Made by a program: the position numbers and the translations under genes
Part shown: piece after piece, positions 1-64,000 of the stretch
How positions within the stretch are numbered: position 1 is the stretch's first letter
Layout of the letters: each line of letters opens with the position of its first letter
Assembly (NCBI GenBank): GCA_018822665.1
Contig: JAHJJX010000027.1
Location: 248,001-312,000, forward strand
Reading direction: 5' to 3'
Length of the DNA: 64,000 nt
DNA from: a bacterium
GTDB lineage: Bacteria > Campylobacterota > Campylobacteria > Campylobacterales > Sulfurimonadaceae
Notes under the pieces: generated by a model
The model's input: the letters and a program-made list of their open reading frames with translations, nothing else
What the model was told of the DNA's origin: nothing
The model's database searches: none

Positions 1-687
1 GATGACTTCTTAGGGGTAGGTTCAAACCATGTAACAAGTGATTTATCAATGGCTCTTCACACCCCGTTGAATGTTGCTGATTCAGTAAAACTTAACTATG
101 GTTCACTTTTAAAGCCAAGCAACGATTTAATTGAACTTCCAGTAATAGGTGATGAAAAAACAACGCATGAAGTATCTTTAGAAGTAGTTCACAATGTTAT
201 TTTTGCCAGAGTAGAAGAAACGTTGATGATTTTAGCCCAGTTTATCGAAAACAGCGGGCTTAAAGATCAAATCGGCGCAGGTGTTGTTTTAACCGGTGGC
301 TTTTCAAAAATGGAGGGTATAAGAGATTTGGCAGTTGCAACTTTTGGCTCTATTCCTGTTCGTTTAGCCCGTCCAAAAGAGATGAATGGTTTGTTTGACA
401 ATCTTAGAAGTCCTGAATATTCAAGTGCTGTAGGTCTTGTTCTGTACAGCGCTTCTGCATATACTCCTTATGAAATAGATGTAAACAAAAGAGTAAGACA
501 TTCAAATGAGTCTCCGGCTTCACAAAGCAGTGTAGACTTTAAGAATAATCCTGAAATTCCAATTGCGCCATCACAAGAAGACTTACCAAGAGAAACCATG
601 GTGACTCTTCCATCAAAAAGCAATAAAAAAAGTGATGAAGCTGGAGCTTTTAGTAAATTTTGGAACTGGGCGACCCAGTTATTTTAA
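1..687 (+). CDS. ftsA: Cell division protein FtsA, C-terminal part (gene cut by window start)
   Basis: The reading frame is open from base 1, so the 5' part lies outside the window. FtsA is an actin-like ATPase that anchors FtsZ filaments to the inner membrane at the division site. The visible part holds the late actin-fold motif VVLTGGFSKMEGI and ends in an amphipathic stretch (FSKFWNWATQLF) that fits the FtsA membrane-targeting tail. A low-complexity polar linker precedes that tail. The gene sits 12 bases before ftsZ, the classical division-gene pairing. The identification is firm; only the N-terminus is missing. Confidence 0.95.
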   Translation, partial: DDFLGVGSNHVTSDLSMALHTPLNVADSVKLNYGSLLKPSNDLIELPVIGDEKTTHEVSLEVVHNVIFARVEETLMILAQFIENSGLKDQIGAGVVLTGGFSKMEGIRDLAVATFGSIPVRLARPKEMNGLFDNLRSPEYSSAVGLVLYSASAYTPYEIDVNKRVRHSNESPASQSSVDFKNNPEIPIAPSQEDLPRETMVTLPSKSNKKSDEAGAFSKFWNWATQLF

Positions 688-699
688 AGGAGTGAGATA

Positions 700-1821
700 A
701 TGGAACCATTTTTAGTAAAAGAATCACGGAATATAAGCGGAGCAAGAATCATTGCTGTTGGTGTTGGTGGCGGTGGTGGAAACATGATTGGTCACATGCT
801 CAAAGAAGGGGTTACTGGCATTGAAATGATGGTCATTAATACAGATGCCCAAGTTTTGTCAGAAACCAGCGGTGCTTCAAAAATTCAGATTGGTACCAAA
901 CTTACAAAAGGGCTTGGCGCGGGAATGAAACCTTCGGTAGGTAAAGATTCTGCATTAGAGAGCTATGATGAAATAAGAGCTGCCCTAGAAGGTGCGGATA
1001 TAGTATTCATATCTGCTGGTCTTGGCGGAGGAACCGGTACTGGTGCTGCTCCTATTATTGCACAAATCGCTAAAGAAGTTGGAGCTTTAACAATATCAGT
1101 TGTTACTAAACCTTTTATGTTTGAAGGTAAAAAGAGATTAAAACTTGCAGAAGCCGGTCTTGAAGAGCTAAAGAAAGAGAGTGACTCAATAGTTGTGATT
1201 CCAAATGACAAGCTATTGTCTATAATAGATAGAAGACTTGGGCTAAAAGACAGTTTTAAAATTGTTGATAGCGTTTTAGCGCAGGCAGTTAGCGGAACAT
1301 CAGGCGTCATCCTTTCAAGCGGTGAAAATGACATAAACCTTGACTTTGCCGACTTGCAAACGGTTATGAGCCATAAAGGTATGGCGCTTATGGGTGTTGG
1401 TGAATTTGAAGGGGAGAATGCAGCGTATGAAGCTATCAAATCCGCAATAGAATCTCCTCTTCTTGACAACATGTCCATCAACGGTGCAATGGGTGTTTTA
1501 GTACACTTTAAGATGAATCCTAATTTTCCTATGATGGAAATATCTGAAGCAATGATTGTAGTGCAGGAGAGTGCTCATGAAGATGCAGAAGTTATCTTTG
1601 GAACATCCACTGATGCTAGCATTCCTGAGAATTATGTAAAAATCACCATTGTTGCAACCGGTTTTGAAAAAGAATTAAATCTAAGTGAAAACAATAAAGA
1701 TTTTATTAGCGAAACTGCTAGTGCTCCAAAAGCAAAACTTCGTCCAAGGCTTGTAGTTGGCGGTGATTTTGATAGTGACTTTTTAGATATTCCTGCTTAC
1801 ATGAGACAACAACAAGACTAA
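700..1821 (+). CDS. ftsZ: Cell division GTPase FtsZ
   Basis: Tubulin-like GTPase that forms the cytokinetic Z ring. The N-terminal GTP-binding segment starts with IIAVGVGGGGGNMIGHM, and the tubulin signature GGGTGTGAAP lies near residues 109-118. The 373-residue length is normal for the family. The C-terminal end has the conserved peptide region (DFLDIPAYMRQQ) that normally contacts FtsA and other partners. A strong ribosome site AAAGGAG begins at the ftsA stop codon, 6 bases ahead of the ATG, so ftsA and ftsZ are co-transcribed and probably coupled. Confidence 0.98.
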   Translation: MEPFLVKESRNISGARIIAVGVGGGGGNMIGHMLKEGVTGIEMMVINTDAQVLSETSGASKIQIGTKLTKGLGAGMKPSVGKDSALESYDEIRAALEGADIVFISAGLGGGTGTGAAPIIAQIAKEVGALTISVVTKPFMFEGKKRLKLAEAGLEELKKESDSIVVIPNDKLLSIIDRRLGLKDSFKIVDSVLAQAVSGTSGVILSSGENDINLDFADLQTVMSHKGMALMGVGEFEGENAAYEAIKSAIESPLLDNMSINGAMGVLVHFKMNPNFPMMEISEAMIVVQESAHEDAEVIFGTSTDASIPENYVKITIVATGFEKELNLSENNKDFISETASAPKAKLRPRLVVGGDFDSDFLDIPAYMRQQQD

Positions 1822-1830
1822 GAACTATTC

Positions 1831-2121
1831 TTGTACTCCTTTGAACAACTCATGAAGTCCAAAACACTACTTGGGCTTCGTGAAAAATCCACTTTAAAAG
1901 AAATCAAACTAAAATATAAAAATCTTATGAAAAAATGGCATCCCGACAAACATAAAGATGATGTAGAAAAAGCAACAAAAATGAGCGCTAAAATTAATGA
2001 GGCATATAGTATTATCTTAGATTACTGTAACAATTATGAATATACTTTTGATGAAGATAGTATAAAAAAAAGCTCTTTCACACCAGAAGAATGGTGGCAC
2101 GATAAATTTGGACAAAGATAG
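1831..2121 (+). CDS. Small J-domain (DnaJ-like) protein
   Basis: A 96-residue protein made almost entirely of one J domain. Helix II is basic (KYKNLMKKW) and is followed by the HPD tripeptide (WHPDKH), which stimulates the ATPase of DnaK-type Hsp70s. There is no Gly/Phe region, zinc finger or substrate domain, so it would be a stand-alone co-chaperone of unknown client. The chosen TTG start is 9 bases after ftsZ; an in-frame ATG at 1852 would give a protein 7 residues shorter. Neither start has a clear ribosome site. It probably reads through from ftsZ. Confidence 0.8.
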   Translation: MYSFEQLMKSKTLLGLREKSTLKEIKLKYKNLMKKWHPDKHKDDVEKATKMSAKINEAYSIILDYCNNYEYTFDEDSIKKSSFTPEEWWHDKFGQR

Positions 2122-2134
2122 CTTAGATAGCTTA

Positions 2135-2148
2135 TTGATTAATATCAA
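2135..2148. promoter_or_regulatory. Crp/Fnr-type operator of the regulator operon
   Basis: TTGATTAATATCAA has the FNR-family form TTGAT-N4-ATCAA. A TATAAT -10 box lies at 2171-2176, with 32 bases between the two centres. That puts the operator at about -41.5, the class II activator position. It controls the gene at 2200 and probably the two genes after it. Confidence 0.8.
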
Positions 2149-2199
2149 ATTTTTACTTTAACTACTTCTGTATAATCTTCTCTAAATTAAATACGAGAG

Positions 2200-2667
2200 A
2201 TGAGCATGCACCTTTTAACAGCCATACCTAAAATTAAAAATATATTATTAATACTGTCATTAAGTCAATTTGCCTATTGTGCGGATATATTACAAAATAC
2301 GAATGATTTTCCACAAAAAGAACTTCAGTCTCAAAATCGAGATTTTGTTAAATTAGTAGTTGATGAAATTTCAAAATCTCTACCACAAACTATCGATAAA
2401 TATACATCTTTTGTAAAGATAGAAAATAAAGATTTAACACTCTTTTATACTTTTGCAATAAACACGGGGACAAAGAGTGATGAATCTATAAAAAATGAAG
2501 ATAAAACAAGGATGCAAGAAGCGGTAACCAGAGGTGTGTGCAAATCTTCTAAAAAGTTTTTAGAAGCTCAAATCAACATATCCTATGTATATATAAATGC
2601 TCAAACAAAAGCAAAGTTGTTTCAATTTGACATTACACAAAAAAATTGCCTTGAGTTGCTGAACTAG
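2200..2667 (+). CDS. Secreted protein of unknown function, nos regulator operon
   Basis: I do not recognise a named family. The protein has an N-terminal hydrophobic segment (ILLILSLSQFAYC, then ADI) that looks like a Sec signal peptide, so the roughly 130-residue mature part should be periplasmic. It has two cysteines (GVCKSS and the C-terminal KNCLEL) that could pair. It is the first gene after a perfect FNR-type operator and lies 7 bases before the Crp/Fnr gene, which suggests a link to sensing of oxygen or nitrogen oxides. An ATG at 2206 is an alternative start. Confidence 0.7.
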   Translation: MSMHLLTAIPKIKNILLILSLSQFAYCADILQNTNDFPQKELQSQNRDFVKLVVDEISKSLPQTIDKYTSFVKIENKDLTLFYTFAINTGTKSDESIKNEDKTRMQEAVTRGVCKSSKKFLEAQINISYVYINAQTKAKLFQFDITQKNCLELLN

Positions 2668-2674
2668 GTTTATT

Positions 2675-3343
2675 TTGTCTATCAAAACCGTTATAAAATC
2701 TTTGGATTTTTTCAAGACTTTAAATGATTCACAAATAGATACGTTAGTATCTATTTCTTCCATAAGTTCCTATGAAAAAGATTATATTTTACATTATGAA
2801 GAAAAGAGGGGCAACACTCTTCTATTTTTAGCAAGTGGTTTGGCTAAAGCATATAAAATAGATAAAAATGATAATGAAATATTCTTATATTATATTTATA
2901 AAAATAGCCTTTTATCAGAAATATCGGATGTTAACAGTGACAATCTTTACTCTTTTTCAAATATAGAGCTTCTTGAAGAATCTGAAATTTTAAGTATCAA
3001 TTACCCGCAATTTAAAAATCTTTTTTTAAACAACAATATTTTATGTATGCAATTTGTAAATGAAATAATTTCAAGATCAAAAAAATTACAGTCTCTTGTC
3101 AACAGAGAATTTCTTTTTGATTCTGTATCAAAAGTTGCTATGATGTTATCTTCTGATTTAGATATGTTTAACAAATTAAAAAGACATGATATATCCCTAA
3201 TATTGCATATCCAACCTGCAACATTATCCAGAGTTCTCAATAGATTAAAACGCAACAAGATTATTGATATAATCCATGGTGATGTAACTGTAGTGGACTC
3301 AAAAAATTTAGAAGCAATATACAAGGAAAATCAAAATGACTAA
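2675..3343 (+). CDS. Crp/Fnr-family transcriptional regulator
   Basis: Two-domain regulator of 222 residues. An N-terminal cyclic-nucleotide-binding-like beta barrel (about 10-125) is joined by a long helix to a C-terminal winged helix-turn-helix (about 150-215). The recognition helix reads IQPATLSRVLNRLKR. It keeps the S-R pair used by FNR to read TTGA half-sites, but has Ala where FNR has Glu. No N-terminal cysteine cluster is present, so it is not an Fe-S FNR and may sense nitric oxide or another ligand as DNR/NnrR types do. The start is TTG. It overlaps the next gene by 8 bases. It is the natural candidate to bind the three operators in this locus. Confidence 0.88.
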   Translation: MSIKTVIKSLDFFKTLNDSQIDTLVSISSISSYEKDYILHYEEKRGNTLLFLASGLAKAYKIDKNDNEIFLYYIYKNSLLSEISDVNSDNLYSFSNIELLEESEILSINYPQFKNLFLNNNILCMQFVNEIISRSKKLQSLVNREFLFDSVSKVAMMLSSDLDMFNKLKRHDISLILHIQPATLSRVLNRLKRNKIIDIIHGDVTVVDSKNLEAIYKENQND

Positions 3344-4310
3344 GATTAAGATAACCGGTATACTTATTTTTTCTATATCCATTATTTTAGCGGTTTTATC
3401 TAGCTATATTAGCAATCAAAATAAGATTCAAAACGATTTGCTAAATAGCATAAATGAGAAAAAAGCCTTTACTCAAGAGATTTCAAAGAATATTTTTTAT
3501 ATTTATAAAAATCAAAATATATCTACTAAACAAATAGATGACTTAATCGAAAAATTTATCATAACTATCAATAAACAAAATGAAACTTTAGATGAAATAT
3601 CCGGTTCTGCTTTAGGAGAGGATGGTAGTGAAATCATTAATCTGTGGAACCGTTTTTATCTATCTGTACAAAAATTTCGAGATAACAGCAAAATAACTAC
3701 TACTTATTCCAAAATAATTTTAGAAGATGTAATTAAAGAAATTTATAATACGAACTTTATGCTTATTGTTGAGTTCAATAAGCTTATTCAAAAGAAACAG
3801 ATAGATTTTCAAGATGCTTTAGAAAATTATAAAAACTTACAATATTCTCTTTTTTTCACTTTGGTTTTACTTCTGATATATCTTTTTACACAGGTGAAGA
3901 CCGTTATTGCTTTTATACAAAAATTTTTAATTATTTCAAAAAACATTATTACAGACTCAAGTATTAAAAAATTAAAACCTATCGAAATCACAAATACGCA
4001 TAGCGATATATTAGAGGCAATAAATAATTTTAATTACCTTGTTAACAAACTTAACCAATCGATAGTACATTCAAGCAATTCCATAGAACATTCCGTAAAA
4101 TCTTTAGAAACAATAGAAAGCGATATTGAAGATTTACTGGAATTACTTAATATTATGGAAAATAATAATGTCAGCAATAAAGAGTTAACAAAAAAAGAAG
4201 ATGTAATCATACAATCATTAGAAGAGCTCAGCAATTGTGCTTTAAATCTGCATAATCTAAAAGCAGATTTGAAAAGTTTACTCTCTGAATACAATGAAAA
4301 TAAATCTTAA
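3336..4310 (+). CDS. Two-TM membrane protein with periplasmic sensor-like domain
   Basis: One transmembrane helix lies at about residues 6-25. A mainly helical periplasmic domain of about 145 residues follows, then a second helix at about 170-190 and a cytoplasmic coiled-coil tail. This is the topology of NarX- or PilJ-type sensors (type IV pili methyl-accepting N-terminal domain). However, it has no kinase, GGDEF or MCP signalling domain, so any output must go through a partner. The 8-base overlap with the Crp/Fnr gene and the position just before nosZ suggest a role in sensing for denitrification. The function is inferred only. Confidence 0.65.
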   Translation: MTKIKITGILIFSISIILAVLSSYISNQNKIQNDLLNSINEKKAFTQEISKNIFYIYKNQNISTKQIDDLIEKFIITINKQNETLDEISGSALGEDGSEIINLWNRFYLSVQKFRDNSKITTTYSKIILEDVIKEIYNTNFMLIVEFNKLIQKKQIDFQDALENYKNLQYSLFFTLVLLLIYLFTQVKTVIAFIQKFLIISKNIITDSSIKKLKPIEITNTHSDILEAINNFNYLVNKLNQSIVHSSNSIEHSVKSLETIESDIEDLLELLNIMENNNVSNKELTKKEDVIIQSLEELSNCALNLHNLKADLKSLLSEYNENKS

Positions 4311-4332
4311 ATAAAAAAATTAATAATTTATT

Positions 4333-4346
4333 TTGACCTTAGTCAA
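4333..4346. promoter_or_regulatory. Crp/Fnr-type operator of nosZ
   Basis: TTGACCTTAGTCAA is a perfect TTGAC-N4-GTCAA palindrome. A plausible -10 box, TACCAT, is at 4369-4374, again 32 bases centre to centre. The half-site differs by one base from the TTGAT of the other two operators in this locus. Confidence 0.75.
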
Positions 4347-4449
4347 ATTATTTACCTAAAAAGTCTACTACCATAACAAATCATTTGAGTATAAAAAAGG
4401 GTAGTTTCAAATACTTTATACTTAAAAGAAGAATAATAAGGAGTAGAAA

Positions 4450-7047
4450 ATGGATAAGCACTTCAATAAGCTCTCTTCACTTATTTTAGGAACTTCATTA
4501 ATTGCAACAGTAGCGTCTGCTGGCGATGGTGAGTTACAAAAAGTAATGAAAGCAAGAGGTTTAACGGAAAATGATGTAATTCGTGCTGCAAAAACTTATA
4601 ATCCTACCGGCGGTAGAGATGAGTTTATTGTATTTAGTTCAGGTGGACAAAGTGGACAAGTAATTGTTTATGGTGTTCCATCAATGAGAATTTTAAAATA
4701 TATTGCTGTATTCACACCTGAACCATGGCAAGGCTACGGTTTTGATGAAGATTCATTAGCCGTATTAAGACAAGGGAATATTAGAGGCAGAGAGATTAAC
4801 TGGGGAGATACACACCACCCTGCTCTTTCTGAAAAAGACGGTAAATATGATGGTAAGTGGCTGGCAATTAACGATAAAGCAAATCCTCGTATTGCTATTA
4901 TTGACTTAGAAGATTTTGAAACGAAGCAAATTGTTGTGAATCCAGTTTTTAAATCGGCTCATGGTGGTGCTTTTTATACACAAAATTCTGAGTATATCAT
5001 TGAAGCTGCACAATATGCTGCTCCATTTGATAACGACTATCACCCAATCGAAGAATATAAAGAAACTTACCGCGGTGGTGTAACCATGTGGAAGTTTGAC
5101 AATAAAAAAGGTCGTATTCAAGAAAAAGAATCTTTCACGATTGAAATGCCTCCATATATGCAAGATTTAAGTGATGCAGGAAAAGGTGTTTCTGATGGTT
5201 GGGGTTTTACAAACTCATTTAATACAGAAATGTACACAGGTGGAATCGAAGTTGGTATGCCACCAAACGAAGCCGGTATGAGTAGAAATGATACTGACTT
5301 TTTGCATATTTATGACTGGAAAACACTGGCAAAACTTGCAGAAGATAAAAAAAATGTAAAAATTGTCAACGGACATAAAATCATCCCTATGGATGTTGCG
5401 GTTAAACATAATGCTTTATTTTTAATTCCAGAACCAAAATCACCACACGGTGTTGACGTTTCTCCTGATGGTGAATATATCACGGTCTGCGGTAAACTAG
5501 ATACACATGCTTCTGTTTTTAAATGGAGTAAAATTAAAGAGCTGATTAAAAATAAAAAATATGCAGGGAAAGACCCTTACGGTATCCCTATCTTAGATAT
5601 GAAATCATCTTTACACGGACAAGTTGAGCTAGGACTTGGGCCATTACACAATCAATACTCAAATGTAGATGGTGAAATTTATACATCTTTATATGTTGAT
5701 AGTCAGATTGTTAAGTGGAACTATAAAACTTTAAAAGTTTTAGATAAAGAAAATGTTCACTATAACGTTGGTCACTTGTGCGGTATGGAAGGTAAATCTG
5801 CCGATCCTCAAGGGAAGTATATTATTTCACTTAATAAACTTGCAATTGACAGATTCCAAAATGTCGGTCCACTTCATCCTCAAAATCACCAGCTAATCGA
5901 TATTAGCGGTAAAACAATGGATTTATTGGTAGATATGCCTTTGCCACTGGGTGAACCTCACCAAGCAGTTGCAATTAGAGCTGAAAAATTACATCCACAT
6001 GTAAGATATCCAATGGGTACAAACTCTAAAACTGGTGAACAACATATTGGTAAAACTTTAGCTGGCCAAGAAAAAATTGTAAGAAAAGGGAACCAAGTTA
6101 CAGTGTATGGAACTATGGTTAGATCTCACATCAATCCTGAGAGAATCACTGTTAATAAAGGTGACGTTGTTACAATGCACTTAACAAACCTTGAAAGAGC
6201 TCAAGATGAAACACATGGTTTTACGGTTGACCATTATAATGTGCACATGTCATTAGAGCCGGGTGAAACTTCAACAATTAAGTTTACTGCCGATATTGAA
6301 GGTGTTTTCCCTTACTATTGTACAGAGTTTTGTTCTGCGCTTCACTTAGAAATGATGGGTTACCTCATGGTAAAAGACCCTAATAAAAAATATGTGAGTG
6401 CTCAAAAATTAAAAATGCAAACAATGACTCAAGCAGAACTCAAAGCTGAGTACGACAAAACTGTTGCTGTAAACGCTGCGACTGATGCAGTTATTCAAAG
6501 TGTTGTTGCTTTCTTAAAAGAAAATAAATTTGGTGATCACAAAGTTGTTGCTGCTCTAGTAACAGATGCGTTTGACCAATATGGACAAATTCCGGCACAG
6601 AAAAAACTAGCTGATGAAGCTGTTAAAGCTGGTGATTTGGAAAAAGCTATTCTTTTTGAAAATATGATTTGGCAACTTATGGTAAAAACTGCAGACGTTG
6701 GAATCAGAGCTAAAGATGCACTAGTAAGACTTATCGCGACGAAGCAATCACCTGCAGCAAGCTCTGGAGAAAGAGCGTTTAATGAAGGTGGATGTAGCGG
6801 ATGTCACGTAATCGGTAAAGTATCTTCAGGTCCAGACCTTACGGGTGCACTGCAAAGACATGAAAATGCTGAAAAATGGGTTAGAAACTTCATCATGGAA
6901 CCGGAAAAAATGTATGATGATCCATACGTTAAAAGTATGATTGATTACTTTAACCTAAAAATGCCTAATCAGCATATGAGTGAAAAAGAAACAAAAGATA
7001 TTATCGAATATCTTAAATGGATAGACGAAAATGCGAATTTATTCTAA
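4450..7047 (+). CDS. nosZ: Nitrous oxide reductase NosZ, Sec-dependent clade II form with fused cytochrome c
   Basis: Periplasmic multicopper enzyme that reduces N2O to N2. At 865 residues it is longer than typical NosZ. A Sec signal peptide (cleavage near ASA-GDG) replaces the Tat signal of clade I enzymes. The N-terminal beta propeller carries the CuZ histidines, including DTHHPALS near residues 120-127. The cupredoxin domain has the CuA set C624, C628, H632 and M635 in YYCTEFCSALHLEMM. A C-terminal cytochrome c domain has CSGCH at 782-786, a fusion known from Wolinella and related epsilonproteobacteria. The gene has a strong AAGGAG site and its own FNR-type promoter, and is followed by hairpins. 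Confidence 0.98.
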   Translation: MDKHFNKLSSLILGTSLIATVASAGDGELQKVMKARGLTENDVIRAAKTYNPTGGRDEFIVFSSGGQSGQVIVYGVPSMRILKYIAVFTPEPWQGYGFDEDSLAVLRQGNIRGREINWGDTHHPALSEKDGKYDGKWLAINDKANPRIAIIDLEDFETKQIVVNPVFKSAHGGAFYTQNSEYIIEAAQYAAPFDNDYHPIEEYKETYRGGVTMWKFDNKKGRIQEKESFTIEMPPYMQDLSDAGKGVSDGWGFTNSFNTEMYTGGIEVGMPPNEAGMSRNDTDFLHIYDWKTLAKLAEDKKNVKIVNGHKIIPMDVAVKHNALFLIPEPKSPHGVDVSPDGEYITVCGKLDTHASVFKWSKIKELIKNKKYAGKDPYGIPILDMKSSLHGQVELGLGPLHNQYSNVDGEIYTSLYVDSQIVKWNYKTLKVLDKENVHYNVGHLCGMEGKSADPQGKYIISLNKLAIDRFQNVGPLHPQNHQLIDISGKTMDLLVDMPLPLGEPHQAVAIRAEKLHPHVRYPMGTNSKTGEQHIGKTLAGQEKIVRKGNQVTVYGTMVRSHINPERITVNKGDVVTMHLTNLERAQDETHGFTVDHYNVHMSLEPGETSTIKFTADIEGVFPYYCTEFCSALHLEMMGYLMVKDPNKKYVSAQKLKMQTMTQAELKAEYDKTVAVNAATDAVIQSVVAFLKENKFGDHKVVAALVTDAFDQYGQIPAQKKLADEAVKAGDLEKAILFENMIWQLMVKTADVGIRAKDALVRLIATKQSPAASSGERAFNEGGCSGCHVIGKVSSGPDLTGALQRHENAEKWVRNFIMEPEKMYDDPYVKSMIDYFNLKMPNQHMSEKETKDIIEYLKWIDENANLF

Positions 7048-7062
7048 AAATTAGAATAAATT
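7036..7062. repeat. Perfect inverted repeat over the nosZ stop codon
   Basis: Two perfect 12-base arms (AATTTATTCTAA at 7036-7047 and its complement at 7051-7062) are separated by AAA. The left arm contains the nosZ TAA stop. It is AT-rich and lies directly before a GC-rich hairpin, so it may help terminate the transcript or protect the 3' end of nosZ mRNA. Confidence 0.7.
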
Positions 7063-7068
7063 CTCAAC

Positions 7069-7112
7069 GAGGGGAGGAGAGCTGCAAATGCATTCTCCCT
7101 CCCTTCTTTTAT
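7069..7112 (+). terminator. Terminator or attenuator after nosZ
   Basis: A GC-rich stem (GGGAGGAGA against TCTCCCTCCC, with one bulge) encloses a loop near 7081-7092. It is followed by TTCTTTTAT, as in a Rho-independent terminator. It would separate highly expressed nosZ from the accessory genes. Confidence 0.7.
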
Positions 7113-7221
7113 CAAACTACACACCTTTTATAATGAATTGATTGAACTTTTCAGTCCTTTTCAACGCATAGTTCTTTCATTATCAACAAGCAAAATTAAT
7201 CTTTATGAATTCATATCTAAA

Positions 7222-7235
7222 TTGATATAAATCAA
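7222..7235. promoter_or_regulatory. Crp/Fnr-type operator and promoter of nosB
   Basis: TTGATATAAATCAA is a perfect TTGAT-N4-ATCAA box. The -10 TATAAT is at 7258-7263, 32 bases centre to centre. The 302-base gap between nosZ and nosB (7048-7349) holds the nosZ hairpins, this promoter and an AT-rich leader; I see no gene in it. Confidence 0.82.
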
Positions 7236-7349
7236 TCTTATAAAAAAATTATTCTATTATAATAATTAAAATTTATTCTCTGCAAGAATTAAATAAAATT
7301 TTAAGGGTTTTTCTAATCTTTAAATTTTTATTTTCAATAAGGACTGTCT

Positions 7350-8132
7350 ATGCACCCAAGTTTCACAAAAGCAAAAATTTTCGCCACGCTTGCTTTAATT
7401 ATTTTAACACTGTCTTTTACCTTTCCGATGCTCACTTTTCACGGAACACTCAACAAAATTGATGATGGAAAAGCTGCAGAAGTATCTTCTTTAAGTAAAT
7501 TTGTTTGGGACATTTATAGTCAAGGCAGATATAAAAGTGTAACAACAGATAAAAAAGCACATAATAGTTTAGAAAAAATGATAGAGACTCAAGCTGAATT
7601 TGGACCGTCTTCATTACCAATCTGGGCAGTTTCCCTTGAAGCACCGAATTATCCAAAAGAAGCATTTCCAGAAGGTATTCCTGTCTTTTTTCATTTTGAC
7701 GGGTACAGCGGAGAAGTTCATGAGATGAATACAATCAATCACTATGTTGGGATGGACCCGATGTGGGTTGGTGGTACAATAGAAAGAGAAATTGGTATTT
7801 ATGCACTTTTAGCTTTATCCTTAGGAATAATCTATTTTATTGCCTACAACAATAAAATTTTAAACTATCTTATGCTTGTTCCGGCATCACTTCCGCTGCT
7901 GTTTATAGCTGATTATTCGTATTGGCTATACTGGTTCGGACACAATTTACATGATTGGGGCGCCTTTAAGATAAAACCTTTTATGCCTACAGTTTTTGGT
8001 GATGGCAAGATTGCTCAGTTTACAACGCATTCTTATCCAACAATCGGTTTTTATATGATACTTGCAATTAGTATTTTAAGTTTACTTGCTTTTTTTGCGA
8101 AACAAAAAGCATTTAAAGAAATTCAAGAATAA
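7350..8132 (+). CDS. nosB: NosB-like membrane protein of the clade II nos cluster
   Basis: A 260-residue integral membrane protein with one N-terminal hydrophobic helix (about 10-28), a periplasmic segment of about 115 residues, and three or four helices after residue 145. It sits between nosZ and nosD, exactly where clade II clusters such as that of Wolinella succinogenes carry nosB. The biochemical role of NosB is not established; assembly of NosZ or electron delivery is the usual guess. The identification rests on position, length and topology rather than on a catalytic motif. Confidence 0.8.
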   Translation: MHPSFTKAKIFATLALIILTLSFTFPMLTFHGTLNKIDDGKAAEVSSLSKFVWDIYSQGRYKSVTTDKKAHNSLEKMIETQAEFGPSSLPIWAVSLEAPNYPKEAFPEGIPVFFHFDGYSGEVHEMNTINHYVGMDPMWVGGTIEREIGIYALLALSLGIIYFIAYNNKILNYLMLVPASLPLLFIADYSYWLYWFGHNLHDWGAFKIKPFMPTVFGDGKIAQFTTHSYPTIGFYMILAISILSLLAFFAKQKAFKEIQE

Positions 8133-8152
8133 ATCATATATCAAGGTCTTAG

Positions 8153-9370
8153 ATGTTAAGAATTTTCTTTATATTTCATGTATTCATATTAAGCTTACTC
8201 AGTGCGAATACATTGCAGAATGCAATTGACAATGCCCCGGAAGGTTCTATTTTAAAACTCTCAGCTGGTATTTATAAAGGAAATATTCTTATAAACAAGC
8301 CGATAACCATTATTGGCATAGAAGACGGGGTAATCATTGACGGAGAAGGCAAAGGCACCGTCATAACAACAAAAGGTTCCTATATTACCTTAAAAAATTT
8401 AAAAATTATTGGCAGTGGTGACAGGCATGAAAATCTTGATTCTGCTATTACAATGCAAGAGGGCAAACAATGTGAAATAAGCAATTGTGTTATAGAAGAT
8501 TGTCTCTTTGGTATTGATGCTCAAATGATAAACAATTCTATTATTTCAAATAATAAAATAACTTCAAAAGATTTAGACTTAGGTCTTCGAGGTGATGGAT
8601 TAAGACTTTGGTATAGCAATGATAATATTATAAAAAACAACTCTTTGATAAAATCTCGGGATATGGTAATATGGTATTCTCATGGTAACGAAATTGTAGA
8701 AAACTATGGAGAATATTGCAGATATTCTCTACATTTTATGTATGCAGGTAAAAACATAATAAAAAACAATCACTATAAATTCAATAGTGTCGGTATCTTT
8801 TTTATGTATTCAAAAGACAGTATTGCAATTGGAAATGTTGTCAAAAGCTCTCTAGGGGCTACGGGTATGGGAATAGGCTTAAAAGATGTTTCAAATTTTA
8901 CTCTACAAGACAACACTGTTATTTACTGCGCACAAGGAATGTATATTGACCGGTCTCCGTTTGAACCGGACACAAAAAATTGGATTACGGGAAATAAGTT
9001 CCTCTATAATGCAGAAGCGTTGCATTTTCACTCACTGAGTGAAAATAACGTTATTAAAAATAATACGATAATGGGCAATATAGAAGATATTGTCAATGAT
9101 AGCAGGGGAAGCAAAACCAATGAAAATGAAATTGTTGGAAACTACTGGGACAATTACGTAGGATTTGATAGAAACGGTGACAATATCGGTGATACTACTC
9201 ATAGAGTGTACCAGTACGCTGATCAACTTTGGATTTATAATCCTGACGTAAAGTTTTTTTATGGTTCACCGGTTATTTCGCTGCTTAATTTTTTAGCCAA
9301 ACTAGCTCCCTTTACAAAACCGCTTTTTTTGCTAGAAGATGAAAAACCAAAAGTTAGGATAGAAGGATAA
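8153..9370 (+). CDS. nosD: Copper-site maturation protein NosD
   Basis: Periplasmic protein needed for assembly of the CuZ cluster of NosZ, working with the NosFY ABC transporter. A signal peptide (cleavage near LLSA-NTL) is followed by a right-handed parallel beta-helix of CASH type. Its repeated N-x-I-x-x-N rungs run from about residue 45 to 330. The 405-residue length is normal. The C-terminal region (GNYWDNYVGFDRNGDNIGDT) is typical of NosD. It lies 20 bases after nosB and 2 bases before nosG. Confidence 0.93.
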   Translation: MLRIFFIFHVFILSLLSANTLQNAIDNAPEGSILKLSAGIYKGNILINKPITIIGIEDGVIIDGEGKGTVITTKGSYITLKNLKIIGSGDRHENLDSAITMQEGKQCEISNCVIEDCLFGIDAQMINNSIISNNKITSKDLDLGLRGDGLRLWYSNDNIIKNNSLIKSRDMVIWYSHGNEIVENYGEYCRYSLHFMYAGKNIIKNNHYKFNSVGIFFMYSKDSIAIGNVVKSSLGATGMGIGLKDVSNFTLQDNTVIYCAQGMYIDRSPFEPDTKNWITGNKFLYNAEALHFHSLSENNVIKNNTIMGNIEDIVNDSRGSKTNENEIVGNYWDNYVGFDRNGDNIGDTTHRVYQYADQLWIYNPDVKFFYGSPVISLLNFLAKLAPFTKPLFLLEDEKPKVRIEG

Positions 9371-9372
9371 AT

Positions 9373-10113
9373 ATGGCAACGGTACAAACAGACAGAAGAA
9401 AATTTGTTCAATACTCAACACTTGGGATATTGGGGCTAGTACTTGGCGGAGGAATGCTATTTTCCCCTTACCCGCTAAGAGCAGAAAATAGATTAAGACC
9501 CCCCGGTGCAGTGGCTGAAGATAGATTTTTGGCTTTATGCATTAAATGTGGTCAATGCTTGCAGGTCTGCCCTTATCACTCTATAAAATTAGCAGATTTT
9601 GCACATGGACACGGTGTTGGCACACCTTATATTGATGCAAACGAAAGGGGATGTTATGCATGTAGTGCGGTTCCTTGCGTTTTGGCATGCCCTAGTGGCG
9701 CTTTAGACCACCATTGTGAAAAACCCGCTGACATACACATGGGTATAGCAGTATTGGAATTTCCTGATACCTGCATCGCCATGAGTAATACACCTATCCC
9801 AAAAGGATACAATAATAAAATGCATAGTTTTACTGATTCTGCGAGAAATGTGACAGAATTAGAAACTAAACTTCTCACAAAACTAGATGAGTTTGAAGCA
9901 AAACAGTGTACCTTATGTGCTGATATGTGTCCGCTTGAGAACCCGCTGAGTGCCATTGCAATGGTGCCGGATGCTAAAGGCGGAAATCGTCCTGAAATCT
10001 ATGATGGTTGTATAGGTTGCGGAGTATGTCAAGAAGTTTGCCTAACGAGCATCCCTTCAATCGTAGTGAAGCCAAGAGTAACCTACGAGCAATATTATGC
10101 AAATAAAAATTAG
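9373..10113 (+). CDS. nosG: Periplasmic-type ferredoxin NosG (NapG-like)
   Basis: An iron-sulfur protein proposed to pass quinol electrons toward NosZ together with NosH. The N-terminus has a twin-arginine motif (TDRRKFVQYS) before a hydrophobic stretch, so Tat export is likely. Four [4Fe-4S] motifs are visible: CIKCGQCLQVCP, CYACSAVPCVLACP, CTLCADMCP and CIGCGVCQEVC. The architecture and length match NapG of periplasmic nitrate reductase systems; the nos context decides the name. Confidence 0.92.
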   Translation: MATVQTDRRKFVQYSTLGILGLVLGGGMLFSPYPLRAENRLRPPGAVAEDRFLALCIKCGQCLQVCPYHSIKLADFAHGHGVGTPYIDANERGCYACSAVPCVLACPSGALDHHCEKPADIHMGIAVLEFPDTCIAMSNTPIPKGYNNKMHSFTDSARNVTELETKLLTKLDEFEAKQCTLCADMCPLENPLSAIAMVPDAKGGNRPEIYDGCIGCGVCQEVCLTSIPSIVVKPRVTYEQYYANKN

Positions 10114-10122
10114 GAAATTAAA

Positions 10123-10749
10123 ATGAAATTAAATAATTCAAAATTAAGTGTTCACAGCCTGCTTCTTGCTTCTAGCTTTTTACTTTATGTTTCCATTACA
10201 GGATGCAGTGACGATAATGGCGCGAACAAAGAGAGTTCTTTACCAAAAGAGCAAACGACTCCAAAGATTGAAGTTGTTAAAAATGAAAATGCAAAAGAGA
10301 TAAAAGTAAAAGCTAAAGAGACTGATGCCAATCAAAGTAAATCCTATTATTATGACTACAATATAAAAAGTGAATATAACGTAAATTCTCAACCGGCCAA
10401 TGAAGATGCTGCGGTGAGAGTGAAGCCAAGAAGCAGCATAGATGCAAATATGCATGTAAGAAGTCCTTACGAAAAAATACAAGTATCCTTACTCGTAAAT
10501 AAACTAAGTAAAGAATTTATCGTCAAATGTTCCGCTTGTCACAATGACTATGCAAATGGGATCATTGGACCTTCTCTTCTTTCCAAAGACGCTGATTATA
10601 TTTTTGATAAAATTGAACAATATAAAAATGGTAAAAAAGAAAATGTACTCATGAATGATCTCGTTAAAATGATGAGCAAAGAAGAAATTCGAAAATTAGC
10701 TGATGAAATATATGAATTCAACAAACAAATAAACACTCTAAGGAAATAA
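10123..10749 (+). CDS. nosC1: Monohaem cytochrome c lipoprotein NosC1
   Basis: The N-terminus has a hydrophobic signal and a lipobox ending SITGC, so the protein should be lipid-anchored on the periplasmic side. A charged, low-complexity linker of about 110 residues follows. A small cytochrome c domain then carries CSACH. In clade II clusters two small cytochromes, C1 and C2, lie between nosG and nosH and are proposed to connect the menaquinol side to NosZ. It shares the segment KNGKKENVLMNDL with a similar stretch in the next gene, which suggests duplication. The spacing to nosC2 is 1 base. Confidence 0.88.
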   Translation: MKLNNSKLSVHSLLLASSFLLYVSITGCSDDNGANKESSLPKEQTTPKIEVVKNENAKEIKVKAKETDANQSKSYYYDYNIKSEYNVNSQPANEDAAVRVKPRSSIDANMHVRSPYEKIQVSLLVNKLSKEFIVKCSACHNDYANGIIGPSLLSKDADYIFDKIEQYKNGKKENVLMNDLVKMMSKEEIRKLADEIYEFNKQINTLRK

Positions 10750-10750
10750 A

Positions 10751-11257
10751 ATGAAAAATATAATTGTAGCTTTTTTTACACTGCTTGTCCTTGCACTCAT
10801 GGCCTGGACAGCTTCGGGTGGCCGTGCTTATCATGGTGGTGAACATGCAAAAGTCATTGAAGATTTTGGCGATACTATGACAAACGCAGCCTCAACAACA
10901 AAACCTGAAGAAAAATCAGACAGAGAAAAAGAAAATGAAGCACTCGGTGCGCTAAGAGATAAAGCAGGCAATGCCGGGGCTTTTAAAGTAAGCCAAGAAT
11001 ATAAAAGCAAATGTGCCTCTTGTCACGGTGTAAACGGTTCTGGTGAACAAAATGGCAAAAAGCTCATGGGACCTAAACTCTTTGGACAAAGCAGTGAAGC
11101 AATTTATAAAAATTTAGTAGACTTTAAAGATGGCAGAAAAGAAAATATGATTATGAAAGGTCTCCTGATTCAGCTTAATGAAGATGATTTAAAAAGATTT
11201 TCCGATGAAATTGGAGAGTTTCCAGACAGAGCCAAAGAGATACAAGAAAATAACTAA
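10751..11257 (+). CDS. nosC2: Monohaem cytochrome c NosC2
   Basis: A 168-residue cytochrome c with an uncleaved or cleaved N-terminal hydrophobic helix (about 3-20) and a polar linker. One haem motif, CASCHG, is followed by MGPKLFGQ. The C-terminal helix region (FKDGRKENMIMKGLL) resembles the equivalent part of NosC1, and its methionine is a plausible sixth ligand. It is probably an electron carrier between NosGH or the bc1 complex and NosZ. Confidence 0.88.
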   Translation: MKNIIVAFFTLLVLALMAWTASGGRAYHGGEHAKVIEDFGDTMTNAASTTKPEEKSDREKENEALGALRDKAGNAGAFKVSQEYKSKCASCHGVNGSGEQNGKKLMGPKLFGQSSEAIYKNLVDFKDGRKENMIMKGLLIQLNEDDLKRFSDEIGEFPDRAKEIQENN

Positions 11258-11280
11258 AACTCAAGGAAACGGGATTTAAA

Positions 11281-12186
11281 ATGGATAAGTATAACAATAG
11301 AGAAACTATAGAAAAAACAACATTTTGGTCAACATTCTTCGATACAACAAGAGAAGGGAAATCAAAATTCAGCTACAGAATGAAGAGATGGATTTTAGTT
11401 ATATCTATTCATCTTCTATTTTTCCTGTCATTTTTTATAGATTTGCAGATGTTAGAAGGCACTCTTAACGGTTCCAGATTTTTGGGATTTCATTTGATTG
11501 ATCCTTTTACCACGCTTGAGGTTTTTTTAGCAACTTTCCACATGCCAATCAATATAGTGATTGGCACGCTCACCATAGTAGTTATCTATCTACTCGTTGG
11601 AGGACGAACGTATTGTGCTTGGGTATGTCCTTATGGAATTCTCAGTGAAATAGGTGAAAAACTGCATAATACTTTGGTAGCAAAAAAAATAATCAAAAGC
11701 AGAAAATTCGACCATAGAGTGAGACATTTCTTTTGGGCGATTTTCTTAATTCTATCTTTTACAAGCGGTTACTTAGTCTTTGAGACTTTTAATGTAGTCG
11801 GTATTTTAAGCAGAATGATTGCTTATGGCTGGAGTGTCGCTTTTATTTGGGTGCTAAGTGTCTTTTTAATTGAAGTATTTTACTCCCGTCGCGCATGGTG
11901 TACATATATCTGCCCTATAGGAACGACGTATGGCTATCTTGGAAAAATAAGTGCCTTAAGAATTGAGTGGAATGACAACTGTGACCACTGTATGGTATGC
12001 CATGATGTATGTTTTGAAAATCAAGTTCTAGAGATTGTAAAAGCGAAGTACGATAAGCAAAGGGAAGAAAAAGGGATTACCAAAGAGTATATTACGGGAA
12101 ATGACTGTACTCTCTGCGGTAGATGTATAGATGTTTGTCATACAGATGCTCTCAACTTCGACTTTAGACTAAAAAGTTTGGTATAA
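11281..12186 (+). CDS. nosH: Membrane polyferredoxin NosH (NapH-like)
   Basis: An inner-membrane iron-sulfur protein expected to oxidise menaquinol and pass electrons to NosG. It has about four to five transmembrane helices. The CxxxCP motifs typical of NapH/NosR/RdxA proteins are present (CAWVCPYG and CTYICPIG). Two C-terminal [4Fe-4S] motifs follow, CDHCMVCHDVC and CTLCGRCIDVC. The 301-residue length fits NapH. The stop is 3 bases before nosF. Confidence 0.92.
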   Translation: MDKYNNRETIEKTTFWSTFFDTTREGKSKFSYRMKRWILVISIHLLFFLSFFIDLQMLEGTLNGSRFLGFHLIDPFTTLEVFLATFHMPINIVIGTLTIVVIYLLVGGRTYCAWVCPYGILSEIGEKLHNTLVAKKIIKSRKFDHRVRHFFWAIFLILSFTSGYLVFETFNVVGILSRMIAYGWSVAFIWVLSVFLIEVFYSRRAWCTYICPIGTTYGYLGKISALRIEWNDNCDHCMVCHDVCFENQVLEIVKAKYDKQREEKGITKEYITGNDCTLCGRCIDVCHTDALNFDFRLKSLV

Positions 12187-12189
12187 AAC

Positions 12190-12828
12190 ATGATAAAAGT
12201 ATCACAGTTAACAAAAAAATTTGGTTCTCATCTATCATTAGACAACGTAAGTTGTGAATTTAAAAAAAATGAGTCTATAGCTTTAATGGGTGCGAATGGT
12301 GCCGGAAAAACGACACTCATACGTTCAATACTTGGATATTACCATCCAAATTACGGTGAAGTGCTTATCAATGGATTAAACCCTGTTAAAGAGCGTGTGA
12401 AAGTTTTAGAGAGCATCAGTTTTGTTCCCCAGCTGCCGCCTCCAATAAAATTAAACCTTGATGAGCTGATGCAGTACATCAGCATAAGTGCAAAAGTTGA
12501 TAAAGATTTAATTATGCATTATGCTAACGAGATGAAGCTTGATGTAAAAGAAAACCTTTATAAATCATTTTTCAAACTCAGCGGGGGAATGAAACAAAAA
12601 ATGCTTATTGCTATCAGTTTGGCAAAAAACAGCAGTATCATTATTTATGATGAGCCGACGGCAAATCTTGACCCTAAGGCACGCGATGATTTTTACAGAT
12701 TGTTAAAGCAAAATGAGGATGAAAAAATACTTCTGTTTGTGACGCATAGACTTGAAGAAGTAAAAGACTTAGTCAATAGACAAATTTATATGGATCTTGG
12801 AAAAGTGGTCTCGGATGAAAGATTATAA
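12190..12828 (+). CDS. nosF: ABC transporter ATPase NosF
   Basis: A 212-residue cytoplasmic ATPase that powers NosY in maturation of the NosZ copper centre. The Walker A GANGAGKTT is near residues 34-42, followed by the signature LSGGMKQKM, Walker B IIIYDEPTANLDP and a switch histidine in THRLEE. The C-terminus overlaps the start of the next gene by 14 bases, so the two are probably translationally coupled. Confidence 0.95.
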   Translation: MIKVSQLTKKFGSHLSLDNVSCEFKKNESIALMGANGAGKTTLIRSILGYYHPNYGEVLINGLNPVKERVKVLESISFVPQLPPPIKLNLDELMQYISISAKVDKDLIMHYANEMKLDVKENLYKSFFKLSGGMKQKMLIAISLAKNSSIIIYDEPTANLDPKARDDFYRLLKQNEDEKILLFVTHRLEEVKDLVNRQIYMDLGKVVSDERL

Positions 12829-13282
12829 ATATTTTTTCTTTATTTGCAGTTTTACACTGCTAATATTTTTAAGTGCCTGTAACTCTTCGAATGCTTCAGT
12901 GCAAAGCAGTAAAGAAGATTTAAAAATCTGTCCTCAGTGTCATATGGAAGTAACACATACAAACCTTCATACCGCCATTCTTAAGCAGGATAATCGTCTG
13001 CACTATTTTGATGATGTAGGATGTATGGTGATATGGCTGAGTAAAAATAATATTGATATCGAAGAAGTCACTATAAAAGTCTTTTCAAACGACACCAATA
13101 AATATGTAGAAGCCTCAGGTGCTTACTATAAAATAAACGAAAAAACTCCAATGTTATATGGATTTTCTGCGTATGAAAATTATCAAGAAAACTCCATACC
13201 TTTAAATGAGGTAATACTTAAAATGCTCAGAGGTGAGCATATGGCAAATCCAAAAATCAGAAAACAGATACTTGGGTATTAA
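12815..13282 (+). CDS. nosL: NosL-family lipoprotein (first copy)
   Basis: NosL proteins are outer-face Cu(I)-binding lipoproteins that supply copper for NosZ. The start is the ATG at 12815, inside the end of nosF. A hydrophobic signal and a lipobox (FLSAC) come first, then the NosL core: CPQCHME, a pair of beta strands, YFDDVGCMVIWL, and a C-terminal YGFSAYEN segment. The CxxC...M set could bind Cu(I). It sits between nosF and nosY, interrupting the FY pair, which is unusual. Confidence 0.85.
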   Translation: MKDYKYFFFICSFTLLIFLSACNSSNASVQSSKEDLKICPQCHMEVTHTNLHTAILKQDNRLHYFDDVGCMVIWLSKNNIDIEEVTIKVFSNDTNKYVEASGAYYKINEKTPMLYGFSAYENYQENSIPLNEVILKMLRGEHMANPKIRKQILGY

Positions 13283-13290
13283 GGACAAAT

Positions 13291-14118
13291 ATGAAGAATT
13301 TAATTTTAATCGCCTATTTAGATTTGAAAGAATCCATTAGAGCGAAGTGGTTTGTGGTTTATTCTCTGGTGTTTGGAGGTCTTATTGCCCTCTTTTTTAT
13401 TGCAGGTGTTACTGAATCTCAAGTTATGGGATTCAGCGGCTTAAGCAGACTTCTCTTAATGTATATTCAAATTACAATAGTAATCTTACCTATTTTTATA
13501 CTCATAACAACCGTGAGGTCCATCTCTGGTGACAGGGACAATCATATTTTAGAATATATGCTTTCTTTTCCTATCTCACTCAAACAGTACTACTGGGGGA
13601 AAGTAATAGGTCGTTTTATTACCGTATATATTCCGGTGGTTTTTGCCATGATTATTGCTATAGTTTATGGGGCGTTTAAGGGTGCGATAATTCCGTGGAG
13701 TATTTTCTTTTTATATACGGGGCTTCTTTTTGCCCTCTCGAGTGCATTCTTGGGAATTGCTTTTTTTGTATCTTCTTTTGTTAAATCCTCGGAAGTTGCA
13801 CTTGGAATTGCATTTTTTATATGGATTTTTTTACTTGCATTTATAGATATTGCGCTTATCTCTTTAATGATGCAACAAAGGTTTAATGAAGAGCTCATCA
13901 TTTTAATCGCCATGCTCAACCCAATGGAGATTTTCAGAGTGGCCGCTATTTCACTTTTTGACCCAGAGCTTACGGTTATGGGACCGGTAGCATTTTATAT
14001 ACTTGATTCTATGAGTCAAAGTGTATTTATACTTGTGTCCATCGGCTATCCCTTAACAATCGGATTAGTTTTTGCGTTCCTCGGATTTAAGATATTTGAG
14101 AAAAAAGATTTAGTTTAA
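13291..14118 (+). CDS. nosY: ABC transporter permease NosY
   Basis: A 275-residue ABC-2 type permease with six predicted transmembrane helices and a conserved cytoplasmic loop (SGDRDNHILEYMLSFPIS) that couples to NosF. NosFY are thought to export a sulfur-containing compound used with NosD and NosL to build the CuZ site. It starts 8 bases after the preceding NosL gene and is in the same operon. Confidence 0.93.
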   Translation: MKNLILIAYLDLKESIRAKWFVVYSLVFGGLIALFFIAGVTESQVMGFSGLSRLLLMYIQITIVILPIFILITTVRSISGDRDNHILEYMLSFPISLKQYYWGKVIGRFITVYIPVVFAMIIAIVYGAFKGAIIPWSIFFLYTGLLFALSSAFLGIAFFVSSFVKSSEVALGIAFFIWIFLLAFIDIALISLMMQQRFNEELIILIAMLNPMEIFRVAAISLFDPELTVMGPVAFYILDSMSQSVFILVSIGYPLTIGLVFAFLGFKIFEKKDLV

Positions 14119-14129
14119 CAGGAGTTATT

Positions 14130-14600
14130 ATGCGTAAAATAGTTATCGGAATGATTTTAGTATCCACATTTTTATTTGGATTTTCAATGGAATATAATAA
14201 AGAAACAGCCTGCTTGGTTAGAAACTTTAAAGTCCATAAAGGGCCTCAATGGGTAGCGAAGATAGAGCTTACAAATGAAAAAGAGGTATTTTTTTCAAGC
14301 CCAAAATCTATGTTTGAATTTTATTTTGTACCCGGTAAATGGTTTGATGTCGGTGTTAAAAGTGAAAAAGATTTCAAAGAAATTCTTGTTACTGATTTTA
14401 ATACGCTCAAACCAATCAAGGCCAAAAGTGCTTTTTTTGTTTATGGAAGCAATGTCACGTCTCCTGCGGGTGATGACTTGGTCCCATTTGATTCCTATAA
14501 AGACGCTCAGAATTTTGCTAAAAAACATAACGGGAAAAGAGTGTTTAGCTTCAAAGAAGTGAGCGACCCTCTCATTCGACTACTCAACGGAAGGATATAA
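14130..14600 (+). CDS. NosL-like protein lacking the usual CxxC site (second copy)
   Basis: The protein has an N-terminal signal segment and the NosL fold, recognisable in WVAKIEL, SMFEFYFVPGKW, ILVTDFNTLKPIKAKSAFFVYGS and the C-terminal DAQNFAKKHNGKRVFSF. It is close to the second NosL domain of the protein at 19033-20172. Where NosL has CPVCGM it reads TACLVRNF, so only one cysteine of the metal site remains. It may bind copper differently or act as a structural partner. It lies at the normal nosL position, directly after nosY. Confidence 0.82.
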   Translation: MRKIVIGMILVSTFLFGFSMEYNKETACLVRNFKVHKGPQWVAKIELTNEKEVFFSSPKSMFEFYFVPGKWFDVGVKSEKDFKEILVTDFNTLKPIKAKSAFFVYGSNVTSPAGDDLVPFDSYKDAQNFAKKHNGKRVFSFKEVSDPLIRLLNGRI

Positions 14601-14601
14601 A

Positions 14602-15126
14602 ATGTCTAAACCTGCACCAATAAACGAAGAAATAAAGCTCGACCCAAAAAGATATATAGTAAGTGAAACGGATGAGAAAGGTAAAATCACCTATTGCAAT
14701 GACTATTTTATAGAAGTTTGCGGCTATTCAAAAGAAGAATTAATCGGCAAACCACATAGTATTATTCGTCATCCTGATATGCCAAAAGTTGTATTTAAAC
14801 TCTTATGGCAGACTATTTCTCAAGGGAAAAATATTAATGCGGTTGTAAAAAATCTAGCAAAAGATGGAAGATACTACTGGATATTTACCGAATTTGAATC
14901 CAGAACGGATACAGATACAGGAAAGATAATCGGTTATACAGCTTCAAGAAAATCAATCTCCAAACATGTGATAGAAATAATTGCCGACTTATATGCAAAA
15001 CTTTTAGAGATAGAGAAAAATCAAAGCGTTGAAGCGAGTGAAAAATTTCTTATTGATTTTTTAAAAGAAAAAGGTGATGATATCGAGTTTAAAGATATCA
15101 TGGAAGAGATTCATAAATTTTACTAA
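14602..15126 (+). CDS. PAS-domain protein (Aer-like)
   Basis: A 174-residue soluble protein with one PAS domain (about 15-130) and a short helical tail. The motif GKPHSIIRHPDMPKVVF and the aromatic KDGRYYWIFTEFE strand match the Aer/energy-taxis PAS type, which commonly binds FAD. No output domain is present. It starts 1 base after the nosL-like gene, so it appears to be the last gene of the nos operon. It closely resembles the PAS protein at 51587-52015 in the chemosensory operon. A redox signal passed to a receptor array is possible but unproven. Confidence 0.85.
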   Translation: MSKPAPINEEIKLDPKRYIVSETDEKGKITYCNDYFIEVCGYSKEELIGKPHSIIRHPDMPKVVFKLLWQTISQGKNINAVVKNLAKDGRYYWIFTEFESRTDTDTGKIIGYTASRKSISKHVIEIIADLYAKLLEIEKNQSVEASEKFLIDFLKEKGDDIEFKDIMEEIHKFY

Positions 15127-15228
15127 AAGATATTTTATGCTTCAAATAATTACAGTGGTATTGAAACTCATGCTTCCTCTTTGCATTGAGTAGATTTGTT
15201 ATGAATTGTGAGGATATCTTGAGCTTGA

Positions 15229-15378
15229 GAGATACAAGCTATTGAAAAAATAATTGATATGAATCTTGATGTTCTTACCAGTTCTTATAGGGAAGAAGAA
15301 CTCAGTAAATTTTTATCTTTATCAAAATTTGAAAAAACTATTTTATCGGGGCTAAAAAAATTCAATTCGTATGTATAA
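15229..15378 (+). pseudogene. Gene remnant, possibly tail of a globin- or PAS-type sensor
   Basis: A short frame after a TGA at 15226 reads IEKIIDMNLDVLTSSYREEELSKF and ends at TAA 15376-15378. The pattern IEK..D....L...SYREEEL is like the end of sensor-globin domains. No start codon or upstream body is visible; the bases before it are out of frame or interrupted. I treat it as decayed coding DNA, with limited confidence about its origin. Confidence 0.35.
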
Positions 15379-15405
15379 ATTTTAATTGCACTACTATCAT
15401 TTTTA

Positions 15406-15861
15406 TTATTTTCCTATTTGCACAACTCTTTTTACAACCTCGTGAAAATCAACAACTTCTTCCCCTTCTTTAATCGTACTTTTTGTTTTATGTGCACTAA
15501 AACCGTATGCCATTGAAGTGATGTTTTGTGTATCATAGAATGCTTTTCTTGCATCTATCCATTCACCGTTATTAACATCTGTTATCCATATAACCGCTTT
15601 ATCTTTCCATTCAATATTCTCATCGATGAACCAAAGAGCCATACAGCCTATGTCATCAAACATATATTTTTTACCGTTTTGCGGATTTCTAACCTGTACT
15701 GTATTTTTTCTGTCACTTACAACCATAACGCACCTCGCGCACATGTCTCTGTCCCAGTGAACTTCGCCCACTGCAACCTTAGACCTTTCTTCGCAACCCG
15801 TAAAAAGTGATACAAAAACTAAAGAAGAAAAAATGGAAAACACAAGCCCTGACAATCTCAT
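15406..15861 (-). CDS. NosL-family lipoprotein (third copy)
   Basis: A 151-residue predicted lipoprotein with a hydrophobic N-terminus and lipobox LFTGC. The NosL core includes MCARCVMVV, then MFDDIGCMALWF and MAYGFSAHK. It is closer in layout to the copy at 12815 than to the others. It is transcribed toward the nos operon and lies 35 bases after the membrane-protein gene at 15897, so it may be the last gene of that minus-strand operon. It is probably a Cu(I) carrier on the periplasmic side. Confidence 0.85.
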   Translation of the reverse strand: MRLSGLVFSIFSSLVFVSLFTGCEERSKVAVGEVHWDRDMCARCVMVVSDRKNTVQVRNPQNGKKYMFDDIGCMALWFIDENIEWKDKAVIWITDVNNGEWIDARKAFYDTQNITSMAYGFSAHKTKSTIKEGEEVVDFHEVVKRVVQIGK

Positions 15862-15896
15862 ACAATAACCCCGCTTTATATAAATTTATAAATATT

Positions 15897-16856
15897 TTAA
15901 AGCCATACGCCATTTTTCAAATAATAAAAAAGCGGATATGCGCTGAGCAATATAACATAAAGAAAATTAAACACCAATGACATCCTGTAACTTACATTTC
16001 TATCTTTTTGAGATGCTTCAATAAAGCCTACAATCAGCCCGTAAAATGTGCCGATAAAAAGAGATGTATAGATTAAATAGCCGACATAATAGTAATCTTT
16101 TTGCAAGAAACAAAACGGGCAGTGATGTGTCGGAAGTTCATAGATATAGGTTCCAAAAAATGCTATGAGTGCGATAATTCCCACAATAATAAAAACTATG
16201 TTGCTTATCGCAAAAAGATATCTGTTTTTTAGGAAATAAAAGAGAAGCAAAAGTGCAAAATTACCATAGAACAGAGCTAACAAGACAGGTGTTTGTATGG
16301 AAAAAATATTAGATACATAAGAGGTAGCGGAGCTTGAATACAAGGTTCCGCAGCAGCTGACCATCTTGTCGATGTCAATGGAGCTAAACATAACACCCTC
16401 AAGGAGAAGTTCCGATATAAAAAGAAAAAATGCCAAAATAAAAATACCGAATTTAACTTTTGTATAGGGTTGATTCTCATGTTTAATATCTTCATTATGC
16501 AAAACAAGCCAAAAAGCAAAAAGATATAAATTGATTATTTTAAGTATAAAAAGAGGTGTGCCGTATTCTGTGGCGTCCACGACACCTGCCCCGCACATAG
16601 CACCCGTAAGCAAATGAGATATTTTATCAAGGGTAAAAATAAAAAATAAAAAAAGAGGCACTTTTATAACAAAAATATATTTGATAATCGTTGCCGTTAA
16701 AAAACTCTGTTTTTCAAGTTCGTATTGTGTCTGGCATGTGGAATTCAAATCCCATTTCAGAAATATTTTAACACTTAAAACAAAAGCTATGACAGCAAAA
16801 AATATAAAAAGTACATTTAATATAAAAAGGGTGAGAACTTCGGGAATAAAAATCAT
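15897..16856 (-). CDS. Polytopic membrane protein of unknown function in the NosL-ABC operon
   Basis: A 319-residue protein with about eight hydrophobic helices. I do not recognise a named family. Several cysteines stand out: MCGAG (about 85), VSCCGT (about 168) and HHCPFC (about 247). The CxxC preceded by two histidines near a membrane face could bind metal or be redox-active. It overlaps the ABC ATPase start by 4 bases, so it is part of that transporter's operon. Confidence 0.75.
   Translation of the reverse strand: MIFIPEVLTLFILNVLFIFFAVIAFVLSVKIFLKWDLNSTCQTQYELEKQSFLTATIIKYIFVIKVPLFLFFIFTLDKISHLLTGAMCGAGVVDATEYGTPLFILKIINLYLFAFWLVLHNEDIKHENQPYTKVKFGIFILAFFLFISELLLEGVMFSSIDIDKMVSCCGTLYSSSATSYVSNIFSIQTPVLLALFYGNFALLLLFYFLKNRYLFAISNIVFIIVGIIALIAFFGTYIYELPTHHCPFCFLQKDYYYVGYLIYTSLFIGTFYGLIVGFIEASQKDRNVSYRMSLVFNFLYVILLSAYPLFYYLKNGVWL
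16733..16742 (+). repeat. GGCATGTGGA repeat (in NosL-ABC membrane protein gene)
   Basis: CTGGCATGTGGAATT; it reads STC in NSTCQTQ. It is the first copy of the motif in the window. Confidence 0.78.
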
Positions 16857-17524
16857 CTGAGTATTTTTCCATTGTGAATTTCTATCTCTCTATCTACAAA
16901 ATCAAGATTAAAAAAGAGTGGGTCATGCGTTGCTATTATAATTGTTTTATTTAATAATTTGAGTTCCCTTAACATCTCAATAAAATGCAGAGAAAGTTTT
17001 TCATCAAGATTCGCCGTAGGTTCATCCGCAATGATGATTTTAGGGTCGTTTACATAAGAGCGAGCGATAGCGACGCGCTGCTGTTCTCCGCCGGAAAGGT
17101 TGCGAACCAAAACATCTTTTTTGTGCGCAATGTTAAATCTTTGCATCACTTTTTGCAGTTTTTCATCCACTAAATCGGCATGTGGATTTAAAGGTATCAA
17201 AGGCAGCAACACATTGTCTTTCACGCTGAGCGTAGGTATGAGATTATATTTTTGAAAGATAAAACCTATGTTATCACGTCTGTATATGGATGCAAAATAA
17301 TCAGGAAGTTTTGATATCTTTTTAGAGTCTACAATCACCTCCCCGTTTGTCGGTTTGCTCAAAGCGGCAATAAGTGAAAGAATAGTGCTTTTACCACTTC
17401 CGCTAGCGCCCTTTAGCACAACTAACTCACCTTCTTGTATGGTAAGATTAATCGCATCTAAAGCGATAAGCTTCTCATTTTTGTTCACGTCATATATTTT
17501 GCTTATATTTTTAAGTTCTATCAT
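16853..17524 (-). CDS. ABC transporter ATPase, LolD/MacB type
   Basis: A 223-residue ATPase with Walker A GASGSGKST near residues 39-47, Q-loop FQKYNL, signature LSGGEQQR, Walker B IIADEPTANLD and switch histidine ATHDP. These are the features of the MacB/LolD/FtsE branch, which drives mechanotransmission through FtsX-like permeases rather than classical transport. It abuts the permease gene at base 17524 (1-base overlap). The partner NosL proteins suggest copper-site assembly or copper export. Confidence 0.92.
   Translation of the reverse strand: MIELKNISKIYDVNKNEKLIALDAINLTIQEGELVVLKGASGSGKSTILSLIAALSKPTNGEVIVDSKKISKLPDYFASIYRRDNIGFIFQKYNLIPTLSVKDNVLLPLIPLNPHADLVDEKLQKVMQRFNIAHKKDVLVRNLSGGEQQRVAIARSYVNDPKIIIADEPTANLDEKLSLHFIEMLRELKLLNKTIIIATHDPLFFNLDFVDREIEIHNGKILR
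17177..17186 (+). repeat. GGCATGTGGA repeat (in ABC ATPase gene)
   Basis: TCGGCATGTGGATTT; it reads PHA in LNPHADLV of the LolD/MacB-type ATPase. Confidence 0.75.
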
Positions 17525-18711
17525 TATCTTATCACTTCGTCTGCTTCAAGTGTTGCTACTTTCCAGGATGGAATGATTGTCGCAGCTATATAGATTGGAA
17601 CACTTAATAAAAATACTAAAAACAGTGTTTGAAAATCAAAAACAAAAGGAAGTTCAAACCTTGTTTTCAACTGAGAATAACCAACAAAGACATCTCTAAG
17701 CAAGGGAGCCTGAAATAGATATACATAGGCCAATGCCAGCCCTACTCCAAGCGTGTATGCAAAAAATGAGATTATAAATGATTCATAGAACTTCTCTTTA
17801 AGGACATCATCCACAGTCCAGCCGACTGCTTTGAGTATCCCTATCTCTCTTTTTTCTTCATTGCTGAGTCCACTTGATTTATCATATATTATGATGAAAA
17901 AAGTAAAAAGAGACACAATAAAAAGTGCCAAAAAAATTCCACTTTTATAATCAAAAATATTTTGGTAACTTACTTTCAAGTCTTGGTTTGTAACGATTCT
18001 GGTATCTGGATACATCAATTTTATTTTCGATGCTACCGTTTGTATCTCCTGAGGATTTTCAACCCTGACAACAATATCGGTCGCTTTTGACTCAGGGATA
18101 TCAAATATTTCCCTGAGTGTTTCTTTTGAGAGAACTATCATATCGTTGGATTCTAAATTTGTATCCGAGTCAAATACTCCTGCTAAATTTACTTTTTTTA
18201 AAGTTCCGTCGGGTTTAATAAAATTAAAATACTCTTTATAATAATTTTGTTGCATTGTTTGATAAACTCCCTCCCCCGCAACCATAAAAGAGTCATCTTC
18301 ATTGTGTGTCAAATCAAACTTTTCTACAATACTCTCAAAACTGTTTTTATACTGTTTTTCGTACTGCTCAATCCCCACAAGACTAAAATTTACCCCTGCA
18401 TTTTCAAAATAATAATATCCCCAGACCCGGGCAACGGCATCGCTGACTCCGGCTATTTCAAGGATTCCGTCTACCGAACTAACATCAATGTCATAATGTC
18501 TTCCTGCTTTAATCTTTTGTACAATAATCTGAGGAAGTGCATCTACCGTAGACTCCAGCTCATGCTTAATAGAATTTGTAATAAAAAAGACAGAAGTTAA
18601 AAGAAAGGTGAGAAGCATAAAAACACTCACTATAAAAAAACTTTTGTATTTTTGTCTTAGCACCGCATTGATTGCATACTCGATAAGATATACATTTATT
18701 TTATTTTTCAT
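17524..18711 (-). CDS. FtsX/MacB-like ABC permease
   Basis: A 395-residue permease with one N-terminal helix, a periplasmic domain of about 210 residues (MacB periplasmic core type), and three C-terminal helices. The motif EKREIGILKAVGWT before the third segment is the usual coupling region. It is the membrane partner of the ATPase at 16853. No outer-membrane or adaptor (MacA-like) gene is next to it, so its substrate path is unclear. The gene order (two-domain NosL, small protein, permease, ATPase, membrane protein) is compact. Confidence 0.9.
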   Translation of the reverse strand: MKNKINVYLIEYAINAVLRQKYKSFFIVSVFMLLTFLLTSVFFITNSIKHELESTVDALPQIIVQKIKAGRHYDIDVSSVDGILEIAGVSDAVARVWGYYYFENAGVNFSLVGIEQYEKQYKNSFESIVEKFDLTHNEDDSFMVAGEGVYQTMQQNYYKEYFNFIKPDGTLKKVNLAGVFDSDTNLESNDMIVLSKETLREIFDIPESKATDIVVRVENPQEIQTVASKIKLMYPDTRIVTNQDLKVSYQNIFDYKSGIFLALFIVSLFTFFIIIYDKSSGLSNEEKREIGILKAVGWTVDDVLKEKFYESFIISFFAYTLGVGLALAYVYLFQAPLLRDVFVGYSQLKTRFELPFVFDFQTLFLVFLLSVPIYIAATIIPSWKVATLEADEVIR

Positions 18712-18728
18712 TCATCTATCTCTTGCAT

Positions 18729-19040
18729 TTATTTATTTATAATGTGGGAATGTGATATTGTATACGTTGATGGAAAATATTCTCTCAAACTGCCGTCATC
18801 TTTATAGATAGAAAAAATATCACTCAAACTTCTATGTCGAATGTATGTTGCTTCTGTTGATATTGCCAAATCAGGCAGACCCGACAAGGCAACAAAAGCC
18901 ATTTTTTTCTCAAGCATCTTGGTGTTTATACCCTTTTGGCTGCTTAAATACAACCCTTGCAAAACAACACCGGTCAATAAAGTTAAAAATATAAATCCAA
19001 GGGTTCTTGTTTTTTGAGTGTAATTACTTTTTTTATTCAT
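18729..19040 (-). CDS. Small single-TM protein of the NosL-ABC operon
   Basis: A 103-residue protein with one hydrophobic helix at about residues 12-30 and a periplasmic tail of about 70 residues. I do not recognise it. The tail ALSGLPDLAISTEATYIRHRS is conserved-looking and contains no cysteines. It overlaps the preceding NosL gene by 8 bases and lies 17 bases before the permease, which supports it as a real gene and a possible accessory subunit. Confidence 0.7.
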   Translation of the reverse strand: MNKKSNYTQKTRTLGFIFLTLLTGVVLQGLYLSSQKGINTKMLEKKMAFVALSGLPDLAISTEATYIRHRSLSDIFSIYKDDGSLREYFPSTYTISHSHIINK

Positions 19041-20172
19041 CGAGTTTAGAAACTTCTTGCGGTGTTATCTCTTCAAACTTTATAAGTTTTGAACCCCTGT
19101 GATCCTTATAAAAAGTTTGTGCATCATTCTCATTTTCAAAAGGAATAAGTTCATTTCCCATCGGACCGTACACATCACTTCCAAGGACAAAATATGCCTT
19201 TTTTGCTTCTATGGCTTTTTGTGAATAATAATCCGTAACTAAAATTTTTGTAATGTCACCTTTTGTTTTCACTTCATAATTTCCCCACTCCGCAGGATTA
19301 AAGTAAAACTTCATTAAATCTTTAACTCCGTCAAATGAATAGCGGTGTTCTTTTTTATTTATCTCATAAAAAATTTGTGCGGCCCATTTTGGATATTTAT
19401 ATATAAACATGCCGCAAACCGGGCATTTTTCTTCCTCTGTTACTTGAATTTTCCCATTCGTCTTCTCCAAGTCGCCGAATCTTTTGAGTTCCCAAAGGTA
19501 AAGCGCTACGGCTTGAAGCTGTTGTTCTTTTAAAGGCTTGCATAATTTCTTATTTTGCAGTGCCGATTTTAATTCATTTATTGCACCGTATTTATTTATA
19601 TCGATATCTAAAAGGCACATTTTTTCAAATATAGTTTGCCCCATAGGATATATTTTTTTTGTTTTTTTTGCAGTTATCATCTCTGTATCGGAGACTAAGG
19701 ATTCTTTTGCATTTTTTAAAGCAGATTCAAAATCGACTATCTGCCCTTTATATTCTTTTACAAAGTTTTTAGCATCGGATTGACTTGCAAAGGCAAATTT
19801 ACTAACTTTACTCATAGTGCCCTCCACCGTAGAGCCAAGTACGTAAAAAGCTGTTTTTGCTTTGATAAGTTTTTGTGTAGAAGCATCGACAACCTGAATC
19901 TCATTCACGTCTATGGGATGCGTATCCATATCTACCGCAAGACATCGCATTGAGCAGTATTGCCTGTGCGTATCATCATCTGATTTTGAGGCATGAGAAG
20001 TTTTATAAAACATTTTAAGATTCATTCCGCAAACACAGCACCAATGCTTTTCATCACCTTTTTGAACGAGAACGGGCTCGGATGAGGCTGATTTTGTAAA
20101 AGTGCCTGCACTTAAAGAAAGAGAGGCAAAAAGAAGAATTGTGATGAAGATAACTATTTTTTTTATGAACAT
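19033..20172 (-). CDS. Two-domain NosL-family protein
   Basis: The 379-residue protein has a signal peptide (cleavage near LSA-GTF) and two NosL domains. The first carries CCVCGMNL and a second pair, YCSMRCLAVD (about 45-150). A linker of about 70 residues follows (including KLCKPLKEQQLQAVALYLWELKR, cytochrome-like but without CxxCH). The second domain carries CPVCGMFIY (about 250-370) and ends with the DAQTFYKDHRGSKLIKFEE segment shared with the copy at 14130. It is the first gene of the operon and could donate or accept Cu(I) at two sites. Confidence 0.87.
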   Translation of the reverse strand: MFIKKIVIFITILLFASLSLSAGTFTKSASSEPVLVQKGDEKHWCCVCGMNLKMFYKTSHASKSDDDTHRQYCSMRCLAVDMDTHPIDVNEIQVVDASTQKLIKAKTAFYVLGSTVEGTMSKVSKFAFASQSDAKNFVKEYKGQIVDFESALKNAKESLVSDTEMITAKKTKKIYPMGQTIFEKMCLLDIDINKYGAINELKSALQNKKLCKPLKEQQLQAVALYLWELKRFGDLEKTNGKIQVTEEEKCPVCGMFIYKYPKWAAQIFYEINKKEHRYSFDGVKDLMKFYFNPAEWGNYEVKTKGDITKILVTDYYSQKAIEAKKAYFVLGSDVYGPMGNELIPFENENDAQTFYKDHRGSKLIKFEEITPQEVSKLDE

Positions 20173-20181
20173 AAAACTTCC

Positions 20182-20204
20182 TAACTAATAAAAATTATTA
20201 GTTA
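20182..20204. promoter_or_regulatory. Palindromic operator before the NosL-ABC operon
   Basis: Perfect 10-base arms, TAACTAATAA (20182-20191) and TTATTAGTTA (20195-20204), are separated by AAA. The palindrome lies 10 to 32 bases upstream of the two-domain NosL start, over the likely promoter. Its form differs from the FNR-type boxes of the nos operon, so a different regulator (for example a metal-responsive one) is likely. Confidence 0.6.
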
Positions 20205-20273
20205 TAATTCTATCTTAAATTGTTTATATTTTATTGAAAACGACCAAAGAATAGGGCTTATAACGCAAGAAAC

Positions 20274-20296
20274 AGCCTCAAAGTAAACTTCAGGCT
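20274..20296 (-). terminator. Hairpin at the end of the DUF4149 gene
   Basis: On the minus strand AGCCT...AGGCT encloses a second short stem (AAGT/ACTT). It overlaps the stop codon at 20290 and is followed by GTTTCTTG. The tract of U is weak, so it is only a possible terminator. Confidence 0.4.
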
Positions 20297-20769
20297 CTTC
20301 GAAGAAGCATTAATCTTCTTACAAATAAAACCAGCAAAGCAATCGCTAAAATTTTAAAATCTATTTCACTTGCTATATGTATATTTTCAAAGGTGTTACT
20401 TTGAGTAGCTTCAATTCCCAAGGCCTGCATGGAAAGAATTTTTGGTGCATACACGGCGCTAAACATGAGTGAGGCAAAAACAACAACAACGGAGCTTGCA
20501 AAAACTATGGAGTCTCTTTGTCCCGTTTTATACCAAGATGCTTCATAAATAAACACTAAAATAGATACAACATAAAGCCAATAGCTGAATCTATGAAAAA
20601 CCTCTCCCATGATGATTCCGGCATTATAACGGTCAAGGAAAACATCGATTAGAATTTTATCTGAGTGAAATACAACCGGTGCAACTACGGCACCCAAAAC
20701 GATAACAGCACCAAAAGTAGCCGCTAGCATAATCAAATAGCTAAAATCAAAATAAATCTTTTTACTCAA
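20290..20769 (-). CDS. DUF4149 family membrane protein
   Basis: A 159-residue protein with four predicted transmembrane helices: about 8-30, 60-78, 85-105 and 135-152. The pattern VAPVVF....L...RYNAGIIMGEVFHRFSYWL is typical of the DUF4149 family, whose function is unknown. It overlaps prmC by 4 bases and is probably co-transcribed with prmC and the M48 protease gene. Confidence 0.85.
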   Translation of the reverse strand: MSKKIYFDFSYLIMLAATFGAVIVLGAVVAPVVFHSDKILIDVFLDRYNAGIIMGEVFHRFSYWLYVVSILVFIYEASWYKTGQRDSIVFASSVVVVFASLMFSAVYAPKILSMQALGIEATQSNTFENIHIASEIDFKILAIALLVLFVRRLMLLRRA

Positions 20770-21602
20770 TCTTGTATCCTTAATGTAAACCCTCTATCAA
20801 ACCCACTCAAGTCTTTGTAAAACGCCAGTTTTTCAAATTTTTCATTTTGCAAATAGTTTGTTATTCTATCTTGTTGGTCATAACCTATCTCGCAGGTAAA
20901 TAAGTTAATACGAAGCCTTAATACATCATTAAGAAGCTCTTGGATTATCTCATCTCCTATGTTTCCTCCAAAAAGTGCATTTTGGGGTTCATACGACAAA
21001 TTGGACTCCAGCTGTGCATCCTTTGCTATATAAGGAGGATTAGATACCAAATAATCTATTTGTTCAGTTACAGGCTCTAAAAGTGAGCCTAAACGCAACT
21101 CGATTCTCTCTTGTAGGGAAAACTTTTTAATATTTATCTTTGCTACTTCCAGAGCGGCAGGTGAAATATCCACCGCGATGAACTTGGCATGTGGAAAGTG
21201 AAGGGCAAGCATAATGGAGATGATTCCGCTTCCGACTCCAACTTCTGCAAAAGTCATCTCGGCATGTGGATTCGAAACATTTTTAATCACTTCATCTATA
21301 AGAATTTCTGTCTCAGGACGGGGGATAAGCGCACCCTTTGTTATGTAAAACTCCCGACTGTAAAAACTCACTCTGTTCGTAATGTATTCAAAAGGCTCAT
21401 TTTCAGCCCTGCGCTTCACCCATTCACAAAGCTTTTCAAGCTCTTTAACTTCGGTATTTTGATTTGTAATAAGCCAAAGTTCGTCACATTGCAAATGGGC
21501 CATTAAAAGAAGCTGGGCTTCTCTTGAAGCTCTTGGAATGACAGGGTTTAAAATAGCCGTAATTTCTTTGAGTACATTTTTTACTAAAGAACCGCTTGAC
21601 AT
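20766..21602 (-). CDS. prmC: Peptide chain release factor N5-glutamine methyltransferase PrmC
   Basis: This enzyme methylates the glutamine of the GGQ motif in release factors RF1 and RF2 using S-adenosylmethionine. An N-terminal helical domain (1-80) precedes a Rossmann-like methyltransferase domain with VGVGSGIISIML and the catalytic NPPYI. At 278 residues it is normal length. The start overlaps the end of the M48 protease gene by 19 bases. Two copies of the GGCATGTGGA repeat lie inside it. Confidence 0.95.
   Translation of the reverse strand: MSSGSLVKNVLKEITAILNPVIPRASREAQLLLMAHLQCDELWLITNQNTEVKELEKLCEWVKRRAENEPFEYITNRVSFYSREFYITKGALIPRPETEILIDEVIKNVSNPHAEMTFAEVGVGSGIISIMLALHFPHAKFIAVDISPAALEVAKINIKKFSLQERIELRLGSLLEPVTEQIDYLVSNPPYIAKDAQLESNLSYEPQNALFGGNIGDEIIQELLNDVLRLRINLFTCEIGYDQQDRITNYLQNEKFEKLAFYKDLSGFDRGFTLRIQD
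21186..21195 (+). repeat. GGCATGTGGA repeat (in prmC)
   Basis: The full form CTTGGCATGTGGAAAG is read on the minus strand as PHA within HFPHAKF of PrmC. Confidence 0.8.
21261..21270 (+). repeat. GGCATGTGGA repeat (in prmC, second copy)
   Basis: CTCGGCATGTGGATTC; it reads PHA in NPHAEM of PrmC. This is one of two copies where the base pair after the core is AT-T rather than AA. Confidence 0.75.
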
Positions 21603-22840
21603 GTTCCCTCTAAAGCACTCTTATCACTCGCTCCAACGTCTACGCCTAAAACTTTTAATCTCTCCAAAACAGGAGGATGCGTGTAATGAAAAAAGATAAA
21701 TAAAGGGTGTGAAAGCGGAAAACTTTTATTTTCAGTCACCAACTTTTTCAGAGCATTAGCTAACTCTATGGAGCCCGAAGCACCGCCTAATTCACTTCCC
21801 ATTTTATCTGCCGCATATTCATTATGACGACTGACTATACCCATTAAAGGCATCATTATAAACCCTAAAACAGGCATAAAAAGCATAAGCAATATCATGA
21901 CAAGATAAGGAGATTCACGCAAACCAAGCTCAAGATATAAGCTCTCCGGCAAATTGCCAAAAATGCCCAACATCGCAAAAAGCATAACCCCCACCATCGC
22001 AATATTCTTATAAATATCGCCATGCGCATAATGCCCAAGCTCATGTCCTAAAACGGCTAAAAGCTCTTTTGTGCTTAATTTTTGTATAAGAGTGTCAAAT
22101 AAAACAACCCTTTTCGTCTTGCCCAAACCGCCAAAATAAGCATTAAGCCTTGCATCTCTTTTACTCGCATCACTTATAAATACTCCGGAGCTTACAAAAC
22201 CTGTTTTATCCATAAGCGTTTTAATTTCACCGCTCAATTCCTCATTTTCAAGAGGAGTAAGTTTGTCAAAAAACAAAGCTCTGAATGTCGGAAAAAGCAT
22301 ATTAATTAAAATTACAATCCCAAAAATAAATACAAAACTCCACAGCCACCATAAGGAAAAGTTTGACATAATCAGGTGAATGCCCCATATCACCAAGGAA
22401 CCAATCACGATTGTCAAAAGAAATGCAATAAGTGTGTCTTTTATATACAAAGCTTTTGTAGATTTGTTAAATCCGAATTTCTCATCTAAAACAAATTTTT
22501 CATAATAAGAAAAAGGTAAAGCGATAAGGGAGTTTATGAGAATAAATCCTAAAACGACTGCTATACTCATCAATGCATCATTTTGAAAAAACATAGTTTT
22601 TTCTAAAAATAAGATGCCAAAACCTATCCATGCTATAAAAACAAAATAATCTACAAATGCGTTCACAATTTTCATTTTTTCTTTAGCAACTGCATAACTT
22701 CCTGCTTTTAAAAATTCACTCGCACTCAAAAGAACTGCAGGTTTTCGTTTTGCCTGATTTATATAACCTATCTGCATGACACTTACATAAATGAAGACAA
22801 GCACATAAAGGGTATAAATACCTATAATAGTCATTAACAT
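21584..22840 (-). CDS. M48 family (Ste24-like) integral membrane metalloprotease
   Basis: A 418-residue zinc protease with several transmembrane helices. The catalytic motif is HELGHYAHGD near residue 270, with the third ligand supplied by NEYAADKMGSEL about 70 residues later. The long N-terminal part (INQAKRKPAVLLS...FNKST) matches the CAAX prenyl protease 1/Ste24 family. Bacteria lack prenylated CAAX proteins in general, so the likely job is membrane protein quality control. It is the first gene of the prmC-DUF4149 cluster. Confidence 0.9.
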   Translation of the reverse strand: MLMTIIGIYTLYVLVFIYVSVMQIGYINQAKRKPAVLLSASEFLKAGSYAVAKEKMKIVNAFVDYFVFIAWIGFGILFLEKTMFFQNDALMSIAVVLGFILINSLIALPFSYYEKFVLDEKFGFNKSTKALYIKDTLIAFLLTIVIGSLVIWGIHLIMSNFSLWWLWSFVFIFGIVILINMLFPTFRALFFDKLTPLENEELSGEIKTLMDKTGFVSSGVFISDASKRDARLNAYFGGLGKTKRVVLFDTLIQKLSTKELLAVLGHELGHYAHGDIYKNIAMVGVMLFAMLGIFGNLPESLYLELGLRESPYLVMILLMLFMPVLGFIMMPLMGIVSRHNEYAADKMGSELGGASGSIELANALKKLVTENKSFPLSHPLFIFFHYTHPPVLERLKVLGVDVGASDKSALEGTCQAVL

Positions 22841-22880
22841 CTCATTACCTTAACTTTTTTCGTAATTTTAGCATTATTTA

Positions 22881-23072
22881 TTATTTCATAGGTATTGTTC
22901 GTAAAGTTTTCTCAACCGGTATCGCATCTTCTTTGTTATCATACAGACTGTACGCAACAGAGTAGATTACTCCCATAAGAAGCCCTGCAAGAATCACGGC
23001 CCAAACAACTCTTTTCTTTTCACCTTTTAATGTATTGTAATCTTCTATATTTTCTAATCTTGGCTCATTCAT
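22881..23072 (-). CDS. Small single-TM protein of unknown function
   Basis: A 63-residue protein with one transmembrane helix (VVWAVILAGLLMGVIYSVAYSLY) between short polar ends. I chose the ATG at 23072 because AAAGGAT precedes it at a good distance; an ATG at 23087 would add five residues. No family is recognised. It lies 40 bases before the M48 gene on the same strand. Confidence 0.65.
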   Translation of the reverse strand: MNEPRLENIEDYNTLKGEKKRVVWAVILAGLLMGVIYSVAYSLYDNKEDAIPVEKTLRTIPMK

Positions 23073-23248
23073 ACTGTATCCTTTCATTCAACTTTCAACA
23101 TAATATCAGACCGATTATAACAAGAAGTATGCATGATAAAAACTAATACGGTGAGTTAAGTCTTTTTTTTATATTGTTAATCCGTCAATTTATTTATTAT
23201 ATTTTTTTGATATAATCAATCAAAATTTAATTGAAAGGGGAACACGAA

Positions 23249-23674
23249 ATGAAAATATTGAGTGTTAAAAATTCACTGCTAGCGGCACTTATGCTGAGTT
23301 CAACTCTTTTTGGTGCGGATGGTTATGAGGTTTATAAAAAAAACTGCATCTCCTGCCATGTCGAAAGTATGAAAAAAAGTGAGGTTTTAAAAAAATTTAA
23401 AACTCTTAAAGCTCCGCCTATGGTTGAAGTGTCCAATCGCTTAAAAGATAATATTATCATTAAAGACGATGACGACGATGTTCACCGCCATCTGTTTATT
23501 TTATTTGTAAAAGATTATATTCAAAATCCAAAACTAGATAACAGTATGTGTCATCCCGGTGCGCTGGAGAGGTTTGGCGTGATGCCTTCGTTAAAAGGAA
23601 AATTAACGGATGATGAAAAAGAAGCCGTTGCACAATGGCTTTACGACAGATATGAAAATATAAAGTTTGATTAA
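23249..23674 (+). CDS. Periplasmic monohaem cytochrome c
   Basis: A 141-residue protein with a signal peptide (cleavage near LFG-ADG) and one haem motif CISCH near residue 34. A later RFGVMPSL supplies a plausible methionine ligand. A second cysteine-histidine (MCHPGA) lacks the first cysteine and is not a haem site. The start is ATG 23249 after AAAGGGG, not the upstream TTG. A TATAAT lies at about 23209-23216. It is probably a soluble electron carrier in respiration. Confidence 0.85.
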   Translation: MKILSVKNSLLAALMLSSTLFGADGYEVYKKNCISCHVESMKKSEVLKKFKTLKAPPMVEVSNRLKDNIIIKDDDDDVHRHLFILFVKDYIQNPKLDNSMCHPGALERFGVMPSLKGKLTDDEKEAVAQWLYDRYENIKFD

Positions 23675-23680
23675 AATTTG

Positions 23681-23716
23681 TTTCCACATGCCAAGATGAT
23701 TCTTGGCATGTGGAAA
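23681..23716. terminator. Bidirectional hairpin made of two inverted GGCATGTGGA repeats
   Basis: TTTCCACATGCCAAGA (23681-23696) and its exact complement (23701-23716) form a 16-base-pair stem with a TGAT loop. It sits between the convergent cytochrome and Dabb genes, where it could end both transcripts. Inverted pairs of uptake sequences play this role in Neisseria and Haemophilus. Confidence 0.8.
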
Positions 23717-23724
23717 TCTTGCCG

Positions 23725-24018
23725 TTACTCTAAGATGTAATCCACAACTTTTGATTCTGTTGTCACTTCTTTTATAAGCTCAACCACTTTTAAATGCTCC
23801 TCATGATTCGCATATTCTTCTAAATCTTCGAGTGTCTCAAAAGTGCTATAAAGAGATAAATCAAAGGCTCTCTCACTTTCATTAAAGTTTATGCCCACTT
23901 CCATAGATTTTAAACAGGATATCTGCGATTCTAATTTCATAAGTTTATTTTGAACTTTCGCCATATTTAAAATTTTATTCTCATCTTTGAATTTAAACAT
24001 CACTATGTGAACTATCAT
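23725..24018 (-). CDS. Dabb (stress-responsive alpha-beta barrel) domain protein
   Basis: A 97-residue protein matching the Dabb fold: it starts with MIVHIVMFKFKDENK and continues with the dimeric ferredoxin-like pattern ending VVDYILE. Dabb proteins form small dimeric barrels; their reactions vary and are mostly unknown in bacteria. It stands alone, convergent with the cytochrome gene. Confidence 0.85.
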   Translation of the reverse strand: MIVHIVMFKFKDENKILNMAKVQNKLMKLESQISCLKSMEVGINFNESERAFDLSLYSTFETLEDLEEYANHEEHLKVVELIKEVTTESKVVDYILE

Positions 24019-24084
24019 AATTGCACCTTTTTAAAATATGGTGAAATTCTATCAATATTAATCTAATAATGAGATAATACCCCC

Positions 24085-24276
24085 ATGAAAGATTTATATG
24101 GCAGTTCAATACTCTTTTTTTACTTTTTAAAGTGGCCTTATTCTTTTGGTTATCCAATCCTTTACATGAACGGACTCAATCAAAACGACATTCTCAACCT
24201 CTTATGGTTCTTATGTTTGGCACTTATAGCAAAAGACTTTATCGGCATGTGGAAAAACAAAAAAACAAAAAATTAA
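24085..24276 (+). CDS. Possible small membrane protein
   Basis: A 63-residue frame with two hydrophobic stretches (SSILFFYFLKWPYSFGYPIL and ILNLLWFLCLALIAKDFIGMW). It overlaps the end of the transporter gene on the other strand by 4 bases. No clear ribosome site precedes the ATG, and I recognise no family. The composition looks like a real small membrane protein, but the call is uncertain. Confidence 0.45.
   Translation: MKDLYGSSILFFYFLKWPYSFGYPILYMNGLNQNDILNLLWFLCLALIAKDFIGMWKNKKTKN
24244..24253 (+). repeat. GGCATGTGGA repeat (in small ORF)
   Basis: It reads GMW in IGMWKNK, a different reading frame from the PHA copies. Confidence 0.75.
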
Positions 24277-25628
24277 AGTATCCCCTTCCAAAAAAACTCA
24301 GCTATCATCACTATCAAAAAAACACCGGCCAAATTAAGAACCAAACCGTATTTCATCATCGTTTTCACATCAACAACGCCGCTGCTCATGGCGATTGCAT
24401 TTGGAGGAGTGGCAATGGGGAGCATAAAAGCATAACTCGCACAAATCGTTGCAACCATCATAAACAAAGTCGTGTTGATTCCTGTTTGCTCAGCCACGGA
24501 GTAAATAACAGGAAGCATGATTGAAATAAGTGCCGTATTTGATGTTATCTCTGTTGTAAAAGTGATGAGCATTGCAACACCAAAAAGTAAAAGTATCGGA
24601 GGCAAGGTTGTCATTGTTATAAGGTAAGAAGCAACTGTATCTGCCAGCCCTGTTGCACTAAAAGCTGTTGCAATCGAAAAACCTGCACCAAATAAAAACA
24701 TAATTCTATATGGTATTTTTCCCTTATCTTCCATCCAATCTAGCACATTAAAGGGAGGCAGAAAAAGAATCAAACCCGCTGCCAAAAGTATTCCTGTTTC
24801 ATCAAGCCCCAAACCGTTCCAAAAAGGCTGCATAGGCGCATTGAGAAGTAAAAGCAAAACAAGTGCGCCCATGCCGTATAAAATCTTTTTTTGATTTGTA
24901 TCTAAAGCCTTTTTCTCTTTTTTACTTTGAATCTCTTCATTTTCCAAACCAAGGCTTAAGAGATAGCTCACAACGATAAGCATCACAAAAGCTAAAGGGG
25001 CAAGCATCCAAATCCATTGAAAGAAAGGGATAACTTCCATCCCTTTGTTTTGCATCACACCAAGGAGTATAAGGTTTGGAGGAGTTCCTATGGGTGTAAT
25101 TATTCCGCCGACACTCGCGCCATAAGCGATTGCCAGAGCAAATCTCATTTTCATTCTTACATCATCGGTAATAAATAAAGCAATCGACATCAGCAAAAGA
25201 GTCGTTGTCGTGTTGGAGAGGATGGAGCTGAGAAGTCCGGAGGTGATTGTTAATGAAAAAATCATTCCTCTGAGTGTATTTGGAAAAAGCCCCAACATCT
25301 TGTCTGCTATCCAGACATGCAGATTCGTTTTCTCAACAGCAATAGCAAGCAAAAAACCGCCTAAAAATAAAAATATTATAGGATGCGCATAATTTACAGA
25401 GGTATCTTTTGTAGAGAGAATGGAAAAAGCAGGAAACAAAATGATAGGCAAGAGGGAAACAACCGCCAAGGGCAAACCCTCGTTTGTCCATAAAACAACT
25501 AAAAGTGTAATCAGCCCCAAAAGAGAAGCCTGCGTTTGCTCAAAAACACTCAAAGAAATCAAAAATACAAAAAAACCCGCCACTACCGCAAAAGTTATCT
25601 TTTTTAATTGTTGCGTTTGTTCACTCAT
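24273..25628 (-). CDS. SLC13/DASS family sodium-anion symporter
   Basis: A 451-residue protein with about 11-12 transmembrane helices. Two inverted repeats carry the family motifs SNTTTTLLLM and TSNTALISIMLP, which form the Na+ and substrate sites. The C-terminal PIATPPNAIAMSSG is the DASS signature. Substrates in the family are dicarboxylates, sulfate or phosphate; the specificity cannot be told from sequence alone. Confidence 0.88.
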   Translation of the reverse strand: MSEQTQQLKKITFAVVAGFFVFLISLSVFEQTQASLLGLITLLVVLWTNEGLPLAVVSLLPIILFPAFSILSTKDTSVNYAHPIIFLFLGGFLLAIAVEKTNLHVWIADKMLGLFPNTLRGMIFSLTITSGLLSSILSNTTTTLLLMSIALFITDDVRMKMRFALAIAYGASVGGIITPIGTPPNLILLGVMQNKGMEVIPFFQWIWMLAPLAFVMLIVVSYLLSLGLENEEIQSKKEKKALDTNQKKILYGMGALVLLLLLNAPMQPFWNGLGLDETGILLAAGLILFLPPFNVLDWMEDKGKIPYRIMFLFGAGFSIATAFSATGLADTVASYLITMTTLPPILLLFGVAMLITFTTEITSNTALISIMLPVIYSVAEQTGINTTLFMMVATICASYAFMLPIATPPNAIAMSSGVVDVKTMMKYGLVLNLAGVFLIVMIAEFFWKGIL

Positions 25629-25661
25629 CTTTTTTCCTTCTGTAAATTATGCGCATAAAGG

Positions 25662-25934
25662 TCACCGTGTATTAACCCTTAAGGCTACCTCTTTGCCTAA
25701 ATCTTTTGAGTAGCCTTTGAAAATTTCCCCCGAAGCACCTTCTCCTGAAAAAGCCAGCCAAGAAAGCTTTGAAAGTTTTAAGAGCCATGAAGGTATCTCG
25801 CAGAGTTCATTGGCTGAGAGACGAAGAAGCTCGATGTTTACACATGCCGCCATAGAATCGCAGAGAGATGAAAGAGAATTATCGCTCAAAGTTGTTCCGA
25901 TGTGTGCATCCGCTGCCTTTTTTTCATATAAAAT
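25662..25934 (-). pseudogene. Remnant of a leucine-rich-repeat protein kinase
   Basis: The frame (open from the stop near 25935; no good start codon) reads leucine-rich repeats: IELLRLSANELCEIPSWLL and KLSKLSWLAFSG. It runs directly into GEGASGEIFKGYSKDLGKEVAL, which resembles the glycine-rich ATP loop and beta-3 lysine strand of a protein kinase. It then ends at residue 75. This matches bacterial LRR-kinase proteins in which a few repeats precede the kinase domain. The repeats before and the kinase body after are missing, and an internal deletion joins the two parts. Clearly decayed. Confidence 0.65.
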
Positions 25935-26029
25935 CTAAACGATTATACATGAACTTTTATTGCAAATCAAATAGGATGCAATAATTAAGATATTCGATAT
26001 AATATTTTTTTATCTTTTAAAGGGTTTGT

Positions 26030-26662
26030 ATGCGTCTACTTCTTCTTATTTTACTCCTCAGTGTCTTATGCGATGCCGAAGTTCCACATGCCATGCAGGT
26101 AAATTCAGATGAGGATTTGAAATATGCACTTTTTTTAAAAAATCCAATCCTTTATAAAGAGCAGATACATCAAGAAGGAAAAGCGCTTTTTTTAAAAAGA
26201 TGCTCCTATTGTCATGGAAAAGATGGTTCAGGACAAGGCGGTTTTGCTGCTGATTTGAGAAGAAGAATCTCCAAAGAGAGCGCATATTACACAATTAAAA
26301 ATGGTGGAAATAACTTTAGAGGCAGCTTTGCAGGCGGTATGCCTCCCATGATAAAAGATAACTCCAAAGCACAAAGTGTTGCACAATATATCTCTTTAGG
26401 GATGCCAAAATCACACCCGGGAGCTCTTGTATATCAACAAACAAACTGTGCGAGATGTCATGGGGAGAGTGGTCATGGAAGAAAATATCTGGCTCCAAAT
26501 ATCCATAACTTTGATTTAAAAACAATTACTATGATTTTAAAAAACGGAAAAAACGGATATATCGGACTTATGCAGTCCTTTAATTATTTATCAGACGAAG
26601 AGATTCAAATCATCGCTATCTATACACTGAGTTTGTCCCATTCACACTTAGTTGGAGAGTAA
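26030..26662 (+). CDS. Di-haem cytochrome c
   Basis: A 210-residue periplasmic protein with a short signal (cleavage near LCDA-EVP) and two cytochrome c domains. CSYCHGKDGSGQGG near 64 has GGMPPM as its likely methionine, and CARCHGESGHGRK near 140 has the LMQSFNYLSDEE region. It belongs to the cytochrome c4/c553-type di-haem group. A TATAAT lies at about 26000. It overlaps the end of gpsA by 15 bases on the opposite strand. It probably feeds a terminal oxidase or another periplasmic reductase. Confidence 0.88.
   Translation: MRLLLLILLLSVLCDAEVPHAMQVNSDEDLKYALFLKNPILYKEQIHQEGKALFLKRCSYCHGKDGSGQGGFAADLRRRISKESAYYTIKNGGNNFRGSFAGGMPPMIKDNSKAQSVAQYISLGMPKSHPGALVYQQTNCARCHGESGHGRKYLAPNIHNFDLKTITMILKNGKNGYIGLMQSFNYLSDEEIQIIAIYTLSLSHSHLVGE
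26083..26092 (-). repeat. GGCATGTGGA repeat (in di-haem cytochrome gene)
   Basis: GTTCCACATGCCATG; it reads PHA in EVPHAMQ, just after the predicted signal cleavage site. Confidence 0.78.
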
Positions 26663-27535
26663 GTCCTGTAAAGAAATATGTGGGTTTTTACCCTCAAGCA
26701 ACTCATATACCTCTCTTGCTATGGGAAGATATAAATTTTTTTGTTTTGCTATATCATGCAGAGCGTAAGCTGTTCCTATCCCCTCGGCAACTTCTCCCAA
26801 CTCCTCAAGAATCTCTTTTTTACTTTTTCCACATGCCAAGCCCAGTCCTACGCGAAAATTTCTTGACATTGTTGATGAAGCCGTTAAAAATAAATCTCCT
26901 GCTCCGCTTAACCCGACAAAGCTTTCCTCTTTTGCGCCGTACACTTTGCCAAATCTTTGCATCTCAACCAAACCTCTCGAAATAAGCGATGCTGCCGCAT
27001 TTTTGCCTAAAGCCAATCCTTCACAAATCCCTGCGGCAATTGCTATTACATTTTTATAGGCTCCTGCAACTTCAGCACCCATAACATCCGTAGAAGTGTA
27101 GGTTTTGATAAAATCCGGAAAAAAAGAAGCAAATTTCTTACTCAACTCTTCATTATGCGAATTTACTACAAGCGCCGTCGGCAAAGACTGCATAACTTCC
27201 GTGGCAAAAGACGGACCTGATAAAAACGCTATATTTGAATCTGGAACATACTCTCCATATATCTCATTTAAAAATTTTCCGCTTGAAGCTTCTATCCCTT
27301 TTGCGGCAACCAAAATTTTTTGGTTATTAAACACAAAATGCTCGTCAAGCCATGAGGACACCTGTTGTGCAGGTATGGCTATCACTAAATATTCCAACTT
27401 TAATATTTCTTCTAAAGTAACAAAATTCTTTAAATCCCTCGGAGTCCTTGAGTGTATATATACCTCATTTTTTTTCGACAAAGCAAAAGCTAAGGCCGAA
27501 CCCCATTTACCTGCTCCAATTATCCCAATCGACAT
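26648..27535 (-). CDS. gpsA: Glycerol-3-phosphate dehydrogenase [NAD(P)+] GpsA
   Basis: This enzyme reduces dihydroxyacetone phosphate to sn-glycerol 3-phosphate for phospholipid synthesis. The N-terminal Rossmann motif is IGIIGAGKWGSALA. The family motifs LSGPSFATEV and the catalytic-lysine region GAYKNVIAIAAGICEG are present. I chose ATG 27535 (MSIGIIGAG) over an upstream in-frame ATG at 27562, because GpsA starts directly with this strand and GGGAG precedes it. It overlaps the TrkA-like gene upstream by 29 bases. Confidence 0.95.
   Translation of the reverse strand: MSIGIIGAGKWGSALAFALSKKNEVYIHSRTPRDLKNFVTLEEILKLEYLVIAIPAQQVSSWLDEHFVFNNQKILVAAKGIEASSGKFLNEIYGEYVPDSNIAFLSGPSFATEVMQSLPTALVVNSHNEELSKKFASFFPDFIKTYTSTDVMGAEVAGAYKNVIAIAAGICEGLALGKNAAASLISRGLVEMQRFGKVYGAKEESFVGLSGAGDLFLTASSTMSRNFRVGLGLACGKSKKEILEELGEVAEGIGTAYALHDIAKQKNLYLPIAREVYELLEGKNPHISLQDLLSN
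26828..26837 (-). repeat. GGCATGTGGA repeat (in gpsA)
   Basis: The complement reads CTTGGCATGTGGAAAA and is translated as ACG in GLACGKSKK, a third frame. Confidence 0.78.
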
Positions 27536-28232
27536 CACATCTGCTCCCAATTGATTTTTCAAACTCTTTTATCTCATTTTCATAACCGACAACAACAAAA
27601 ATATCACCATTTTTTATCACATGGTGCTGTACTTTTGAGGAGTAAATAAATTCACTGCTCATATCTTCGTGCATGATGGAGAGCACAATTATCCCATGTT
27701 CCCTGCTCCACTCTATATCGGCAGGATATTTTCCATCAAAGAAATTGTCTTTTTCAACCTGTATCTGCGCAATCTTCAAATCACTTTTTTCATAAAGAAT
27801 ATCATGCAAAACTTCGGTAACTACAGGTTTTTTCAGCATATCTGCAATGATGCTCGCAGTAGTCTGAACAACAGGTATCACTTTATTTGCCCCCGCCATA
27901 CTCAGCTTGTTCGCACTCTCTTTATTTTTCGATAAAGCAATGATAGATAAATCTTTAAACGAAGACCTTAAAGATATAGTCAAAAATATGTTTTCCGCAT
28001 CATCCTCAAGCACACAAAACGCTATGGATTTTTGCATATCAAAAGTATTTTTAAGCTCATCCCATTCATCGCTGAAATCAAAATTCTTTATCTTATAATT
28101 TTTCTTTTGTAAAGTTGCTTCGTCTGAATTTAACTTAAATATGCAAATATCCCGATATTTATGTTCAATATTTTTAGCAATTTCAAAGGCATAATCATTA
28201 TATCCAAATATTAAAGCGGTAATTTTTTTCAT
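27507..28232 (-). CDS. TrkA/RCK-domain protein, partner of the K+ channel
   Basis: A 241-residue cytoplasmic protein with an N-terminal TrkA-N-like Rossmann domain (ITALIFGYNDYAFEIAKNI) and a C-terminal RCK_C domain (about 150-230). The canonical GxGxxG is altered to GYNDYA, so nucleotide binding may be weak. Its start overlaps the stop of the channel gene by 4 bases. Many K+ channels gate through RCK octamers, and this could be an extra regulatory chain. Confidence 0.85.
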   Translation of the reverse strand: MKKITALIFGYNDYAFEIAKNIEHKYRDICIFKLNSDEATLQKKNYKIKNFDFSDEWDELKNTFDMQKSIAFCVLEDDAENIFLTISLRSSFKDLSIIALSKNKESANKLSMAGANKVIPVVQTTASIIADMLKKPVVTEVLHDILYEKSDLKIAQIQVEKDNFFDGKYPADIEWSREHGIIVLSIMHEDMSSEFIYSSKVQHHVIKNGDIFVVVGYENEIKEFEKSIGSRCDVDWDNWSR

Positions 28233-29785
28233 TGACTAATCTTTTGATGCAGATATTTGTTAAACTCTCTAATAAACATAGAATTACCTATTACAAGCAA
28301 ATAATCACCTTGCTCTAAAAGAGTGGTGTCTATAGGATTAAAAAGGAATCTTTTATTTTTTTGCTTATAGATGCCAAGAAGCACCACTCTATATTTTGAG
28401 TTATGCAACTCTGCCACGCAGTAAAAACTTTCCAACATTCTTTCGTTGACGACAATCTCTTCAATATCAATATTCGAATAATCCGAACGAAGGGCGTGTA
28501 TCACCTCAAAAGCAACCGGTTTGCCGACAAATTCTTTGGCAATCATACCAACCAATTCTTTGGCATAAAGTATCTCATTGACACCTGCAAAATTGAGCTT
28601 ATTTCTATGTATGTCATTCATGAGTATAGACAAAATAAATACATCTTTATTTATAGAGCGGACAGTCAAGGCCGTATAAACATTTTCAACATCGCTCTCC
28701 CGCAAACAAAGAATCGCTTTGACCTGCGTATCGATATCTATTCTTAGTTTTTTGTAACTCTCCACGCTTCCAGGGTCATAATTCAGGGCAATAAGTCCAT
28801 CTTTTTTTGCATTTTCTATTCTTTTTACATCTTCATCCAAAACTATCACATTGGAGTGGCTAAGAAGTTTTTTAGCCACTTCTTCTGCAACATTTTCATA
28901 TCCGCATATAAGATAAAACTGTTTTAATTTACTGACATCATCAACTATTTTTGTTTCTTTAATTTCGTCGAGTTTTTCCGTAAATGCGGACACAACGATG
29001 GAAGTCGTAAAAGCCAAAACCGCAATACCCGCAATGATTACAAGCATAGCTACAAATCTTCCTGCATCCGTAACCGGAGTAATATCTCCGTAGCCAACTG
29101 TTGATATAGTTACTATTGACCAGTAAACAGCTTCATAAAGAGTATCAATGGGTGAATCCGGGTTATTCGCTTCCATGACGTATATGAGGACGGATGAAAC
29201 AAAAATAACGATACCTGAGAACATTAAAAGGGTTATAAACTCAAACTTTTTAGTTGCTAAAACAGATGTAAATGTTTGGAAGCTTCTTGCATATCTAAAT
29301 AACTTAAATACGCGAAAAAGTATAAAAATACGAAGAAGTCTCAGCTGATGAAAGAACGGGATAATAGCCAGCAAATCGATGATTGCCCTCGCGGATACAA
29401 TATATCTTATTTTCACTTTCAATATATCCAGCAAGGCTATGGAGAGGTTGAATTTTGTATTGAGCATTGCATCATATTCACTGCGTTTGATTATTATCTC
29501 TGTGATACTGCTGTTTACCCAAAGGCGCAATAAATATTCGGTAAGAAAAATTATGGAGATGATATAGTTGTTAAAATAAAGCAAATAATCAGATACATGG
29601 GATTTAACTTCACGAATCAAAATAGCAACACTCATAAAAATGAGTGTTATCATAAAAAGGTCAAAATATTTTTTATATTGAAAAGTGTCGTTTTCTAAAA
29701 GGTTATAAAAGAAGTGCTTTGTTTTCTGATATGTTTTAGATGCGTTTAAAGAATATGAAAAATCAACAATCAAACGCTTCATCAA
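28229..29785 (-). CDS. Voltage-gated-type potassium channel with RCK domains
   Basis: A 518-residue ion channel with an N-terminal six-helix voltage-sensor-like region (with arginines in RLLRIFILFRVFKLFRYARSF), then the selectivity filter TVGYGD near residue 240. A cytoplasmic RCK/TrkA-N domain follows (FYLICGYENVAEEVA) and then an RCK_C domain. This architecture is that of bacterial Kch-like channels. It lies 6 bases after gatB on the same strand and is coupled to the RCK protein. Confidence 0.92.
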   Translation of the reverse strand: MMKRLIVDFSYSLNASKTYQKTKHFFYNLLENDTFQYKKYFDLFMITLIFMSVAILIREVKSHVSDYLLYFNNYIISIIFLTEYLLRLWVNSSITEIIIKRSEYDAMLNTKFNLSIALLDILKVKIRYIVSARAIIDLLAIIPFFHQLRLLRIFILFRVFKLFRYARSFQTFTSVLATKKFEFITLLMFSGIVIFVSSVLIYVMEANNPDSPIDTLYEAVYWSIVTISTVGYGDITPVTDAGRFVAMLVIIAGIAVLAFTTSIVVSAFTEKLDEIKETKIVDDVSKLKQFYLICGYENVAEEVAKKLLSHSNVIVLDEDVKRIENAKKDGLIALNYDPGSVESYKKLRIDIDTQVKAILCLRESDVENVYTALTVRSINKDVFILSILMNDIHRNKLNFAGVNEILYAKELVGMIAKEFVGKPVAFEVIHALRSDYSNIDIEEIVVNERMLESFYCVAELHNSKYRVVLLGIYKQKNKRFLFNPIDTTLLEQGDYLLVIGNSMFIREFNKYLHQKISQ

Positions 29786-29791
29786 GTTCCG

Positions 29792-31216
29792 TTACCCTAG
29801 TTTTGCTTTTAATAGCTCGTTTACGGTTTGAGGATTCGCACTTCCTTTGGATTCTTTCATTGTTTGACCGACAAAAAAGCCAAACAACTTATCTTTGCCG
29901 CCTTTATATTGCTCAACCTTTTCTGGATTTGCGATTAAAATAGCATCTATGATAGCTTCTATCGCACCGGTGTCGCTTACTTGTTTTAAGCCGAGTTTTT
30001 CAATTACTTCATCAATATTTTCGTCATTTTCCATCAAATAATCAAGTACCTCTTTAGCCGCTTTTCCGCTAATCGTGCCGTCTTCTATGCGCTTCACCAA
30101 AAAGCCGAGTTTATTTGCATTCACAGGAGAATTCGTAATATTCATCTCCCCTTTGAGGCGACCTTGAAGTTCGGTTGTGAGCCAAGTCAGTGCATTTTTA
30201 GCACTGATTCCTGCTTGCATCATCTCCTCAAAAAAGTGTGCCATCTCCACCGACGAAGTGAGAACACTTGCACTGTAATCATTCATACCGTAATCTTTTA
30301 CAAATCTTTCCATTTTTTGGTCTGGAAGCTCTGGAATGATACTGAATTCTGCCATCATTTCATCACTCACAACCGCTTTTAGCAAGTCAGGTTCCGGAAA
30401 ATAACGATAATCAGCCGCTTCTTCTTTGCCCCGCATAGAGCGGGTTTCTTGTTTTACCTGATCAAAGAGTCTTGTTTCTTGGCAAATTTCTTTGTCGTAC
30501 ACTCCATCTTCCCAGGCTTCAATTTGACGGGCAACTTCAAGCTCGATAGCTTTTTGGATAAATTTAAAACTGTTTATATTTTTTATCTCGACACGTGTAT
30601 AAAGTTTTTCTTCCCCTTTTGGACGAATAGAAACATTCACATCCACACGAAAAGACCCTTCTTGCATATTTGCATCGCCGATATCTAAATAGCGGATGAT
30701 AGAATGGAGTTTTTTAAGATAAAGAATAACTTCTTCTGCATTTCTCATATCCGGTTCGGATACAATTTCCAAAAGAGGAGTTCCCGCACGGTTTAAATCC
30801 ACTTTAGAGATCTCTCCCTCATGTATATTTTTTCCTGCATCCGCCTCAATATGGGCACGGTTAATACGGATGATTTTATGGCTGCCATCTTCAAAATCTA
30901 TCTTCAACTCGCCATGTTCAACAATAGGTGTATAAAGTTGAGTAATCTGATATGCACTTGGACTATCCGGATAAAAATAGCTTTTTCTATCAAAATAAGA
31001 TGTTTTATTTATACTTGCATGAATCGCCGTTCCAAGCATAACGGCTTTATGAAGAACTTCTTTGTTTAACACAGGCAAAGCACCCGGAAGCGCTAGACAA
31101 GTCGGACATGTATTTGTATTTTGTTTATGATTAAAACTCGTTGGACAAGAGCAAAAAAGTTTTGTTTTTGTATTGAGTTGTACATGGACTTCAAGTCCGA
31201 TAACTACTTCAAACAT
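29792..31216 (-). CDS. gatB: Aspartyl/glutamyl-tRNA amidotransferase subunit B
   Basis: GatB is the kinase/amidation subunit of GatCAB, which turns Glu-tRNAGln and Asp-tRNAAsn into Gln-tRNAGln and Asn-tRNAAsn. The start is ATG 31216 ([14 protein letters not shown]) with AAGGAAA just before it; an in-frame ATG at 31330 would add 38 unrelated residues. The zinc cluster cysteines (FCSCP...CPTC) and [18 protein letters not shown]-like motif are present, and the C-terminal YqeY-like tail domain ends at residue 474. Full length. Confidence 0.96.
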
Positions 31217-31288
31217 AAGTTTCCTTAAATAAATAATAATTTGGAGGTTTATGTTATCAAAATTATCTTTTAAATCTACTAAAAGATA

Positions 31289-31318
31289 CTTGGCATGTGG
31301 AAATTTCCACATGCCAAG
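31289..31318. repeat. Perfect 30-base palindrome made of two GGCATGTGGA repeats
   Basis: Arms CTTGGCATGTGGAAA (31289-31303) and its complement (31304-31318) meet with no spacer. It lies 73 bases upstream of gatB, between divergent genes, so it is not at a transcript end. The sites are at 31292-31301 (+) and 31306-31315 (-). Confidence 0.85.
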
Positions 31319-31431
31319 CGTTAATCTCATTTTACAGACTTTTTCAAATAAATCTCATTGAAGTGTTTCGGGAAGGAACGAAAGAAACTCAATTAACACT
31401 CTTTACTTTTGTAAAATATATAGCTACACTT

Positions 31432-31444
31432 ATGTAAATTACAT
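31432..31444. promoter_or_regulatory. Short palindrome before the DUF4143 ATPase gene
   Basis: ATGTAA-A-TTACAT, 14 bases before the ATG at 31459, close to a possible -10 (TAAAAT). It could be an operator, but a chance AT-rich palindrome is equally possible. Confidence 0.35.
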
Positions 31445-31458
31445 TATTAGGTAAAATT

Positions 31459-32679
31459 ATGTATAAAAGATCAGCAGAAACTATTTTAAAAGAAGCGCTT
31501 AAAATTTCCCCTTGCGTATTACTTTGCGGTGCGAGGCAGGTTGGAAAATCTACGCTTTGTCTCTCTTTGGAAAATGAATACAGAGTGTTTGACAATCTCA
31601 CACAAAGAGAAGCTGCCTTGCATGACCCTATCGGGTATATCGCCTCACTGACAAAGCCAATCACATTGGATGAGATACAAAAAGTGCCAGAGGTTCTTGA
31701 GGGGATTAAAATAGATATTGACAAAAACAGAGTCAATGGAAATTTTTTACTTACGGGTTCGGCAAATGTACTCGATATGAAAAAAGCAAAAGATACACTT
31801 GCAGGCAGAATCATAGAGATACCGATGTGGCCGCTCTCTCAAAAAGAGATACATGGTAAAACAGAAGAAAACATCATTGACATACTTTTTAGTAAAGGAG
31901 TTGAGAAATTAAAAAGTATTAATATCTCCTATGAGAAAATTTTAACCTCCATCATTGATGGCGGCTATCCTGAGATTTTAAAAATTGACTCTGCGAGAGG
32001 AAAATCACTTTGGTTTAACTCCTATATTAGCACTTATGTTGAGAGAGACATAAGAGATGTTGGAGAACTTAGAGACATCTCTGCATTTATACGTTTTTTC
32101 AACATAATTGCTCCTAGAAGTTGTGGGCTGCTCAACAAATCAGATTTAGCTTCAGATGCAAATTTGTCTGAACCTACAATCAATAACTATTTAAGTATGT
32201 TAGAGATGATTTATCAGATATCTCTTTTGCAGCCTTACAGCTCAAATATATCTAAACGATTTATAAAATCACAAAAACTTTTTATGACAGACAGCGGAAT
32301 CTTTTGTCATCTGCTTGGTATAAACAGTGCAGATGAATTAATAAACTCTAGCCGCAAAGGTGATGTAGTCGAAACCTTCGTATACAGTGAGTTACTTAAA
32401 CATATCGGTTACAGCACGACTCAACCAAAGATATACCACTACAGAACAAATGATAAAAAAGAGATAGACTTTATACTCCAAAGAGGAGATAAAATTTTTG
32501 CCATAGAGGTCAAATCCTCACAAACTATAAAAATGGATGCATTCAAACATATAATAGATTTTCAAGATAAATCATCTCAAAAGGTTGTCGGAGTTGTTTT
32601 TTATGGAGGTGAGACTATACTCTCATTCGGTAATCAAGAGCAACAAAGATATGCGGTGCCTTTAAATGTATTGTTCTAA
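31459..32679 (+). CDS. AAA-type ATPase with DUF4143 domain
   Basis: A 406-residue protein of the archaeal-ATPase-like/DUF4143 group. Walker A GARQVGKST is near residues 26-34 and Walker B reads ITLDEIQKVP near 70. The C-terminal part has a restriction-endonuclease-like segment (EIDFILQRGDKIFAIEVKSS). These widespread accessory proteins have no settled function. It stands alone on the plus strand among minus-strand housekeeping genes, which suggests gain by transfer. Confidence 0.85.
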   Translation: MYKRSAETILKEALKISPCVLLCGARQVGKSTLCLSLENEYRVFDNLTQREAALHDPIGYIASLTKPITLDEIQKVPEVLEGIKIDIDKNRVNGNFLLTGSANVLDMKKAKDTLAGRIIEIPMWPLSQKEIHGKTEENIIDILFSKGVEKLKSINISYEKILTSIIDGGYPEILKIDSARGKSLWFNSYISTYVERDIRDVGELRDISAFIRFFNIIAPRSCGLLNKSDLASDANLSEPTINNYLSMLEMIYQISLLQPYSSNISKRFIKSQKLFMTDSGIFCHLLGINSADELINSSRKGDVVETFVYSELLKHIGYSTTQPKIYHYRTNDKKEIDFILQRGDKIFAIEVKSSQTIKMDAFKHIIDFQDKSSQKVVGVVFYGGETILSFGNQEQQRYAVPLNVLF

Positions 32680-32818
32680 GGATATCCAAAGCTTTGATTC
32701 AATGTCTAGTATCATCCGGTATAGGTAAATCTGAAAATATAAAAACTATCTAGATAAAGCATATCTTATTACTTTATGTAACTCTATGCATTCAACCTTT
32801 GGAGAGAATGGAAATAGT

Positions 32819-33082
32819 TTATTTACTATGTTTAGCGTAGATTTTTTCTAGAAGTTTAGTTTGTTTTTTTGCTTCTTCCAATCGCGCTTTATTGACGGAA
32901 AAAGCATCAAGTGTCAAAATAGCAAAGAGTGAACTTACGACATAAACGACAGTGATAAAGAAGGCTAATTTTATACCTAAAAAAAGAAAGAGGCCAAAAG
33001 TGATAAGAGCACCGAAGAGAACTATTGCCGACGATGCTCCAAGCAAAAAGCCTATTATCTTGTCGAATATATCTTTTTGCAT
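32819..33082 (-). CDS. Small membrane protein downstream of atpB
   Basis: An 87-residue protein with two transmembrane helices (about 8-30 and 32-55) and a charged C-terminal helix with many lysines. I do not recognise a family. It starts 9 bases after the atpB stop on the same strand, so it may be co-transcribed with the ATP synthase a subunit. A role in F0 assembly is only a guess. Confidence 0.65.
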   Translation of the reverse strand: MQKDIFDKIIGFLLGASSAIVLFGALITFGLFLFLGIKLAFFITVVYVVSSLFAILTLDAFSVNKARLEEAKKQTKLLEKIYAKHSK

Positions 33083-33091
33083 TTTGAAGAT

Positions 33092-33793
33092 CTAGTGGTC
33101 GTCAACAGCGATTGCACCGCCAAGATAAACATAAGTAAGCATCATGAAAATAAAGGCCTGTAACAATGCCATAAATGAAAGCAGAGCGAATGGAATCATC
33201 GGTAAAATCCATGGAGCAAGCATCAAGATTACCATCAAGAACATATCATCACCTTTTACATTTCCAAAAAGACGGAAGCTCAGTGACACTAAACGAGAGA
33301 AGTGAGATACGATTTCAATTGGAAACATCAACCAAGCCAACCACCAAACCGGACCGAAAAAGTGTTTAAAATATTTGAAAAAACCTTGACGACGGATACC
33401 TTCAAAGTTATAATAAACGAATACGGTAACGGCCAAAGTGAGTGCAAATTCTAAAAATGCGGTTGGAGCTTCAAAACCAGGAATAACACCGATAAAGTTG
33501 GCTATACCAACGAATAAACCGATAGTTGCAACAAGAGGAAGATAACGACGGGCATTTTCCTGTCCCATAACATCGCTTCCCATTTTAAGAACACCTGATA
33601 TGTATGCTTCCATAACATTTTGTGTTCCTCTTGGAACGATTTGAAGATTTGACATAGCCATTTTCACCAACATTAAAGCGATACCCGCAGATAGCAACAT
33701 GTGTGTGATATATATAACTGTTTTGTATGTTTCTGGATCTCCGTGATGAGATAGTCCAAAAATAGCACCTATAAAAGTAAATAACTCAGGCAT
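33092..33793 (-). CDS. atpB: F0F1 ATP synthase subunit a
   Basis: Membrane subunit of the proton channel. The 233-residue protein has five or six helices and the conserved helix with the essential arginine in [20 protein letters not shown], near residue 160. The C-terminal [17 protein letters not shown] helix is typical. The a-subunit gene is separate from the rest of the atp operon, as in other epsilonproteobacteria. Confidence 0.95.
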
Positions 33794-33870
33794 AAAAGCA
33801 CTCCCTAGTCTAAAAAAGTTGCGTGATTATAGTCTAAGTTGCATTAAATTTTTATAATATCTCATAAAAT

Positions 33871-34887
33871 TTATGAAATATTTACCTTCGCATCCAAGGC
33901 ACTAAAGTTTTTGTTTGCTATTGCTTCTAAAAATACGGTAGCATAGGAACCTTTTGGAAGAGTAAAGGAGATATTTAAAACAGAATTTTGTTTATTGTAT
34001 TTACATTTGATGGCATGTGGAAATATCAAAGCTTCCCTTCTTAAGCCCTTCTCATGTAAAAATTCATCATCATATTTTTTCTCAATTTCTCTCGCCGCAT
34101 CACGTGCGCGATACACATCTCTTCCGCATAAAAGTCCCGTTGGCACAACTTTTTTCTCTAAGAAATCTTTGAGCGGTTTTGTACTAGGAGTAAAAAGCTT
34201 GCCCTCGCTTGAGAGATAAATATCGCCCTCTAAAAGTATAAATTTGGATTCCTCTTGTGACATAGTAACTCTCTCTTTGAGCCAATCATTAAACAAAACG
34301 CTTTGATACACTGAAATCAGAAATTTTTTTACTTTTGTATCTTCTATGAAAAGCTCGCCGCTTATCATCTCTTTGGCTTGTTCTATACTGTCGTTGTCTC
34401 TGCCAAATCTCTGGTACCCAAAATAATTAGGCAAGCCGTTTTTCTCTATTTTATATGCTGTTTTTTCAATGCGTCCCGCTTTTGTATCGTCTACATTGTA
34501 GAGATTGATGCTAAAATGGTTTCCTGCTAAATCTCCCATTCGTATGGAGTGTGTATGTTTTGTCCAACTTAATATCTGGATTTGGTTATGTTTAAATTTT
34601 TTTAAAGCTCTCTCGTACTTTAATTCAAATGAAAGATACTGCGTTGTTGTCGCGTGTTTATCTTTAAGACCTGCATAACCGATTTTTTCGGCCGGTATAT
34701 TTAAAAACTCCGCAAAAGCTGCCACCATATCCCAAGTCGTAAGTTCAACTTTTTTTACGCGGAGTATTAAAAAATTTCCTTTGCCTTTAAACACGGCATG
34801 TGGAACCTCATCAACGATAAAATCTTTTGGGGTTTGAAAGAACTTAAAATCTATCTCATTATTGTGTTGCAGATATACTCTATCCAT
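33871..34887 (-). CDS. truD: tRNA pseudouridine synthase TruD
   Basis: TruD makes pseudouridine 13 in tRNA-Glu. The 338-residue protein has the catalytic motif GYAGLKDKHATTTQY near residue 75 and the NYFGYQRFGRD motif near residue 150. The distinctive TRUD insert follows. Two GGCATGTGGA repeats lie within it. It is 11 bases after ribF. Confidence 0.94.
   Translation of the reverse strand: MDRVYLQHNNEIDFKFFQTPKDFIVDEVPHAVFKGKGNFLILRVKKVELTTWDMVAAFAEFLNIPAEKIGYAGLKDKHATTTQYLSFELKYERALKKFKHNQIQILSWTKHTHSIRMGDLAGNHFSINLYNVDDTKAGRIEKTAYKIEKNGLPNYFGYQRFGRDNDSIEQAKEMISGELFIEDTKVKKFLISVYQSVLFNDWLKERVTMSQEESKFILLEGDIYLSSEGKLFTPSTKPLKDFLEKKVVPTGLLCGRDVYRARDAAREIEKKYDDEFLHEKGLRREALIFPHAIKCKYNKQNSVLNISFTLPKGSYATVFLEAIANKNFSALDAKVNIS
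34012..34021 (+). repeat. GGCATGTGGA repeat (in truD)
   Basis: GATGGCATGTGGAAAT; it reads PHA in IFPHAIKC of TruD. Confidence 0.78.
34795..34804 (+). repeat. GGCATGTGGA repeat (in truD, second copy)
   Basis: CACGGCATGTGGAACC; it reads PHA in EVPHAVFKG near the TruD N-terminus. Confidence 0.78.
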
Positions 34888-34898
34888 TTTTTTCCTTT

Positions 34899-35738
34899 TT
34901 AGAGTTGCAATAGTTTTAATTCTCTCGATGCTATGGCTATATCTTTTCTGATAGCCTTTTTAAGCTCTTCGAGTGTCTCAAACTTTTCATTATTTCGTAT
35001 AAAATCTATAAAACTTATACTTGCCTTTTCTTTACAAAACACTTCACCATCAAGAATATGGCTCTCAACAGCGAAACTTCCATCCGTTGTTACACGGTGA
35101 CCGACGAATGAAACCGATGGGTGATAATGCTCTTCCTCGTCAATTCTGGTTAAACTTACATAAACGCCCTCTTTAGGGGTCAAAAATCCACTTGCTTCTA
35201 TATTGATAGTCGCAACAAGCTCTTTTTTCCCTATCCCCTGACCTTGAACCAAAACACCTCTTAATGTGTAATTATGCCCTAAAAATGCATTGGCACCCTT
35301 AATGTCGCCTATTTGTAATTTTGCTCTAATCTTATGCGAATGCACGGAGTCTCCCTTGTGGCTCACTTCGTCAATTACAACGACTTCCCCATCAAAAAGA
35401 GTTTTCAAATCTGCATAAGAATACTTTCTGTTTTTTCCAAAATGAAAATCGTAACCTACAACTATTTTGGAGAGTTTTGGAAATCTTTCTTTTAAAAGAG
35501 ATATAAAACTTTCTCCATCAAGATGACGAATATCGTCCAGACTGATATACATAATAGGGTAATGGGAGAAATTTTCTCTCTCTTTTTGAGGTGTCAAATT
35601 TGCATAACCTGTTTCAATCACTACAATAGTTCCATGTTCACCCAAGGCGTTAAAAAGGTGCTGATGCCCGATGTGCATCCCGTCAAAGCCGCCTATGGCA
35701 ATGGAGTCGCTATTTTGTAAAGCAGTAACAGTATTCAA
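34899..35738 (-). CDS. ribF: Bifunctional riboflavin kinase/FAD synthetase
   Basis: The enzyme makes FMN and then FAD from riboflavin. The N-terminal nucleotidyltransferase domain has GGFDGMHIGHQHLF and the VVGYDFHFGKNRKYS motif. The C-terminal flavokinase domain (about 160-279) is shorter than usual but has the KLQIGDIKGANAFLGHNYTLRGVL linker and YVSLTRIDEEEHYHPSVSFVG strands. It overlaps tlyA by 29 bases, so they are coupled. Confidence 0.92.
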   Translation of the reverse strand: MNTVTALQNSDSIAIGGFDGMHIGHQHLFNALGEHGTIVVIETGYANLTPQKERENFSHYPIMYISLDDIRHLDGESFISLLKERFPKLSKIVVGYDFHFGKNRKYSYADLKTLFDGEVVVIDEVSHKGDSVHSHKIRAKLQIGDIKGANAFLGHNYTLRGVLVQGQGIGKKELVATINIEASGFLTPKEGVYVSLTRIDEEEHYHPSVSFVGHRVTTDGSFAVESHILDGEVFCKEKASISFIDFIRNNEKFETLEELKKAIRKDIAIASRELKLLQL

Positions 35739-36420
35739 GGTTGCCCTCCTTTCCCGTTAGTTTTGATGGTGATTTTAAAATCAATTTCCACCCTTTGATA
35801 GTACAGCTGTCTTCAAATATTATCATGGCTTTGAGTATCGCTTTTTCATCTGTAACAACACCGTTTTTATCTCTTTTCGCCTCGCGCCCTACTTCAAACT
35901 GCGGCTTAAATAAAAGTATAATCGTTCCACATGCCAGCCTGTCAATATCATCTAAAATATTGAGTAAAGAGATAAAAGCAACATCGCTTACAACGAGTTC
36001 AAACTGTGTATCACTCTTAAAATCCCGAATGTCACAACTCTCAAATGACACAACCCTCGCATCATTTTTCAAAGATTCATGCAGCTGTTCTCTTCCTACA
36101 TCCACAGCGCTTACCCGTGCAACACCGTATTGTAAAAGAACCTGAGTAAATCCGCCTGTGGATGCGCCGATATCCAAAGCCACTTTTGAGTGTATGTCGA
36201 GTTGCAATTCGTCCAAAAACGCACTCAGTTTATAAGCTGAACGAGATACGTAATTATTATGCTCCCTTACAAGCACCTTGTCTTTTGCATTAATTTTGAG
36301 TGAACTTTTGAGCATCACCTCGCCGTTGACGCTGACAAGCCCATCTTTTATAAGACTCTGCGCTTTGTTTCTGCTTTGAACAATATTGTTATCAACCAAG
36401 TAGTTATCAAGTCTAATCAA
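35710..36420 (-). CDS. tlyA: TlyA-family rRNA 2'-O-methyltransferase
   Basis: A 236-residue protein with an N-terminal S4 RNA-binding domain (MIRLDNYLVDNNIVQSRNKA) and a Rossmann-like methyltransferase domain (ALDIGASTGGFTQVLLQYG). TlyA enzymes methylate ribose in 16S (and in some types 23S) rRNA and affect sensitivity to capreomycin. In Campylobacter this gene is also present and is linked to motility and virulence traits. The 4-base overlap with the outer-membrane protein gene suggests an operon. Confidence 0.92.
   Translation of the reverse strand: MIRLDNYLVDNNIVQSRNKAQSLIKDGLVSVNGEVMLKSSLKINAKDKVLVREHNNYVSRSAYKLSAFLDELQLDIHSKVALDIGASTGGFTQVLLQYGVARVSAVDVGREQLHESLKNDARVVSFESCDIRDFKSDTQFELVVSDVAFISLLNILDDIDRLACGTIILLFKPQFEVGREAKRDKNGVVTDEKAILKAMIIFEDSCTIKGWKLILKSPSKLTGKEGNLEYCYCFTK
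35926..35935 (-). repeat. GGCATGTGGA repeat (in tlyA)
   Basis: The complement CTGGCATGTGGAACG reads ACG in RLACGTII. Confidence 0.78.
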
Positions 36421-36974
36421 AATTGCACCTCTATTGCACTGTATATATAATCTATATGCATATCGTATTTCATTTTATTATTTACATCACTTTCATCATC
36501 ATAGTTAAAATTGTACATATCATAGGCTACTTTCATACTGAGCCATTCATTGAATCTCACGCCGACACCCGTACCGATTATCATCGTAAAACCATTGTCG
36601 CTGAGTCCGCTCATGCTCATCTCGCCGGCACCAAATTTTGCGTAAAAATCTAAAACATCATCAAAAAAAGCATAATGCGCCAAGGTGCTGATGCTTAAGG
36701 CTCCAAAACCAAGAGCTTGTACGGTGTCTGTTTCATATCCTCTTTGCACATGCCAAGCATCAAAACTAACATAGCCGAGTTCAACCGATAAATGTTTATT
36801 TATATATGCACCGCCGTAAATCACCGCAGAGCCCGAAGTATCGGATTTGAGCTGGCTATACAAACCGTCATCATTATATTTGGAGCTACCGTACCCGACA
36901 CCGATATAGGGGCCGCCGTCTCTGTCTGCATACAAAAAACTCAAAAAAAGCAATAAAAAGACAACTGCCTTCAT
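36417..36974 (-). CDS. Outer-membrane beta-barrel protein
   Basis: A 185-residue protein with a short signal peptide (cleavage near LYA-DRD) followed by amphipathic strands ending in an aromatic residue (IYSAIEVQF), as in OmpA-like eight-strand barrels. The segments GPYIGVGYGSSKYNDDG and VGVRFNEWLSMKVAYDMYNF are typical of the porin family fold (PF13505-like). Function unknown. It lies 1 base before ligA's stop on the minus strand. Confidence 0.8.
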   Translation of the reverse strand: MKAVVFLLLFLSFLYADRDGGPYIGVGYGSSKYNDDGLYSQLKSDTSGSAVIYGGAYINKHLSVELGYVSFDAWHVQRGYETDTVQALGFGALSISTLAHYAFFDDVLDFYAKFGAGEMSMSGLSDNGFTMIIGTGVGVRFNEWLSMKVAYDMYNFNYDDESDVNNKMKYDMHIDYIYSAIEVQF

Positions 36975-41121
<4,147 letters not shown>

Positions 41122-41179
41122 AGATTCTCAATCGTATTTTAGTTTTTTCATAAAAAGCGCTGTATTATATCATTTTCAA

Positions 41180-42496
41180 CTAAATCTTTGTTTCCAGCCA
41201 CTCTTTTTTTTGATAAATATAATAAAAAATCAGACCTTTGAGGAGAGTTTCTATATTCATAATTATAAAAATAGAAATGATGCCAAAGCCTGACTTGTAA
41301 GCAATGTAGGAGGGGATAACTCTCAAGAACCATAAAGACAAAACATTGACCTTGAGTGTTATTTTAGTTGCTCCTGCCCCTCTTAAAGCTGCCGAATAAA
41401 CAAAAACAATGGCTAATGGGATTTGGGCCAAACCTACAAGTATCAGATACAGCGAAGCAACTTTAATAGTTTCGCTGTCTTTTGTGAAAAAGCTGACTAA
41501 AAATTCCGGAAACAGTATAAGAAAAACACCGACACTGCCCATAAAAACATAAGCGATTCTTCCGCTGATAACACCCATAGCATAAGCTTTTTCTTTATCA
41601 TTTGCTCCCAGATTTTGACCGACCAAAGCCATAGCCGCTATTGCAAAACCAAAACCCGGCATAAAAGCGATTCCTTCTATTCGAAGACCCACTTGATACC
41701 CTGCCAGCTCTGCCGTTCCGTACGCTGCAATAATGGCTACAAAAACCAAAAATGAGAGACTGGAAATTCCTCTATCAAGGGCAGCGCTCCATCCCACATG
41801 CCAAGCTCTTATCATATCTTTCACACGTATAACGGGGATGAAACTAAGCTTGGCATGTGGAAGTTTTAAAAGAACCGAATAGGCCGCGATATTAAATGTA
41901 TAGGCAATCACTGTTGCATACGCTGCCCCTTCAATCCCCATCGCTTCAAAACCGTAATGACCAAAGATAAAAACATAGTTTAAAAAAGCATTGAGCGCCG
42001 CGGAAAACAGTTTGATGTAAAGTGAATTTTTTGTATCGCCCGCGGCGGAGAGCGCATTGTAAAGAAGTGTGTCAATAAAAATAACCACAATTGCACATGC
42101 CAGAATTTTGAAATAAAGTGAACCTTGATGCACCACCTCAGGTTCTGCGCCCATCATGCTGTAGATAAATTCGCTTCCGTAATACCCGCCAATACTTACA
42201 AATACAGACAAAACAACTGCAAAAATTCCAAGCGAAAACAGCAGAGCAGATGCTCTTTTTTTTCTTCTTTGACCGATAAATCTGGAGATAAGCGCATTCC
42301 CGCCAACCACATAAAGTGTCATCAAAACATTAATAATCATCATAAACTGCATACTCATGCCAACCGCTGCAAGCGCATAAATGCTCACCATACCGACCAT
42401 TATCATATCGATGAGAATTTGAAGAATATCTACGAGATGTTTTAACGCAGCGGGGATGGCAAGTTGAAACACTTTTTTTGTGTCGCGGGAAATCAA
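41180..42496 (-). CDS. MATE-family efflux transporter
   Basis: A 438-residue protein with twelve predicted transmembrane helices in two homologous halves. It has the MATE motif region MVGMVSIYALAAVGMSMQFM and the repeated QxxGxGFAIAAMALVGQNLGA. It uses Na+ or H+ gradients to export cationic drugs or other compounds. The start overlaps the stop of the preceding gene by 4 bases. It contains one GGCATGTGGA repeat. Confidence 0.9.
   Translation of the reverse strand: MISRDTKKVFQLAIPAALKHLVDILQILIDMIMVGMVSIYALAAVGMSMQFMMIINVLMTLYVVGGNALISRFIGQRRKKRASALLFSLGIFAVVLSVFVSIGGYYGSEFIYSMMGAEPEVVHQGSLYFKILACAIVVIFIDTLLYNALSAAGDTKNSLYIKLFSAALNAFLNYVFIFGHYGFEAMGIEGAAYATVIAYTFNIAAYSVLLKLPHAKLSFIPVIRVKDMIRAWHVGWSAALDRGISSLSFLVFVAIIAAYGTAELAGYQVGLRIEGIAFMPGFGFAIAAMALVGQNLGANDKEKAYAMGVISGRIAYVFMGSVGVFLILFPEFLVSFFTKDSETIKVASLYLILVGLAQIPLAIVFVYSAALRGAGATKITLKVNVLSLWFLRVIPSYIAYKSGFGIISIFIIMNIETLLKGLIFYYIYQKKEWLETKI
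41852..41861 (+). repeat. GGCATGTGGA repeat (in MATE gene)
   Basis: CTTGGCATGTGGAAGT; it reads PHA in LPHAKLSF. A one-mismatch copy (CCCACATGCCAAG) is 50 bases away at about 41794. Confidence 0.78.
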
Positions 42497-42774
42497 TCTT
42501 GAAAAAATTGTGCTACCTCTGCCATTGTTTGGATAAGCTCCTCTTTCGTTTCATAAGAAAGTGTAATTTTTTTCTTCACCTCTTCATTCAAAGGGGTAAA
42601 GTCAAAAACGAGAATATAAGAAACAAGCTTCACCTTATCGCCGTAAAGCTCCACCCATTCCAGACTCATTTCGGCAACTTCTCCTTGCATATCTACTATG
42701 ACAGCCGGATACAGTCTGGTAATTTGAGTGAGGTCCAAATCGCCCTCTTTTGATTTGTAAATCATATTTTTCAT
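42493..42774 (-). CDS. Conserved-looking small cytoplasmic protein
   Basis: A 93-residue acidic protein with alternating strand-like segments (LYPAVIVDMQGEVAEMSLEWVELYGDKVKLVSYILVFDF) and a C-terminal helix. I recognise no named family. Its overlap with the MATE gene (ATGA type) indicates co-translation. Confidence 0.65.
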   Translation of the reverse strand: MKNMIYKSKEGDLDLTQITRLYPAVIVDMQGEVAEMSLEWVELYGDKVKLVSYILVFDFTPLNEEVKKKITLSYETKEELIQTMAEVAQFFQD

Positions 42775-42854
42775 TATTAAACTTTTTAGTATTGTTATTT
42801 TTTCGTATGGTAGCCAATGATGCTTGATAATTGGCTTGTTAAAGTATAATTATT

Positions 42855-42864
42855 TCCACATGCC
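42855..42864 (-). repeat. GGCATGTGGA repeat (intergenic)
   Basis: TTTCCACATGCCAACC lies between the divergent genes at 42774 and 42926, near the likely start region of the plus-strand gene. Confidence 0.78.
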
Positions 42865-42925
42865 AACCATCCTTTTATCTGCGCTTAGCTATAATCCGTC
42901 CTCACTCCACAAGGAATCAAACAAT

Positions 42926-43570
42926 ATGTCCAAACAGACCCATCAAGCTATCAAAAAAAAATATTACGATTATGTAAGTGTCGGAAGTCGTACAAAGCAA
43001 ATAGTTCATCTTGTAGCACAGCACGACAAAGCCGCTATGCTTGAACAGATTATTAAAAAAAGTGACCCGCAACAAACTGTAATTATCACAAAAAGCAAGC
43101 GTAAAGCCGATGCACTTCGTACATACCTTCAAACAAAAGAGATACAAGCTTTCGCCATACACGGAAACCATAGAGCCTTAGAATACGAAGCAACGCGAGT
43201 AGCTTTCAATACTTCTGAGATAAACATACTTATCACTACGGACAAGATTTTACAATCGCTTCTTTTAAGCAATATACAGCAAATCATAAGTTATGACCTT
43301 CCAATCCAAGCCGATGACTATTTTACCCGTCTTGCTTATGTGGACGAAATAGGAGAAGTTATCTCTCTTGTAAGTCCGGACGAACAGGGAACACTCAACA
43401 TTATAGAGATAAAAATGAAGCTCGATATTCCTCAAGAAGAAATCAAAGAGTTCCTACCTACACCTCTCACAGCAGCTGATGAAACACCGCAAGCGCCTAA
43501 GGACAAAAAGAAGAAACCGCGCCACCGTACACAAAAAGTAAAAAAAGCAAGTAAACCTAAAAAGCAATAA
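42926..43570 (+). CDS. Orphan helicase C-terminal-like domain protein
   Basis: A 214-residue protein that resembles only the second RecA-like domain of DEAD-box helicases: an N-terminal segment KAAMLEQIIKKSDPQQTVIITKSKRKADAL, then AFAIHGNHRALEYEATRVAFNTSEINILITTDKI and VISYDLPIQADDYFTRLA. The final Arg fingers of true helicases (HRxGRxGR) are replaced. The tail is highly basic (KKKKPRHRTQK), good for RNA binding. The start ATG 42926 follows AAGGA; an upstream ATG at 42824 would add 34 residues. It cannot hydrolyse ATP alone. Confidence 0.75.
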   Translation: MSKQTHQAIKKKYYDYVSVGSRTKQIVHLVAQHDKAAMLEQIIKKSDPQQTVIITKSKRKADALRTYLQTKEIQAFAIHGNHRALEYEATRVAFNTSEINILITTDKILQSLLLSNIQQIISYDLPIQADDYFTRLAYVDEIGEVISLVSPDEQGTLNIIEIKMKLDIPQEEIKEFLPTPLTAADETPQAPKDKKKKPRHRTQKVKKASKPKKQ

Positions 43571-43668
43571 CTCTCTATGTGCAATACAACGCTTTATTTA
43601 TCTGTTGCAATTCTTTGCAGTGGCGGGCATATAAAACTTTTTCTTATATTTTGATTACAATTTTTTGC

Positions 43669-43696
43669 TTGCATTGTGATTATTTTGTGATATAAT
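43669..43696 (+). promoter_or_regulatory. Sigma-70-type promoter of the chemosensory operon
   Basis: TTGCAT (43669-43674) and TATAAT (43691-43696) are separated by 16 bases. The -10 is preceded by TGTGA (extended-like). It drives the plus-strand chemosensory operon that starts at 43730. No sigma-28 signal is seen, which separates this system from the flagellar regulon. Confidence 0.6.
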
Positions 43697-43729
43697 GAAA
43701 CTCCGAAAAATTATATGGCGGTGAAGTAA

Positions 43730-44749
43730 ATGGGCAATAGTCAAAAAGAAATACTGGCAAATATCTTAGAACATCAACACTCCTTAATACTTGATAGTTG
43801 GAAAGAGAAAGAACTTGTTCAATCTCTTTTGCTCCAAAGAGATATACACCCTGATTTTTTTATTACCCACTTTGGCTCGCGTGTTCTAGATTATTTTATT
43901 AGCGTTTTGCGTAGCAAAAACGCTCCTGGGCAATGTCCTGTCATATCCGTCATGCTTCACTTCTTTCAAAGACGCGGCATCAAGCTTGATGAAGTCTTTC
44001 ATATATGCTCCGGAATGCGCAATACGATTGTCGATATTCTTCTTGAACTCGGCATCAAACACTCGGATGAAACGTATCAGATAACTATAGAGTTGTTTGA
44101 ATTAAACTTTGCGGGTGTCATCAGAGAGTATATAGAAGTCACCTGCCCCAACAAAGCAAAAAACAAAAAAATCAGCGCCCAAAAAGCACCTGTCGTATGC
44201 TCAGCCGGCACTTCCAAAACAGAGTTCGTCCCTCAAATAAAAACCCCGGTTAAAAATGAAGTTCTTCAAGAATATTTCGCCAAAGATACGGATGACGGCG
44301 TTACAAAGGTTCTCTTTATGTCTGATGACGCAGATGACATGATGGAGTATTTTGCGGAAGTACCGGAGCTGCTCTCGCAGGCAATCATCGACTCTGACAT
44401 GACAAAAATTGCAGATGTGGCCAAAATATTTGCCAAAACAGGCTCTATTCTCCTGCGCTATTCACCTTATCTCGACTCGCTCGCACTCAGTATGCAAGAA
44501 CTCTCAGCAGCATTGCATGAGCATCCAGCTCAGTTTATGGAGGTTTTGGCTGAGAACGGCGATGACATGCTCAAGCTTTTTGACGCGGTGAGCATAGATA
44601 TGGACCGTTATATTCAGCGCTTTAGTGTTGAAAACATTGCCATGAAAAACGCACACCATATTCATGAACCGACCACTTTAAGCATTTTGCAAATCATCTC
44701 CATGTTTGTCCCGCAAGAGTTTGAAGAGGGTGAAATAGAGTTTTTTTAA
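43730..44749 (+). CDS. Unknown protein, first gene of the chemosensory operon
   Basis: A 339-residue soluble protein. The N-terminal part (about 1-140) is all-helical and resembles RsbRD- or globin-like sensor folds (SVMLHFFQRRGIKLDEVFHICSGMRNTIVDILLELG), but I cannot name it. A linker with KKISAQKAP leads to a C-terminal helical domain (about 180-339) with HEAT-like or histidine-containing pattern. The first position and clear promoter suggest it is an input or scaffold protein of the array. Confidence 0.65.
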   Translation: MGNSQKEILANILEHQHSLILDSWKEKELVQSLLLQRDIHPDFFITHFGSRVLDYFISVLRSKNAPGQCPVISVMLHFFQRRGIKLDEVFHICSGMRNTIVDILLELGIKHSDETYQITIELFELNFAGVIREYIEVTCPNKAKNKKISAQKAPVVCSAGTSKTEFVPQIKTPVKNEVLQEYFAKDTDDGVTKVLFMSDDADDMMEYFAEVPELLSQAIIDSDMTKIADVAKIFAKTGSILLRYSPYLDSLALSMQELSAALHEHPAQFMEVLAENGDDMLKLFDAVSIDMDRYIQRFSVENIAMKNAHHIHEPTTLSILQIISMFVPQEFEEGEIEFF

Positions 44750-44776
44750 ACCAAGGTTATTGAGAAGGAAAGAGTT

Positions 44777-45400
44777 ATGGCAATATTAAAAACACATACA
44801 AAACAGACGCTCGAAGCGTATCCGATTTTTTCGACGCTCGAAGAGGCTATAGATTTTTTTAACTCAAATACAGAGTTTGAAAAAAAATCTTACGCCATCT
44901 GCAATATCGCCAAATTTAAAGGAGGCATGGACTTCCTTATCAGCGCTCTCGCAAACGAAACCACTAACAAAGAGATCTCTACGGTTATAGCAACTACAAT
45001 CTCAAATGCAGATCCGCAAGATGTGCCCATAGAAGCACTTATGAATTTACTAAAATTGAAAAATGCGTACATCAGGAACCTTGCTATGTCTACACTGAGT
45101 TATTTTGGCACTGCCATGAAAGAGCATTTATTCACTTTTCTCAAAGGAAACGATTCGAACTTGAGAATATACGCCATCAATATTTTGGGCGATGTTAATT
45201 TCCCCGAATCCAGAAAGATGTTGACCCAGCTTTTGCAAAAAGAAGAAAACCTCAATGTCTCCATGACGGCTGTTGATTACTTAAGAGAGATTGGAGAGCT
45301 GGAGGATATTCCTCTTTTGGAATCCTTGAAAAAAAGATTTTCCGGCGATGTCTATGCAGAGTTTGCACTCCAGCAAGCCATTGACTCGATTAAAGGCTAA
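44777..45400 (+). CDS. HEAT-repeat protein of the chemosensory operon
   Basis: A 207-residue soluble protein built of alpha-hairpins: at least four HEAT-like repeats from about 50 to 200 (for example LMNLLKLKNAYIRNLAMSTLSYFG and LRIYAINILGDVNFPESRKMLTQLL). HEAT scaffolds bind partner proteins. It lies 27 bases after the first gene and 5 bases before cheR. HEAT-repeat proteins are also found in chemosensory operons of other bacteria, but this one has no known role. Confidence 0.8.
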   Translation: MAILKTHTKQTLEAYPIFSTLEEAIDFFNSNTEFEKKSYAICNIAKFKGGMDFLISALANETTNKEISTVIATTISNADPQDVPIEALMNLLKLKNAYIRNLAMSTLSYFGTAMKEHLFTFLKGNDSNLRIYAINILGDVNFPESRKMLTQLLQKEENLNVSMTAVDYLREIGELEDIPLLESLKKRFSGDVYAEFALQQAIDSIKG

Positions 45401-45405
45401 ATAAG

Positions 45406-46236
45406 ATGTCTCATCTTTTATCAAATGAAAATTTTTCCAAAGTAAGCGAATTTATTTACAGAAAGAGCGGGATTTTTCTTGCCGAAGACAAACATTTTAA
45501 AAAACTGGCAAAATACATCGACGCTCATGCAAAAAATTTTGGTTACGACAGTTTTAGAAAATATTTTTACAAGCTGCGTTTTGATGACAAAGAGGGGAGA
45601 GAATTTCAGAATCTCATGAACGCCATGACCATCAACGAAACCTACTTTTTTAGAGAAAATGACCAGTTTGAAGTTTTAGCCAACAAAGTTATACCCGAAC
45701 TTCACGAAACTATGCAAAGCTCAAGACCTATAAGAATTTTATCTTCACCCTGCTCTAGCGGAGAAGAGGCCTACTCCATCGTATTGCACATACTAGAAGA
45801 AGCTCAAGTTGTTGCGAAACGAGACATCGAAGTAGTGGGTATCGACATTAATTCCACGGTGATAGAAAAAGGCAAAAGAGCCCTCTACAACGAAAGATCG
45901 GTGCATGCCATTCCAAAAAATATTTTGATGAAATGGTTTAAAAAAAACACCTTGGGATATGAGCTAATAGAAGATTTGCACGGAACCGTCGATTTTAAAA
46001 TCGTCAACGTTTTTGATAGTGTCCAAATGAGAAAACTAGGGAAGTTCGATGTCATCTTTTCAAGAAATATGCTCATATATTTTGATGACGCATCCCGAAA
46101 AAAAGTTGCCATGACCTTTTATGATATGCTCAATACAGGTGGCTATATCTTTTTGGGACATGCCGAATATATGAGTCGTATCGTTTCGGTTTTTAACGCA
46201 AAAAAAATAGACTCGACTTTAATTTATCAAAAATAG
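45406..46236 (+). CDS. cheR: Chemotaxis methyltransferase CheR
   Basis: Methylates glutamates of chemoreceptors with S-adenosylmethionine. The N-terminal helical domain (1-75) precedes the methyltransferase domain with ILSSPCSSGEEAYSIVLHILEE, the NETYFFRE motif and FDVIFSRNMLIYFD. At 276 residues it is normal length. It pairs with cheB at the end of the operon, so receptor methylation is expected to operate here. Confidence 0.95.
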   Translation: MSHLLSNENFSKVSEFIYRKSGIFLAEDKHFKKLAKYIDAHAKNFGYDSFRKYFYKLRFDDKEGREFQNLMNAMTINETYFFRENDQFEVLANKVIPELHETMQSSRPIRILSSPCSSGEEAYSIVLHILEEAQVVAKRDIEVVGIDINSTVIEKGKRALYNERSVHAIPKNILMKWFKKNTLGYELIEDLHGTVDFKIVNVFDSVQMRKLGKFDVIFSRNMLIYFDDASRKKVAMTFYDMLNTGGYIFLGHAEYMSRIVSVFNAKKIDSTLIYQK

Positions 46237-46249
46237 GAGAAATAAAAAA

Positions 46250-46624
46250 ATGCCTTTAGTAATATTTATAGATGACAGTGAAACCGCCTTGGCCTCAACA
46301 AGAATGGCTACGGCCTCAATGCCGATTGATGTCAAACAGTACACGGAAGCTCAGGTCGCTTTAGCCGACATTCAAGCGGGGATGATTCCGGATTTGGTCA
46401 TTACGGATCTCAATATGCCTGTTATGAACGGTTTTGAGTTTTTACAAGAGTTTAGAGCAAATCCTGCTACAAAAAGAACCCCGTGTCTGATGCTCACAAC
46501 AGAAGCAAGAGACGAGCTCAAACAACAAGGAAAAGCACTGGGTCTCACAGGCTGGATAGTCAAACCCTTTAGCCCGACTCAGCTTAAACAGGCTATTGCC
46601 AGAGTATTGCGACTGCCTGCATAG
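46250..46624 (+). CDS. CheY-like response regulator (first)
   Basis: A 124-residue single receiver domain with the acidic pair IDDSE, the phospho-acceptor aspartate in VITDLNMPVMNGFEF, the threonine in MLTTEAR and the lysine in IVKPFSPTQL. No output domain. It is likely an adaptation or output regulator for the CheA encoded downstream. Confidence 0.92.
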   Translation: MPLVIFIDDSETALASTRMATASMPIDVKQYTEAQVALADIQAGMIPDLVITDLNMPVMNGFEFLQEFRANPATKRTPCLMLTTEARDELKQQGKALGLTGWIVKPFSPTQLKQAIARVLRLPA

Positions 46625-46659
46625 GCAAGATAAAATTTTAATCTTTTAGGAGGTCTCTT

Positions 46660-47025
46660 ATGAAGAGTGTTATGGTCGTTGATGATTCAAAAACAGTAAG
46701 AAATTATCACAGCTCCATACTCAGAGCGATGGAGTTCAATGTTTTAGAAGCTGCCAATGGGATGGAAGCCTTAGAGAAAAGTCTCGAATTCACTGTTGAC
46801 CTCTATGTGATTGATGTCAATATGCCCGTTATGGATGGCTACTCTCTCATTGTAAACCTCCGAAAACAGCCTCAGAACAAGCTTGTTCCCATTGTTATGG
46901 TAACAACACAAGGAAGCGAGGAAGATAAAATTTCATCCTACAAAACCGGTGCGAATTTTTTTGAAACCAAACCAATTAAACCAGAGAAGCTCCAAGCATA
47001 CGCTACGCTTCTGCTTCTAAGTTAA
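46660..47025 (+). CDS. CheY-like response regulator (second)
   Basis: A 121-residue receiver domain with VVDDSKTVRNY, phospho-acceptor VIDVNMPVMDGYS, MVTTQGS and the conserved lysine in ETKPIKPEKL. It follows the first by 35 bases and precedes cheA by 11. Two regulators may serve as output and phosphate sink. Confidence 0.92.
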   Translation: MKSVMVVDDSKTVRNYHSSILRAMEFNVLEAANGMEALEKSLEFTVDLYVIDVNMPVMDGYSLIVNLRKQPQNKLVPIVMVTTQGSEEDKISSYKTGANFFETKPIKPEKLQAYATLLLLS

Positions 47026-47036
47026 GGGGAGAGAGT

Positions 47037-49721
47037 ATGGACTCATTATTAGATCAGTTTCTGCAAGAGGCGAGGGAAAACTTAGCGTTTATAGAGCAAA
47101 ACATCGATAAGATAGGTTCAAGCGACCCCGAACTGCTCAACTCTATTTTTCGTGCTGCACATACGCTAAAAGGCGGAAGCGGCATCGTCGGATTTGAATC
47201 TCTCAAAGAGATCACGCACCATGCCGAAGATCTGCTGGATATGCTCAGATCAGGACAAATAGAGTTTAAAGAGAGCATGAGAGAGGTTCTCTATGATGCT
47301 TTTGATGAAGTCATGAACCTTGTTGAAGCAGCCGAAGAGAGCGGAGAAATAGTAGTAGCCGATGAAGAGACTGTAGAGAGACTCATAAAAAATCTCAATG
47401 ATGAAATGGGCAAAACACTCGAATGCAAAACAGCATGGAGTCTTCCTTTTACCGAAGTCTCTGATGTACAAAACCTCATCAATATCCCTCTCTCTTTTTT
47501 AAGAGGCGTGCAAACGCAAAAAATCTTGTTTAAAAACCCTCCGATTGATGAGGAGTTTTGCTCTCATGAGCATCTCTACGCCATCCTTTTCGACATAGAC
47601 GAATCATGCATGGTTTATGGAAACGACCCTCTCTATGCCCTCTCTTTACTCTGTGACAAGGTTTTGGGCATTTATAGCTGCATGAGCGATGAGAATGCCA
47701 AATCGGTTTTAAGCGGCACAGAAGATGAAGAAGGCTTACTGCTGCGAGTGCGTATAGTTGCCTATGTCTATGCGACTTATGAAGAGATAGAAGATTCACT
47801 CTTTAACTTTATAGACGAACTCCAATTTTTGCCTCTTGATGTTGCCGCCCTCCTCTCTCTAAGTGTCGGTGAGGGCCATCACAAACTAGAACTCCTAAAA
47901 GAGCTCTCTGCCCTTGGCAAAACAAATGACATTGCTGCGATGGTCGCCAAGGTTGAAAAATCTCTCGAACTCATCGGCAAAGAGACGCTCCAATACGCCC
48001 AGCTTCAAAGATTTTTAGATATTGCAGGGCTCATTGATGGGCGCGACACCTCGAAGCTGGCACCTTTCTTTGCCGAGCTTTACAAGGGCGAACTCTACAC
48101 TTACGAAGAAGTTTTCCAAGAAGATACCGCTCATGATGCGCAAGCCCAGAATCTACATGAGCAAGAGCCTCCGATGAAAATGGATGCAGCTTTTCTTGGC
48201 GCTTTGGAAGATATGCTTCATCAACAATATAAATCGCTCAAACATATTGATGATGAAGGCTTTAAAAGAACCCTGCATGTCATGCAAAAGATACGAAAAT
48301 TCATCCCTCAAATACCTGAAAATATTAGCTCCAAAGATAAGCTCTCTGCGTTTTTAGAGTCTTATCTGCAGCTCTCGTCTCAAGCGCAACAAAACATTGC
48401 AATAACACAAACGCAAAAAGAGACAAAAGAGGATAGTAAAGAAGAAGTCAAGGAGGTGCTCTCCCAAGAATTCCCAAGCGTAAAAGAGCAGACCAAAAAA
48501 GAGGATGCCGCAAAATCCGTCGTAGGCAAAACGGTAAAAATCGAACAGAAATCCATTGACTCGCTTATGAATGTAGTCGGGGAACTTTTAGTCGCCAAAA
48601 ACTCTCTGCCTTATCTTGCCGATAATGTGAACAACATGAGCCATGAGATAATAAAACGCGAGATTATGGAGAAGTACATCTTTATCAACCGTCTATCCGA
48701 GCAGCTTCAGGACCTTATCATGAGTATGCGTATGCTCCCTATCTCCTATGTTTTTGACAGATACCCAAAACTTGTCCGTGACATCTCCAAAAAGCTTGAA
48801 AAAAAAGTGAATCTTGAGATGGAGGGCGGCGACACCAAACTCGACAAAAACATGATAGAGATGCTCGCAGATCCTATGATACACATCATGAGAAACTCGC
48901 TTGACCATGGCATCGAAACGCCTGATGCAAGGGAGAAAAAAGGCAAAAATCCTATGGGAACAGTAAAGCTGCAGGCCTATGCGGAGTCGGATAGAATCGT
49001 TATAGAGATTATTGATGATGGTGCCGGCATCGATGTTGAAAAACTTGCAAACAAAGTCCTCACAAAAGGCTTGCTGACACATGAGCAGATAGACGCTCTG
49101 AGCGAAGATGAGATGGCTGAGCTCGTTCTTTTGCCGGGACTCTCGACGGTCGATACCATCAGCGAGTTTAGCGGCCGCGGCGTGGGTATGGATGTCGTTA
49201 AAAAATCCATTGAAGGTTTTGGCGGCAATATAAAAATCAAAACAAGAAAAAATATGGGAACGACCATTACCCTCTCCATCCCTGTTTCTCTGGCAGTCAC
49301 TTCGCTCTTGCACATTCAAATGAACGGCATCAATTACGGTATCCCTATGGATAGCGTCTCTGAGACCGTAAAACTCGAAAGAGAAGAGATCAAATATATG
49401 CATAATGAACCTTTTGTATATATCAGAGGCGATGTTATTCCTCTGCTCTTCATCAAGTCTATGTTTAATGAGCAGAGCAGCAAAAATGAGCAGCTTTCAA
49501 TAGTCATCCTCAATATAAAAAACAATCTTTTAGCGCTTGTCGTCAATAAATTTATAGGCCAATTAGATGTAGTACAAAAACCTCTTTCAGGTATTTTTGA
49601 GCACCATCCAATCTTTACGGGAACGGCGCTTTTAGGTAATGGAGAGATAATTATGGCGCTTGATCCGCTTGGGCTGCTTAGGATCTCCCAAAAGCTCAAA
49701 CAAGATATCAAAATAGCATAA
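47037..49721 (+). CDS. cheA: Chemotaxis histidine kinase CheA
   Basis: An 894-residue kinase. The N-terminal Hpt domain has its phosphorylated histidine at H42 (RAAHTLKGGSGIVGF). A long region (about 110-490) with little recognisable homology follows, much longer than the usual P2. The dimerisation helices begin near 505 (VGKTVKIEQKSIDSLMNVVGELLVAK). The ATPase domain has HIMRNSLDHGIETPDARE (N box) and IDDGAGID and GRGVGMDVVK. The C-terminal CheW-like domain (about 750-890) binds receptors and CheW. There is no receiver domain. Confidence 0.95.
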   Translation: MDSLLDQFLQEARENLAFIEQNIDKIGSSDPELLNSIFRAAHTLKGGSGIVGFESLKEITHHAEDLLDMLRSGQIEFKESMREVLYDAFDEVMNLVEAAEESGEIVVADEETVERLIKNLNDEMGKTLECKTAWSLPFTEVSDVQNLINIPLSFLRGVQTQKILFKNPPIDEEFCSHEHLYAILFDIDESCMVYGNDPLYALSLLCDKVLGIYSCMSDENAKSVLSGTEDEEGLLLRVRIVAYVYATYEEIEDSLFNFIDELQFLPLDVAALLSLSVGEGHHKLELLKELSALGKTNDIAAMVAKVEKSLELIGKETLQYAQLQRFLDIAGLIDGRDTSKLAPFFAELYKGELYTYEEVFQEDTAHDAQAQNLHEQEPPMKMDAAFLGALEDMLHQQYKSLKHIDDEGFKRTLHVMQKIRKFIPQIPENISSKDKLSAFLESYLQLSSQAQQNIAITQTQKETKEDSKEEVKEVLSQEFPSVKEQTKKEDAAKSVVGKTVKIEQKSIDSLMNVVGELLVAKNSLPYLADNVNNMSHEIIKREIMEKYIFINRLSEQLQDLIMSMRMLPISYVFDRYPKLVRDISKKLEKKVNLEMEGGDTKLDKNMIEMLADPMIHIMRNSLDHGIETPDAREKKGKNPMGTVKLQAYAESDRIVIEIIDDGAGIDVEKLANKVLTKGLLTHEQIDALSEDEMAELVLLPGLSTVDTISEFSGRGVGMDVVKKSIEGFGGNIKIKTRKNMGTTITLSIPVSLAVTSLLHIQMNGINYGIPMDSVSETVKLEREEIKYMHNEPFVYIRGDVIPLLFIKSMFNEQSSKNEQLSIVILNIKNNLLALVVNKFIGQLDVVQKPLSGIFEHHPIFTGTALLGNGEIIMALDPLGLLRISQKLKQDIKIA

Positions 49722-49734
49722 AGGAGGTACTGTT

Positions 49735-50511
49735 ATGGATTTAATTGTTTTTCAAGTTGCCGGCAGCCGTTACGCTCTTGAGATAGAAAATATACAAAGA
49801 ATTATTCAAGCGACGCAACTCACGACTGTGCCTAATGCCCCTGAAATAATAGACGGTATGTTTAACTATGAAAACAACATTATCAAAGTCGTCAGTTTTC
49901 GCAAACTTATAGGCCTTCGAGCTTACGAGATGCAACTGCGCGACTTTTTTATAAAACAACAGACAGAGTATCGGCATTTTATGGATACACTCAAAGATTC
50001 TCTGGAGCGCGGGGCGGCTTTTAACAGAGCGCTTAACCCGCACAAATGCGAACTTGGCATATGGCTCAAAAACTTTAACTCTTACGATGAAGGGCTCTCT
50101 AAAATCCTCAAGAATCTTCTTGAAGATTTTAGACGTTTGTATGCCTTGGCGAGTGATGCACTAGAGCTCTCTAAAAGCGATGCAAACGCGGCGCTAGAGC
50201 TTTTTAACTTAGAGATACAAAAGGTTTTTCATCAAATGATTCAAGAGATAAACCTCTGTATAGAAAAACTTGAAACAGCCGCGAATTCTTTGCAAAAGAT
50301 GATTATCTACCGGCAGGAGAGTGCACGATTTGCCATCAAAGTGGATGCCATAGAAGATATAGTGCACGCCGAGGAAGAACAGATTATGCGCTCAGATGAA
50401 AACGACAGCAAAGAACTTCAGCTCTATGGGGTTTTAGATGTCGGAGGCAACTTGGTCAACATCATTAAAAATATAAACATAGCTTCCAAAGGAGAACTCC
50501 ATGGCAATTGA
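49735..50511 (+). CDS. CheW with inserted CZB-type domain
   Basis: The 258-residue protein begins with a CheW-like strand set (about 1-65: MDLIVFQVAGSRYALEIENIQRII and MFNYENNIIKVVSFRKLIGL). Helical residues of about 66-190 interrupt it, and the second CheW half (about 190-250: ARFAIKVDAIEDIV) follows. The insert has the chemoreceptor zinc-binding pattern with H81 and C105 in NPHKCELGIWL. The usual pair of late histidines is not clear: that stretch reads FRRLYAL. H103 or H166 might substitute. It adapts CheA to receptors and may sense zinc or oxidants directly. Confidence 0.88.
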   Translation: MDLIVFQVAGSRYALEIENIQRIIQATQLTTVPNAPEIIDGMFNYENNIIKVVSFRKLIGLRAYEMQLRDFFIKQQTEYRHFMDTLKDSLERGAAFNRALNPHKCELGIWLKNFNSYDEGLSKILKNLLEDFRRLYALASDALELSKSDANAALELFNLEIQKVFHQMIQEINLCIEKLETAANSLQKMIIYRQESARFAIKVDAIEDIVHAEEEQIMRSDENDSKELQLYGVLDVGGNLVNIIKNINIASKGELHGN

Positions 50512-50770
50512 GTATACAGAGAATATAAGCATCTTTACTGCGATTATTTACGAAGATGAACTTGTAGCATTGAGAGATTTTTTGCAAGAAAAAGCTCCTG
50601 CTCCACTGACCTTTAATTTTACAGAGTGCGAGGATATCCATCTCGCGGTTTTACAACTCATTCTCGCATACAAAAAAAATTATGACTGCCGTTATGAGTT
50701 CGGCGATGAGACAAAAATATACGCAAAAGTTTTAAAAGGGTTTGATACAAGTGAAAACTATTGTAATTAG
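50501..50770 (+). CDS. Small STAS-like protein of the chemosensory operon
   Basis: An 89-residue protein whose pattern (FTAIIYEDELVALRDFLQEKAPAPLTFNFTECEDIHLAVLQLILAYKK) resembles a shortened STAS/MlaB-type fold. The start overlaps the preceding gene by 11 bases and the stop overlaps the ParA gene. It could interact with the array proteins; the assignment is tentative. Confidence 0.65.
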   Translation: MAIEYTENISIFTAIIYEDELVALRDFLQEKAPAPLTFNFTECEDIHLAVLQLILAYKKNYDCRYEFGDETKIYAKVLKGFDTSENYCN

Positions 50771-51512
50771 CAACCGCAAGGGCGGCTCTGCCAAAACCAC
50801 TACGGCTGTCAATATAGCCAGCGGTTTAGCAAAACACAGCTCGGTATTGCTTTTGGATTTTGACACGCAGGGTCATGCCTCTATAGGTGTTGGTTGCGAT
50901 TTGAGCGAAGAGCTTGGCGTGCACTCCATTTTTAGCGGAAAAACGTTGAGTGAGACTTTTATACCAACGGTTCATAAAAATCTCACACTCTCGCCTGCGC
51001 TTGTCTTTTTTGATGTGTATGAGTACGCTGATCTCAGAGGTGTCTTAAAAAACAGATTTAAGATGGAAAGTATCACTGAGTTTTTTGACTACTGCGTCAT
51101 AGATACACCGCCGACTTTTGATGCGCTGCTCAAAAACTCTTTGGAAGTGGCTGATAGCGTCGTCATCCCTTTTGTGCCGCATCATTTGGGAGTCGTAGCG
51201 GTCGGTCAAATGCTTCGCGCCCTCTATCAGAGTGCTACACTTTTAGAACGCAAAGTGGCTGAAGTTTACATTCTTCCCGTGATGTATAACCCGCATATCC
51301 CTGAACATAAAGAGTGCGTTGAAAAAGTGAAGAAATCCTTTGGCGAAGCAAAAATGCTCTCTCCAATCGGCATAGATATCAAACTCTCGCAACAGTTTGA
51401 GTCAGGAATACCCATCATTTTAGATGAAAAACGTTCCAGAGGCCTGCAAGACTATAAAAGATGCGTCGAAGAACTCTTGGAAAGATTTCAGGGGGCTGAG
51501 ATGTATGGGTAA
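50751..51512 (+). CDS. ParA-family ATPase of the chemosensory operon
   Basis: A 253-residue deviant Walker A ATPase (SNRKGGSAKTTTAVN) with VLLLDFDTQGHASI and DYCVIDTPPTF motifs. I choose the GTG at 50751 over a TTG at 50742 because AAAGGG lies about 10 bases upstream and the protein then begins KTIVISNRKGG. ParA-like proteins position chemosensory clusters (ParC in Vibrio) or cargo such as plasmids. Lying between array genes, it probably partitions this array at cell division. Confidence 0.88.
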   Translation: MKTIVISNRKGGSAKTTTAVNIASGLAKHSSVLLLDFDTQGHASIGVGCDLSEELGVHSIFSGKTLSETFIPTVHKNLTLSPALVFFDVYEYADLRGVLKNRFKMESITEFFDYCVIDTPPTFDALLKNSLEVADSVVIPFVPHHLGVVAVGQMLRALYQSATLLERKVAEVYILPVMYNPHIPEHKECVEKVKKSFGEAKMLSPIGIDIKLSQQFESGIPIILDEKRSRGLQDYKRCVEELLERFQGAEMYG

Positions 51513-51600
51513 AGCAATAAGCGGCAATAGCCTGAACAAACGCAGAGTGATGAATACAAACAACTTAAATTTACGGAGGCTTGAAAATGACAAAGAGTAA
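51505..51600 (+). CDS. Possible overlapping 31-residue ORF
   Basis: ATG 51505 overlaps the ParA stop codon (ATGGGTAA) and opens a 31-codon frame reading MGKAISGNSLNKRRV at its start, ending at 51600. The coupling overlap is suggestive, but the length is short and the frame ends inside the next gene. It may be spurious or a small ParA partner peptide. No homology is claimed. Confidence 0.3.
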   Translation: MGKAISGNSLNKRRVMNTNNLNLRRLENDKE

Positions 51601-52015
51601 CAACAATATCAGTACAGAGGGACTGACATTTTTAGAAGACGGTGAGGTCCTTTTTGACGATTTATACCTGCTGTCTGAGACGGATGAAAAGGGAATAGTC
51701 GAATATGCAAGCGACTCTTTTTTAAAAATAGCCAACCTCAGAGAGGATGAACTCATCGGCCAGCCGCACAATGTCGTGCGCCATCCGGATATGCCGCGCG
51801 CGGCTTTCAAATCGCTTTGGGACGATGTCAGGCAAAAAGGATTTTGGACGGGTTATGTAAAAAATTCCCGTAAAGGCGGAGGTTTTTACTGGGTGTATGC
51901 AACCGTTCTGCGCTCAGTCGATAAAAATGGAAAGACAAAATATGTCTCTATCAGGGTCAAGCCTTCGCGAGAAGATATTAAAAAAGCCCAACAGCTTTAT
52001 GCAACATTAGTTTAG
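51587..52015 (+). CDS. PAS-domain protein of the chemosensory operon (Aer-like)
   Basis: A 142-residue PAS protein with GQPHNVVRHPDMPRAAFKSLW and the strand GGGFYWVYATVLRSVD, as in energy-taxis PAS domains that bind FAD. It starts at ATG 51587 after GGAGG. It has no membrane or signalling part and lies directly before the soluble receptor, so it probably supplies the sensory domain to it in trans. It resembles the PAS protein at the end of the nos operon (14602-15126). Confidence 0.9.
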   Translation: MTKSNNNISTEGLTFLEDGEVLFDDLYLLSETDEKGIVEYASDSFLKIANLREDELIGQPHNVVRHPDMPRAAFKSLWDDVRQKGFWTGYVKNSRKGGGFYWVYATVLRSVDKNGKTKYVSIRVKPSREDIKKAQQLYATLV

Positions 52016-52033
52016 TGTTAAAAGGAATATATC

Positions 52034-53920
52034 ATGCCATTAATCAATAAAAACACTCCAGCAATATCTGCACCGACGGTAGCATCAAGCGGGGACAAAC
52101 GCAGACAACGGACCTTAGCAAAACAACAGCAAATCAGTGAAAGCATAGCCGGCGTCGCTATGACAATCCTTGAAAACGCACAAGAGAGCGTCAGTGCCAT
52201 TGAAGAGTTAAAATCATCCATGGAGCAAATCGCCACGGCTGCCGAGGAAAACAGCGGAGCGAGCGAGCAAGCGCTTTTGAACGTCAACAGCATCAGTTCC
52301 AATATTACAAGAATGAACGCGAGTATAGATACCGTAATCTCCTCAACTTTGACTGCGGGTGAAAACATCATGTCCTCCGTCGGCAAGATCAACGATTCCG
52401 TTTCAAGAATGGACATGGCGGTCAGCGTCGCACAAGCCTCTTCTACAAAAAGTGAAGAGCTCAAAGTATCTTCGCAAAACATCGGCGATGCCGTCGGTTT
52501 CATCGCAAAAATTGCCGATCAGACAAATCTTCTTGCCTTAAATGCAGCCATAGAAGCAAGCCGTGCCAAAGAGCACGGCAAAGGCTTTGCGGTAGTAGCG
52601 GATGAGACACGAGCTCTTGCAGGAGAGAGTGAGAAAAACGCAGAGTTTATCTCTGAACTTGTAAACAAAATACAAGGAAGCATAGACAACATCATCAAAA
52701 GTATCGGCGCGACTACCAGCATCATCTCAGGTAACGGGAGCAAGGGCAATGCACTGAGTCTAAAGATGGAAGAGCTGACAAAAATAGCCGTCTACTCCGT
52801 TGAAGCGGCAAGAAGCGTTAATACGTACACAAAAAAACTTGGGGATTTTGTCGAAAAAATCAACGTCGGTTCCAAAGACATCGCCAAAGCCTCCATTGAA
52901 ATCGCGCAGTCTGTCGAAAAAACACTCAACGGCATAGAAGTTCAGTCTGATGCCCTCGCCCAAACAGAAGACGACATCAAAGAACTTTCCTCTTTGGCAG
53001 AAGAGCTCAAATACTCAACCGACAGCATAAAATCAGCCGAAGACATTGCCCTCTCGGCAGATACTATCAGCGGTTCCATGGAAGATATCCAAGCTGCGCT
53101 CGAAGATGTCACAAACGCGCTCAATCAGATTGAAACATCCTCACATGCGACAAATAAAAGCGCCCTCAACAACAAAGAGATGATAGTCACGGGCACAGAA
53201 ACCGCAAAAGACATAGACAAGCTCATAGAAATAGCCCGCCGAAATTTTGACCTGCTCAAAGTCTCTTTTAACATCGTGAAAAACAGCGTCGCGGAGATTC
53301 GCGACTCTTTTAGCGAGTCTATCTCTAAAGGCAACGGCGCGGCATCGGAACTCAACGTCATCGTCAAAGAGACAAAAAATGTTGACAAAACGGTGGGCAA
53401 TATCTCAAAGTCCATCGTTCAACTCAATATGCTCGCAATCAGCGGCTCAATCGAAGCGGCGCGTGCGGGAGATTTCGGGAAAGGCTTTGCCGTCGTAAGT
53501 TCTGACATTCGAAACTTGGCCAAAGATTCTGAATCCAATACGGAAAAAATCAATGATATCGTAGAGTCCATGAACTCGGAAATAGACACAGTCAAAACGG
53601 ACTGGAACAATCTCTTAACTTCTCAGGGACATGAGCAAAAAAGCATAAATACACTCATCAACGACATCACCAAAATCATAGATATGCTCGTTGACCTGCT
53701 CGACAGATATACGGGTCTCAAAACCATAAATAACCAAAATCTAGAAGGCATGAATCAGGTCATGATTGGAATCAACGAGATTCAAAAAGCCATAGAACTG
53801 AGTGCGAGAAACGCAATGGAATCCCGCAAAGCAAGCGAACTGATAATCGAGACGGTTTCTCACATCAGCAGCGGCGTGGAAGAGCTCGCGGTTATGGCAG
53901 ACGAACTCCAACAAGGCTAA
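52034..53920 (+). CDS. Soluble chemoreceptor with two signalling tips
   Basis: A 628-residue, fully cytoplasmic methyl-accepting protein with no transmembrane helix and no ligand domain. The first hairpin tip is at about 156-195 (IADQTNLLALNAAIEASRAKEHGKGFAVVADE). A second, diverged tip is at about 455-500 (SKSIVQLNMLAISGSIEAARAGDFGKGFAVVSSDI). Both keep the E-A...GxGFAVV pattern. The long coiled-coil arms are full of Glu/Gln-Ser/Ala steps where methylation could occur. It probably receives its signal from the PAS protein encoded just upstream. Confidence 0.9.
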   Translation: MPLINKNTPAISAPTVASSGDKRRQRTLAKQQQISESIAGVAMTILENAQESVSAIEELKSSMEQIATAAEENSGASEQALLNVNSISSNITRMNASIDTVISSTLTAGENIMSSVGKINDSVSRMDMAVSVAQASSTKSEELKVSSQNIGDAVGFIAKIADQTNLLALNAAIEASRAKEHGKGFAVVADETRALAGESEKNAEFISELVNKIQGSIDNIIKSIGATTSIISGNGSKGNALSLKMEELTKIAVYSVEAARSVNTYTKKLGDFVEKINVGSKDIAKASIEIAQSVEKTLNGIEVQSDALAQTEDDIKELSSLAEELKYSTDSIKSAEDIALSADTISGSMEDIQAALEDVTNALNQIETSSHATNKSALNNKEMIVTGTETAKDIDKLIEIARRNFDLLKVSFNIVKNSVAEIRDSFSESISKGNGAASELNVIVKETKNVDKTVGNISKSIVQLNMLAISGSIEAARAGDFGKGFAVVSSDIRNLAKDSESNTEKINDIVESMNSEIDTVKTDWNNLLTSQGHEQKSINTLINDITKIIDMLVDLLDRYTGLKTINNQNLEGMNQVMIGINEIQKAIELSARNAMESRKASELIIETVSHISSGVEELAVMADELQQG

Positions 53921-53923
53921 ACT

Positions 53924-55288
53924 ATGCAGATCCAGGAGATTATAATCATTAACAACGGCGCCCAGAGCTACGGCATATCAACCCAATTCATCAATCAGGT
54001 TTCCAGAGTGCCCGCTCTTATGCCCCTTCCTCTGAGACCTTTTGGTGTTCGGGGACTCTGTTCTGTGGGCGGAAATATAGTAAGCATTGTTGATATGAAT
54101 CTTTTGCTGGATATGAATGCGGTCGAATATGACGCTCCTTCAAGCAGATTGGTGAGCTTTAACGGTGTCTATGCCTCGCATGCGTTTTTGGTTAATCAAG
54201 TCGATAATATAGTCGAAGTCAATCAAAAAGATACGGAGTATCTCGACAACAACGATGAACTTCTCGCCGTTTACAAATACGAAGATTCCCTAATACAAAT
54301 TGTATCTCTGGATTTTTTACTCTCAAAAATCAAAAAGGTCGCCATTACGTCCAAAGAGATAAAAAAAGGAAAGTCCGAGACAAAAATATCTCTCGAAGAA
54401 AAGAGCAGCAGATTTTTAATCTTTGCAATGGCCAATGAAAGATTCGCCCTCAATATTGACTATTTGCGCGAAATCATTATGGCGGATGTTTCTTTTACAG
54501 AAATAACAGGAAGTTCTTCTGAAATTTTGGGGCTGATCAATCTCAGAAATGAGCTTATCACCGTTCTTGATTTACAGACTTATTACGGTTTTGAACATAC
54601 ACTCAGCTATAAAAACCGCATCCTAATCGTCTCCCACGGGGATAAGACCATAGGTCTTTTAGTTGATGGCATAATAGATATCAAAAACATTCTGGCCAAA
54701 AATATAGAGTATATGTCAGAGAATTTTGAAGACGAAAAGATTAGCGGAGTCATCCATGACGGAAAAAATCTCATCTCATTTTTTGACGCAACGGTTTTAG
54801 ACAAACTCTTTGCTAAAAATAGGAAGTTTATAGATGCCAAAGCTTCCATATACGCAATGGACAAATCTGCGGACATCGCTTTGGAGGTCATTATCTTTGA
54901 GCTGGCAAACAAAGAGTATGCATTCAAAATTGAGAATGTAGCCGAGATTATCGACATAGTTAAGCCCACAGAGATAGCTTATACAAACAAATTTATTGAC
55001 GGCATTATCAATATCAGAGGACAAATTATCACTATTTTTTCTTTATATAAGAAATTAAACATACCGAAAAATATCCATGAGGGCTGCAAAATCATTATAT
55101 GCAATATCAATGAGACGAAAATAGGTTTTATCGTAGAGAGTGTCAGTGATATTTTAAATATCCATAAAAACGAAATCAGAGAACAAAACGACTCTCTTTT
55201 TACCAATGTTTTACATCTTGAGGACGGTAAAAGGCTGGTGCTTTGTATGGATATCGATGAAATCCTCTCCATAAAAGGCCAAGCATGA
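53924..55288 (+). CDS. Triple CheW-domain coupling protein
   Basis: A 454-residue protein of three CheW-like domains in series (about 1-140, 160-300 and 310-454). The repeated pattern is a strand set around ILGLINLRNELITVLDL and IDGIINIRGQIITIFSL. Multi-CheW scaffolds are known in some large chemosensory systems. It follows the receptor gene by 3 bases and overlaps cheB by 4, so the genes are made together. Confidence 0.92.
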   Translation: MQIQEIIIINNGAQSYGISTQFINQVSRVPALMPLPLRPFGVRGLCSVGGNIVSIVDMNLLLDMNAVEYDAPSSRLVSFNGVYASHAFLVNQVDNIVEVNQKDTEYLDNNDELLAVYKYEDSLIQIVSLDFLLSKIKKVAITSKEIKKGKSETKISLEEKSSRFLIFAMANERFALNIDYLREIIMADVSFTEITGSSSEILGLINLRNELITVLDLQTYYGFEHTLSYKNRILIVSHGDKTIGLLVDGIIDIKNILAKNIEYMSENFEDEKISGVIHDGKNLISFFDATVLDKLFAKNRKFIDAKASIYAMDKSADIALEVIIFELANKEYAFKIENVAEIIDIVKPTEIAYTNKFIDGIINIRGQIITIFSLYKKLNIPKNIHEGCKIIICNINETKIGFIVESVSDILNIHKNEIREQNDSLFTNVLHLEDGKRLVLCMDIDEILSIKGQA

Positions 55289-56346
55289 GCAAAAAAATTC
55301 TCATCGTTGATGATTCCGCTTTAGTGAGAAAACAGCTGGGCGAGATCATTGCTATGCTGGATTTTGATATAGAGACGGCAAAAAATGGCCAAGAAGCGGT
55401 CAATAAAGCAACGGCGACTCAGTATGATGTCATAACGATGGATATCAATATGCCCGTCATGGACGGCCTTGAAGCGCTCAAGCAGATCATGCAAAAACAA
55501 CCCACCCCTATTTTGATGGTAAGTTCACTCACCACAGAAGATGCCAACACTACAATGGATGCTCTTGATTTGGGTGCTGTTGACTATATATCCAAACCTG
55601 GAACTATGAACATCGGAAAAAAAGAAAATCAGGAAGATATCTTAGAAAAGGTCAAATCCCTCAGCACCATCTCGCCAAGAAGTCTCAAAAGAAGACTCTC
55701 AAGAGCTCCGACAAGGGTAAGAAATGAGCCTCGGATTAGTGAAAAAAGCTCTCTTCCTCTTACAAGTAAAGAGATAAGCAAAGTACTTCTTATAGGGGCT
55801 TCAACGGGAGGTCCTGGACTTATAGAACAAATCTGCGCCGCCCTGCCTGCGGATTACAAATATCCTGTTTGTATAGTCCAACACATGCCCGCACAATTTA
55901 CCAAAGCTTTTGCTGCAAGAGTAAACCGTTCAAGTATGCTCAAGGTGCAAGAGAGTGCCCACAATATGGAACTCTTGCCCAGAAATATCTACATCGCCCG
56001 CGGCGGCGTTCATATGGGATTTTCCAAAAAGGTATCGGGCAAAATTGTCATAAGAGAGAACAAAGACAAAGGAGAACATTTTTTTCAGCCGAGTGTTGAT
56101 GAGATGTTTTTAAGCGCTTTGGAACTCTTTGAACCTTCCAATCTTATCGGGGTTCTTTTGACAGGCATCGGTGATGACGGTGCCGAGGGAATGGTCAAAC
56201 TCAAACAGGCAGGCGCCTACACCTTGGGAGAGAGTGAAAAAACAGCCGTTGTCTACGGCATGCCCAAAGAAGCTTATGAGAGAGGCGGAGTGAGTGAGCA
56301 GTTAGACTTTATGCAGATATTAAAAAAAATTACCGCATTAAAATAA
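55285..56346 (+). CDS. cheB: Chemotaxis protein-glutamate methylesterase CheB
   Basis: A 353-residue enzyme with a receiver domain (VDDSALVRK, VITMDINMPVMDG) and a methylesterase domain. The catalytic serine is in LIGASTGGPG, the histidine in QHMPAQF and the aspartate in TGIGDDGAEGM. It removes methyl groups placed by CheR. It is the last gene of the operon. Confidence 0.95.
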   Translation: MSKKILIVDDSALVRKQLGEIIAMLDFDIETAKNGQEAVNKATATQYDVITMDINMPVMDGLEALKQIMQKQPTPILMVSSLTTEDANTTMDALDLGAVDYISKPGTMNIGKKENQEDILEKVKSLSTISPRSLKRRLSRAPTRVRNEPRISEKSSLPLTSKEISKVLLIGASTGGPGLIEQICAALPADYKYPVCIVQHMPAQFTKAFAARVNRSSMLKVQESAHNMELLPRNIYIARGGVHMGFSKKVSGKIVIRENKDKGEHFFQPSVDEMFLSALELFEPSNLIGVLLTGIGDDGAEGMVKLKQAGAYTLGESEKTAVVYGMPKEAYERGGVSEQLDFMQILKKITALK

Positions 56347-56394
56347 CTGCCTACTCATTCTCTTTTTGGGCTGTTTTGAACTCTTTTTTGTTCT

Positions 56395-56580
56395 TTACAT
56401 CAATTCATCTGCCCTCTGAATCAAAGTTTCGGCTTCAACAAACTAATCCGGCCCCGTTTGAGCTATGCCTATGCTTAGTTTGACGTTCTCAATATTTTTG
56501 TCCGATTCATCACGCGATACATTTTTAATACTTACACCGACAACACGCAGTATCTCATCTCCTCGATAACTCATCCAATG
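56395..56580 (-). pseudogene. Decayed GGDEF (diguanylate cyclase) C-terminal fragment
   Basis: On the minus strand a continuous frame runs YRGDEILRVVGVSIKNVS, then VKLSIGIAQTGPD, an in-frame TAG, then FVEAETLIQRADELM and TAA. This matches the GGDEF motif and the following K-V-x-x-S-x-G-I-A strand of the family. The stop codon and lack of an upstream body mark it as dead. Outside the fragment, 56347-56394 and 56581-56742 show nothing I can support. This fragment and its flanks fill the 396-base gap. Confidence 0.7.
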
Positions 56581-56742
56581 GTAATCTCTCACCGGTTGAG
56601 TATGAAGAAAAAATGTTACTTAGAGAAACGGCTGCTTAGAATGTTGTATTCTGAGTATGATATAGGGTTGACAGATCACAACTCAAGAATTACTTGAATT
56701 TAGGTGCGAAAGCTGAGTGAGTTAGTAATTCTTTTGCTTTTT

Positions 56743-57591
56743 TCACACTGTCTTTTTTTTAAAAATTTTCATTACCAATATAATAACGCCGCCTAGTATA
56801 AATCCTACAAGGAGTTCATTGAGCATAACCGGAAATATTGGTATGAAATAATGATGAAAAAACTCTATATGGTGAGCCAGTATTGAACCTCCCACTAAAA
56901 GCATGGCAAATGTTCCTACCGCTCCAAGTGTTTTTATAAGTTTTGGCATTGCGCTAAGTAATACATTTCCGCTTTTTGTGTGGTTTCTTTCAATGAGCCA
57001 AAAACCGACATTGTCCATGCGTACAATCATCGCGACCAAGCCATATACCCCAAAAGTAGCTACGAGAGCCACAAATACCGTAGAAACAACCTGAATAATA
57101 AAAGGCTCGTTTATCACCGTGCCAAGGGCAATAACTACAATCTCTATGGAGAGTATAAAGTCTGTAAATACCGCTGATTTTATCTTTTTTTGCTCTATCT
57201 CTAAAATGGTTTCTGGAGTTGAATTTAAAAGCTCTTCGTTTTTTTCCTGATGATGCTTGTGAAATAAAAACTCTTCAATTTTTTCAGCACCCTCATAAAT
57301 AAGATACAAAGCACCTAGTATAAGAATATAAATAATAACACTAGGAGCAAAGGCGCTTAAAACAAATGCTACGGGCAAAATAATGGCTTTGTTTTTTAAA
57401 GAACCTTTAGTAATGGCCCAAATAATCGCTAACTCCCGCGATTGCTCAAATCCCGTAGCCTTTTGCGCATTGACCGCCAGGTCGTCACCTAAAATGGCAG
57501 CTGTTTTTTGCGTAGCAATTTTACTAGCCGCCGCAACATCATCCGCAAGCATTGCAATATCATCTAAAAGTAGAAAGATTCCTGATGCCAT
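56743..57591 (-). CDS. DUF808 family membrane protein
   Basis: A 282-residue protein with about five transmembrane helices. The N-terminus MASGIFLLLDDIAMLADDVAAASKIATQKTAAILGDD and the ALYLIYEGAEKIEEFLF segment are diagnostic of the DUF808 (YedI) family. Function unknown. It abuts the preceding 83-residue gene without a gap. Confidence 0.88.
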   Translation of the reverse strand: MASGIFLLLDDIAMLADDVAAASKIATQKTAAILGDDLAVNAQKATGFEQSRELAIIWAITKGSLKNKAIILPVAFVLSAFAPSVIIYILILGALYLIYEGAEKIEEFLFHKHHQEKNEELLNSTPETILEIEQKKIKSAVFTDFILSIEIVVIALGTVINEPFIIQVVSTVFVALVATFGVYGLVAMIVRMDNVGFWLIERNHTKSGNVLLSAMPKLIKTLGAVGTFAMLLVGGSILAHHIEFFHHYFIPIFPVMLNELLVGFILGGVIILVMKIFKKKTV

Positions 57592-57843
57592 TTAATTTTT
57601 ATCCTTTGTGTTGAGTGATTTATTCATTTGCCCGTTTCGCATCTTTATAAATGCTAAAACACCAAAGCTTACCCCTATAACGATGGAGACAACTCCCCAA
57701 AAATCCTCTCTCTCGTATGCCATAACTATCCAGCAGATATCTGCAAATAAATAGACGATGACAGCTTCATAAATCTTGCCTCTAAAAGTCAGATAAGCAC
57801 CTATATTTAAAAGTATCCCGCCGATAAGCGCATAAGAAATCAT
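57592..57843 (-). CDS. Small membrane protein of unknown function
   Basis: An 83-residue protein with three hydrophobic stretches (about 2-20, 24-42, 48-66) and a short polar tail. No family is recognised. It overlaps the MFS stop by 4 bases, so it is probably expressed with it. Confidence 0.65.
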   Translation of the reverse strand: MISYALIGGILLNIGAYLTFRGKIYEAVIVYLFADICWIVMAYEREDFWGVVSIVIGVSFGVLAFIKMRNGQMNKSLNTKDKN

Positions 57844-59045
57844 GAGGCTTCCTTAATATTTTTTGTTTTTAAAATCCATGCAAAATAAATTGCACCGATA
57901 ATAAATCCCAAGCCCAGCAAAACCGTTATAAACTCAAGAGAATAATTCCTGCTTGCCAATTCACCTATTATCAAAGAGGTAAACGTTGCAAAAGTTAGAA
58001 AAAGCATATCATTATAAGCAACGATTCTCCCGTAATATTTTTGCTCAATATTTTTTTGAAGCAGAGTGTAGGTATAGGACCAAAGCGTTGTAGTGAAAAA
58101 TCCTACGATGATACTCGCAAAAATCGAAAGATAAAAATTACTCATCATGATGGCCCACAGCCAAATCGCAAATGCTTGAAAAATAAAAAGATAAACTAAC
58201 CTTTTATTATTTATCCAGTTACCGAGTATTAAGGGACCTATCACAAGACCAAGGGCTCTTGATGCATGCATAAGTCCAAGTGCCAAAGAAGTTGCCATCA
58301 GAGAAGCATAATATTTATCTACCATCAAAGCGACAAGAGCATCAAAAGCGGTAAGTCCTACAAAAGCATGCATCAGCATCAAATGCATGGCATGTGGAAA
58401 TCTTTTCAAGTATCTAAAAGTATCTCGCATCATCTGAAATAAATTTTCCTGCCCCTTGATAAACTCCACTTTAATCTCTAAACCATACAATAAATAAAAA
58501 CCTGCGACAAACATCAAAGCATCAAGAATGAAGGCTATTTTTATACCAAGCATATACACTACAAATCCGCTTGTAGCCATCCCTATTGTGTACGAAAATG
58601 ACCAGATGATAGAATGTATTTCATTTGCTTTTTGTAATTTATCGCCATGAAGAAGCTTCGGCAAAAGTGACATTTCGGTAGTAAAATAAAAACTAGCCGC
58701 CGCCATACGTATAAAAATTAAACTAAACAATAACCACAGATGGGAGATATCATTTACAAAAAGTAAAAAAAAGGTTGAAAAAATTTCAATTGTGATGAGA
58801 ATCAACATAAGGTTCTTAGGTTTTACGCTGTCGATGACAGAGCCTGAAAAAGGGGCTTGAATAATCCCCGCTATAAAGTGCAAAGCTGCCGTAAAAGCAA
58901 TCACTTGGGCTGAAACATTTAAATTCAGCAAAAGTGTATAAATGGCAATATTGCTAAACCAGGTACCAAAGTAAGTGATAAGTTGTATAAAAGATAATTT
59001 TCTTAAAATCTCTTCTGATTTTAATAATTGTATATAGGGATTCAT
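57840..59045 (-). CDS. MFS transporter
   Basis: A 401-residue protein with twelve predicted transmembrane helices in two halves. The loop sequences after helix 2 and helix 8 resemble the small-molecule and siderophore efflux branch (MFS_3-like, ENTS type). Substrate unknown. It carries the only GGCATGTGGA repeat found outside the 16.7-42.9 kb block (58389). Confidence 0.85.
   Translation of the reverse strand: MNPYIQLLKSEEILRKLSFIQLITYFGTWFSNIAIYTLLLNLNVSAQVIAFTAALHFIAGIIQAPFSGSVIDSVKPKNLMLILITIEIFSTFFLLFVNDISHLWLLFSLIFIRMAAASFYFTTEMSLLPKLLHGDKLQKANEIHSIIWSFSYTIGMATSGFVVYMLGIKIAFILDALMFVAGFYLLYGLEIKVEFIKGQENLFQMMRDTFRYLKRFPHAMHLMLMHAFVGLTAFDALVALMVDKYYASLMATSLALGLMHASRALGLVIGPLILGNWINNKRLVYLFIFQAFAIWLWAIMMSNFYLSIFASIIVGFFTTTLWSYTYTLLQKNIEQKYYGRIVAYNDMLFLTFATFTSLIIGELASRNYSLEFITVLLGLGFIIGAIYFAWILKTKNIKEAS
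58389..58398 (+). repeat. GGCATGTGGA repeat (in MFS gene)
   Basis: ATGGCATGTGGAAATC; it reads PHA in RFPHAMHL of the transporter. Confidence 0.78.
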
Positions 59046-59116
59046 ACGTGCAAGATTATCATAAAAACAGAGACAATATATACACGAAATGAAAACTTTT
59101 TATGAAGAAACAAAAT

Positions 59117-60853
59117 TTATTCTTCTGCAAATCCGCCCCAAAGACCCTCAAAAAAATATCTGGCATTTTTTCCAAGCGTTTGCGTACGGTATCCGCCCTC
59201 TTGCACCACAAGCGTAGGAATTTTAAGTTCTCCGATAAGACGGCCGATTGCTTTAAAGTCCTCAGCCTCATTTGACCATGTTCCTGTCGGATCTGCTTTT
59301 GCGGTATCTAGCCCAAGCGAAATGACAAGATACAAAGGGTTAAATTTAATTATTTGTTTTAATGCGCTTATAAGCGTACGGCGATACTGTTCCGGAGTCG
59401 TATGTTCTGGCAGAGGATAATTAATATTGAATCCTTCCCCCTCTTTTTCTCCACGCTCATCTTTAAATCCTGCAAAGTGCGGATATGCAAATTTCGGGTC
59501 ACCGTGAATAGAAATCGTAAGGACATCGCTTCTCTCATAAAAAATATCCTGTGTTCCGTTTCCGTGATGAAAATCCACATCCAAAACTGCCACTTTTCCA
59601 AAGCCGCTTAAATGATGCGCCGCTACTGCAGCGGAGTTAAAATAGCAAAATCCGCCTAAGGTTCTACGCTCTGCATGATGCCCTGGCGGTCTCACCAGCG
59701 CATAGGCAATGTGTGCTCCGCTAAGAACAGAGTCTGCCGCTGTCACGGCACAATCCACTGCTCCACGCGCTGCTTTATAAGCATTTTCATTAAGAGGAGT
59801 AAATGTATCTAAGGCATAATATCCGATTTGCAACTCAATATCTTTTGGCGGCCGCGCCAAATTTCTGATTGGAAAAACAATAGGATAAATAGATGTTCCG
59901 GGTTCTATAACCTCGCACGCACGGCGAAGATAATCAACATAAGCACCCATGTGCACCTGTTTAAGGAGTTTATCGCTTGCTTTTTTTGGCTGAACTCTTA
60001 AAAAAAGCCCTGTTTTTTCCAAGGATTCCAGTATGATAGGAAGGCGCACGGGAGCTTCGACATAACCCAGCTCTTGTACATGGTGGATATCATGCCCTTC
60101 ATTGACTACTAGAGTGATTTTTTCTCTATCTTTGAGTGCCACTTTAACTATACTCGGCTTTTTAATATATTTTGGTGCGCGGCACACAAACTCTTCATCT
60201 TTAAAAGAACGCACAACTTCAGCTATCTGTGATTTTGGGATTAAGTCCCCATACTTGCGCTCAAGAATAGCCCCAACTATTTTATGCCCCAATTTTTGCT
60301 CTATAGGATAATTTTGCCCAAGTTTATCCATCAACAGATAATAAAGGTCTTTATCACCTGGATTTACGGGAGAAGCATACACATTATTTAAAATTGGATA
60401 AACACCGTAACGCTCATAAAATTTCAGACGTGCGCTATTTTGTTTGAGTATAGTTTCATCTTTTATTACAGAAGCATCATCAATAGAACATTCAAAAAAC
60501 AAGCCTTTAACTTTAAGAAGCAGACATTCTTCCCTGATATATTCATACAAGGCGCTGCCTATTCCCCCTCCTGTCTTTCCTGGTGCAGCTGAAATGAGTT
60601 CAAGATAGGCAATTTTTATATCCGGCATGTGCAGTAACATTGCAAAGCCCTTTACTTTGCCAAGGTTGTTTTCTACGACAAAAAGGATTGAGCGATACCT
60701 ATATTTCATTGGGTCGTTAAGCTGCAAAGATATTTTTACAAGCTCCTCTTTACGTGCGCAAGGAAATTGTTTTTTTATGATTTCACGCACCTGATTTATC
60801 GTGCTTTGATTCGCAAGGGAAGTATTGTCAAGTATTTTTCTAATTCTAAACAT
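59117..60853 (-). CDS. GNAT acetyltransferase-histone deacetylase family fusion
   Basis: A 578-residue protein. The N-terminal third (about 1-180) has the GNAT acetyl-CoA-binding loop in APGKTGGGIGSALYEYI (residues 90-106). The C-terminal part (about 245-578) is a histone-deacetylase/acetylpolyamine amidohydrolase domain with RPPGHHAE (about 387-394), DVDFHHGNGT (about 424-433), and the HGDPKF and GGYRTQTLG loops for zinc and catalysis. One polypeptide therefore combines acetyl transfer and removal. It stands alone on the minus strand. Confidence 0.9.
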   Translation of the reverse strand: MFRIRKILDNTSLANQSTINQVREIIKKQFPCARKEELVKISLQLNDPMKYRYRSILFVVENNLGKVKGFAMLLHMPDIKIAYLELISAAPGKTGGGIGSALYEYIREECLLLKVKGLFFECSIDDASVIKDETILKQNSARLKFYERYGVYPILNNVYASPVNPGDKDLYYLLMDKLGQNYPIEQKLGHKIVGAILERKYGDLIPKSQIAEVVRSFKDEEFVCRAPKYIKKPSIVKVALKDREKITLVVNEGHDIHHVQELGYVEAPVRLPIILESLEKTGLFLRVQPKKASDKLLKQVHMGAYVDYLRRACEVIEPGTSIYPIVFPIRNLARPPKDIELQIGYYALDTFTPLNENAYKAARGAVDCAVTAADSVLSGAHIAYALVRPPGHHAERRTLGGFCYFNSAAVAAHHLSGFGKVAVLDVDFHHGNGTQDIFYERSDVLTISIHGDPKFAYPHFAGFKDERGEKEGEGFNINYPLPEHTTPEQYRRTLISALKQIIKFNPLYLVISLGLDTAKADPTGTWSNEAEDFKAIGRLIGELKIPTLVVQEGGYRTQTLGKNARYFFEGLWGGFAEE

Positions 60854-61040
60854 GGAGGCTCTGCCTTATTTTCAAATACACTATTGTAACTGAAATGAAT
60901 GAATGAATAAAAAAAGTTAAGAACTCAAATCGCTAGTTATTTTTCATTCTCAGGCAACTTAAAAAAGCAATTTATAGAGAAAAAAGCTACCGAAAAGCAA
61001 AATTTAATTAAAAACCGTTTATTGAAATATAAATTTTTGT

Positions 61041-61067
61041 TAAAGTAATTTTTTTTTCAGTCGATAC
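61041..61067 (+). promoter_or_regulatory. Sigma-28 (FliA) promoter of flaG
   Basis: TAAA (61041-61044), 15 bases, then GTCGATAC (61060-61067), close to the epsilonproteobacterial FliA consensus TAAA-N15-GCCGATAA. It lies 40 bases before the flaG start and matches a late flagellar gene. The rest of the 254-base gap (60854-61107) is AT-rich with nothing else I can support. Confidence 0.75.
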
Positions 61068-61107
61068 TTGCTTTAATACTATTATTCTTCAAAGTAAGGA
61101 GCAAGTC

Positions 61108-61512
61108 ATGGATGGCATAGCGAATGTTGCAAGGCAACAACAGTCTCAAATAGGTTCTAGTGAGTCTCAAGGAAGAGAGTTACAGGCGTCGCAGCAGTCT
61201 CAACAGGTTCAACAAACAAAATTCCAAAAGAATGACGTTGTTAAAGAGATGCAGCAAGAAGTTTCAAAAAGCAGTGACAAAATAAACTCGAAGGAGCAAA
61301 TGCAGGATTTGGTTGATCAACTCAATAAAGCCATGGCACCTATGAGTACGAATCTAAAGTTTGGTTTTGATAATTCTGATGAAGTTTTTTTTGTTTCAGT
61401 TATAGAAGCGCAAACAAATAAGATGATAAGAAGATTTCCTGCAGAAAAAGCTATGGATTTTCTTCCAAAGATGCAAGAAGTAACCGGAATGCTATTTGAC
61501 TCAAAAGGGTGA
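61108..61512 (+). CDS. flaG: FlaG-family flagellar protein
   Basis: A 134-residue protein with a Gln-rich N-terminal half and a C-terminal FlaG domain (LVDQLNKAMAPMSTNLKFGFDNSDEVFFVSVIEAQTNKMIRRFPAEKAMDFLPKMQEVTGMLFD). FlaG limits flagellar filament length in several bacteria. AAGGAGCAAG precedes the ATG. It is transcribed from a sigma-28 promoter. Confidence 0.9.
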   Translation: MDGIANVARQQQSQIGSSESQGRELQASQQSQQVQQTKFQKNDVVKEMQQEVSKSSDKINSKEQMQDLVDQLNKAMAPMSTNLKFGFDNSDEVFFVSVIEAQTNKMIRRFPAEKAMDFLPKMQEVTGMLFDSKG

Positions 61513-61528
61513 AATGACACCCTTTTGA
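61501..61528 (+). terminator. Hairpin after flaG
   Basis: Perfect 11-base arms TCAAAAGGGTG and CACCCTTTTGA are separated by AAATGA and overlap the flaG stop codon. The U tract after the stem is weak. It separates flaG from argG. Confidence 0.7.
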
Positions 61529-61669
61529 CAAGCAAGCAGTATATTTGCATTTCACTCTGCGTTACACATTATTCTTAAATTTCAAATGTTTAGGCTTTTT
61601 ACTAACCCTCTTTTAATCTCTTTTATAGTAAAATCGCGCTAATTATTTTGCACAAAAAAGGTTTTTTAC

Positions 61670-62884
61670 ATGAAAAAAAATGTTAAAAAAGTAGTTTTAG
61701 CCTATTCTGGTGGATTAGACACAAGTGTTATATTAAAATGGTTACAAGACGAGTATAACTGCGAAGTTGTAACTTTTACTGCTGACCTTGGTCAGGGCGA
61801 GGAAGTTGAGCCGGCTCGTCTAAAAGCGCTTGCACTCGGCATTAAACCTGAAAATATTTTTATTGATGACTTAAGAGAAGAATTTGTAAAAGATTATGTT
61901 TTCCCTATGTTTAGAGCAAACGCGATATACGAAGGTGAATATCTTCTAGGAACTTCAATAGCCAGACCGCTCATCGCTAAGAGACAAGCAGAAATTGCTA
62001 AAATAACAGGTGCCGATGCAGTGAGCCACGGAGCCACAGGAAAAGGGAATGATCAAGTTAGATTTGAGATGGGCTACCTGGGCCAAGATTCTACCTTAAC
62101 CATTATTGCTCCATGGAGAGAATGGGATTTAAACTCGAGAGAAAAACTTTTAGCGTATGCTGAAGAACACGGAATCCAAATAGAAAGAAAAGGAAAAAAA
62201 TCCCCTTATTCTACGGATGCAAACTTGCTTCACATCTCTTACGAGGGTGGTATTTTAGAAGATCCAAATGCAGAACCTGAAGACAGTATGTGGTTATGGA
62301 CAACAAAACCTGAAGATGCTCCCGATACTGCCGAGTACATCGAACTTGGATATCAAAACGGAAATCCTGTATCTTTAAACGGTGAAGAATTAAGTCCTGC
62401 TACTATGCTCACAACTTTAAATATAATTGCCGGAAAACACGGTATAGGGCGTGCTGACATAGTAGAAAATAGATTTGTAGGTATGAAAAGTCGCGGATGT
62501 TATGAAACTCCAGGCGGAACAATTATGTTAAAAGCCCACAGAGCTATAGAGTCTATTACGCTTGACCGCGAAGCGGCGCACTTAAAAGATGAGCTCATGC
62601 CGCGCTATGCTAAACTTATTTACAACGGTTTTTGGTTCGCACCCGAGAGAGAGATGCTTCAAGCTGCAATCGATAAAACGCAAGAGTTTGTAGACGGAAC
62701 GGTGAGATTGAAACTTTACAAAGGAAATGTAACCGTAGTTGGACGTGCATCTAAAAATTCACTTTTTAATCCAGAATATTGTACTTTTGAAGAAGATTCA
62801 GTTTATGACCAAAAAGATGCGGCCGGATTTATTAAACTGAATGCTTTGCGATTTATAATTGCAGGCAAAGCTAGAAAAAAATAA
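61670..62884 (+). CDS. argG: Argininosuccinate synthase ArgG
   Basis: Seventh step of arginine synthesis: citrulline, aspartate and ATP give argininosuccinate. The N-terminal P-loop-like [18 protein letters not shown], the [10 protein letters not shown] motif and the [11 protein letters not shown] motif are present. At 404 residues it is full length. A TATAGT box at about 61624 may be its -10. Confidence 0.97.
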
Positions 62885-62906
62885 TATCAATCATAAGGAA
62901 AACAAG

Positions 62907-63644
62907 GTGAGTATAATTAAAATAGATATGAATTCAGATGAGTTTCAAGCCGAACTTGAGAAAACCATTAAATTTACAGATAAAGTAATTAAACAATTTA
63001 ACTGGGAATACAATCCTCAAGAAGAGATAAACGAAGGTGTTCAGCTAGGTCTTGCTCGCAACAAGATGATGTATAACAAAAGATTTTGCCCTTGTTTTAT
63101 GGTAGAAGTTGTTGATGAAAAACCTAAAAGTGTTGAAGATAGAATTTGTCCTTGCAAGCCGGCTTTAGAAAAAGAGATTCCAGAAGATGGTGTATGCCAC
63201 TGTCAAATTTTCTGTACTCCGGAATTCGCAGCCAACAAGCGAATAGAACTTGGTATGGAAGAAGCTGTGCATCAACATTCTCGCGGCTTGACACAAGAAG
63301 AGTGCGCAATGCTAGTAAATCAAAAAGAGTTAGACGGTGATGAGCTGGAAGCTCTTATTGAAGCGCGTGCACTTGGTATGGTTAACTTTAAACTTGTAGA
63401 CGTTCGTGAGCACATGGAATGGCAAATGGGCCATATTAAAGGTGCTGACTCTCTTGTACCTACAAGCAGCTTTTTCCAAACACTTGATGAGGCGAAACTG
63501 GATAAAAATGAAAATATCATTCTCTACTGCCATGTGGGAAGCAGAAGTGCGCACTGTTCAAGAATTTTAACGGATATGGGCTATAAAAAAGTAGGAAATC
63601 TAACGCACGGTATAGTTTCTTATAGTGGTCAAAAACAAAGATAA
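62907..63644 (+). CDS. Ferredoxin-thioredoxin reductase catalytic domain fused to rhodanese
   Basis: A 245-residue protein. Residues about 12-115 match the catalytic subunit of ferredoxin-thioredoxin reductase: three cysteine pairs CPC (61-63), CPC (81-83) and CHC (97-99) in the family order, able to hold a [4Fe-4S] cluster beside a redox disulfide. A linker leads to a C-terminal rhodanese-like domain (about 150-245) with active cysteine C208 in YCHVGSRS. The start is GTG 62907 after AAGGAA. It lies 22 bases after argG and before rplI. Roles in thiol or sulfane-sulfur redox are inferred. Confidence 0.88.
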   Translation: MSIIKIDMNSDEFQAELEKTIKFTDKVIKQFNWEYNPQEEINEGVQLGLARNKMMYNKRFCPCFMVEVVDEKPKSVEDRICPCKPALEKEIPEDGVCHCQIFCTPEFAANKRIELGMEEAVHQHSRGLTQEECAMLVNQKELDGDELEALIEARALGMVNFKLVDVREHMEWQMGHIKGADSLVPTSSFFQTLDEAKLDKNENIILYCHVGSRSAHCSRILTDMGYKKVGNLTHGIVSYSGQKQR

Positions 63645-63664
63645 CAATAAAAGGATAAGCTTAG

Positions 63665-64000
63665 ATGAAAGTATTACTGATTAAAGATGTAAAAGGCCTT
63701 GGCAAAATTGGTGAGGTAAAAGAAGTAAAAGACGGTTATGGGAAAAATTTTCTAATAGGAAAAGGTTTTGCAAAACATGCCACTTCTGAAATCTTGGCAC
63801 AACACACAAAAGATGAAAAAAACAAAGCCGCTCATGAAGCCGCAGAACTTGCAGCTTTAAAAGAGCTGGCAGTTAAACTTGATAAACTTGAAATCATTAT
63901 AACAAAGAAAATGGGAGACAATGGCCATCTGTTTGGTTCCATCACAAAAGATGAAGTTGCACATGCCCTCTTTGATCAACATGGCGTCGAAATTGACAAA
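63665..64000 (+). CDS. rplI: 50S ribosomal protein L9, N-terminal part (gene cut by window end)
   Basis: The frame starts at ATG 63665 after AAAGGA and remains open to the window end (112 codons). [31 protein letters not shown] is the conserved N-terminal rRNA-binding domain of L9; the start of the C-terminal domain ([13 protein letters not shown]) follows. Certain apart from truncation. Confidence 0.97.

Follow-up and report, generated by a model that had tools for sequence, protein, structure and literature searches.

NosZ is the enzyme that reduces N2O. Among the closest described systems to the operon considered here is NosDFY-NosL, in which, as in the operon, a NosL copper chaperone and an ABC transporter are combined with a periplasmic copper enzyme as client. 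LolCDE and MacB are similar to the operon in permease fold and in belonging to the mechanotransmission ABC superfamily. In Wolinella succinogenes the same operon is part of the mcc cluster, in a genome whose MccA equals PDB 4rkm. PMC6530538 names the CXM motif as the likely Cu(I) site of NosL and regards NosL as a probable substrate of the Lol system, bound for the outer membrane. MccA-type sulfite reductase is listed as a cuproenzyme (PMC7558416), and work on the mcc cluster by Kern et al. 2011 is cited in PMC3765806 and PMC8076601. The nos cluster of Sulfurospirillum cavolei has a five-gene insertion between nosL and nosY, composed of an ABC permease, an ATPase and hypothetical genes, which the accessible portion of that paper reports only as additional predicted genes (PMC4794192). 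In the open-access literature we found no functional study of the operon; Kern et al. 2011 is outside that scope and may name the genes, and the accessible portion of PMC6976685 mentions neither copper nor an ABC transporter. The remark of the initial annotation that it knew of no characterised example is to be qualified: these genes are found in the mcc cluster of the bacterium that supplied the crystallised MccA, and the S. cavolei insertion had been reported (PMC4794192).

The window (the whole 64,000-nt stretch of DNA that was analysed) holds a normal NosDFY-L set at 8153-14600 in addition to the operon. Compared with NosDFY-NosL, the operon has an FtsX-type PF02687 permease rather than the ABC-2 permease NosY, has no NosD beta-helix, and adds an eight-TM cysteine protein. 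The initial annotation saw in it a second machine, beside NosDFY, that would handle copper in the periplasm, and this is supported by the CXM motif of the NosL proteins and by neighbours that are copper enzymes or their factors.

The ORF map of the window confirms the order and positions of the one-direction gene set, six ORFs on the minus strand from 20172 to 15406, with junctions of -8, +17, -1, -4 and +35 nt from first gene to last. A perfect 10-bp inverted repeat, TAACTAATAA-3 nt-TTATTAGTTA, lies at 20182-20204, immediately ahead of the start codon of the first gene; when a 200-bp stretch was shuffled 2000 times at mononucleotide level, 7 of the shuffles contained an inverted repeat of 10 bp with a spacer of at most 5 nt. 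The palindrome that had been called an operator is real, but a conserved operator was rejected, as the motif was not found in the relatives' loci compared, the sole exceptions being two copies of the same place. A promoter scan gave chance-level results (22 found, 21.9 expected).

The first gene (19033..20172, 379 aa) is a two-domain NosL, as annotated: Pfam finds two NosL stretches, with PF05573 at 186.7 bits (cut-off 24), CXM motifs lie at 48, 73 and 253, and the protein matches the NosL chains of PDB 7og7 and 7osf. It belongs to the NosL family both by this score and by the copper motif. The last gene (15406..15861, 151 aa) encodes a predicted lipoprotein, with the lipobox FTGC at 20-23, of which residue 23 is the cysteine, and CXM at 44; its PF05573 score of 21.8 bits falls below the cut-off of 24, and it is here called NosL-like where the initial annotation had a NosL lipoprotein. 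The second gene (18729..19040, 103 aa) encodes the small TM protein already noted, which has a single predicted TM segment at 14-32, has no cysteine and matches no family in Pfam or NCBIfam. Among homologous loci, 75 of the 77 NosL proteins encoded upstream have CXM; it is missing from 13 of 54 downstream ones, all at mcc-linked loci.

The third gene (17524..18711, 395 aa) encodes a permease with PF02687 FtsX at 60.2 bits, four TM segments and a periplasmic domain. Its AF2 model (pLDDT 82.4) matches the LolCDE/MacB superfamily over its whole length, and VIA-align gave Z 23.1 against LolE 9rld_E (366 aligned, 5.6 A, 11% identity) and Z 17.7 against MacB 5lj6 (346 aligned, 9.6 A). The description FtsX/MacB-like is thus right as to FtsX and superfamily, but in the predicted model the fold is nearer LolC/E than MacB. 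The fourth gene (16853..17524, 223 aa) encodes an ATPase with ABC_tran at 124 bits, which falls short of the NCBIfam cut-off for each of the 25 families listed of 192. LolCDE and MacB differ from the operon in that it has a single separate permease and ATPase, NosL partners and equivalog scores below cut-off. The permease scores 37.1 bits where the lolCE equivalog cut-off is 362.45, the ATPase 181 bits where that of LolD is 307.75, and we rejected identity with LolCDE on these large shortfalls; the genome's best LolC/E candidate, found elsewhere (L250), scores 249.7 bits and is itself below the lolCE cut-off. Identity with MacB was likewise rejected, scores being far below the MacB equivalog cut-off; permease and ATPase are separate genes rather than a MacB-type fusion, and Pfam identified no MacA-type adaptor among the six genes.

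The fold raises the question of whether the operon is a LolCDE-like machine dedicated to releasing NosL lipoproteins to the outer membrane, which we regard as quite improbable. The nearest fold is that of LolE, the last gene encodes a predicted lipoprotein, and NosL is a supposed Lol substrate (PMC6530538). However, a simple pattern found no lipobox in 72 of the 77 NosL proteins encoded upstream or in 41 of the 54 encoded downstream, and no downstream NosL lipoprotein gene accompanies the stand-alone copies at ftsZ (0 of 21). There is one permease and not a LolC plus LolE pair, a weak test given that the genome's LolC/E candidate is also single on its stretch; that candidate is the better one for the Lol role, and a lipoprotein-releasing machine would leave the polytopic protein unexplained.

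This polytopic protein, the product of the fifth gene (15897..16856, 319 aa), belongs to an unnamed family. It has eight TM segments, the SCCG and HHCPFC motifs pointed out by the initial annotation and a third cysteine motif, GAMC, missing from that list. GAMC, CC and HxCPxC are kept in 97 of 97 homologues read, their loops are periplasmic by predicted topology, and cysteines 88, 168, 169, 246 and 249 and His244 are invariant. There is no family match in Pfam or NCBIfam and no sequence relative in the PDB. The AF2 model (pLDDT 82.4) has 0 Foldseek matches at E<=0.001, and what VIA-align finds is confined to generic four-helix bundles, aligned to residues 1-162 with a best Z of 13.3, which rules out no family. 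Plasmids searched had no match to either this protein or the permease.

The adjacent cysteine pairs CC and CPxC, both predicted to face the periplasm, and the invariant tyrosines beside CPxC would also suit a membrane thiol-disulfide oxidoreductase, VKOR/DsbB-like in kind though not by homology, that keeps cysteines of NosL, enzyme or haem lyase in their proper redox state while the ABC pair serves the reaction. Some copies are followed by DsbD_2 (CcdA-type) genes (L057, L201, L212, L213, L220, L222, L224 and L227). We nevertheless consider such an oxidoreductase unlikely: His244 and the lone C88 of GAMC are more like metal ligands, the permease and ATPase would be left unexplained, and neither Foldseek nor VIA-align listed a DsbB or VKOR match, which does not exclude such a fold.

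Co-occurrence of the polytopic protein with nosZ, a survey suggested by the initial annotation, was determined in 240 Campylobacterota genomes. The protein is found in 83, of which 27 are without nosZ, and 17 of 73 nosZ genomes are without the protein. In a closer sample 19 of 39 genomes with the protein are without nosZ (the 60-genome tally leaves out two marginal hits, G037 and G059, E about 7e-4). In neither sample, then, does it occur mostly in genomes without nosZ, and at genus level nosZ is present in 17 of 24 genera with the protein and in 3 of 31 without (Fisher 3e-6). A function for NosZ only was rejected, each gene often occurring without the other, and the operon clearly does not count as a set of nos genes. 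Of the 83 genomes, 19 have no nosZ and no canonical MccA either. For cbb3 oxidase, ccoN is found in 38 of 39 genomes with the protein and 15 of 21 without (Fisher 0.006), a weak test because ccoN is near universal and relatedness was not controlled.

MccA, the haem-copper sulfite reductase, is the strictest partner of the polytopic protein. Among the 240 genomes, 39 have a canonical MccA, 62-100% identical to the query, and all 39 carry the protein, and in 38 of the 39 its gene lies 9,353-12,730 bp from mccA, start to start; in the other (G228) mccA is at a contig edge. The mapped mcc-linked loci have the order mccABCD-ccsA1-Sel1-NosL-FtsX-ATPase-polytopic-NosL, with small ORFs between in some. 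The operon is thus an mcc module in these relatives, while the window copy is nos-linked and its genome has no MccA match. One relative's MccA (G213) is identical to PDB 4rkm over 692 aa; because 4rkm is the crystallised MccA, which we take to be the W. succinogenes enzyme, the mcc cluster already published includes the operon. Two non-haem cysteines of MccA are presumably its copper ligands, and both are kept in 13 of 13 sequences read from a divergent MccA group (45-51% identity). The polytopic protein is present in 4 of 34 genomes with divergent MccA and absent from 30, and no operon gene is near mccA at 10 of 10 such loci mapped, which argues against a universal requirement.

The survey of relatives covered Campylobacterota, and the best 80 of 483 loci were kept. 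Genes were called with a simple ORF picker and BLAST labels, which may miss short genes. Of 80 named loci 21 are ftsZ-linked and 21 nos-linked, none being both. Three genomes (G252, G255 and G263) have the operon inserted between nosF/nosL and nosY, and six (G039, G110, G241, G270, G266 and G264) have it after nosY/nosL2. The S. cavolei insertion matches the arrangement of G252 and G255 in its described gene order (PMC4794192). These two genomes have three copies each, one nos-linked, one mcc-linked and one stand-alone. In G213 the genes preceding a second copy are CcoG/FixG and SLAC1, and PMC7558416 lists CcoG among Cu(II) reductases. A tree of 97 proteins (96 loci and the window, most near-identical copies from one genus, g11, being left out) places the mcc copies in one group (SH-aLRT 96) and requires 11 changes of nos linkage, counted after the label nos was withdrawn from L212 and L225.

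In the window's own genus the operon is found at an ftsZ/prmC locus whether nos is present there or not, and its adjacency to nos in that genus may thus owe something to where nos chanced to insert. That its place beside prmC/htpX is kept whether the other neighbour is ftsZ or nos could even suggest a general envelope operon, unrelated to copper, beside which nos clusters landed by chance. The canonical MccA linkage (38 of 39), the insertion inside nos operons in three genomes and the NosL genes within or adjoining the operon at 81 of 96 loci make this very improbable. Equally hard to credit is a copper-efflux or detoxification pump, which would draw on the copper chaperone, the export-type ABC permease and a superfamily that includes MacB efflux pumps: at the loci mapped, respiratory enzyme clusters adjoin and no resistance genes are among labelled neighbours (most unlabelled ones being unannotated), the six genes lack an adaptor, and multicopper oxidases are not associated with the polytopic protein (12 of 39 genomes with it, 7 of 21 without).

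We conclude that the operon probably encodes a client-swappable, ATP-driven inner-membrane complex delivering copper to periplasmic respiratory copper enzymes, a proposal based on gene content, conservation, the permease fold and membrane topology as predicted, and a linkage to copper enzymes that recurs among the loci. NosL domains would carry Cu(I) in the periplasm at the CXM site, and the five invariant cysteines and His244 of the eight-helix protein, we infer, hold Cu(I) or hand it on at the periplasmic face. Together with the ATPase, the LolCE/MacB-type permease would form a mechanical lever, the periplasmic domain of which may move Cu(I) from the eight-helix protein or NosL to the next chaperone or apo-enzyme. 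Operon location would set the client: MccA in mcc clusters, NosZ where the operon adjoins or sits inside a nos cluster, as in the window, and for stand-alone copies probably a further copper enzyme of respiration, for instance cbb3 oxidase. More tentatively, and with something short of an even chance in our estimation, this could be a new class of metal-insertion machine, in which a mechanical ABC transporter of LolCE/MacB type drives copper transfer between NosL chaperones and a new copper protein of eight helices facing the periplasm, and which has been duplicated and, by entering the operons of different clients (NosZ, MccA and probably cbb3 oxidase), reassigned to them.

How NosZ and MccA obtain their copper is still debated. 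Because a single operon is linked to both enzymes, and some genomes have three copies of it, the matter can be put to the test in a bacterium amenable to genetics. If true, the proposal would give mechanotransmission ABC transporters a role in metal delivery and would add a new membrane protein family.

The operon consists of six open reading frames on the minus strand, running from 20172 to 15406 in a single direction as the initial annotation had described. It begins with a two-domain NosL gene, followed by genes for a small one-TM protein, a permease with an FtsX domain (17524-18711), an ABC ATPase, an eight-TM protein with cysteine motifs (15897-16856; the polytopic protein) and a NosL-like lipoprotein that scores 21.8 bits, just below the Pfam cut-off of 24. 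Three of the five gene junctions overlap, by 8, 1 and 4 nt. The palindrome proposed as an operator is real, its two 10-bp arms (20182-20204) pairing perfectly across a 3-nt spacer. Shuffling produced a repeat of this kind in 7 of 2000 trials, but the palindrome is not conserved, being absent from the other loci compared. The nos set, encoded on the plus strand, has lower coordinates (nosZ, 4450-7047); the product of its second NosL-family gene (14130-14600) has a single cysteine and lacks the CXM copper motif, and to judge from its sequence is perhaps a NosL-fold protein with copper binding lost.

Sulfurimonas and related MAGs are the nearest named relatives of this locus among the best 80 of 483 loci, and on that basis the window probably comes from Sulfurimonas. 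Within the genus the operon adjoins prmC/htpX and often has a Crp/FNR-type regulator gene at its downstream end (L038:9777-10406 and similar); the window operon has none there. The window's genome also has an isolated gene for a NosL-family lipoprotein (L158:6279-6782, on G000:C4), close to a dnaK-like gene.

The tightest association found is with the haem-copper sulfite reductase MccA. Canonical MccA (62-100% identity to the query) occurs in 39 of 240 genomes, all 39 of which encode the polytopic protein, in 38 cases 9,353-12,730 bp from mccA. In genome G046 the order is mccA, FKBP gene, Fer4 gene, nrfD-like gene, ResB/CcmC fusion, Sel1 gene and then the operon; the mccA product, with seven CxxCH and one CX15CH, matches PDB 4rkm. 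Across 692 residues MccA of genome G213 shows no difference from the crystallised protein, which makes the operon a member of the published mcc cluster. The nosZ of G213 reads as two separate pieces (G213:C1:870539-874421). One genome, G055, has an mcc cluster lacking mccA and mccB (L156 and L061), with mccC shortened beside an apparent IS21-type gene pair and the downstream operon intact. A universal MccA rule is argued against by 34 further genomes with a divergent MccA-like octahaem protein, only 4 of which have the polytopic protein; the 13 divergent sequences read keep both free cysteines and lack CX15CH, and no operon gene lies near the divergent gene in 10 of 10 mapped loci. Downstream of the divergent gene, most of these loci (L275-L284) carry another multihaem gene, its product having six CxxCH.

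The operon also occurs embedded between nosF/nosL and nosY (G252, G255, G263), in agreement with a five-gene insertion in the nos cluster of Sulfurospirillum cavolei described in PMC4794192, and after nosL2 in other nos-linked genomes. G252 and G255 each hold three copies, nos-linked, mcc-linked and stand-alone; the nos and stand-alone copies of G252 are nearly the same, as would be expected from recent duplication. The second copy in G213 follows a CcoG/FixG gene and a SLAC1 gene. Among 80 named loci, 21 neighbour nos, 21 ftsZ and none both; a NosL-lipoprotein-type gene is present in 21/21 nos-neighboured versus 0/21 ftsZ-neighboured loci, a label that may partly catch the nos cluster's own NosL. 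The mcc copies form a single group in the 97-protein tree, and nos linkage, which takes 11 changes to explain, was gained or lost many times. Some stand-alone or split copies have a neighbouring di-haem cytochrome gene of the CCP/MauG type (L063:6157-7185, L066:10000-11037, L049:13409-14404). In several genomes a gene for a DsbD_2 (CcdA-type) membrane protein comes after the downstream NosL (stand-alone copies, including L057:11362-12069).

A link to NosZ assembly had been proposed, and a survey of co-occurrence showed an association in which neither partner depends on the other. Strong hits to the polytopic protein occur in 39 of 60 relatives, 20 with nosZ and 19 without, and 4 of the 24 nosZ genomes lack it; across 240 near-complete Campylobacterota genomes 83 have the protein, 73 nosZ and 56 both. 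By genus, nosZ occurs in 17/24 with the protein versus 3/31 without (Fisher 3e-6).

The polytopic protein has no Pfam or NCBIfam match and no relative in PDB by sequence search. Its AlphaFold2 model (51 sequences, pLDDT 82.4, pTM 0.79) has eight long helices, with GAMC (C88), CC (C168, C169) and a poorly predicted HxCPxC loop (H244, C246, C249) on the same side; all three motifs are kept in 97/97 sequences. The opposite loops are richer in Lys and Arg in 82/97 homologues, which predicts a periplasmic orientation for the cysteines. Foldseek gave 0 matches at E<=0.001 and a second structural look only generic four-helix bundles, leaving a family with no named relative found.

The permease model (pLDDT 82.4, pTM 0.70) places it in the mechanotransmission superfamily, with a full-length match to LolE (Z 23.1, 366 aligned, 5.6 A, 11% identity) and a weaker one to MacB (best Z 17.7, 346 aligned, 9.6 A). 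The superfamily part of the FtsX/MacB-like assignment holds, but by family tests the permease is neither LolCDE nor MacB itself; its lolCE score is 37.1 bits, where the cut-off is 362.45. A far better LolC/E candidate (249.7 bits) lies elsewhere in the genome.

Beyond the observed genomic context and conservation, we infer copper binding, a direction of transfer and clients, together amounting to ATP-driven copper delivery. Cu(I) would be carried by NosL; 75 of 77 upstream NosL proteins have CXM, assigned as the likely Cu(I) site in PMC6530538. The eight-helix protein, for which a thiol-redox role is the main rival reading of its function, would in copper delivery hold Cu(I) on the periplasmic side. 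From there the permease domain would pass the copper to an enzyme set by operon location. No functional study was found in the open-access literature searched, outside which the key mcc paper falls; the claim of no characterised example survives to that extent, but parts of the gene set are already in print, as nos-cluster members (PMC4794192) and, by position, as mcc-cluster members. The operon, which includes one protein family without a named relative found, is best filed under ABC-assisted copper-site assembly.

Follow-up and report, generated by a model that had tools for sequence, protein, structure and literature searches.

A candidate DNA uptake sequence in one Sulfurimonas lineage, with inverted pairs kept as putative hairpins at gene 3′ ends

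Within the window, by which we mean the whole 64,000-nucleotide stretch that was analysed, a cytochrome c family gene and a Dabb gene converge, their stop codons both facing a hairpin at 23681–23716. The earlier note had described this element as a perfect 16-bp hairpin with a 4-nt loop, built from two motif copies between convergent genes, and its coordinates and the flanking stops were confirmed. The arms, TTTCCACATGCCAAGA at 23681–23696 and its exact reverse complement at 23701–23716, enclose the 4-nt loop TGAT and consist of two inverted copies of the word GGCATGTGGA. The predicted RNA fold has a free energy of −28.3 kcal/mol (z −8.48; 0 of 200 shuffles equal), and its stem comprises 17 pairs when an outer G-U is included. 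The features of the window are as follows.

23249..23674, plus strand, cytochrome c family gene (Pfam PF13442/PF00034), stop 6 nt before the hairpin
23681..23716, no strand assigned, two outward-facing motif copies in inverted arrangement, forming a hairpin with 16-bp arms and a 4-nt loop
23681..23696, minus strand, motif copy TCTTGGCATGTGGAAA, 0 mismatches
23701..23716, plus strand, motif copy TCTTGGCATGTGGAAA, 0 mismatches
23725..24018, minus strand, Dabb gene (Pfam PF07876), stop 8 nt after the hairpin
31288..31319, no strand assigned, inward-facing inverted pair between divergent gatB and AAA_14/DUF4143 genes
21182..21197, plus strand, single motif copy
24240..24255, plus strand, single motif copy
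26826..26841, minus strand, single motif copy
38182..38197, plus strand, single motif copy
41848..41863, plus strand, single motif copy
58385..58400, plus strand, single motif copy

The motif is strikingly abundant. When up to 3 mismatches are allowed, the window holds 18 copies where 0.85 would be expected, and 15 of them have the exact 10-base core. The Sulfurimonas genome to which it belongs (G000; 2,507,095 bases in 44 contigs) carries 859 copies (422 on the forward and 437 on the reverse strand), versus 2 copies of a control word made by reversing GGCATGTGGA. A 439-kb sample of this genome contained 138 exact copies where a Markov model predicts 0.4, and these copies give the consensus C-T-Y-GGCATGTGGA-A-w-T. 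Position −4, the leading T of the hairpin arms, is T in only 36% of them, so the 16-base identity of the arms, which the earlier note took as a help in defining the full consensus, exceeds the conserved motif. When genes were called with a simple custom gene finder, 91 of the 138 copies lay in genes, 46 were intergenic and 1 fell on an edge, corresponding to densities of 0.235/kb within genes versus 0.879/kb between them, a 3.7-fold difference. Among the copies in genes, 37 of 47 in antisense orientation share one frame, which encodes P-H-A, and 24 of 44 in sense orientation occupy the A-C-G frame. A separate word, GACACAGA/GACACAGACAC, was also over-represented in the 439-kb sample (45 copies versus about 6.9 expected), perhaps reflecting a repetitive gene.

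Inverted pairs of the kind at 23681–23716 form a genome-wide class, a point that the earlier note had proposed to check. Pairs spaced by at most 24 nt number 21 outward and 24 inward in the same genome, 17 and 43 in G083, 43 and 45 in G105, and 45 and 37 in G142, and the reversed control word yields no inverted pair. In 839 kb of contiguous stretches from three genomes, 19 inverted pairs (gap at most 24 nt) were observed versus 3.1 in simulations, an approximately six-fold excess (7 versus 0.73 in G000, 9 versus 2.11 in G142 and 3 versus 0.24 in G083); the same stretches held 4 direct pairs (1, 3 and 0, respectively). Stem extension beyond the core was above chance for inward pairs only (p = 0.0015); for outward pairs, such as that at 23681–23716, it was at chance (p = 0.55), and complementary extension was therefore rejected as a general feature. 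One locus of G083 (L326) has four inverted pairs in the space of 6 kb, and that genome also contains a dispersed imperfect palindrome of ~96 bp with a motif pair at its centre (L326, L328, L361).

The other point to be checked, whether such pairs cluster between convergent genes, proved too narrow a description. Of the 19 pairs, 13 have a gene 3′ end next to them, in every case no more than 20 nt away; of 67 single copies in the three-genome sample, 22 lie within 30 nt of one. The remaining 6 pairs are in genes (3) or in divergent gaps (3), and divergent gaps account for 2 of the 7 pairs in the G000 sample. The 60 pairs of G083 comprise 19 in convergent gaps, 31 in codirectional gaps, 3 in divergent gaps, 3 in genes and 4 at contig ends, and a 3′ end is no more than 20 nt away from 34 of 50 pairs versus 10 of 32 single copies (p = 0.0015). 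The convergent share of these pairs, 19 of 53, exceeds that of gaps (45 of 283, p = 0.0018), most of which come from regions picked for their pairs, and does not differ significantly from that of intergenic single copies (10 of 36, p = 0.49). Across 32 pair loci in four genomes, 31 were intergenic, and 17 of the 28 with both neighbours predicted were convergent. Because the G083 pairs follow 3′ ends in general, the rule of placement is just after genes, with convergent junctions as the double case, and we rejected a feature of convergent genes alone. The other pair in the window, at 31288–31319, is perfect and has divergent genes on either side, so that neither neighbour could be ended by it.

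Like an intrinsic terminator, the 23681–23716 element is a stable stem-loop just past stop codons, between convergent genes. Unlike intrinsic terminators, the GGCATGTGGA-pair stems are not followed by a T run: among 39 distinct pairs, a run of at least four T residues was found on 10 of 78 sides, versus 7.8% in controls, and a terminator scan did not list the 23681–23716 hairpin. A canonical U-tract terminator is thus unsupported. Lacking a U-tract, such hairpins would more probably serve as a 3′-exonuclease barrier or in Rho-assisted termination than as textbook intrinsic terminators.

The history of the cytochrome/Dabb junction suggests that the hairpin itself is what has been kept. Dabb was detected in 28 of 32 genomes (in three of the 28 its open reading frame was not placed, and in one it had no left gene), and in 6 it has the convergent cytochrome neighbour. 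A hairpin is present at all 6 orthologous junctions, and at 3 of them (G000, G105 and G142) it is built from a motif pair, with loops and flanks that are unlike one another. The G143 junction carries a shortened pair, that of G148 a motif relic with arms that, at altered positions, remain able to pair, and that of G093 an unrelated 12-bp hairpin. The junction hairpins in this comparison fold with z scores from −4.7 to −8.0, with the exception of the weak one in G148 (z −1.9). A motif pair also adjoins Dabb in G135, where the left gene is different. Junctions at which Dabb is followed by a codirectional gene had no pair; G144 had a single copy there. These comparisons suggest that the junction retains a hairpin of one kind or another and that a motif pair is one way of building it.

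Conceivably, the pairs at 3′ junctions arose as by-products, for example by template-switch copying where constraint is low, and are tolerated there while serving no function in RNA. 3′ junctions are indeed permissive, single copies too are common in convergent gaps in the G083 comparison given above, and the missing U-tract fits such an origin as well. However, inverted pairs far outnumber direct ones (19 versus 4), and a junction hairpin persists in G143, G148 and G093, which have a degraded motif there or none. We consider by-products somewhat unlikely, and favor the retention of the pairs as 3′-end hairpins.

The motif itself is confined to part of the genus Sulfurimonas. Among 200 genomes of the family, 8 contain 357–1302 copies, 6 contain 36–183 and 186 contain at most 19. 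Relatives have other abundant words, including TTACATGTAA (G053, G137 and also Sulfurospirillum loci), CTCACGCAG (G001 and S. indica), YAAACGCAG (907–1453 copies in 6 of the 200 genomes and 88–464 in 14 more) and AAACGCCAT; a further candidate, AGATGCTA, was weak and was set aside. AGCATGTGGA (G168) and GGCATGTGAA (G018, of another genus) are clear dialects of the GGCATGTGGA word and have a common core with it, which is not clearly present in YAAACGCAG, CTCACGCAG or TTACATGTAA. The abundant words of relatives diverge more than the dialects of the Neisseriaceae uptake sequence, DUS, are understood to. When motif labels were mapped onto a 69-row PriA tree (7 of 76 labelled loci had no usable PriA and were left out), 22 changes were required versus 31.2 for shuffled labels, and 0 of 200 shuffles were as low; the label was "none" on 36 of the 69 rows, often owing to a short locus. 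TTACATGTAA/CTTACATGTAAG, a palindrome, is present in great excess in several families of Campylobacterota (G053, G137, L175, L178, L189 and L190, of which L189 and L190 are Sulfurospirillum).

Short words may also become abundant for reasons of segregation, recombination or nucleoid organization and methylation, as exemplified by Chi, KOPS and HIP1. That GGCATGTGGA is such a word is, in our estimation, quite unlikely, despite some observations in its favor: the abundant words of relatives differ, one of them (TTACATGTAA) being a palindrome, as is the cyanobacterial HIP1, and in G140 and G001 the local word lies mostly in genes, with no clear excess of pairs (2 versus 0.72 for YAAACGCAG in G140 and 3 versus 0.78 for CTCACGCA in G001). 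GGCATGTGGA, however, is not a palindrome. Chi and KOPS are polar words, and this type is disfavored because GGCATGTGGA is strand-balanced within single stretches of one GC-skew sign, its orientations being roughly even in such blocks (23/17 in C4 and 10/15 in C7).

The absence of the motif from apparently acquired DNA also argues against a word of this kind, and was examined for two segments. The longest stretch free of exact copies in the sample of the same genome is 29.65 kb (loci L047–L048, G000:C20:179968-209662, G+C 32.5%), whereas 95% of uniform simulations gave less than 22.7 kb. It encodes ArdC, a PcfJ-like protein, a NERD helicase, a HisKin-conflict protein and a WYL protein, and is foreign-looking. 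The other segment, an 8.1-kb insert in comEC of G148, has no copies, although the motif is eroded in that genome anyway. With genes named by eye from translations, the longest gap in G142 proved to be a ribosomal protein operon, and that in G001 a giant repetitive gene.

A third argument against a maintenance or recombination word comes from erosion of the motif in two genomes with a missing or split comEC. The genome studied here carries ComEC, DprA and type IV pilin-like genes, and ComEC was detected in 189 of the 200 family genomes; among genomes of the same genus with completeness of 90% or more and contamination of 5% or less, it was absent from G143 only. G143 has 183 exact copies and 677 with at most one mismatch, the mismatches being scattered across motif positions, as in decay. 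In G148, which has 141 and 589, comEC is in two pieces about 8.1 kb apart on one contig. The ratio of one-mismatch to exact copies is 2.7 in G143 and 3.2 in G148, versus 0.31–0.43 in 7 of the 8 genomes with the full motif and 1.2 in the eighth (G169). The motif is also eroded in G093 (71/268) and G123 (36/258) despite a full-length comEC, and in G192 (81/264) although comEC was matched there, at a contig end. A missing or split comEC in 2 of 5 eroded versus 0 of 8 full genomes is not a significant difference; the link of erosion to comEC loss is suggestive, and G143 and G148 may not be independent. DprA was found in 24 of 25 genomes examined, the exception being the full-motif genome G151; its presence in G093 and G123 rules out its loss as the cause of erosion there.

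Besides a prepilin-like open reading frame, the G148 insert (L207:5262-13355, G148:C15) carries genes for a KwaB-like protein of Kiwa defence (PF16162) and for a TnsA-like endonuclease (PF08722), and is possibly a Tn7-like element whose arrival abolished transformation. Upstream of priA (L102:6525-8010 and most of the loci L122–L201) are two or three pilin-like genes whose products share a nearly constant N-terminus and vary extremely at their C-termini. The similarity of the first of these pilins is uncorrelated with that of PriA (r 0.02), which suggests exchange or diversification. In 29 loci with a motif label, a PriA and two or more pilins, the priA-adjacent pilins showed no covariation with the motif of the kind to be expected of a specific receptor such as ComP (partial r −0.03, p 0.69, and 0.06, p 0.15). 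A cluster of type II secretion/competence-like genes (L104, G000:C26:29-39 kb), with secretin-, ATPase- and pseudopilin-like members named by eye, is seemingly missing from some relatives, e.g. G001 and G127, judging by pilin matches.

A spread of the pairs as mobile or REP/Correia-like palindromic repeats is very improbable, for although G083 has a ~96-bp repeat centred on a pair (C30:5788 and C96:166) and partial similarity at C32:1521 and C30:7642, flanks and loops are mostly unlike among 39 distinct pairs and all 60 of G083, most motif copies are single, and the motif pairs at the three orthologous junctions differ in loop and flank.

The genomic profile of GGCATGTGGA resembles that of the two known types of uptake sequence, DUS and the USS of Pasteurellaceae, in its copy excess, strand balance, inverted pairs at gene ends, depletion from acquired DNA and accompanying competence genes. 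In the DUS literature (PMC3630211, PMC2397512), DUS is a word of 10–12 bases with very many copies on both strands, like GGCATGTGGA, occurs as dialects by lineage, and forms inverted pairs at gene ends that are described as terminators. GGCATGTGGA differs from it in phylum and sequence and in forming pair hairpins without a U-tract. USS (PMC12616744) is likewise short and enriched, with inverted repeats and with distinct sequence types in a single family. Its sequence is unrelated to GGCATGTGGA, and specific uptake is established for USS, whereas for GGCATGTGGA we infer it. The literature that we searched contained no report of an uptake sequence in Campylobacterota or of an uptake test in these bacteria, and among the matches listed, no paper containing the motif letters was about uptake by its title.

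We propose that GGCATGTGGA is probably a DNA uptake sequence of one Sulfurimonas lineage, the pairs being kept as putative 3′-end hairpins. The motif would direct uptake, serving as a self-tag read by the natural-transformation machine, and biased uptake followed by recombination would cause its accumulation throughout the genome. Two opposite copies landing just past stop codons would form a strong hairpin, which might be retained as a 3′-end element for one or both flanking genes and presumably ends or protects their transcripts. The proposal of the earlier note, that uptake sequences had been recruited as a bidirectional terminator, is thereby modified: the uptake-like profile, the siting at 3′ ends and the persistence of a hairpin in relatives speak for it, while the missing U-tract speaks against termination of the intrinsic type.

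On balance, it also seems that Campylobacterota represent a third, independent lineage with uptake sequences, one that would show erosion upon competence loss and the recruitment of GGCATGTGGA pairs as 3′-end hairpins. Several unlike self-words would then have supplanted one another along the tree in Sulfurimonadaceae and perhaps Sulfurospirillaceae. If this is true, the third lineage is free-living, and its numerous related species, its several motifs and its natural losses would permit direct tests of how uptake sequences originate, spread and change, and of the identity of their receptor. It would also mean that recruitment of such motifs into gene-end hairpins happened outside the two families in which they are known.

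Follow-up and report, generated by a model that had tools for sequence, protein, structure and literature searches.

Class F9 systems and related cytoplasmic arrays

Class F9 chemosensory systems are defined by a pair of proteins, DosM and CheW3 (PMC9321776), and the class definition and the structure of the Vibrio cholerae array have been described (PMC9321776, PMC7534058, PMC3964821). The receptors of this class belong to the 44H length class. The V. cholerae che cluster I (DosM VC1403, CheW3 VC1402, CheA VC1397) encodes a DosM with two signalling domains, a triple CheW, CheA, CheB, CheR, and two stand-alone CheY proteins, a core devoid of any membrane receptor, together with other MCPs. V. 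cholerae F9 mutants display no phenotype and nearly all DosM proteins are devoid of sensory domains, which raises the question of what F9 arrays sense and control. In Campylobacterota, a 2022 survey of complete genomes reported only partial F9 sets, such as those of Nitratiruptor and Nautilia, whose clusters possess dosM, cheW3, cheB, and cheR but neither cheA nor cheY (PMC9321776). The plasmid cluster of Methylobacterium currus TP-3 (NZ_CP089297) is organized as DosM-CheW3-CheB-HEAT-CheR-RR-CheA-STAS-ParA-RR and also contains a second MCP.

Two other systems share single traits with the locus analyzed here. The CheOp3 system of Rhodobacter sphaeroides, with PpfA and TlpT, combines a cytoplasmic array with a ParA-type positioning ATPase. 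It is not known to contain DosM or CheW3, and it acts on the motor. In addition, its CheA is split into CheA3 and CheA4, and its array is curved (PMC3964821). In Campylobacter jejuni, the free-standing Aer-like PAS protein CetB works with a distinct receptor, CetA, which differs in being an integral membrane protein that mediates energy taxis (PMC2628428).

Organization and genomic setting of the locus

The operon lies in a 64,000-nucleotide stretch (hereafter, the window) of a Sulfurimonadaceae contig (JAHJJX010000027.1). Thirteen plus-strand ORFs succeed one another between positions 43730 and 56346, mostly abutting or overlapping (Table 1). The gene order is the one reported by the first-pass annotation, and Pfam confirms HEAT_2, CheR, two receivers, CheA, CheW, ParA, PAS, MCPsignal, the three CheW domains of CheW3, and CheB. 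The sigma-70-type promoter proposed for this operon is only partly borne out: an extended -10 (TGATATAAT) is readable, but the -35 is weak, and a promoter consensus scan returns 27 matches versus 29.3 in shuffles, without excess and with none on the plus strand at TGATATAAT. A transmembrane-like stretch is found in none of the 13 operon proteins; the reported lack of a transmembrane receptor is therefore true of the operon only, as MCPs are encoded at 12 more places in the genome. An Rfam scan of the window returns no match.

Table 1. Features of the chemosensory operon, in window positions.
Feature	Position	Strand	Evidence or remark
Putative promoter, extended -10 TGATATAAT	about 43688..43696	+	read directly; -35 weak
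P1, 339 aa	43730..44749	+	AF2 model, RsbR-N-like N-half predicted; helical C-terminal domain, EIEFF tail
HEAT-repeat protein	44777..45400	+	PF13646, E 2.2e-14
CheR methyltransferase	45406..46236	+	PF01739, E 6.8e-52
RR1, stand-alone receiver, V. cholerae CheY4-like	46250..46624	+	PF00072
RR2, stand-alone receiver	46660..47025	+	PF00072; position of the F9 RR before CheA
CheA, 894 aa	47037..49721	+	Pfam Hpt, dimerisation, HATPase, CheW
CheW with inserted degenerate CZB domain	49735..50511	+	PF01584; PF13682, E 0.013
Small STAS-like protein	50501..50770	+	matched by profile to the F9 STAS-like family
ParA/PpfA-like ATPase; starts with TTG, overlapping the STAS gene	50742..51512	+	PF13614, E 7.4e-29
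Stand-alone Aer-type PAS, RHPD FAD motif	51581..52015	+	match to E. coli Aer PAS 8dik
DosM, soluble receptor, two signalling hairpins	52034..53920	+	two MCPsignal stretches (Pfam)
CheW3, three CheW domains, 454 aa	53924..55288	+	three PF01584 stretches
CheB methylesterase with receiver	55285..56346	+	PF01339, E 2.6e-54

About 74 further loci, all in Campylobacterota, carry this block of genes, which hence does not result from chance. These loci add to the core an Aer-like PAS before DosM, an adaptor that in most cases is CheW-CZB and, in most cases, a small CheZ-motif protein. F9 systems with a complete gene set are found repeatedly in the Sulfurimonadaceae, as compared with the solely partial sets of the 2022 survey of the phylum. 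The relatives' cluster is usually found at rpsO/flhA. In the window genome this site is empty: the operon has been displaced from there, is circularly permuted, has a higher GC than its flanks, and is missing the CheZ-motif gene.

Assignment to class F9

Signature proteins, gene order, and a CheA tree indicate that the operon very probably codes for a complete F9 system, which would be expected to form a double-layered array free of the membrane, the comparison set being plasmid F9 clusters. As in class F9, the operon combines a receptor with tandem signalling domains and a triple-CheW adaptor with its own CheA, CheR, CheB, and CheY. The DosM signalling tips are located at residues 172 and 472, exactly 300 residues apart; the protein aligns end to end with the plasmid F9 receptors, and this spacing is found in all six. 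The presence of two signalling domains in the receptor, which the first-pass annotation missed, decides the class. Homologues of CheW3 come right after DosM in F9 clusters. The HEAT protein shares 30-33% identity with its positional counterpart in F9 clusters, and ParA is 32% identical to that of the Methylobacterium F9 cluster. In F9 clusters elsewhere, the small gene that comes after cheA belongs with the STAS-like family by profile comparison (hhalign 97.6%, E 4.6e-12). The STAS-like label stands: relatives reach STAS_2, below the cut-off of that profile. A comparison of the family with the PDB returns no useful match.

The window CheA joins six plasmid F9 CheA proteins against five others (the F3 and C4 CheA of its own genome and those of E. 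coli, Pseudomonas, and Phaeobacter) with a support of 100/99, in a tree limited to these proteins and with long branches among the five others. It is similar in length to the CheA of M. currus TP-3, with which it aligns end to end. Pfam reports an Hpt domain (residues 4-92), a dimerisation domain (498-564), and then the HATPase and CheW domains, the kinase core covering residues 498-894. In the AF2 model, the Hpt domain matches CheA P1 and is followed by a confidently modelled α/β domain (residues ~135-275) and by helices (residues ~285-445). For the middle region, a fold search, which was dominated by the Hpt domain, reports nothing beyond CheA P1-P2.

The first-pass annotation could not match this gene set to a characterised system. 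In favour of placing the operon in a chemosensory class not described before, one would point to P1, the PAS protein, and CheW-CZB, which are absent from the plasmid F9 clusters inspected, M. currus TP-3 included, and to the RR1/CheZ-motif/RR2 arrangement, which is specific to the phylum. This is extremely unlikely in view of the position of CheA in the tree and of the counterparts that both signature proteins and 10 of the 13 genes have in F9 clusters, with the order mostly kept. The core order, DosM-CheW3-CheB-HEAT-CheR-RR-CheA-STAS(-ParA), recurs in the F9 clusters that Methylobacterium, Sphaerotilus, and Azospirillum carry on plasmids; in M. currus TP-3 this order is not permuted. HEAT, STAS, and ParA are not unusual, since they are present in these plasmid clusters. 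The earlier description of a complete soluble set with its own ParA, probably non-flagellar, is thus supported, but not that of an unusual or unmatched composition. Relative to V. cholerae cluster I, the window adds the Aer-type PAS, CheW-CZB, P1, and ParA, and relative to the Nitratiruptor and Nautilia clusters, its set is complete.

The array is read here from genes, and its layered structure from the V. cholerae homologue, by analogy with which DosM would span two opposed baseplates of CheA and CheW3. ParA, as suggested by PpfA, probably positions and segregates the array. The basic conserved N-terminus of DosM was considered as the mark of a ParA partner; it is no discriminator, because clusters devoid of ParA have a similar one.

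Candidate inputs to the array

Since DosM has no sensory domain, its input must come from partners, and the added putative redox-sensor proteins of the operon suggest what F9 arrays might sense. The most likely input is the Aer-type FAD PAS, which would inform DosM of the redox or energy state in much the way that CetB informs CetA. This protein matches the E. coli Aer PAS 8dik (103 bits, E 1.2e-28) and contains the RHPD motif; the FAD residues of Aer-type PAS domains are R57/H58/D60 (PMC2628428). FAD binding is predicted from this motif, which only 38 of 69 PAS orthologues carry in its exact form. The PAS gene immediately precedes dosM in all 72 loci with a readable neighbour, permuted loci included, a gene order from which we infer contact between the two proteins. 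The PAS of the Sulfurimonas family directly before DosM therefore constitutes a testable input for F9 arrays. Overall, the operon probably encodes a redox- or energy-sensing cytoplasmic array with a non-flagellar output.

CheW-CZB and P1, which may adopt a globin fold, are further input candidates. HOCl and zinc are the signals to which CZB domains respond (PMC8262984), and 45 of 54 long orthologue rows retain the HCHH ligands, as would be expected if the CheW-CZB adaptor were the main sensor and informed the array of zinc or hypochlorous acid. This role is very improbable, given that 23 of the 82 collected CheW copies are devoid of the domain and that the window copy reads YCFY at the ligand positions, three of the four being lost relative to the 3His/1Cys site. 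The CZB domain is sub-threshold in the window (E 0.013) and clear in relatives (5.6e-9).

Regarding P1, searches of Pfam (E 0.01) and NCBIfam return nothing significant. For its N-terminal half, a non-haem globin fold of the RsbR N-terminal/sporulation-inhibitor type is predicted: in an AF2 model built from an alignment of only five sequences, this half (pLDDT about 70-94) superimposes on the RsbR N-domain 2bnl (VIA-align Z 14.2, 126 residues, rmsd 2.5), with Foldseek E values of only 0.04-0.4. Full-length P1 relatives are found in loci L069, L110, and L111. An Hpt-like bundle was considered for the C-terminal domain upon one match to CheA P1 (Z 11.3) and is not relied on, because the model has low confidence there.

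Response regulators and output

CheA would phosphorylate RR1, RR2, and CheB, while CheR and CheB would adapt DosM. The best PDB match of RR1 is V. cholerae CheY4 (4h60/4hnr, 86 bits), and RR2 is 42-44% identical to the F9 RR of the plasmid clusters. An F3-type cheVAW locus and FliM are encoded elsewhere in the same genome, which does not fit a control of flagellar rotation by this CheA as the only chemotaxis system. A second flagellar taxis pathway, in which RR1 or RR2 targets FliM or influences signalling by the F3 system, would accord with the proximity of the relatives' cluster to flhA and rpsO, with their usual CheZ-motif protein, and with the flagellated state of most F9 species (PMC9321776). 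We consider it unlikely: the CheY residues W58/Y106/K119, which contact FliM, are replaced by L58/W106/A119 in RR1 and V58/F106/Y119 in RR2, V. cholerae CheY4 fails to bind FliM, and deletion of the V. cholerae F9 CheA has no detectable phenotype (PMC7534058). In the preferred reading as a non-flagellar F9 array, neither RR1 nor RR2 is expected to target the flagellar motor.

The CheZ-motif protein of the relatives (~130 aa) possesses a QDxxxQ motif and an acidic aromatic tail; its CheZ homology finds no Pfam or PDB profile match (hhalign probability 0.2%). As an addition to the F9 assignment, P1 might have replaced this protein in the lineage as the factor switching off RR1 and RR2. The window and S. 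crateris copies both contain P1 and are devoid of the CheZ-motif gene, which is not found elsewhere in the window's own genome either, and acidic-IEFF tails end both families. The replacement is nevertheless unlikely and is not strict, as L110, L111, and L119 carry both genes and L112 has neither within reach; P1 exhibits no conserved DxxxQ, and the CheZ homology is itself uncertain. In a broader and improbable scheme, P1 would be a stressosome-type sensor, with an RsbR-like globin fold and an RR-docking tail, that is coupled to the F9 array and now regulates its RRs after loss of the CheZ-motif protein, the array integrating FAD redox and stress signals.

The operon and its class

The plus-strand operon comprises 13 genes in the reading of its open reading frames, with little or no intergenic space, and belongs to a 2.5 Mb genome whose closest named relatives are mostly Sulfurimonas. 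Pfam reports HEAT repeats, CheR, two receivers (RR1 and RR2), CheA, CheW, ParA, PAS and CheB, as well as a chemoreceptor signalling protein (DosM) with two signalling stretches and one protein with three CheW domains (CheW3). None of the 13 proteins contains a transmembrane-like stretch. The operon is real and complete, as the first-pass annotation held, and its gene block is conserved in relatives.

That annotation matched the gene set to no characterised system, and counted the HEAT, STAS and ParA proteins and the very long middle of CheA as unusual. However, a 2022 study of Campylobacterota (PMC9321776) gives DosM, with its double signalling domains, and the triple CheW as the signature of F9, the class of Vibrio cholerae che cluster I, and the operon encodes both. 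Its DosM aligns with six plasmid-borne DosM proteins, end-to-end with the closest one, and the hairpin tips are spaced by exactly 300 residues in all seven (tips at 172 and 472 in the window protein). The plasmid F9 clusters of Methylobacterium currus, Sphaerotilus sulfidivorans and two Azospirillum species run DosM, CheW3, CheB, HEAT, CheR, response regulator, CheA and a small protein, followed in Methylobacterium by ParA, whereas those of Agrobacterium vitis and Rhizobium are devoid of HEAT. The small protein is of the same family as the STAS-like protein of the window (hhalign 97.6%, E 4.6e-12), both families matching STAS_2 weakly. HEAT, STAS and ParA are therefore components of other F9 clusters too, and the long CheA has a counterpart in the 877-residue F9 CheA of Methylobacterium. 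In the CheA tree the window protein joins F9 CheA (support 100/99), against an outside set of the F3 and C4 CheA proteins of the same genome and those of E. coli, Pseudomonas and Phaeobacter, several of these branches being long. The operon is thus no new class, as DosM, CheW3, the core gene order and the CheA tree assign it to F9, of which it is a Campylobacterota-specific variant.

Distribution and permutation

At E 1e-40, CheW3 was detected in 8 genomes of a good-quality set of 397 from Campylobacterota. The window DosM, used as a query against 84,980 species genomes in a single-protein search that recovers close relatives only, returned 74 loci at 72-93% identity, exclusively in Campylobacterota and mostly in Sulfurimonas and Sulfuricurvum. 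For Nitratiruptor and Nautilia, the main text of PMC9321776 describes F9 sets as partial only. The usual order is PAS, DosM, CheW3, CheB, HEAT, CheR, RR1, a ~130-residue protein, RR2, CheA, CheW (often with CZB), STAS and ParA; PAS immediately precedes DosM in all 72 readable loci, CheB follows CheW3 in 68/68 and CheR follows HEAT in 67/67.

The window operon is circularly permuted, the HEAT-to-ParA block preceding the PAS-to-CheB block, as are the copies of a Sulfurimonas crateris MAG, whose operon has different neighbours, and of MAG N3_29 (incomplete). In trees (a separate one for N3_29) these copies nest inside the Campylobacterota F9 clade, so the permutation is the derived state. All three lack the ~130-residue gene, and no copy was found in the remainder of the window's own genome, where an empty answer is weak evidence. 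The usual site adjacent to rpsO/flhA is intact and empty in that genome. The GC content of the operon is 41.9%, compared with about 37% for the flanking DNA; in three of its genes GC3 is 0.44-0.52, compared with 0.31-0.35 in three flanking genes. This excess, absent in twelve relatives, hints at, but does not prove, acquisition by horizontal transfer from a relative of higher GC content.

Coordinates of the operon and other features
Feature	Stretch	Positions
F9 operon	window	43730-56346
~130-residue protein gene	L080	16195-16602
Receiver with P1 C-terminal domain	L055	4676-5743
Receiver with P1 C-terminal domain	L056	5086-6132
Receiver with P1 C-terminal domain	L057	13186-14247
Receiver with P1 C-terminal domain	L058	3898-4935
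Empty rpsO/flhA-adjacent site	L168 (G000:C22)	4508-8676
Third che locus	L060 (G000:C4)	3340-13967
nos cluster	window	4450-13282
Further Aer-like PAS gene	window	14602-15126

Additions to the F9 core

Three components are particular to the Campylobacterota version: the PAS protein, the CZB-bearing adaptor and the ~130-residue protein. The PAS protein matches 8dik, the structure of the Aer PAS domain of E. coli, at 103 bits (E 1.2e-28; PMC9668731), which makes it Aer-like. The three residues required for FAD in Aer (PMC2628428) all lie within RHPD, which the window protein carries and which is exact in 38 of 69 orthologues. In 45 of 54 rows CheW-CZB has HCHH as its zinc ligands, whereas the window copy has YCFY and is therefore not expected to bind zinc; CZB is absent from 23 of 82 copies, which are short CheW proteins. 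In some Sulfuricurvum clusters (L111, L120, L123, L124) the STAS gene lies between two CheW-CZB genes, suggesting that the adaptor is duplicated there.

The ~130-residue protein, helical and placed between the two CheY-like genes in about 65 loci, carries an invariant QDxxxQ and ends in an acidic-IEFF tail; these resemble the active-site motif and the tail of CheZ, respectively. Homology to CheZ was not found by PDB profile search or hhalign; the protein is possibly a CheZ-type phosphatase so far unrecognised.

P1, the first protein of the operon, returned no significant Pfam match and no NCBIfam match. Its N-terminal half is common to the N-termini of many long proteins of the genus, including histidine kinases, and is predicted to fold as a globin without haem: the model is closest to the N-terminal domain of RsbR (2bnl, Z 14.2) and to two sporulation inhibitors from Bacillus (Z 14.2 and 13.5), values that helical models sometimes reach by chance, although 2bnl is covered almost entirely. 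The C-terminal half is an output domain without a name that is also found behind receivers in further regulators from the genus, every one with (E/D)(I/M)EFF at its C-terminus. At two Sulfuricurvum-type loci a P1-like gene lies immediately upstream of the operon, and at a third it is kinase-fused.

Proposed input and output

In V. cholerae, DosM bridges two CheA/CheW3 baseplates and requires a further receptor or sensor; F9 arrays are seen in starvation or low oxygen (PMC9321776, PMC7534058); deletion of the F9 CheA has no known phenotype (PMC7534058). The FAD-type PAS protein would be the obvious sensor candidate, and the value of the operon is that a candidate input for F9 arrays is now named. 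CheA would then phosphorylate RR1, RR2 and CheB, with adaptation by CheR/CheB. ParA, whose gene is common in che operons (77 of 206 species; PMC2829493), probably positions the array like PpfA, which acts via the TlpT N-terminus (PMC3964821). A flagellar output is unlikely, in agreement with the first-pass annotation, because the F3 cheVAW chemotaxis locus and FliM lie elsewhere in the genome, the FliM-contact residues W58, Y106 and K119 of flagellar CheY are absent from RR1 and RR2, and RR1 is similar to CheY4 of V. cholerae, a protein unable to bind FliM.

Other loci

A third che locus of the genome encodes CheA, a PAS protein, an MCP, CheW, a CheV-like protein, CheR and CheB, and is possibly of the F7_Sulfurospirillum type named in PMC9321776. 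The open reading frames of the window also include a nos cluster, with nitrous-oxide reductase-like, NosD-like, ferredoxin, cytochrome c and ABC genes, and a further small Aer-like PAS protein (motif IRHPDMP) adjoins nos-type genes.
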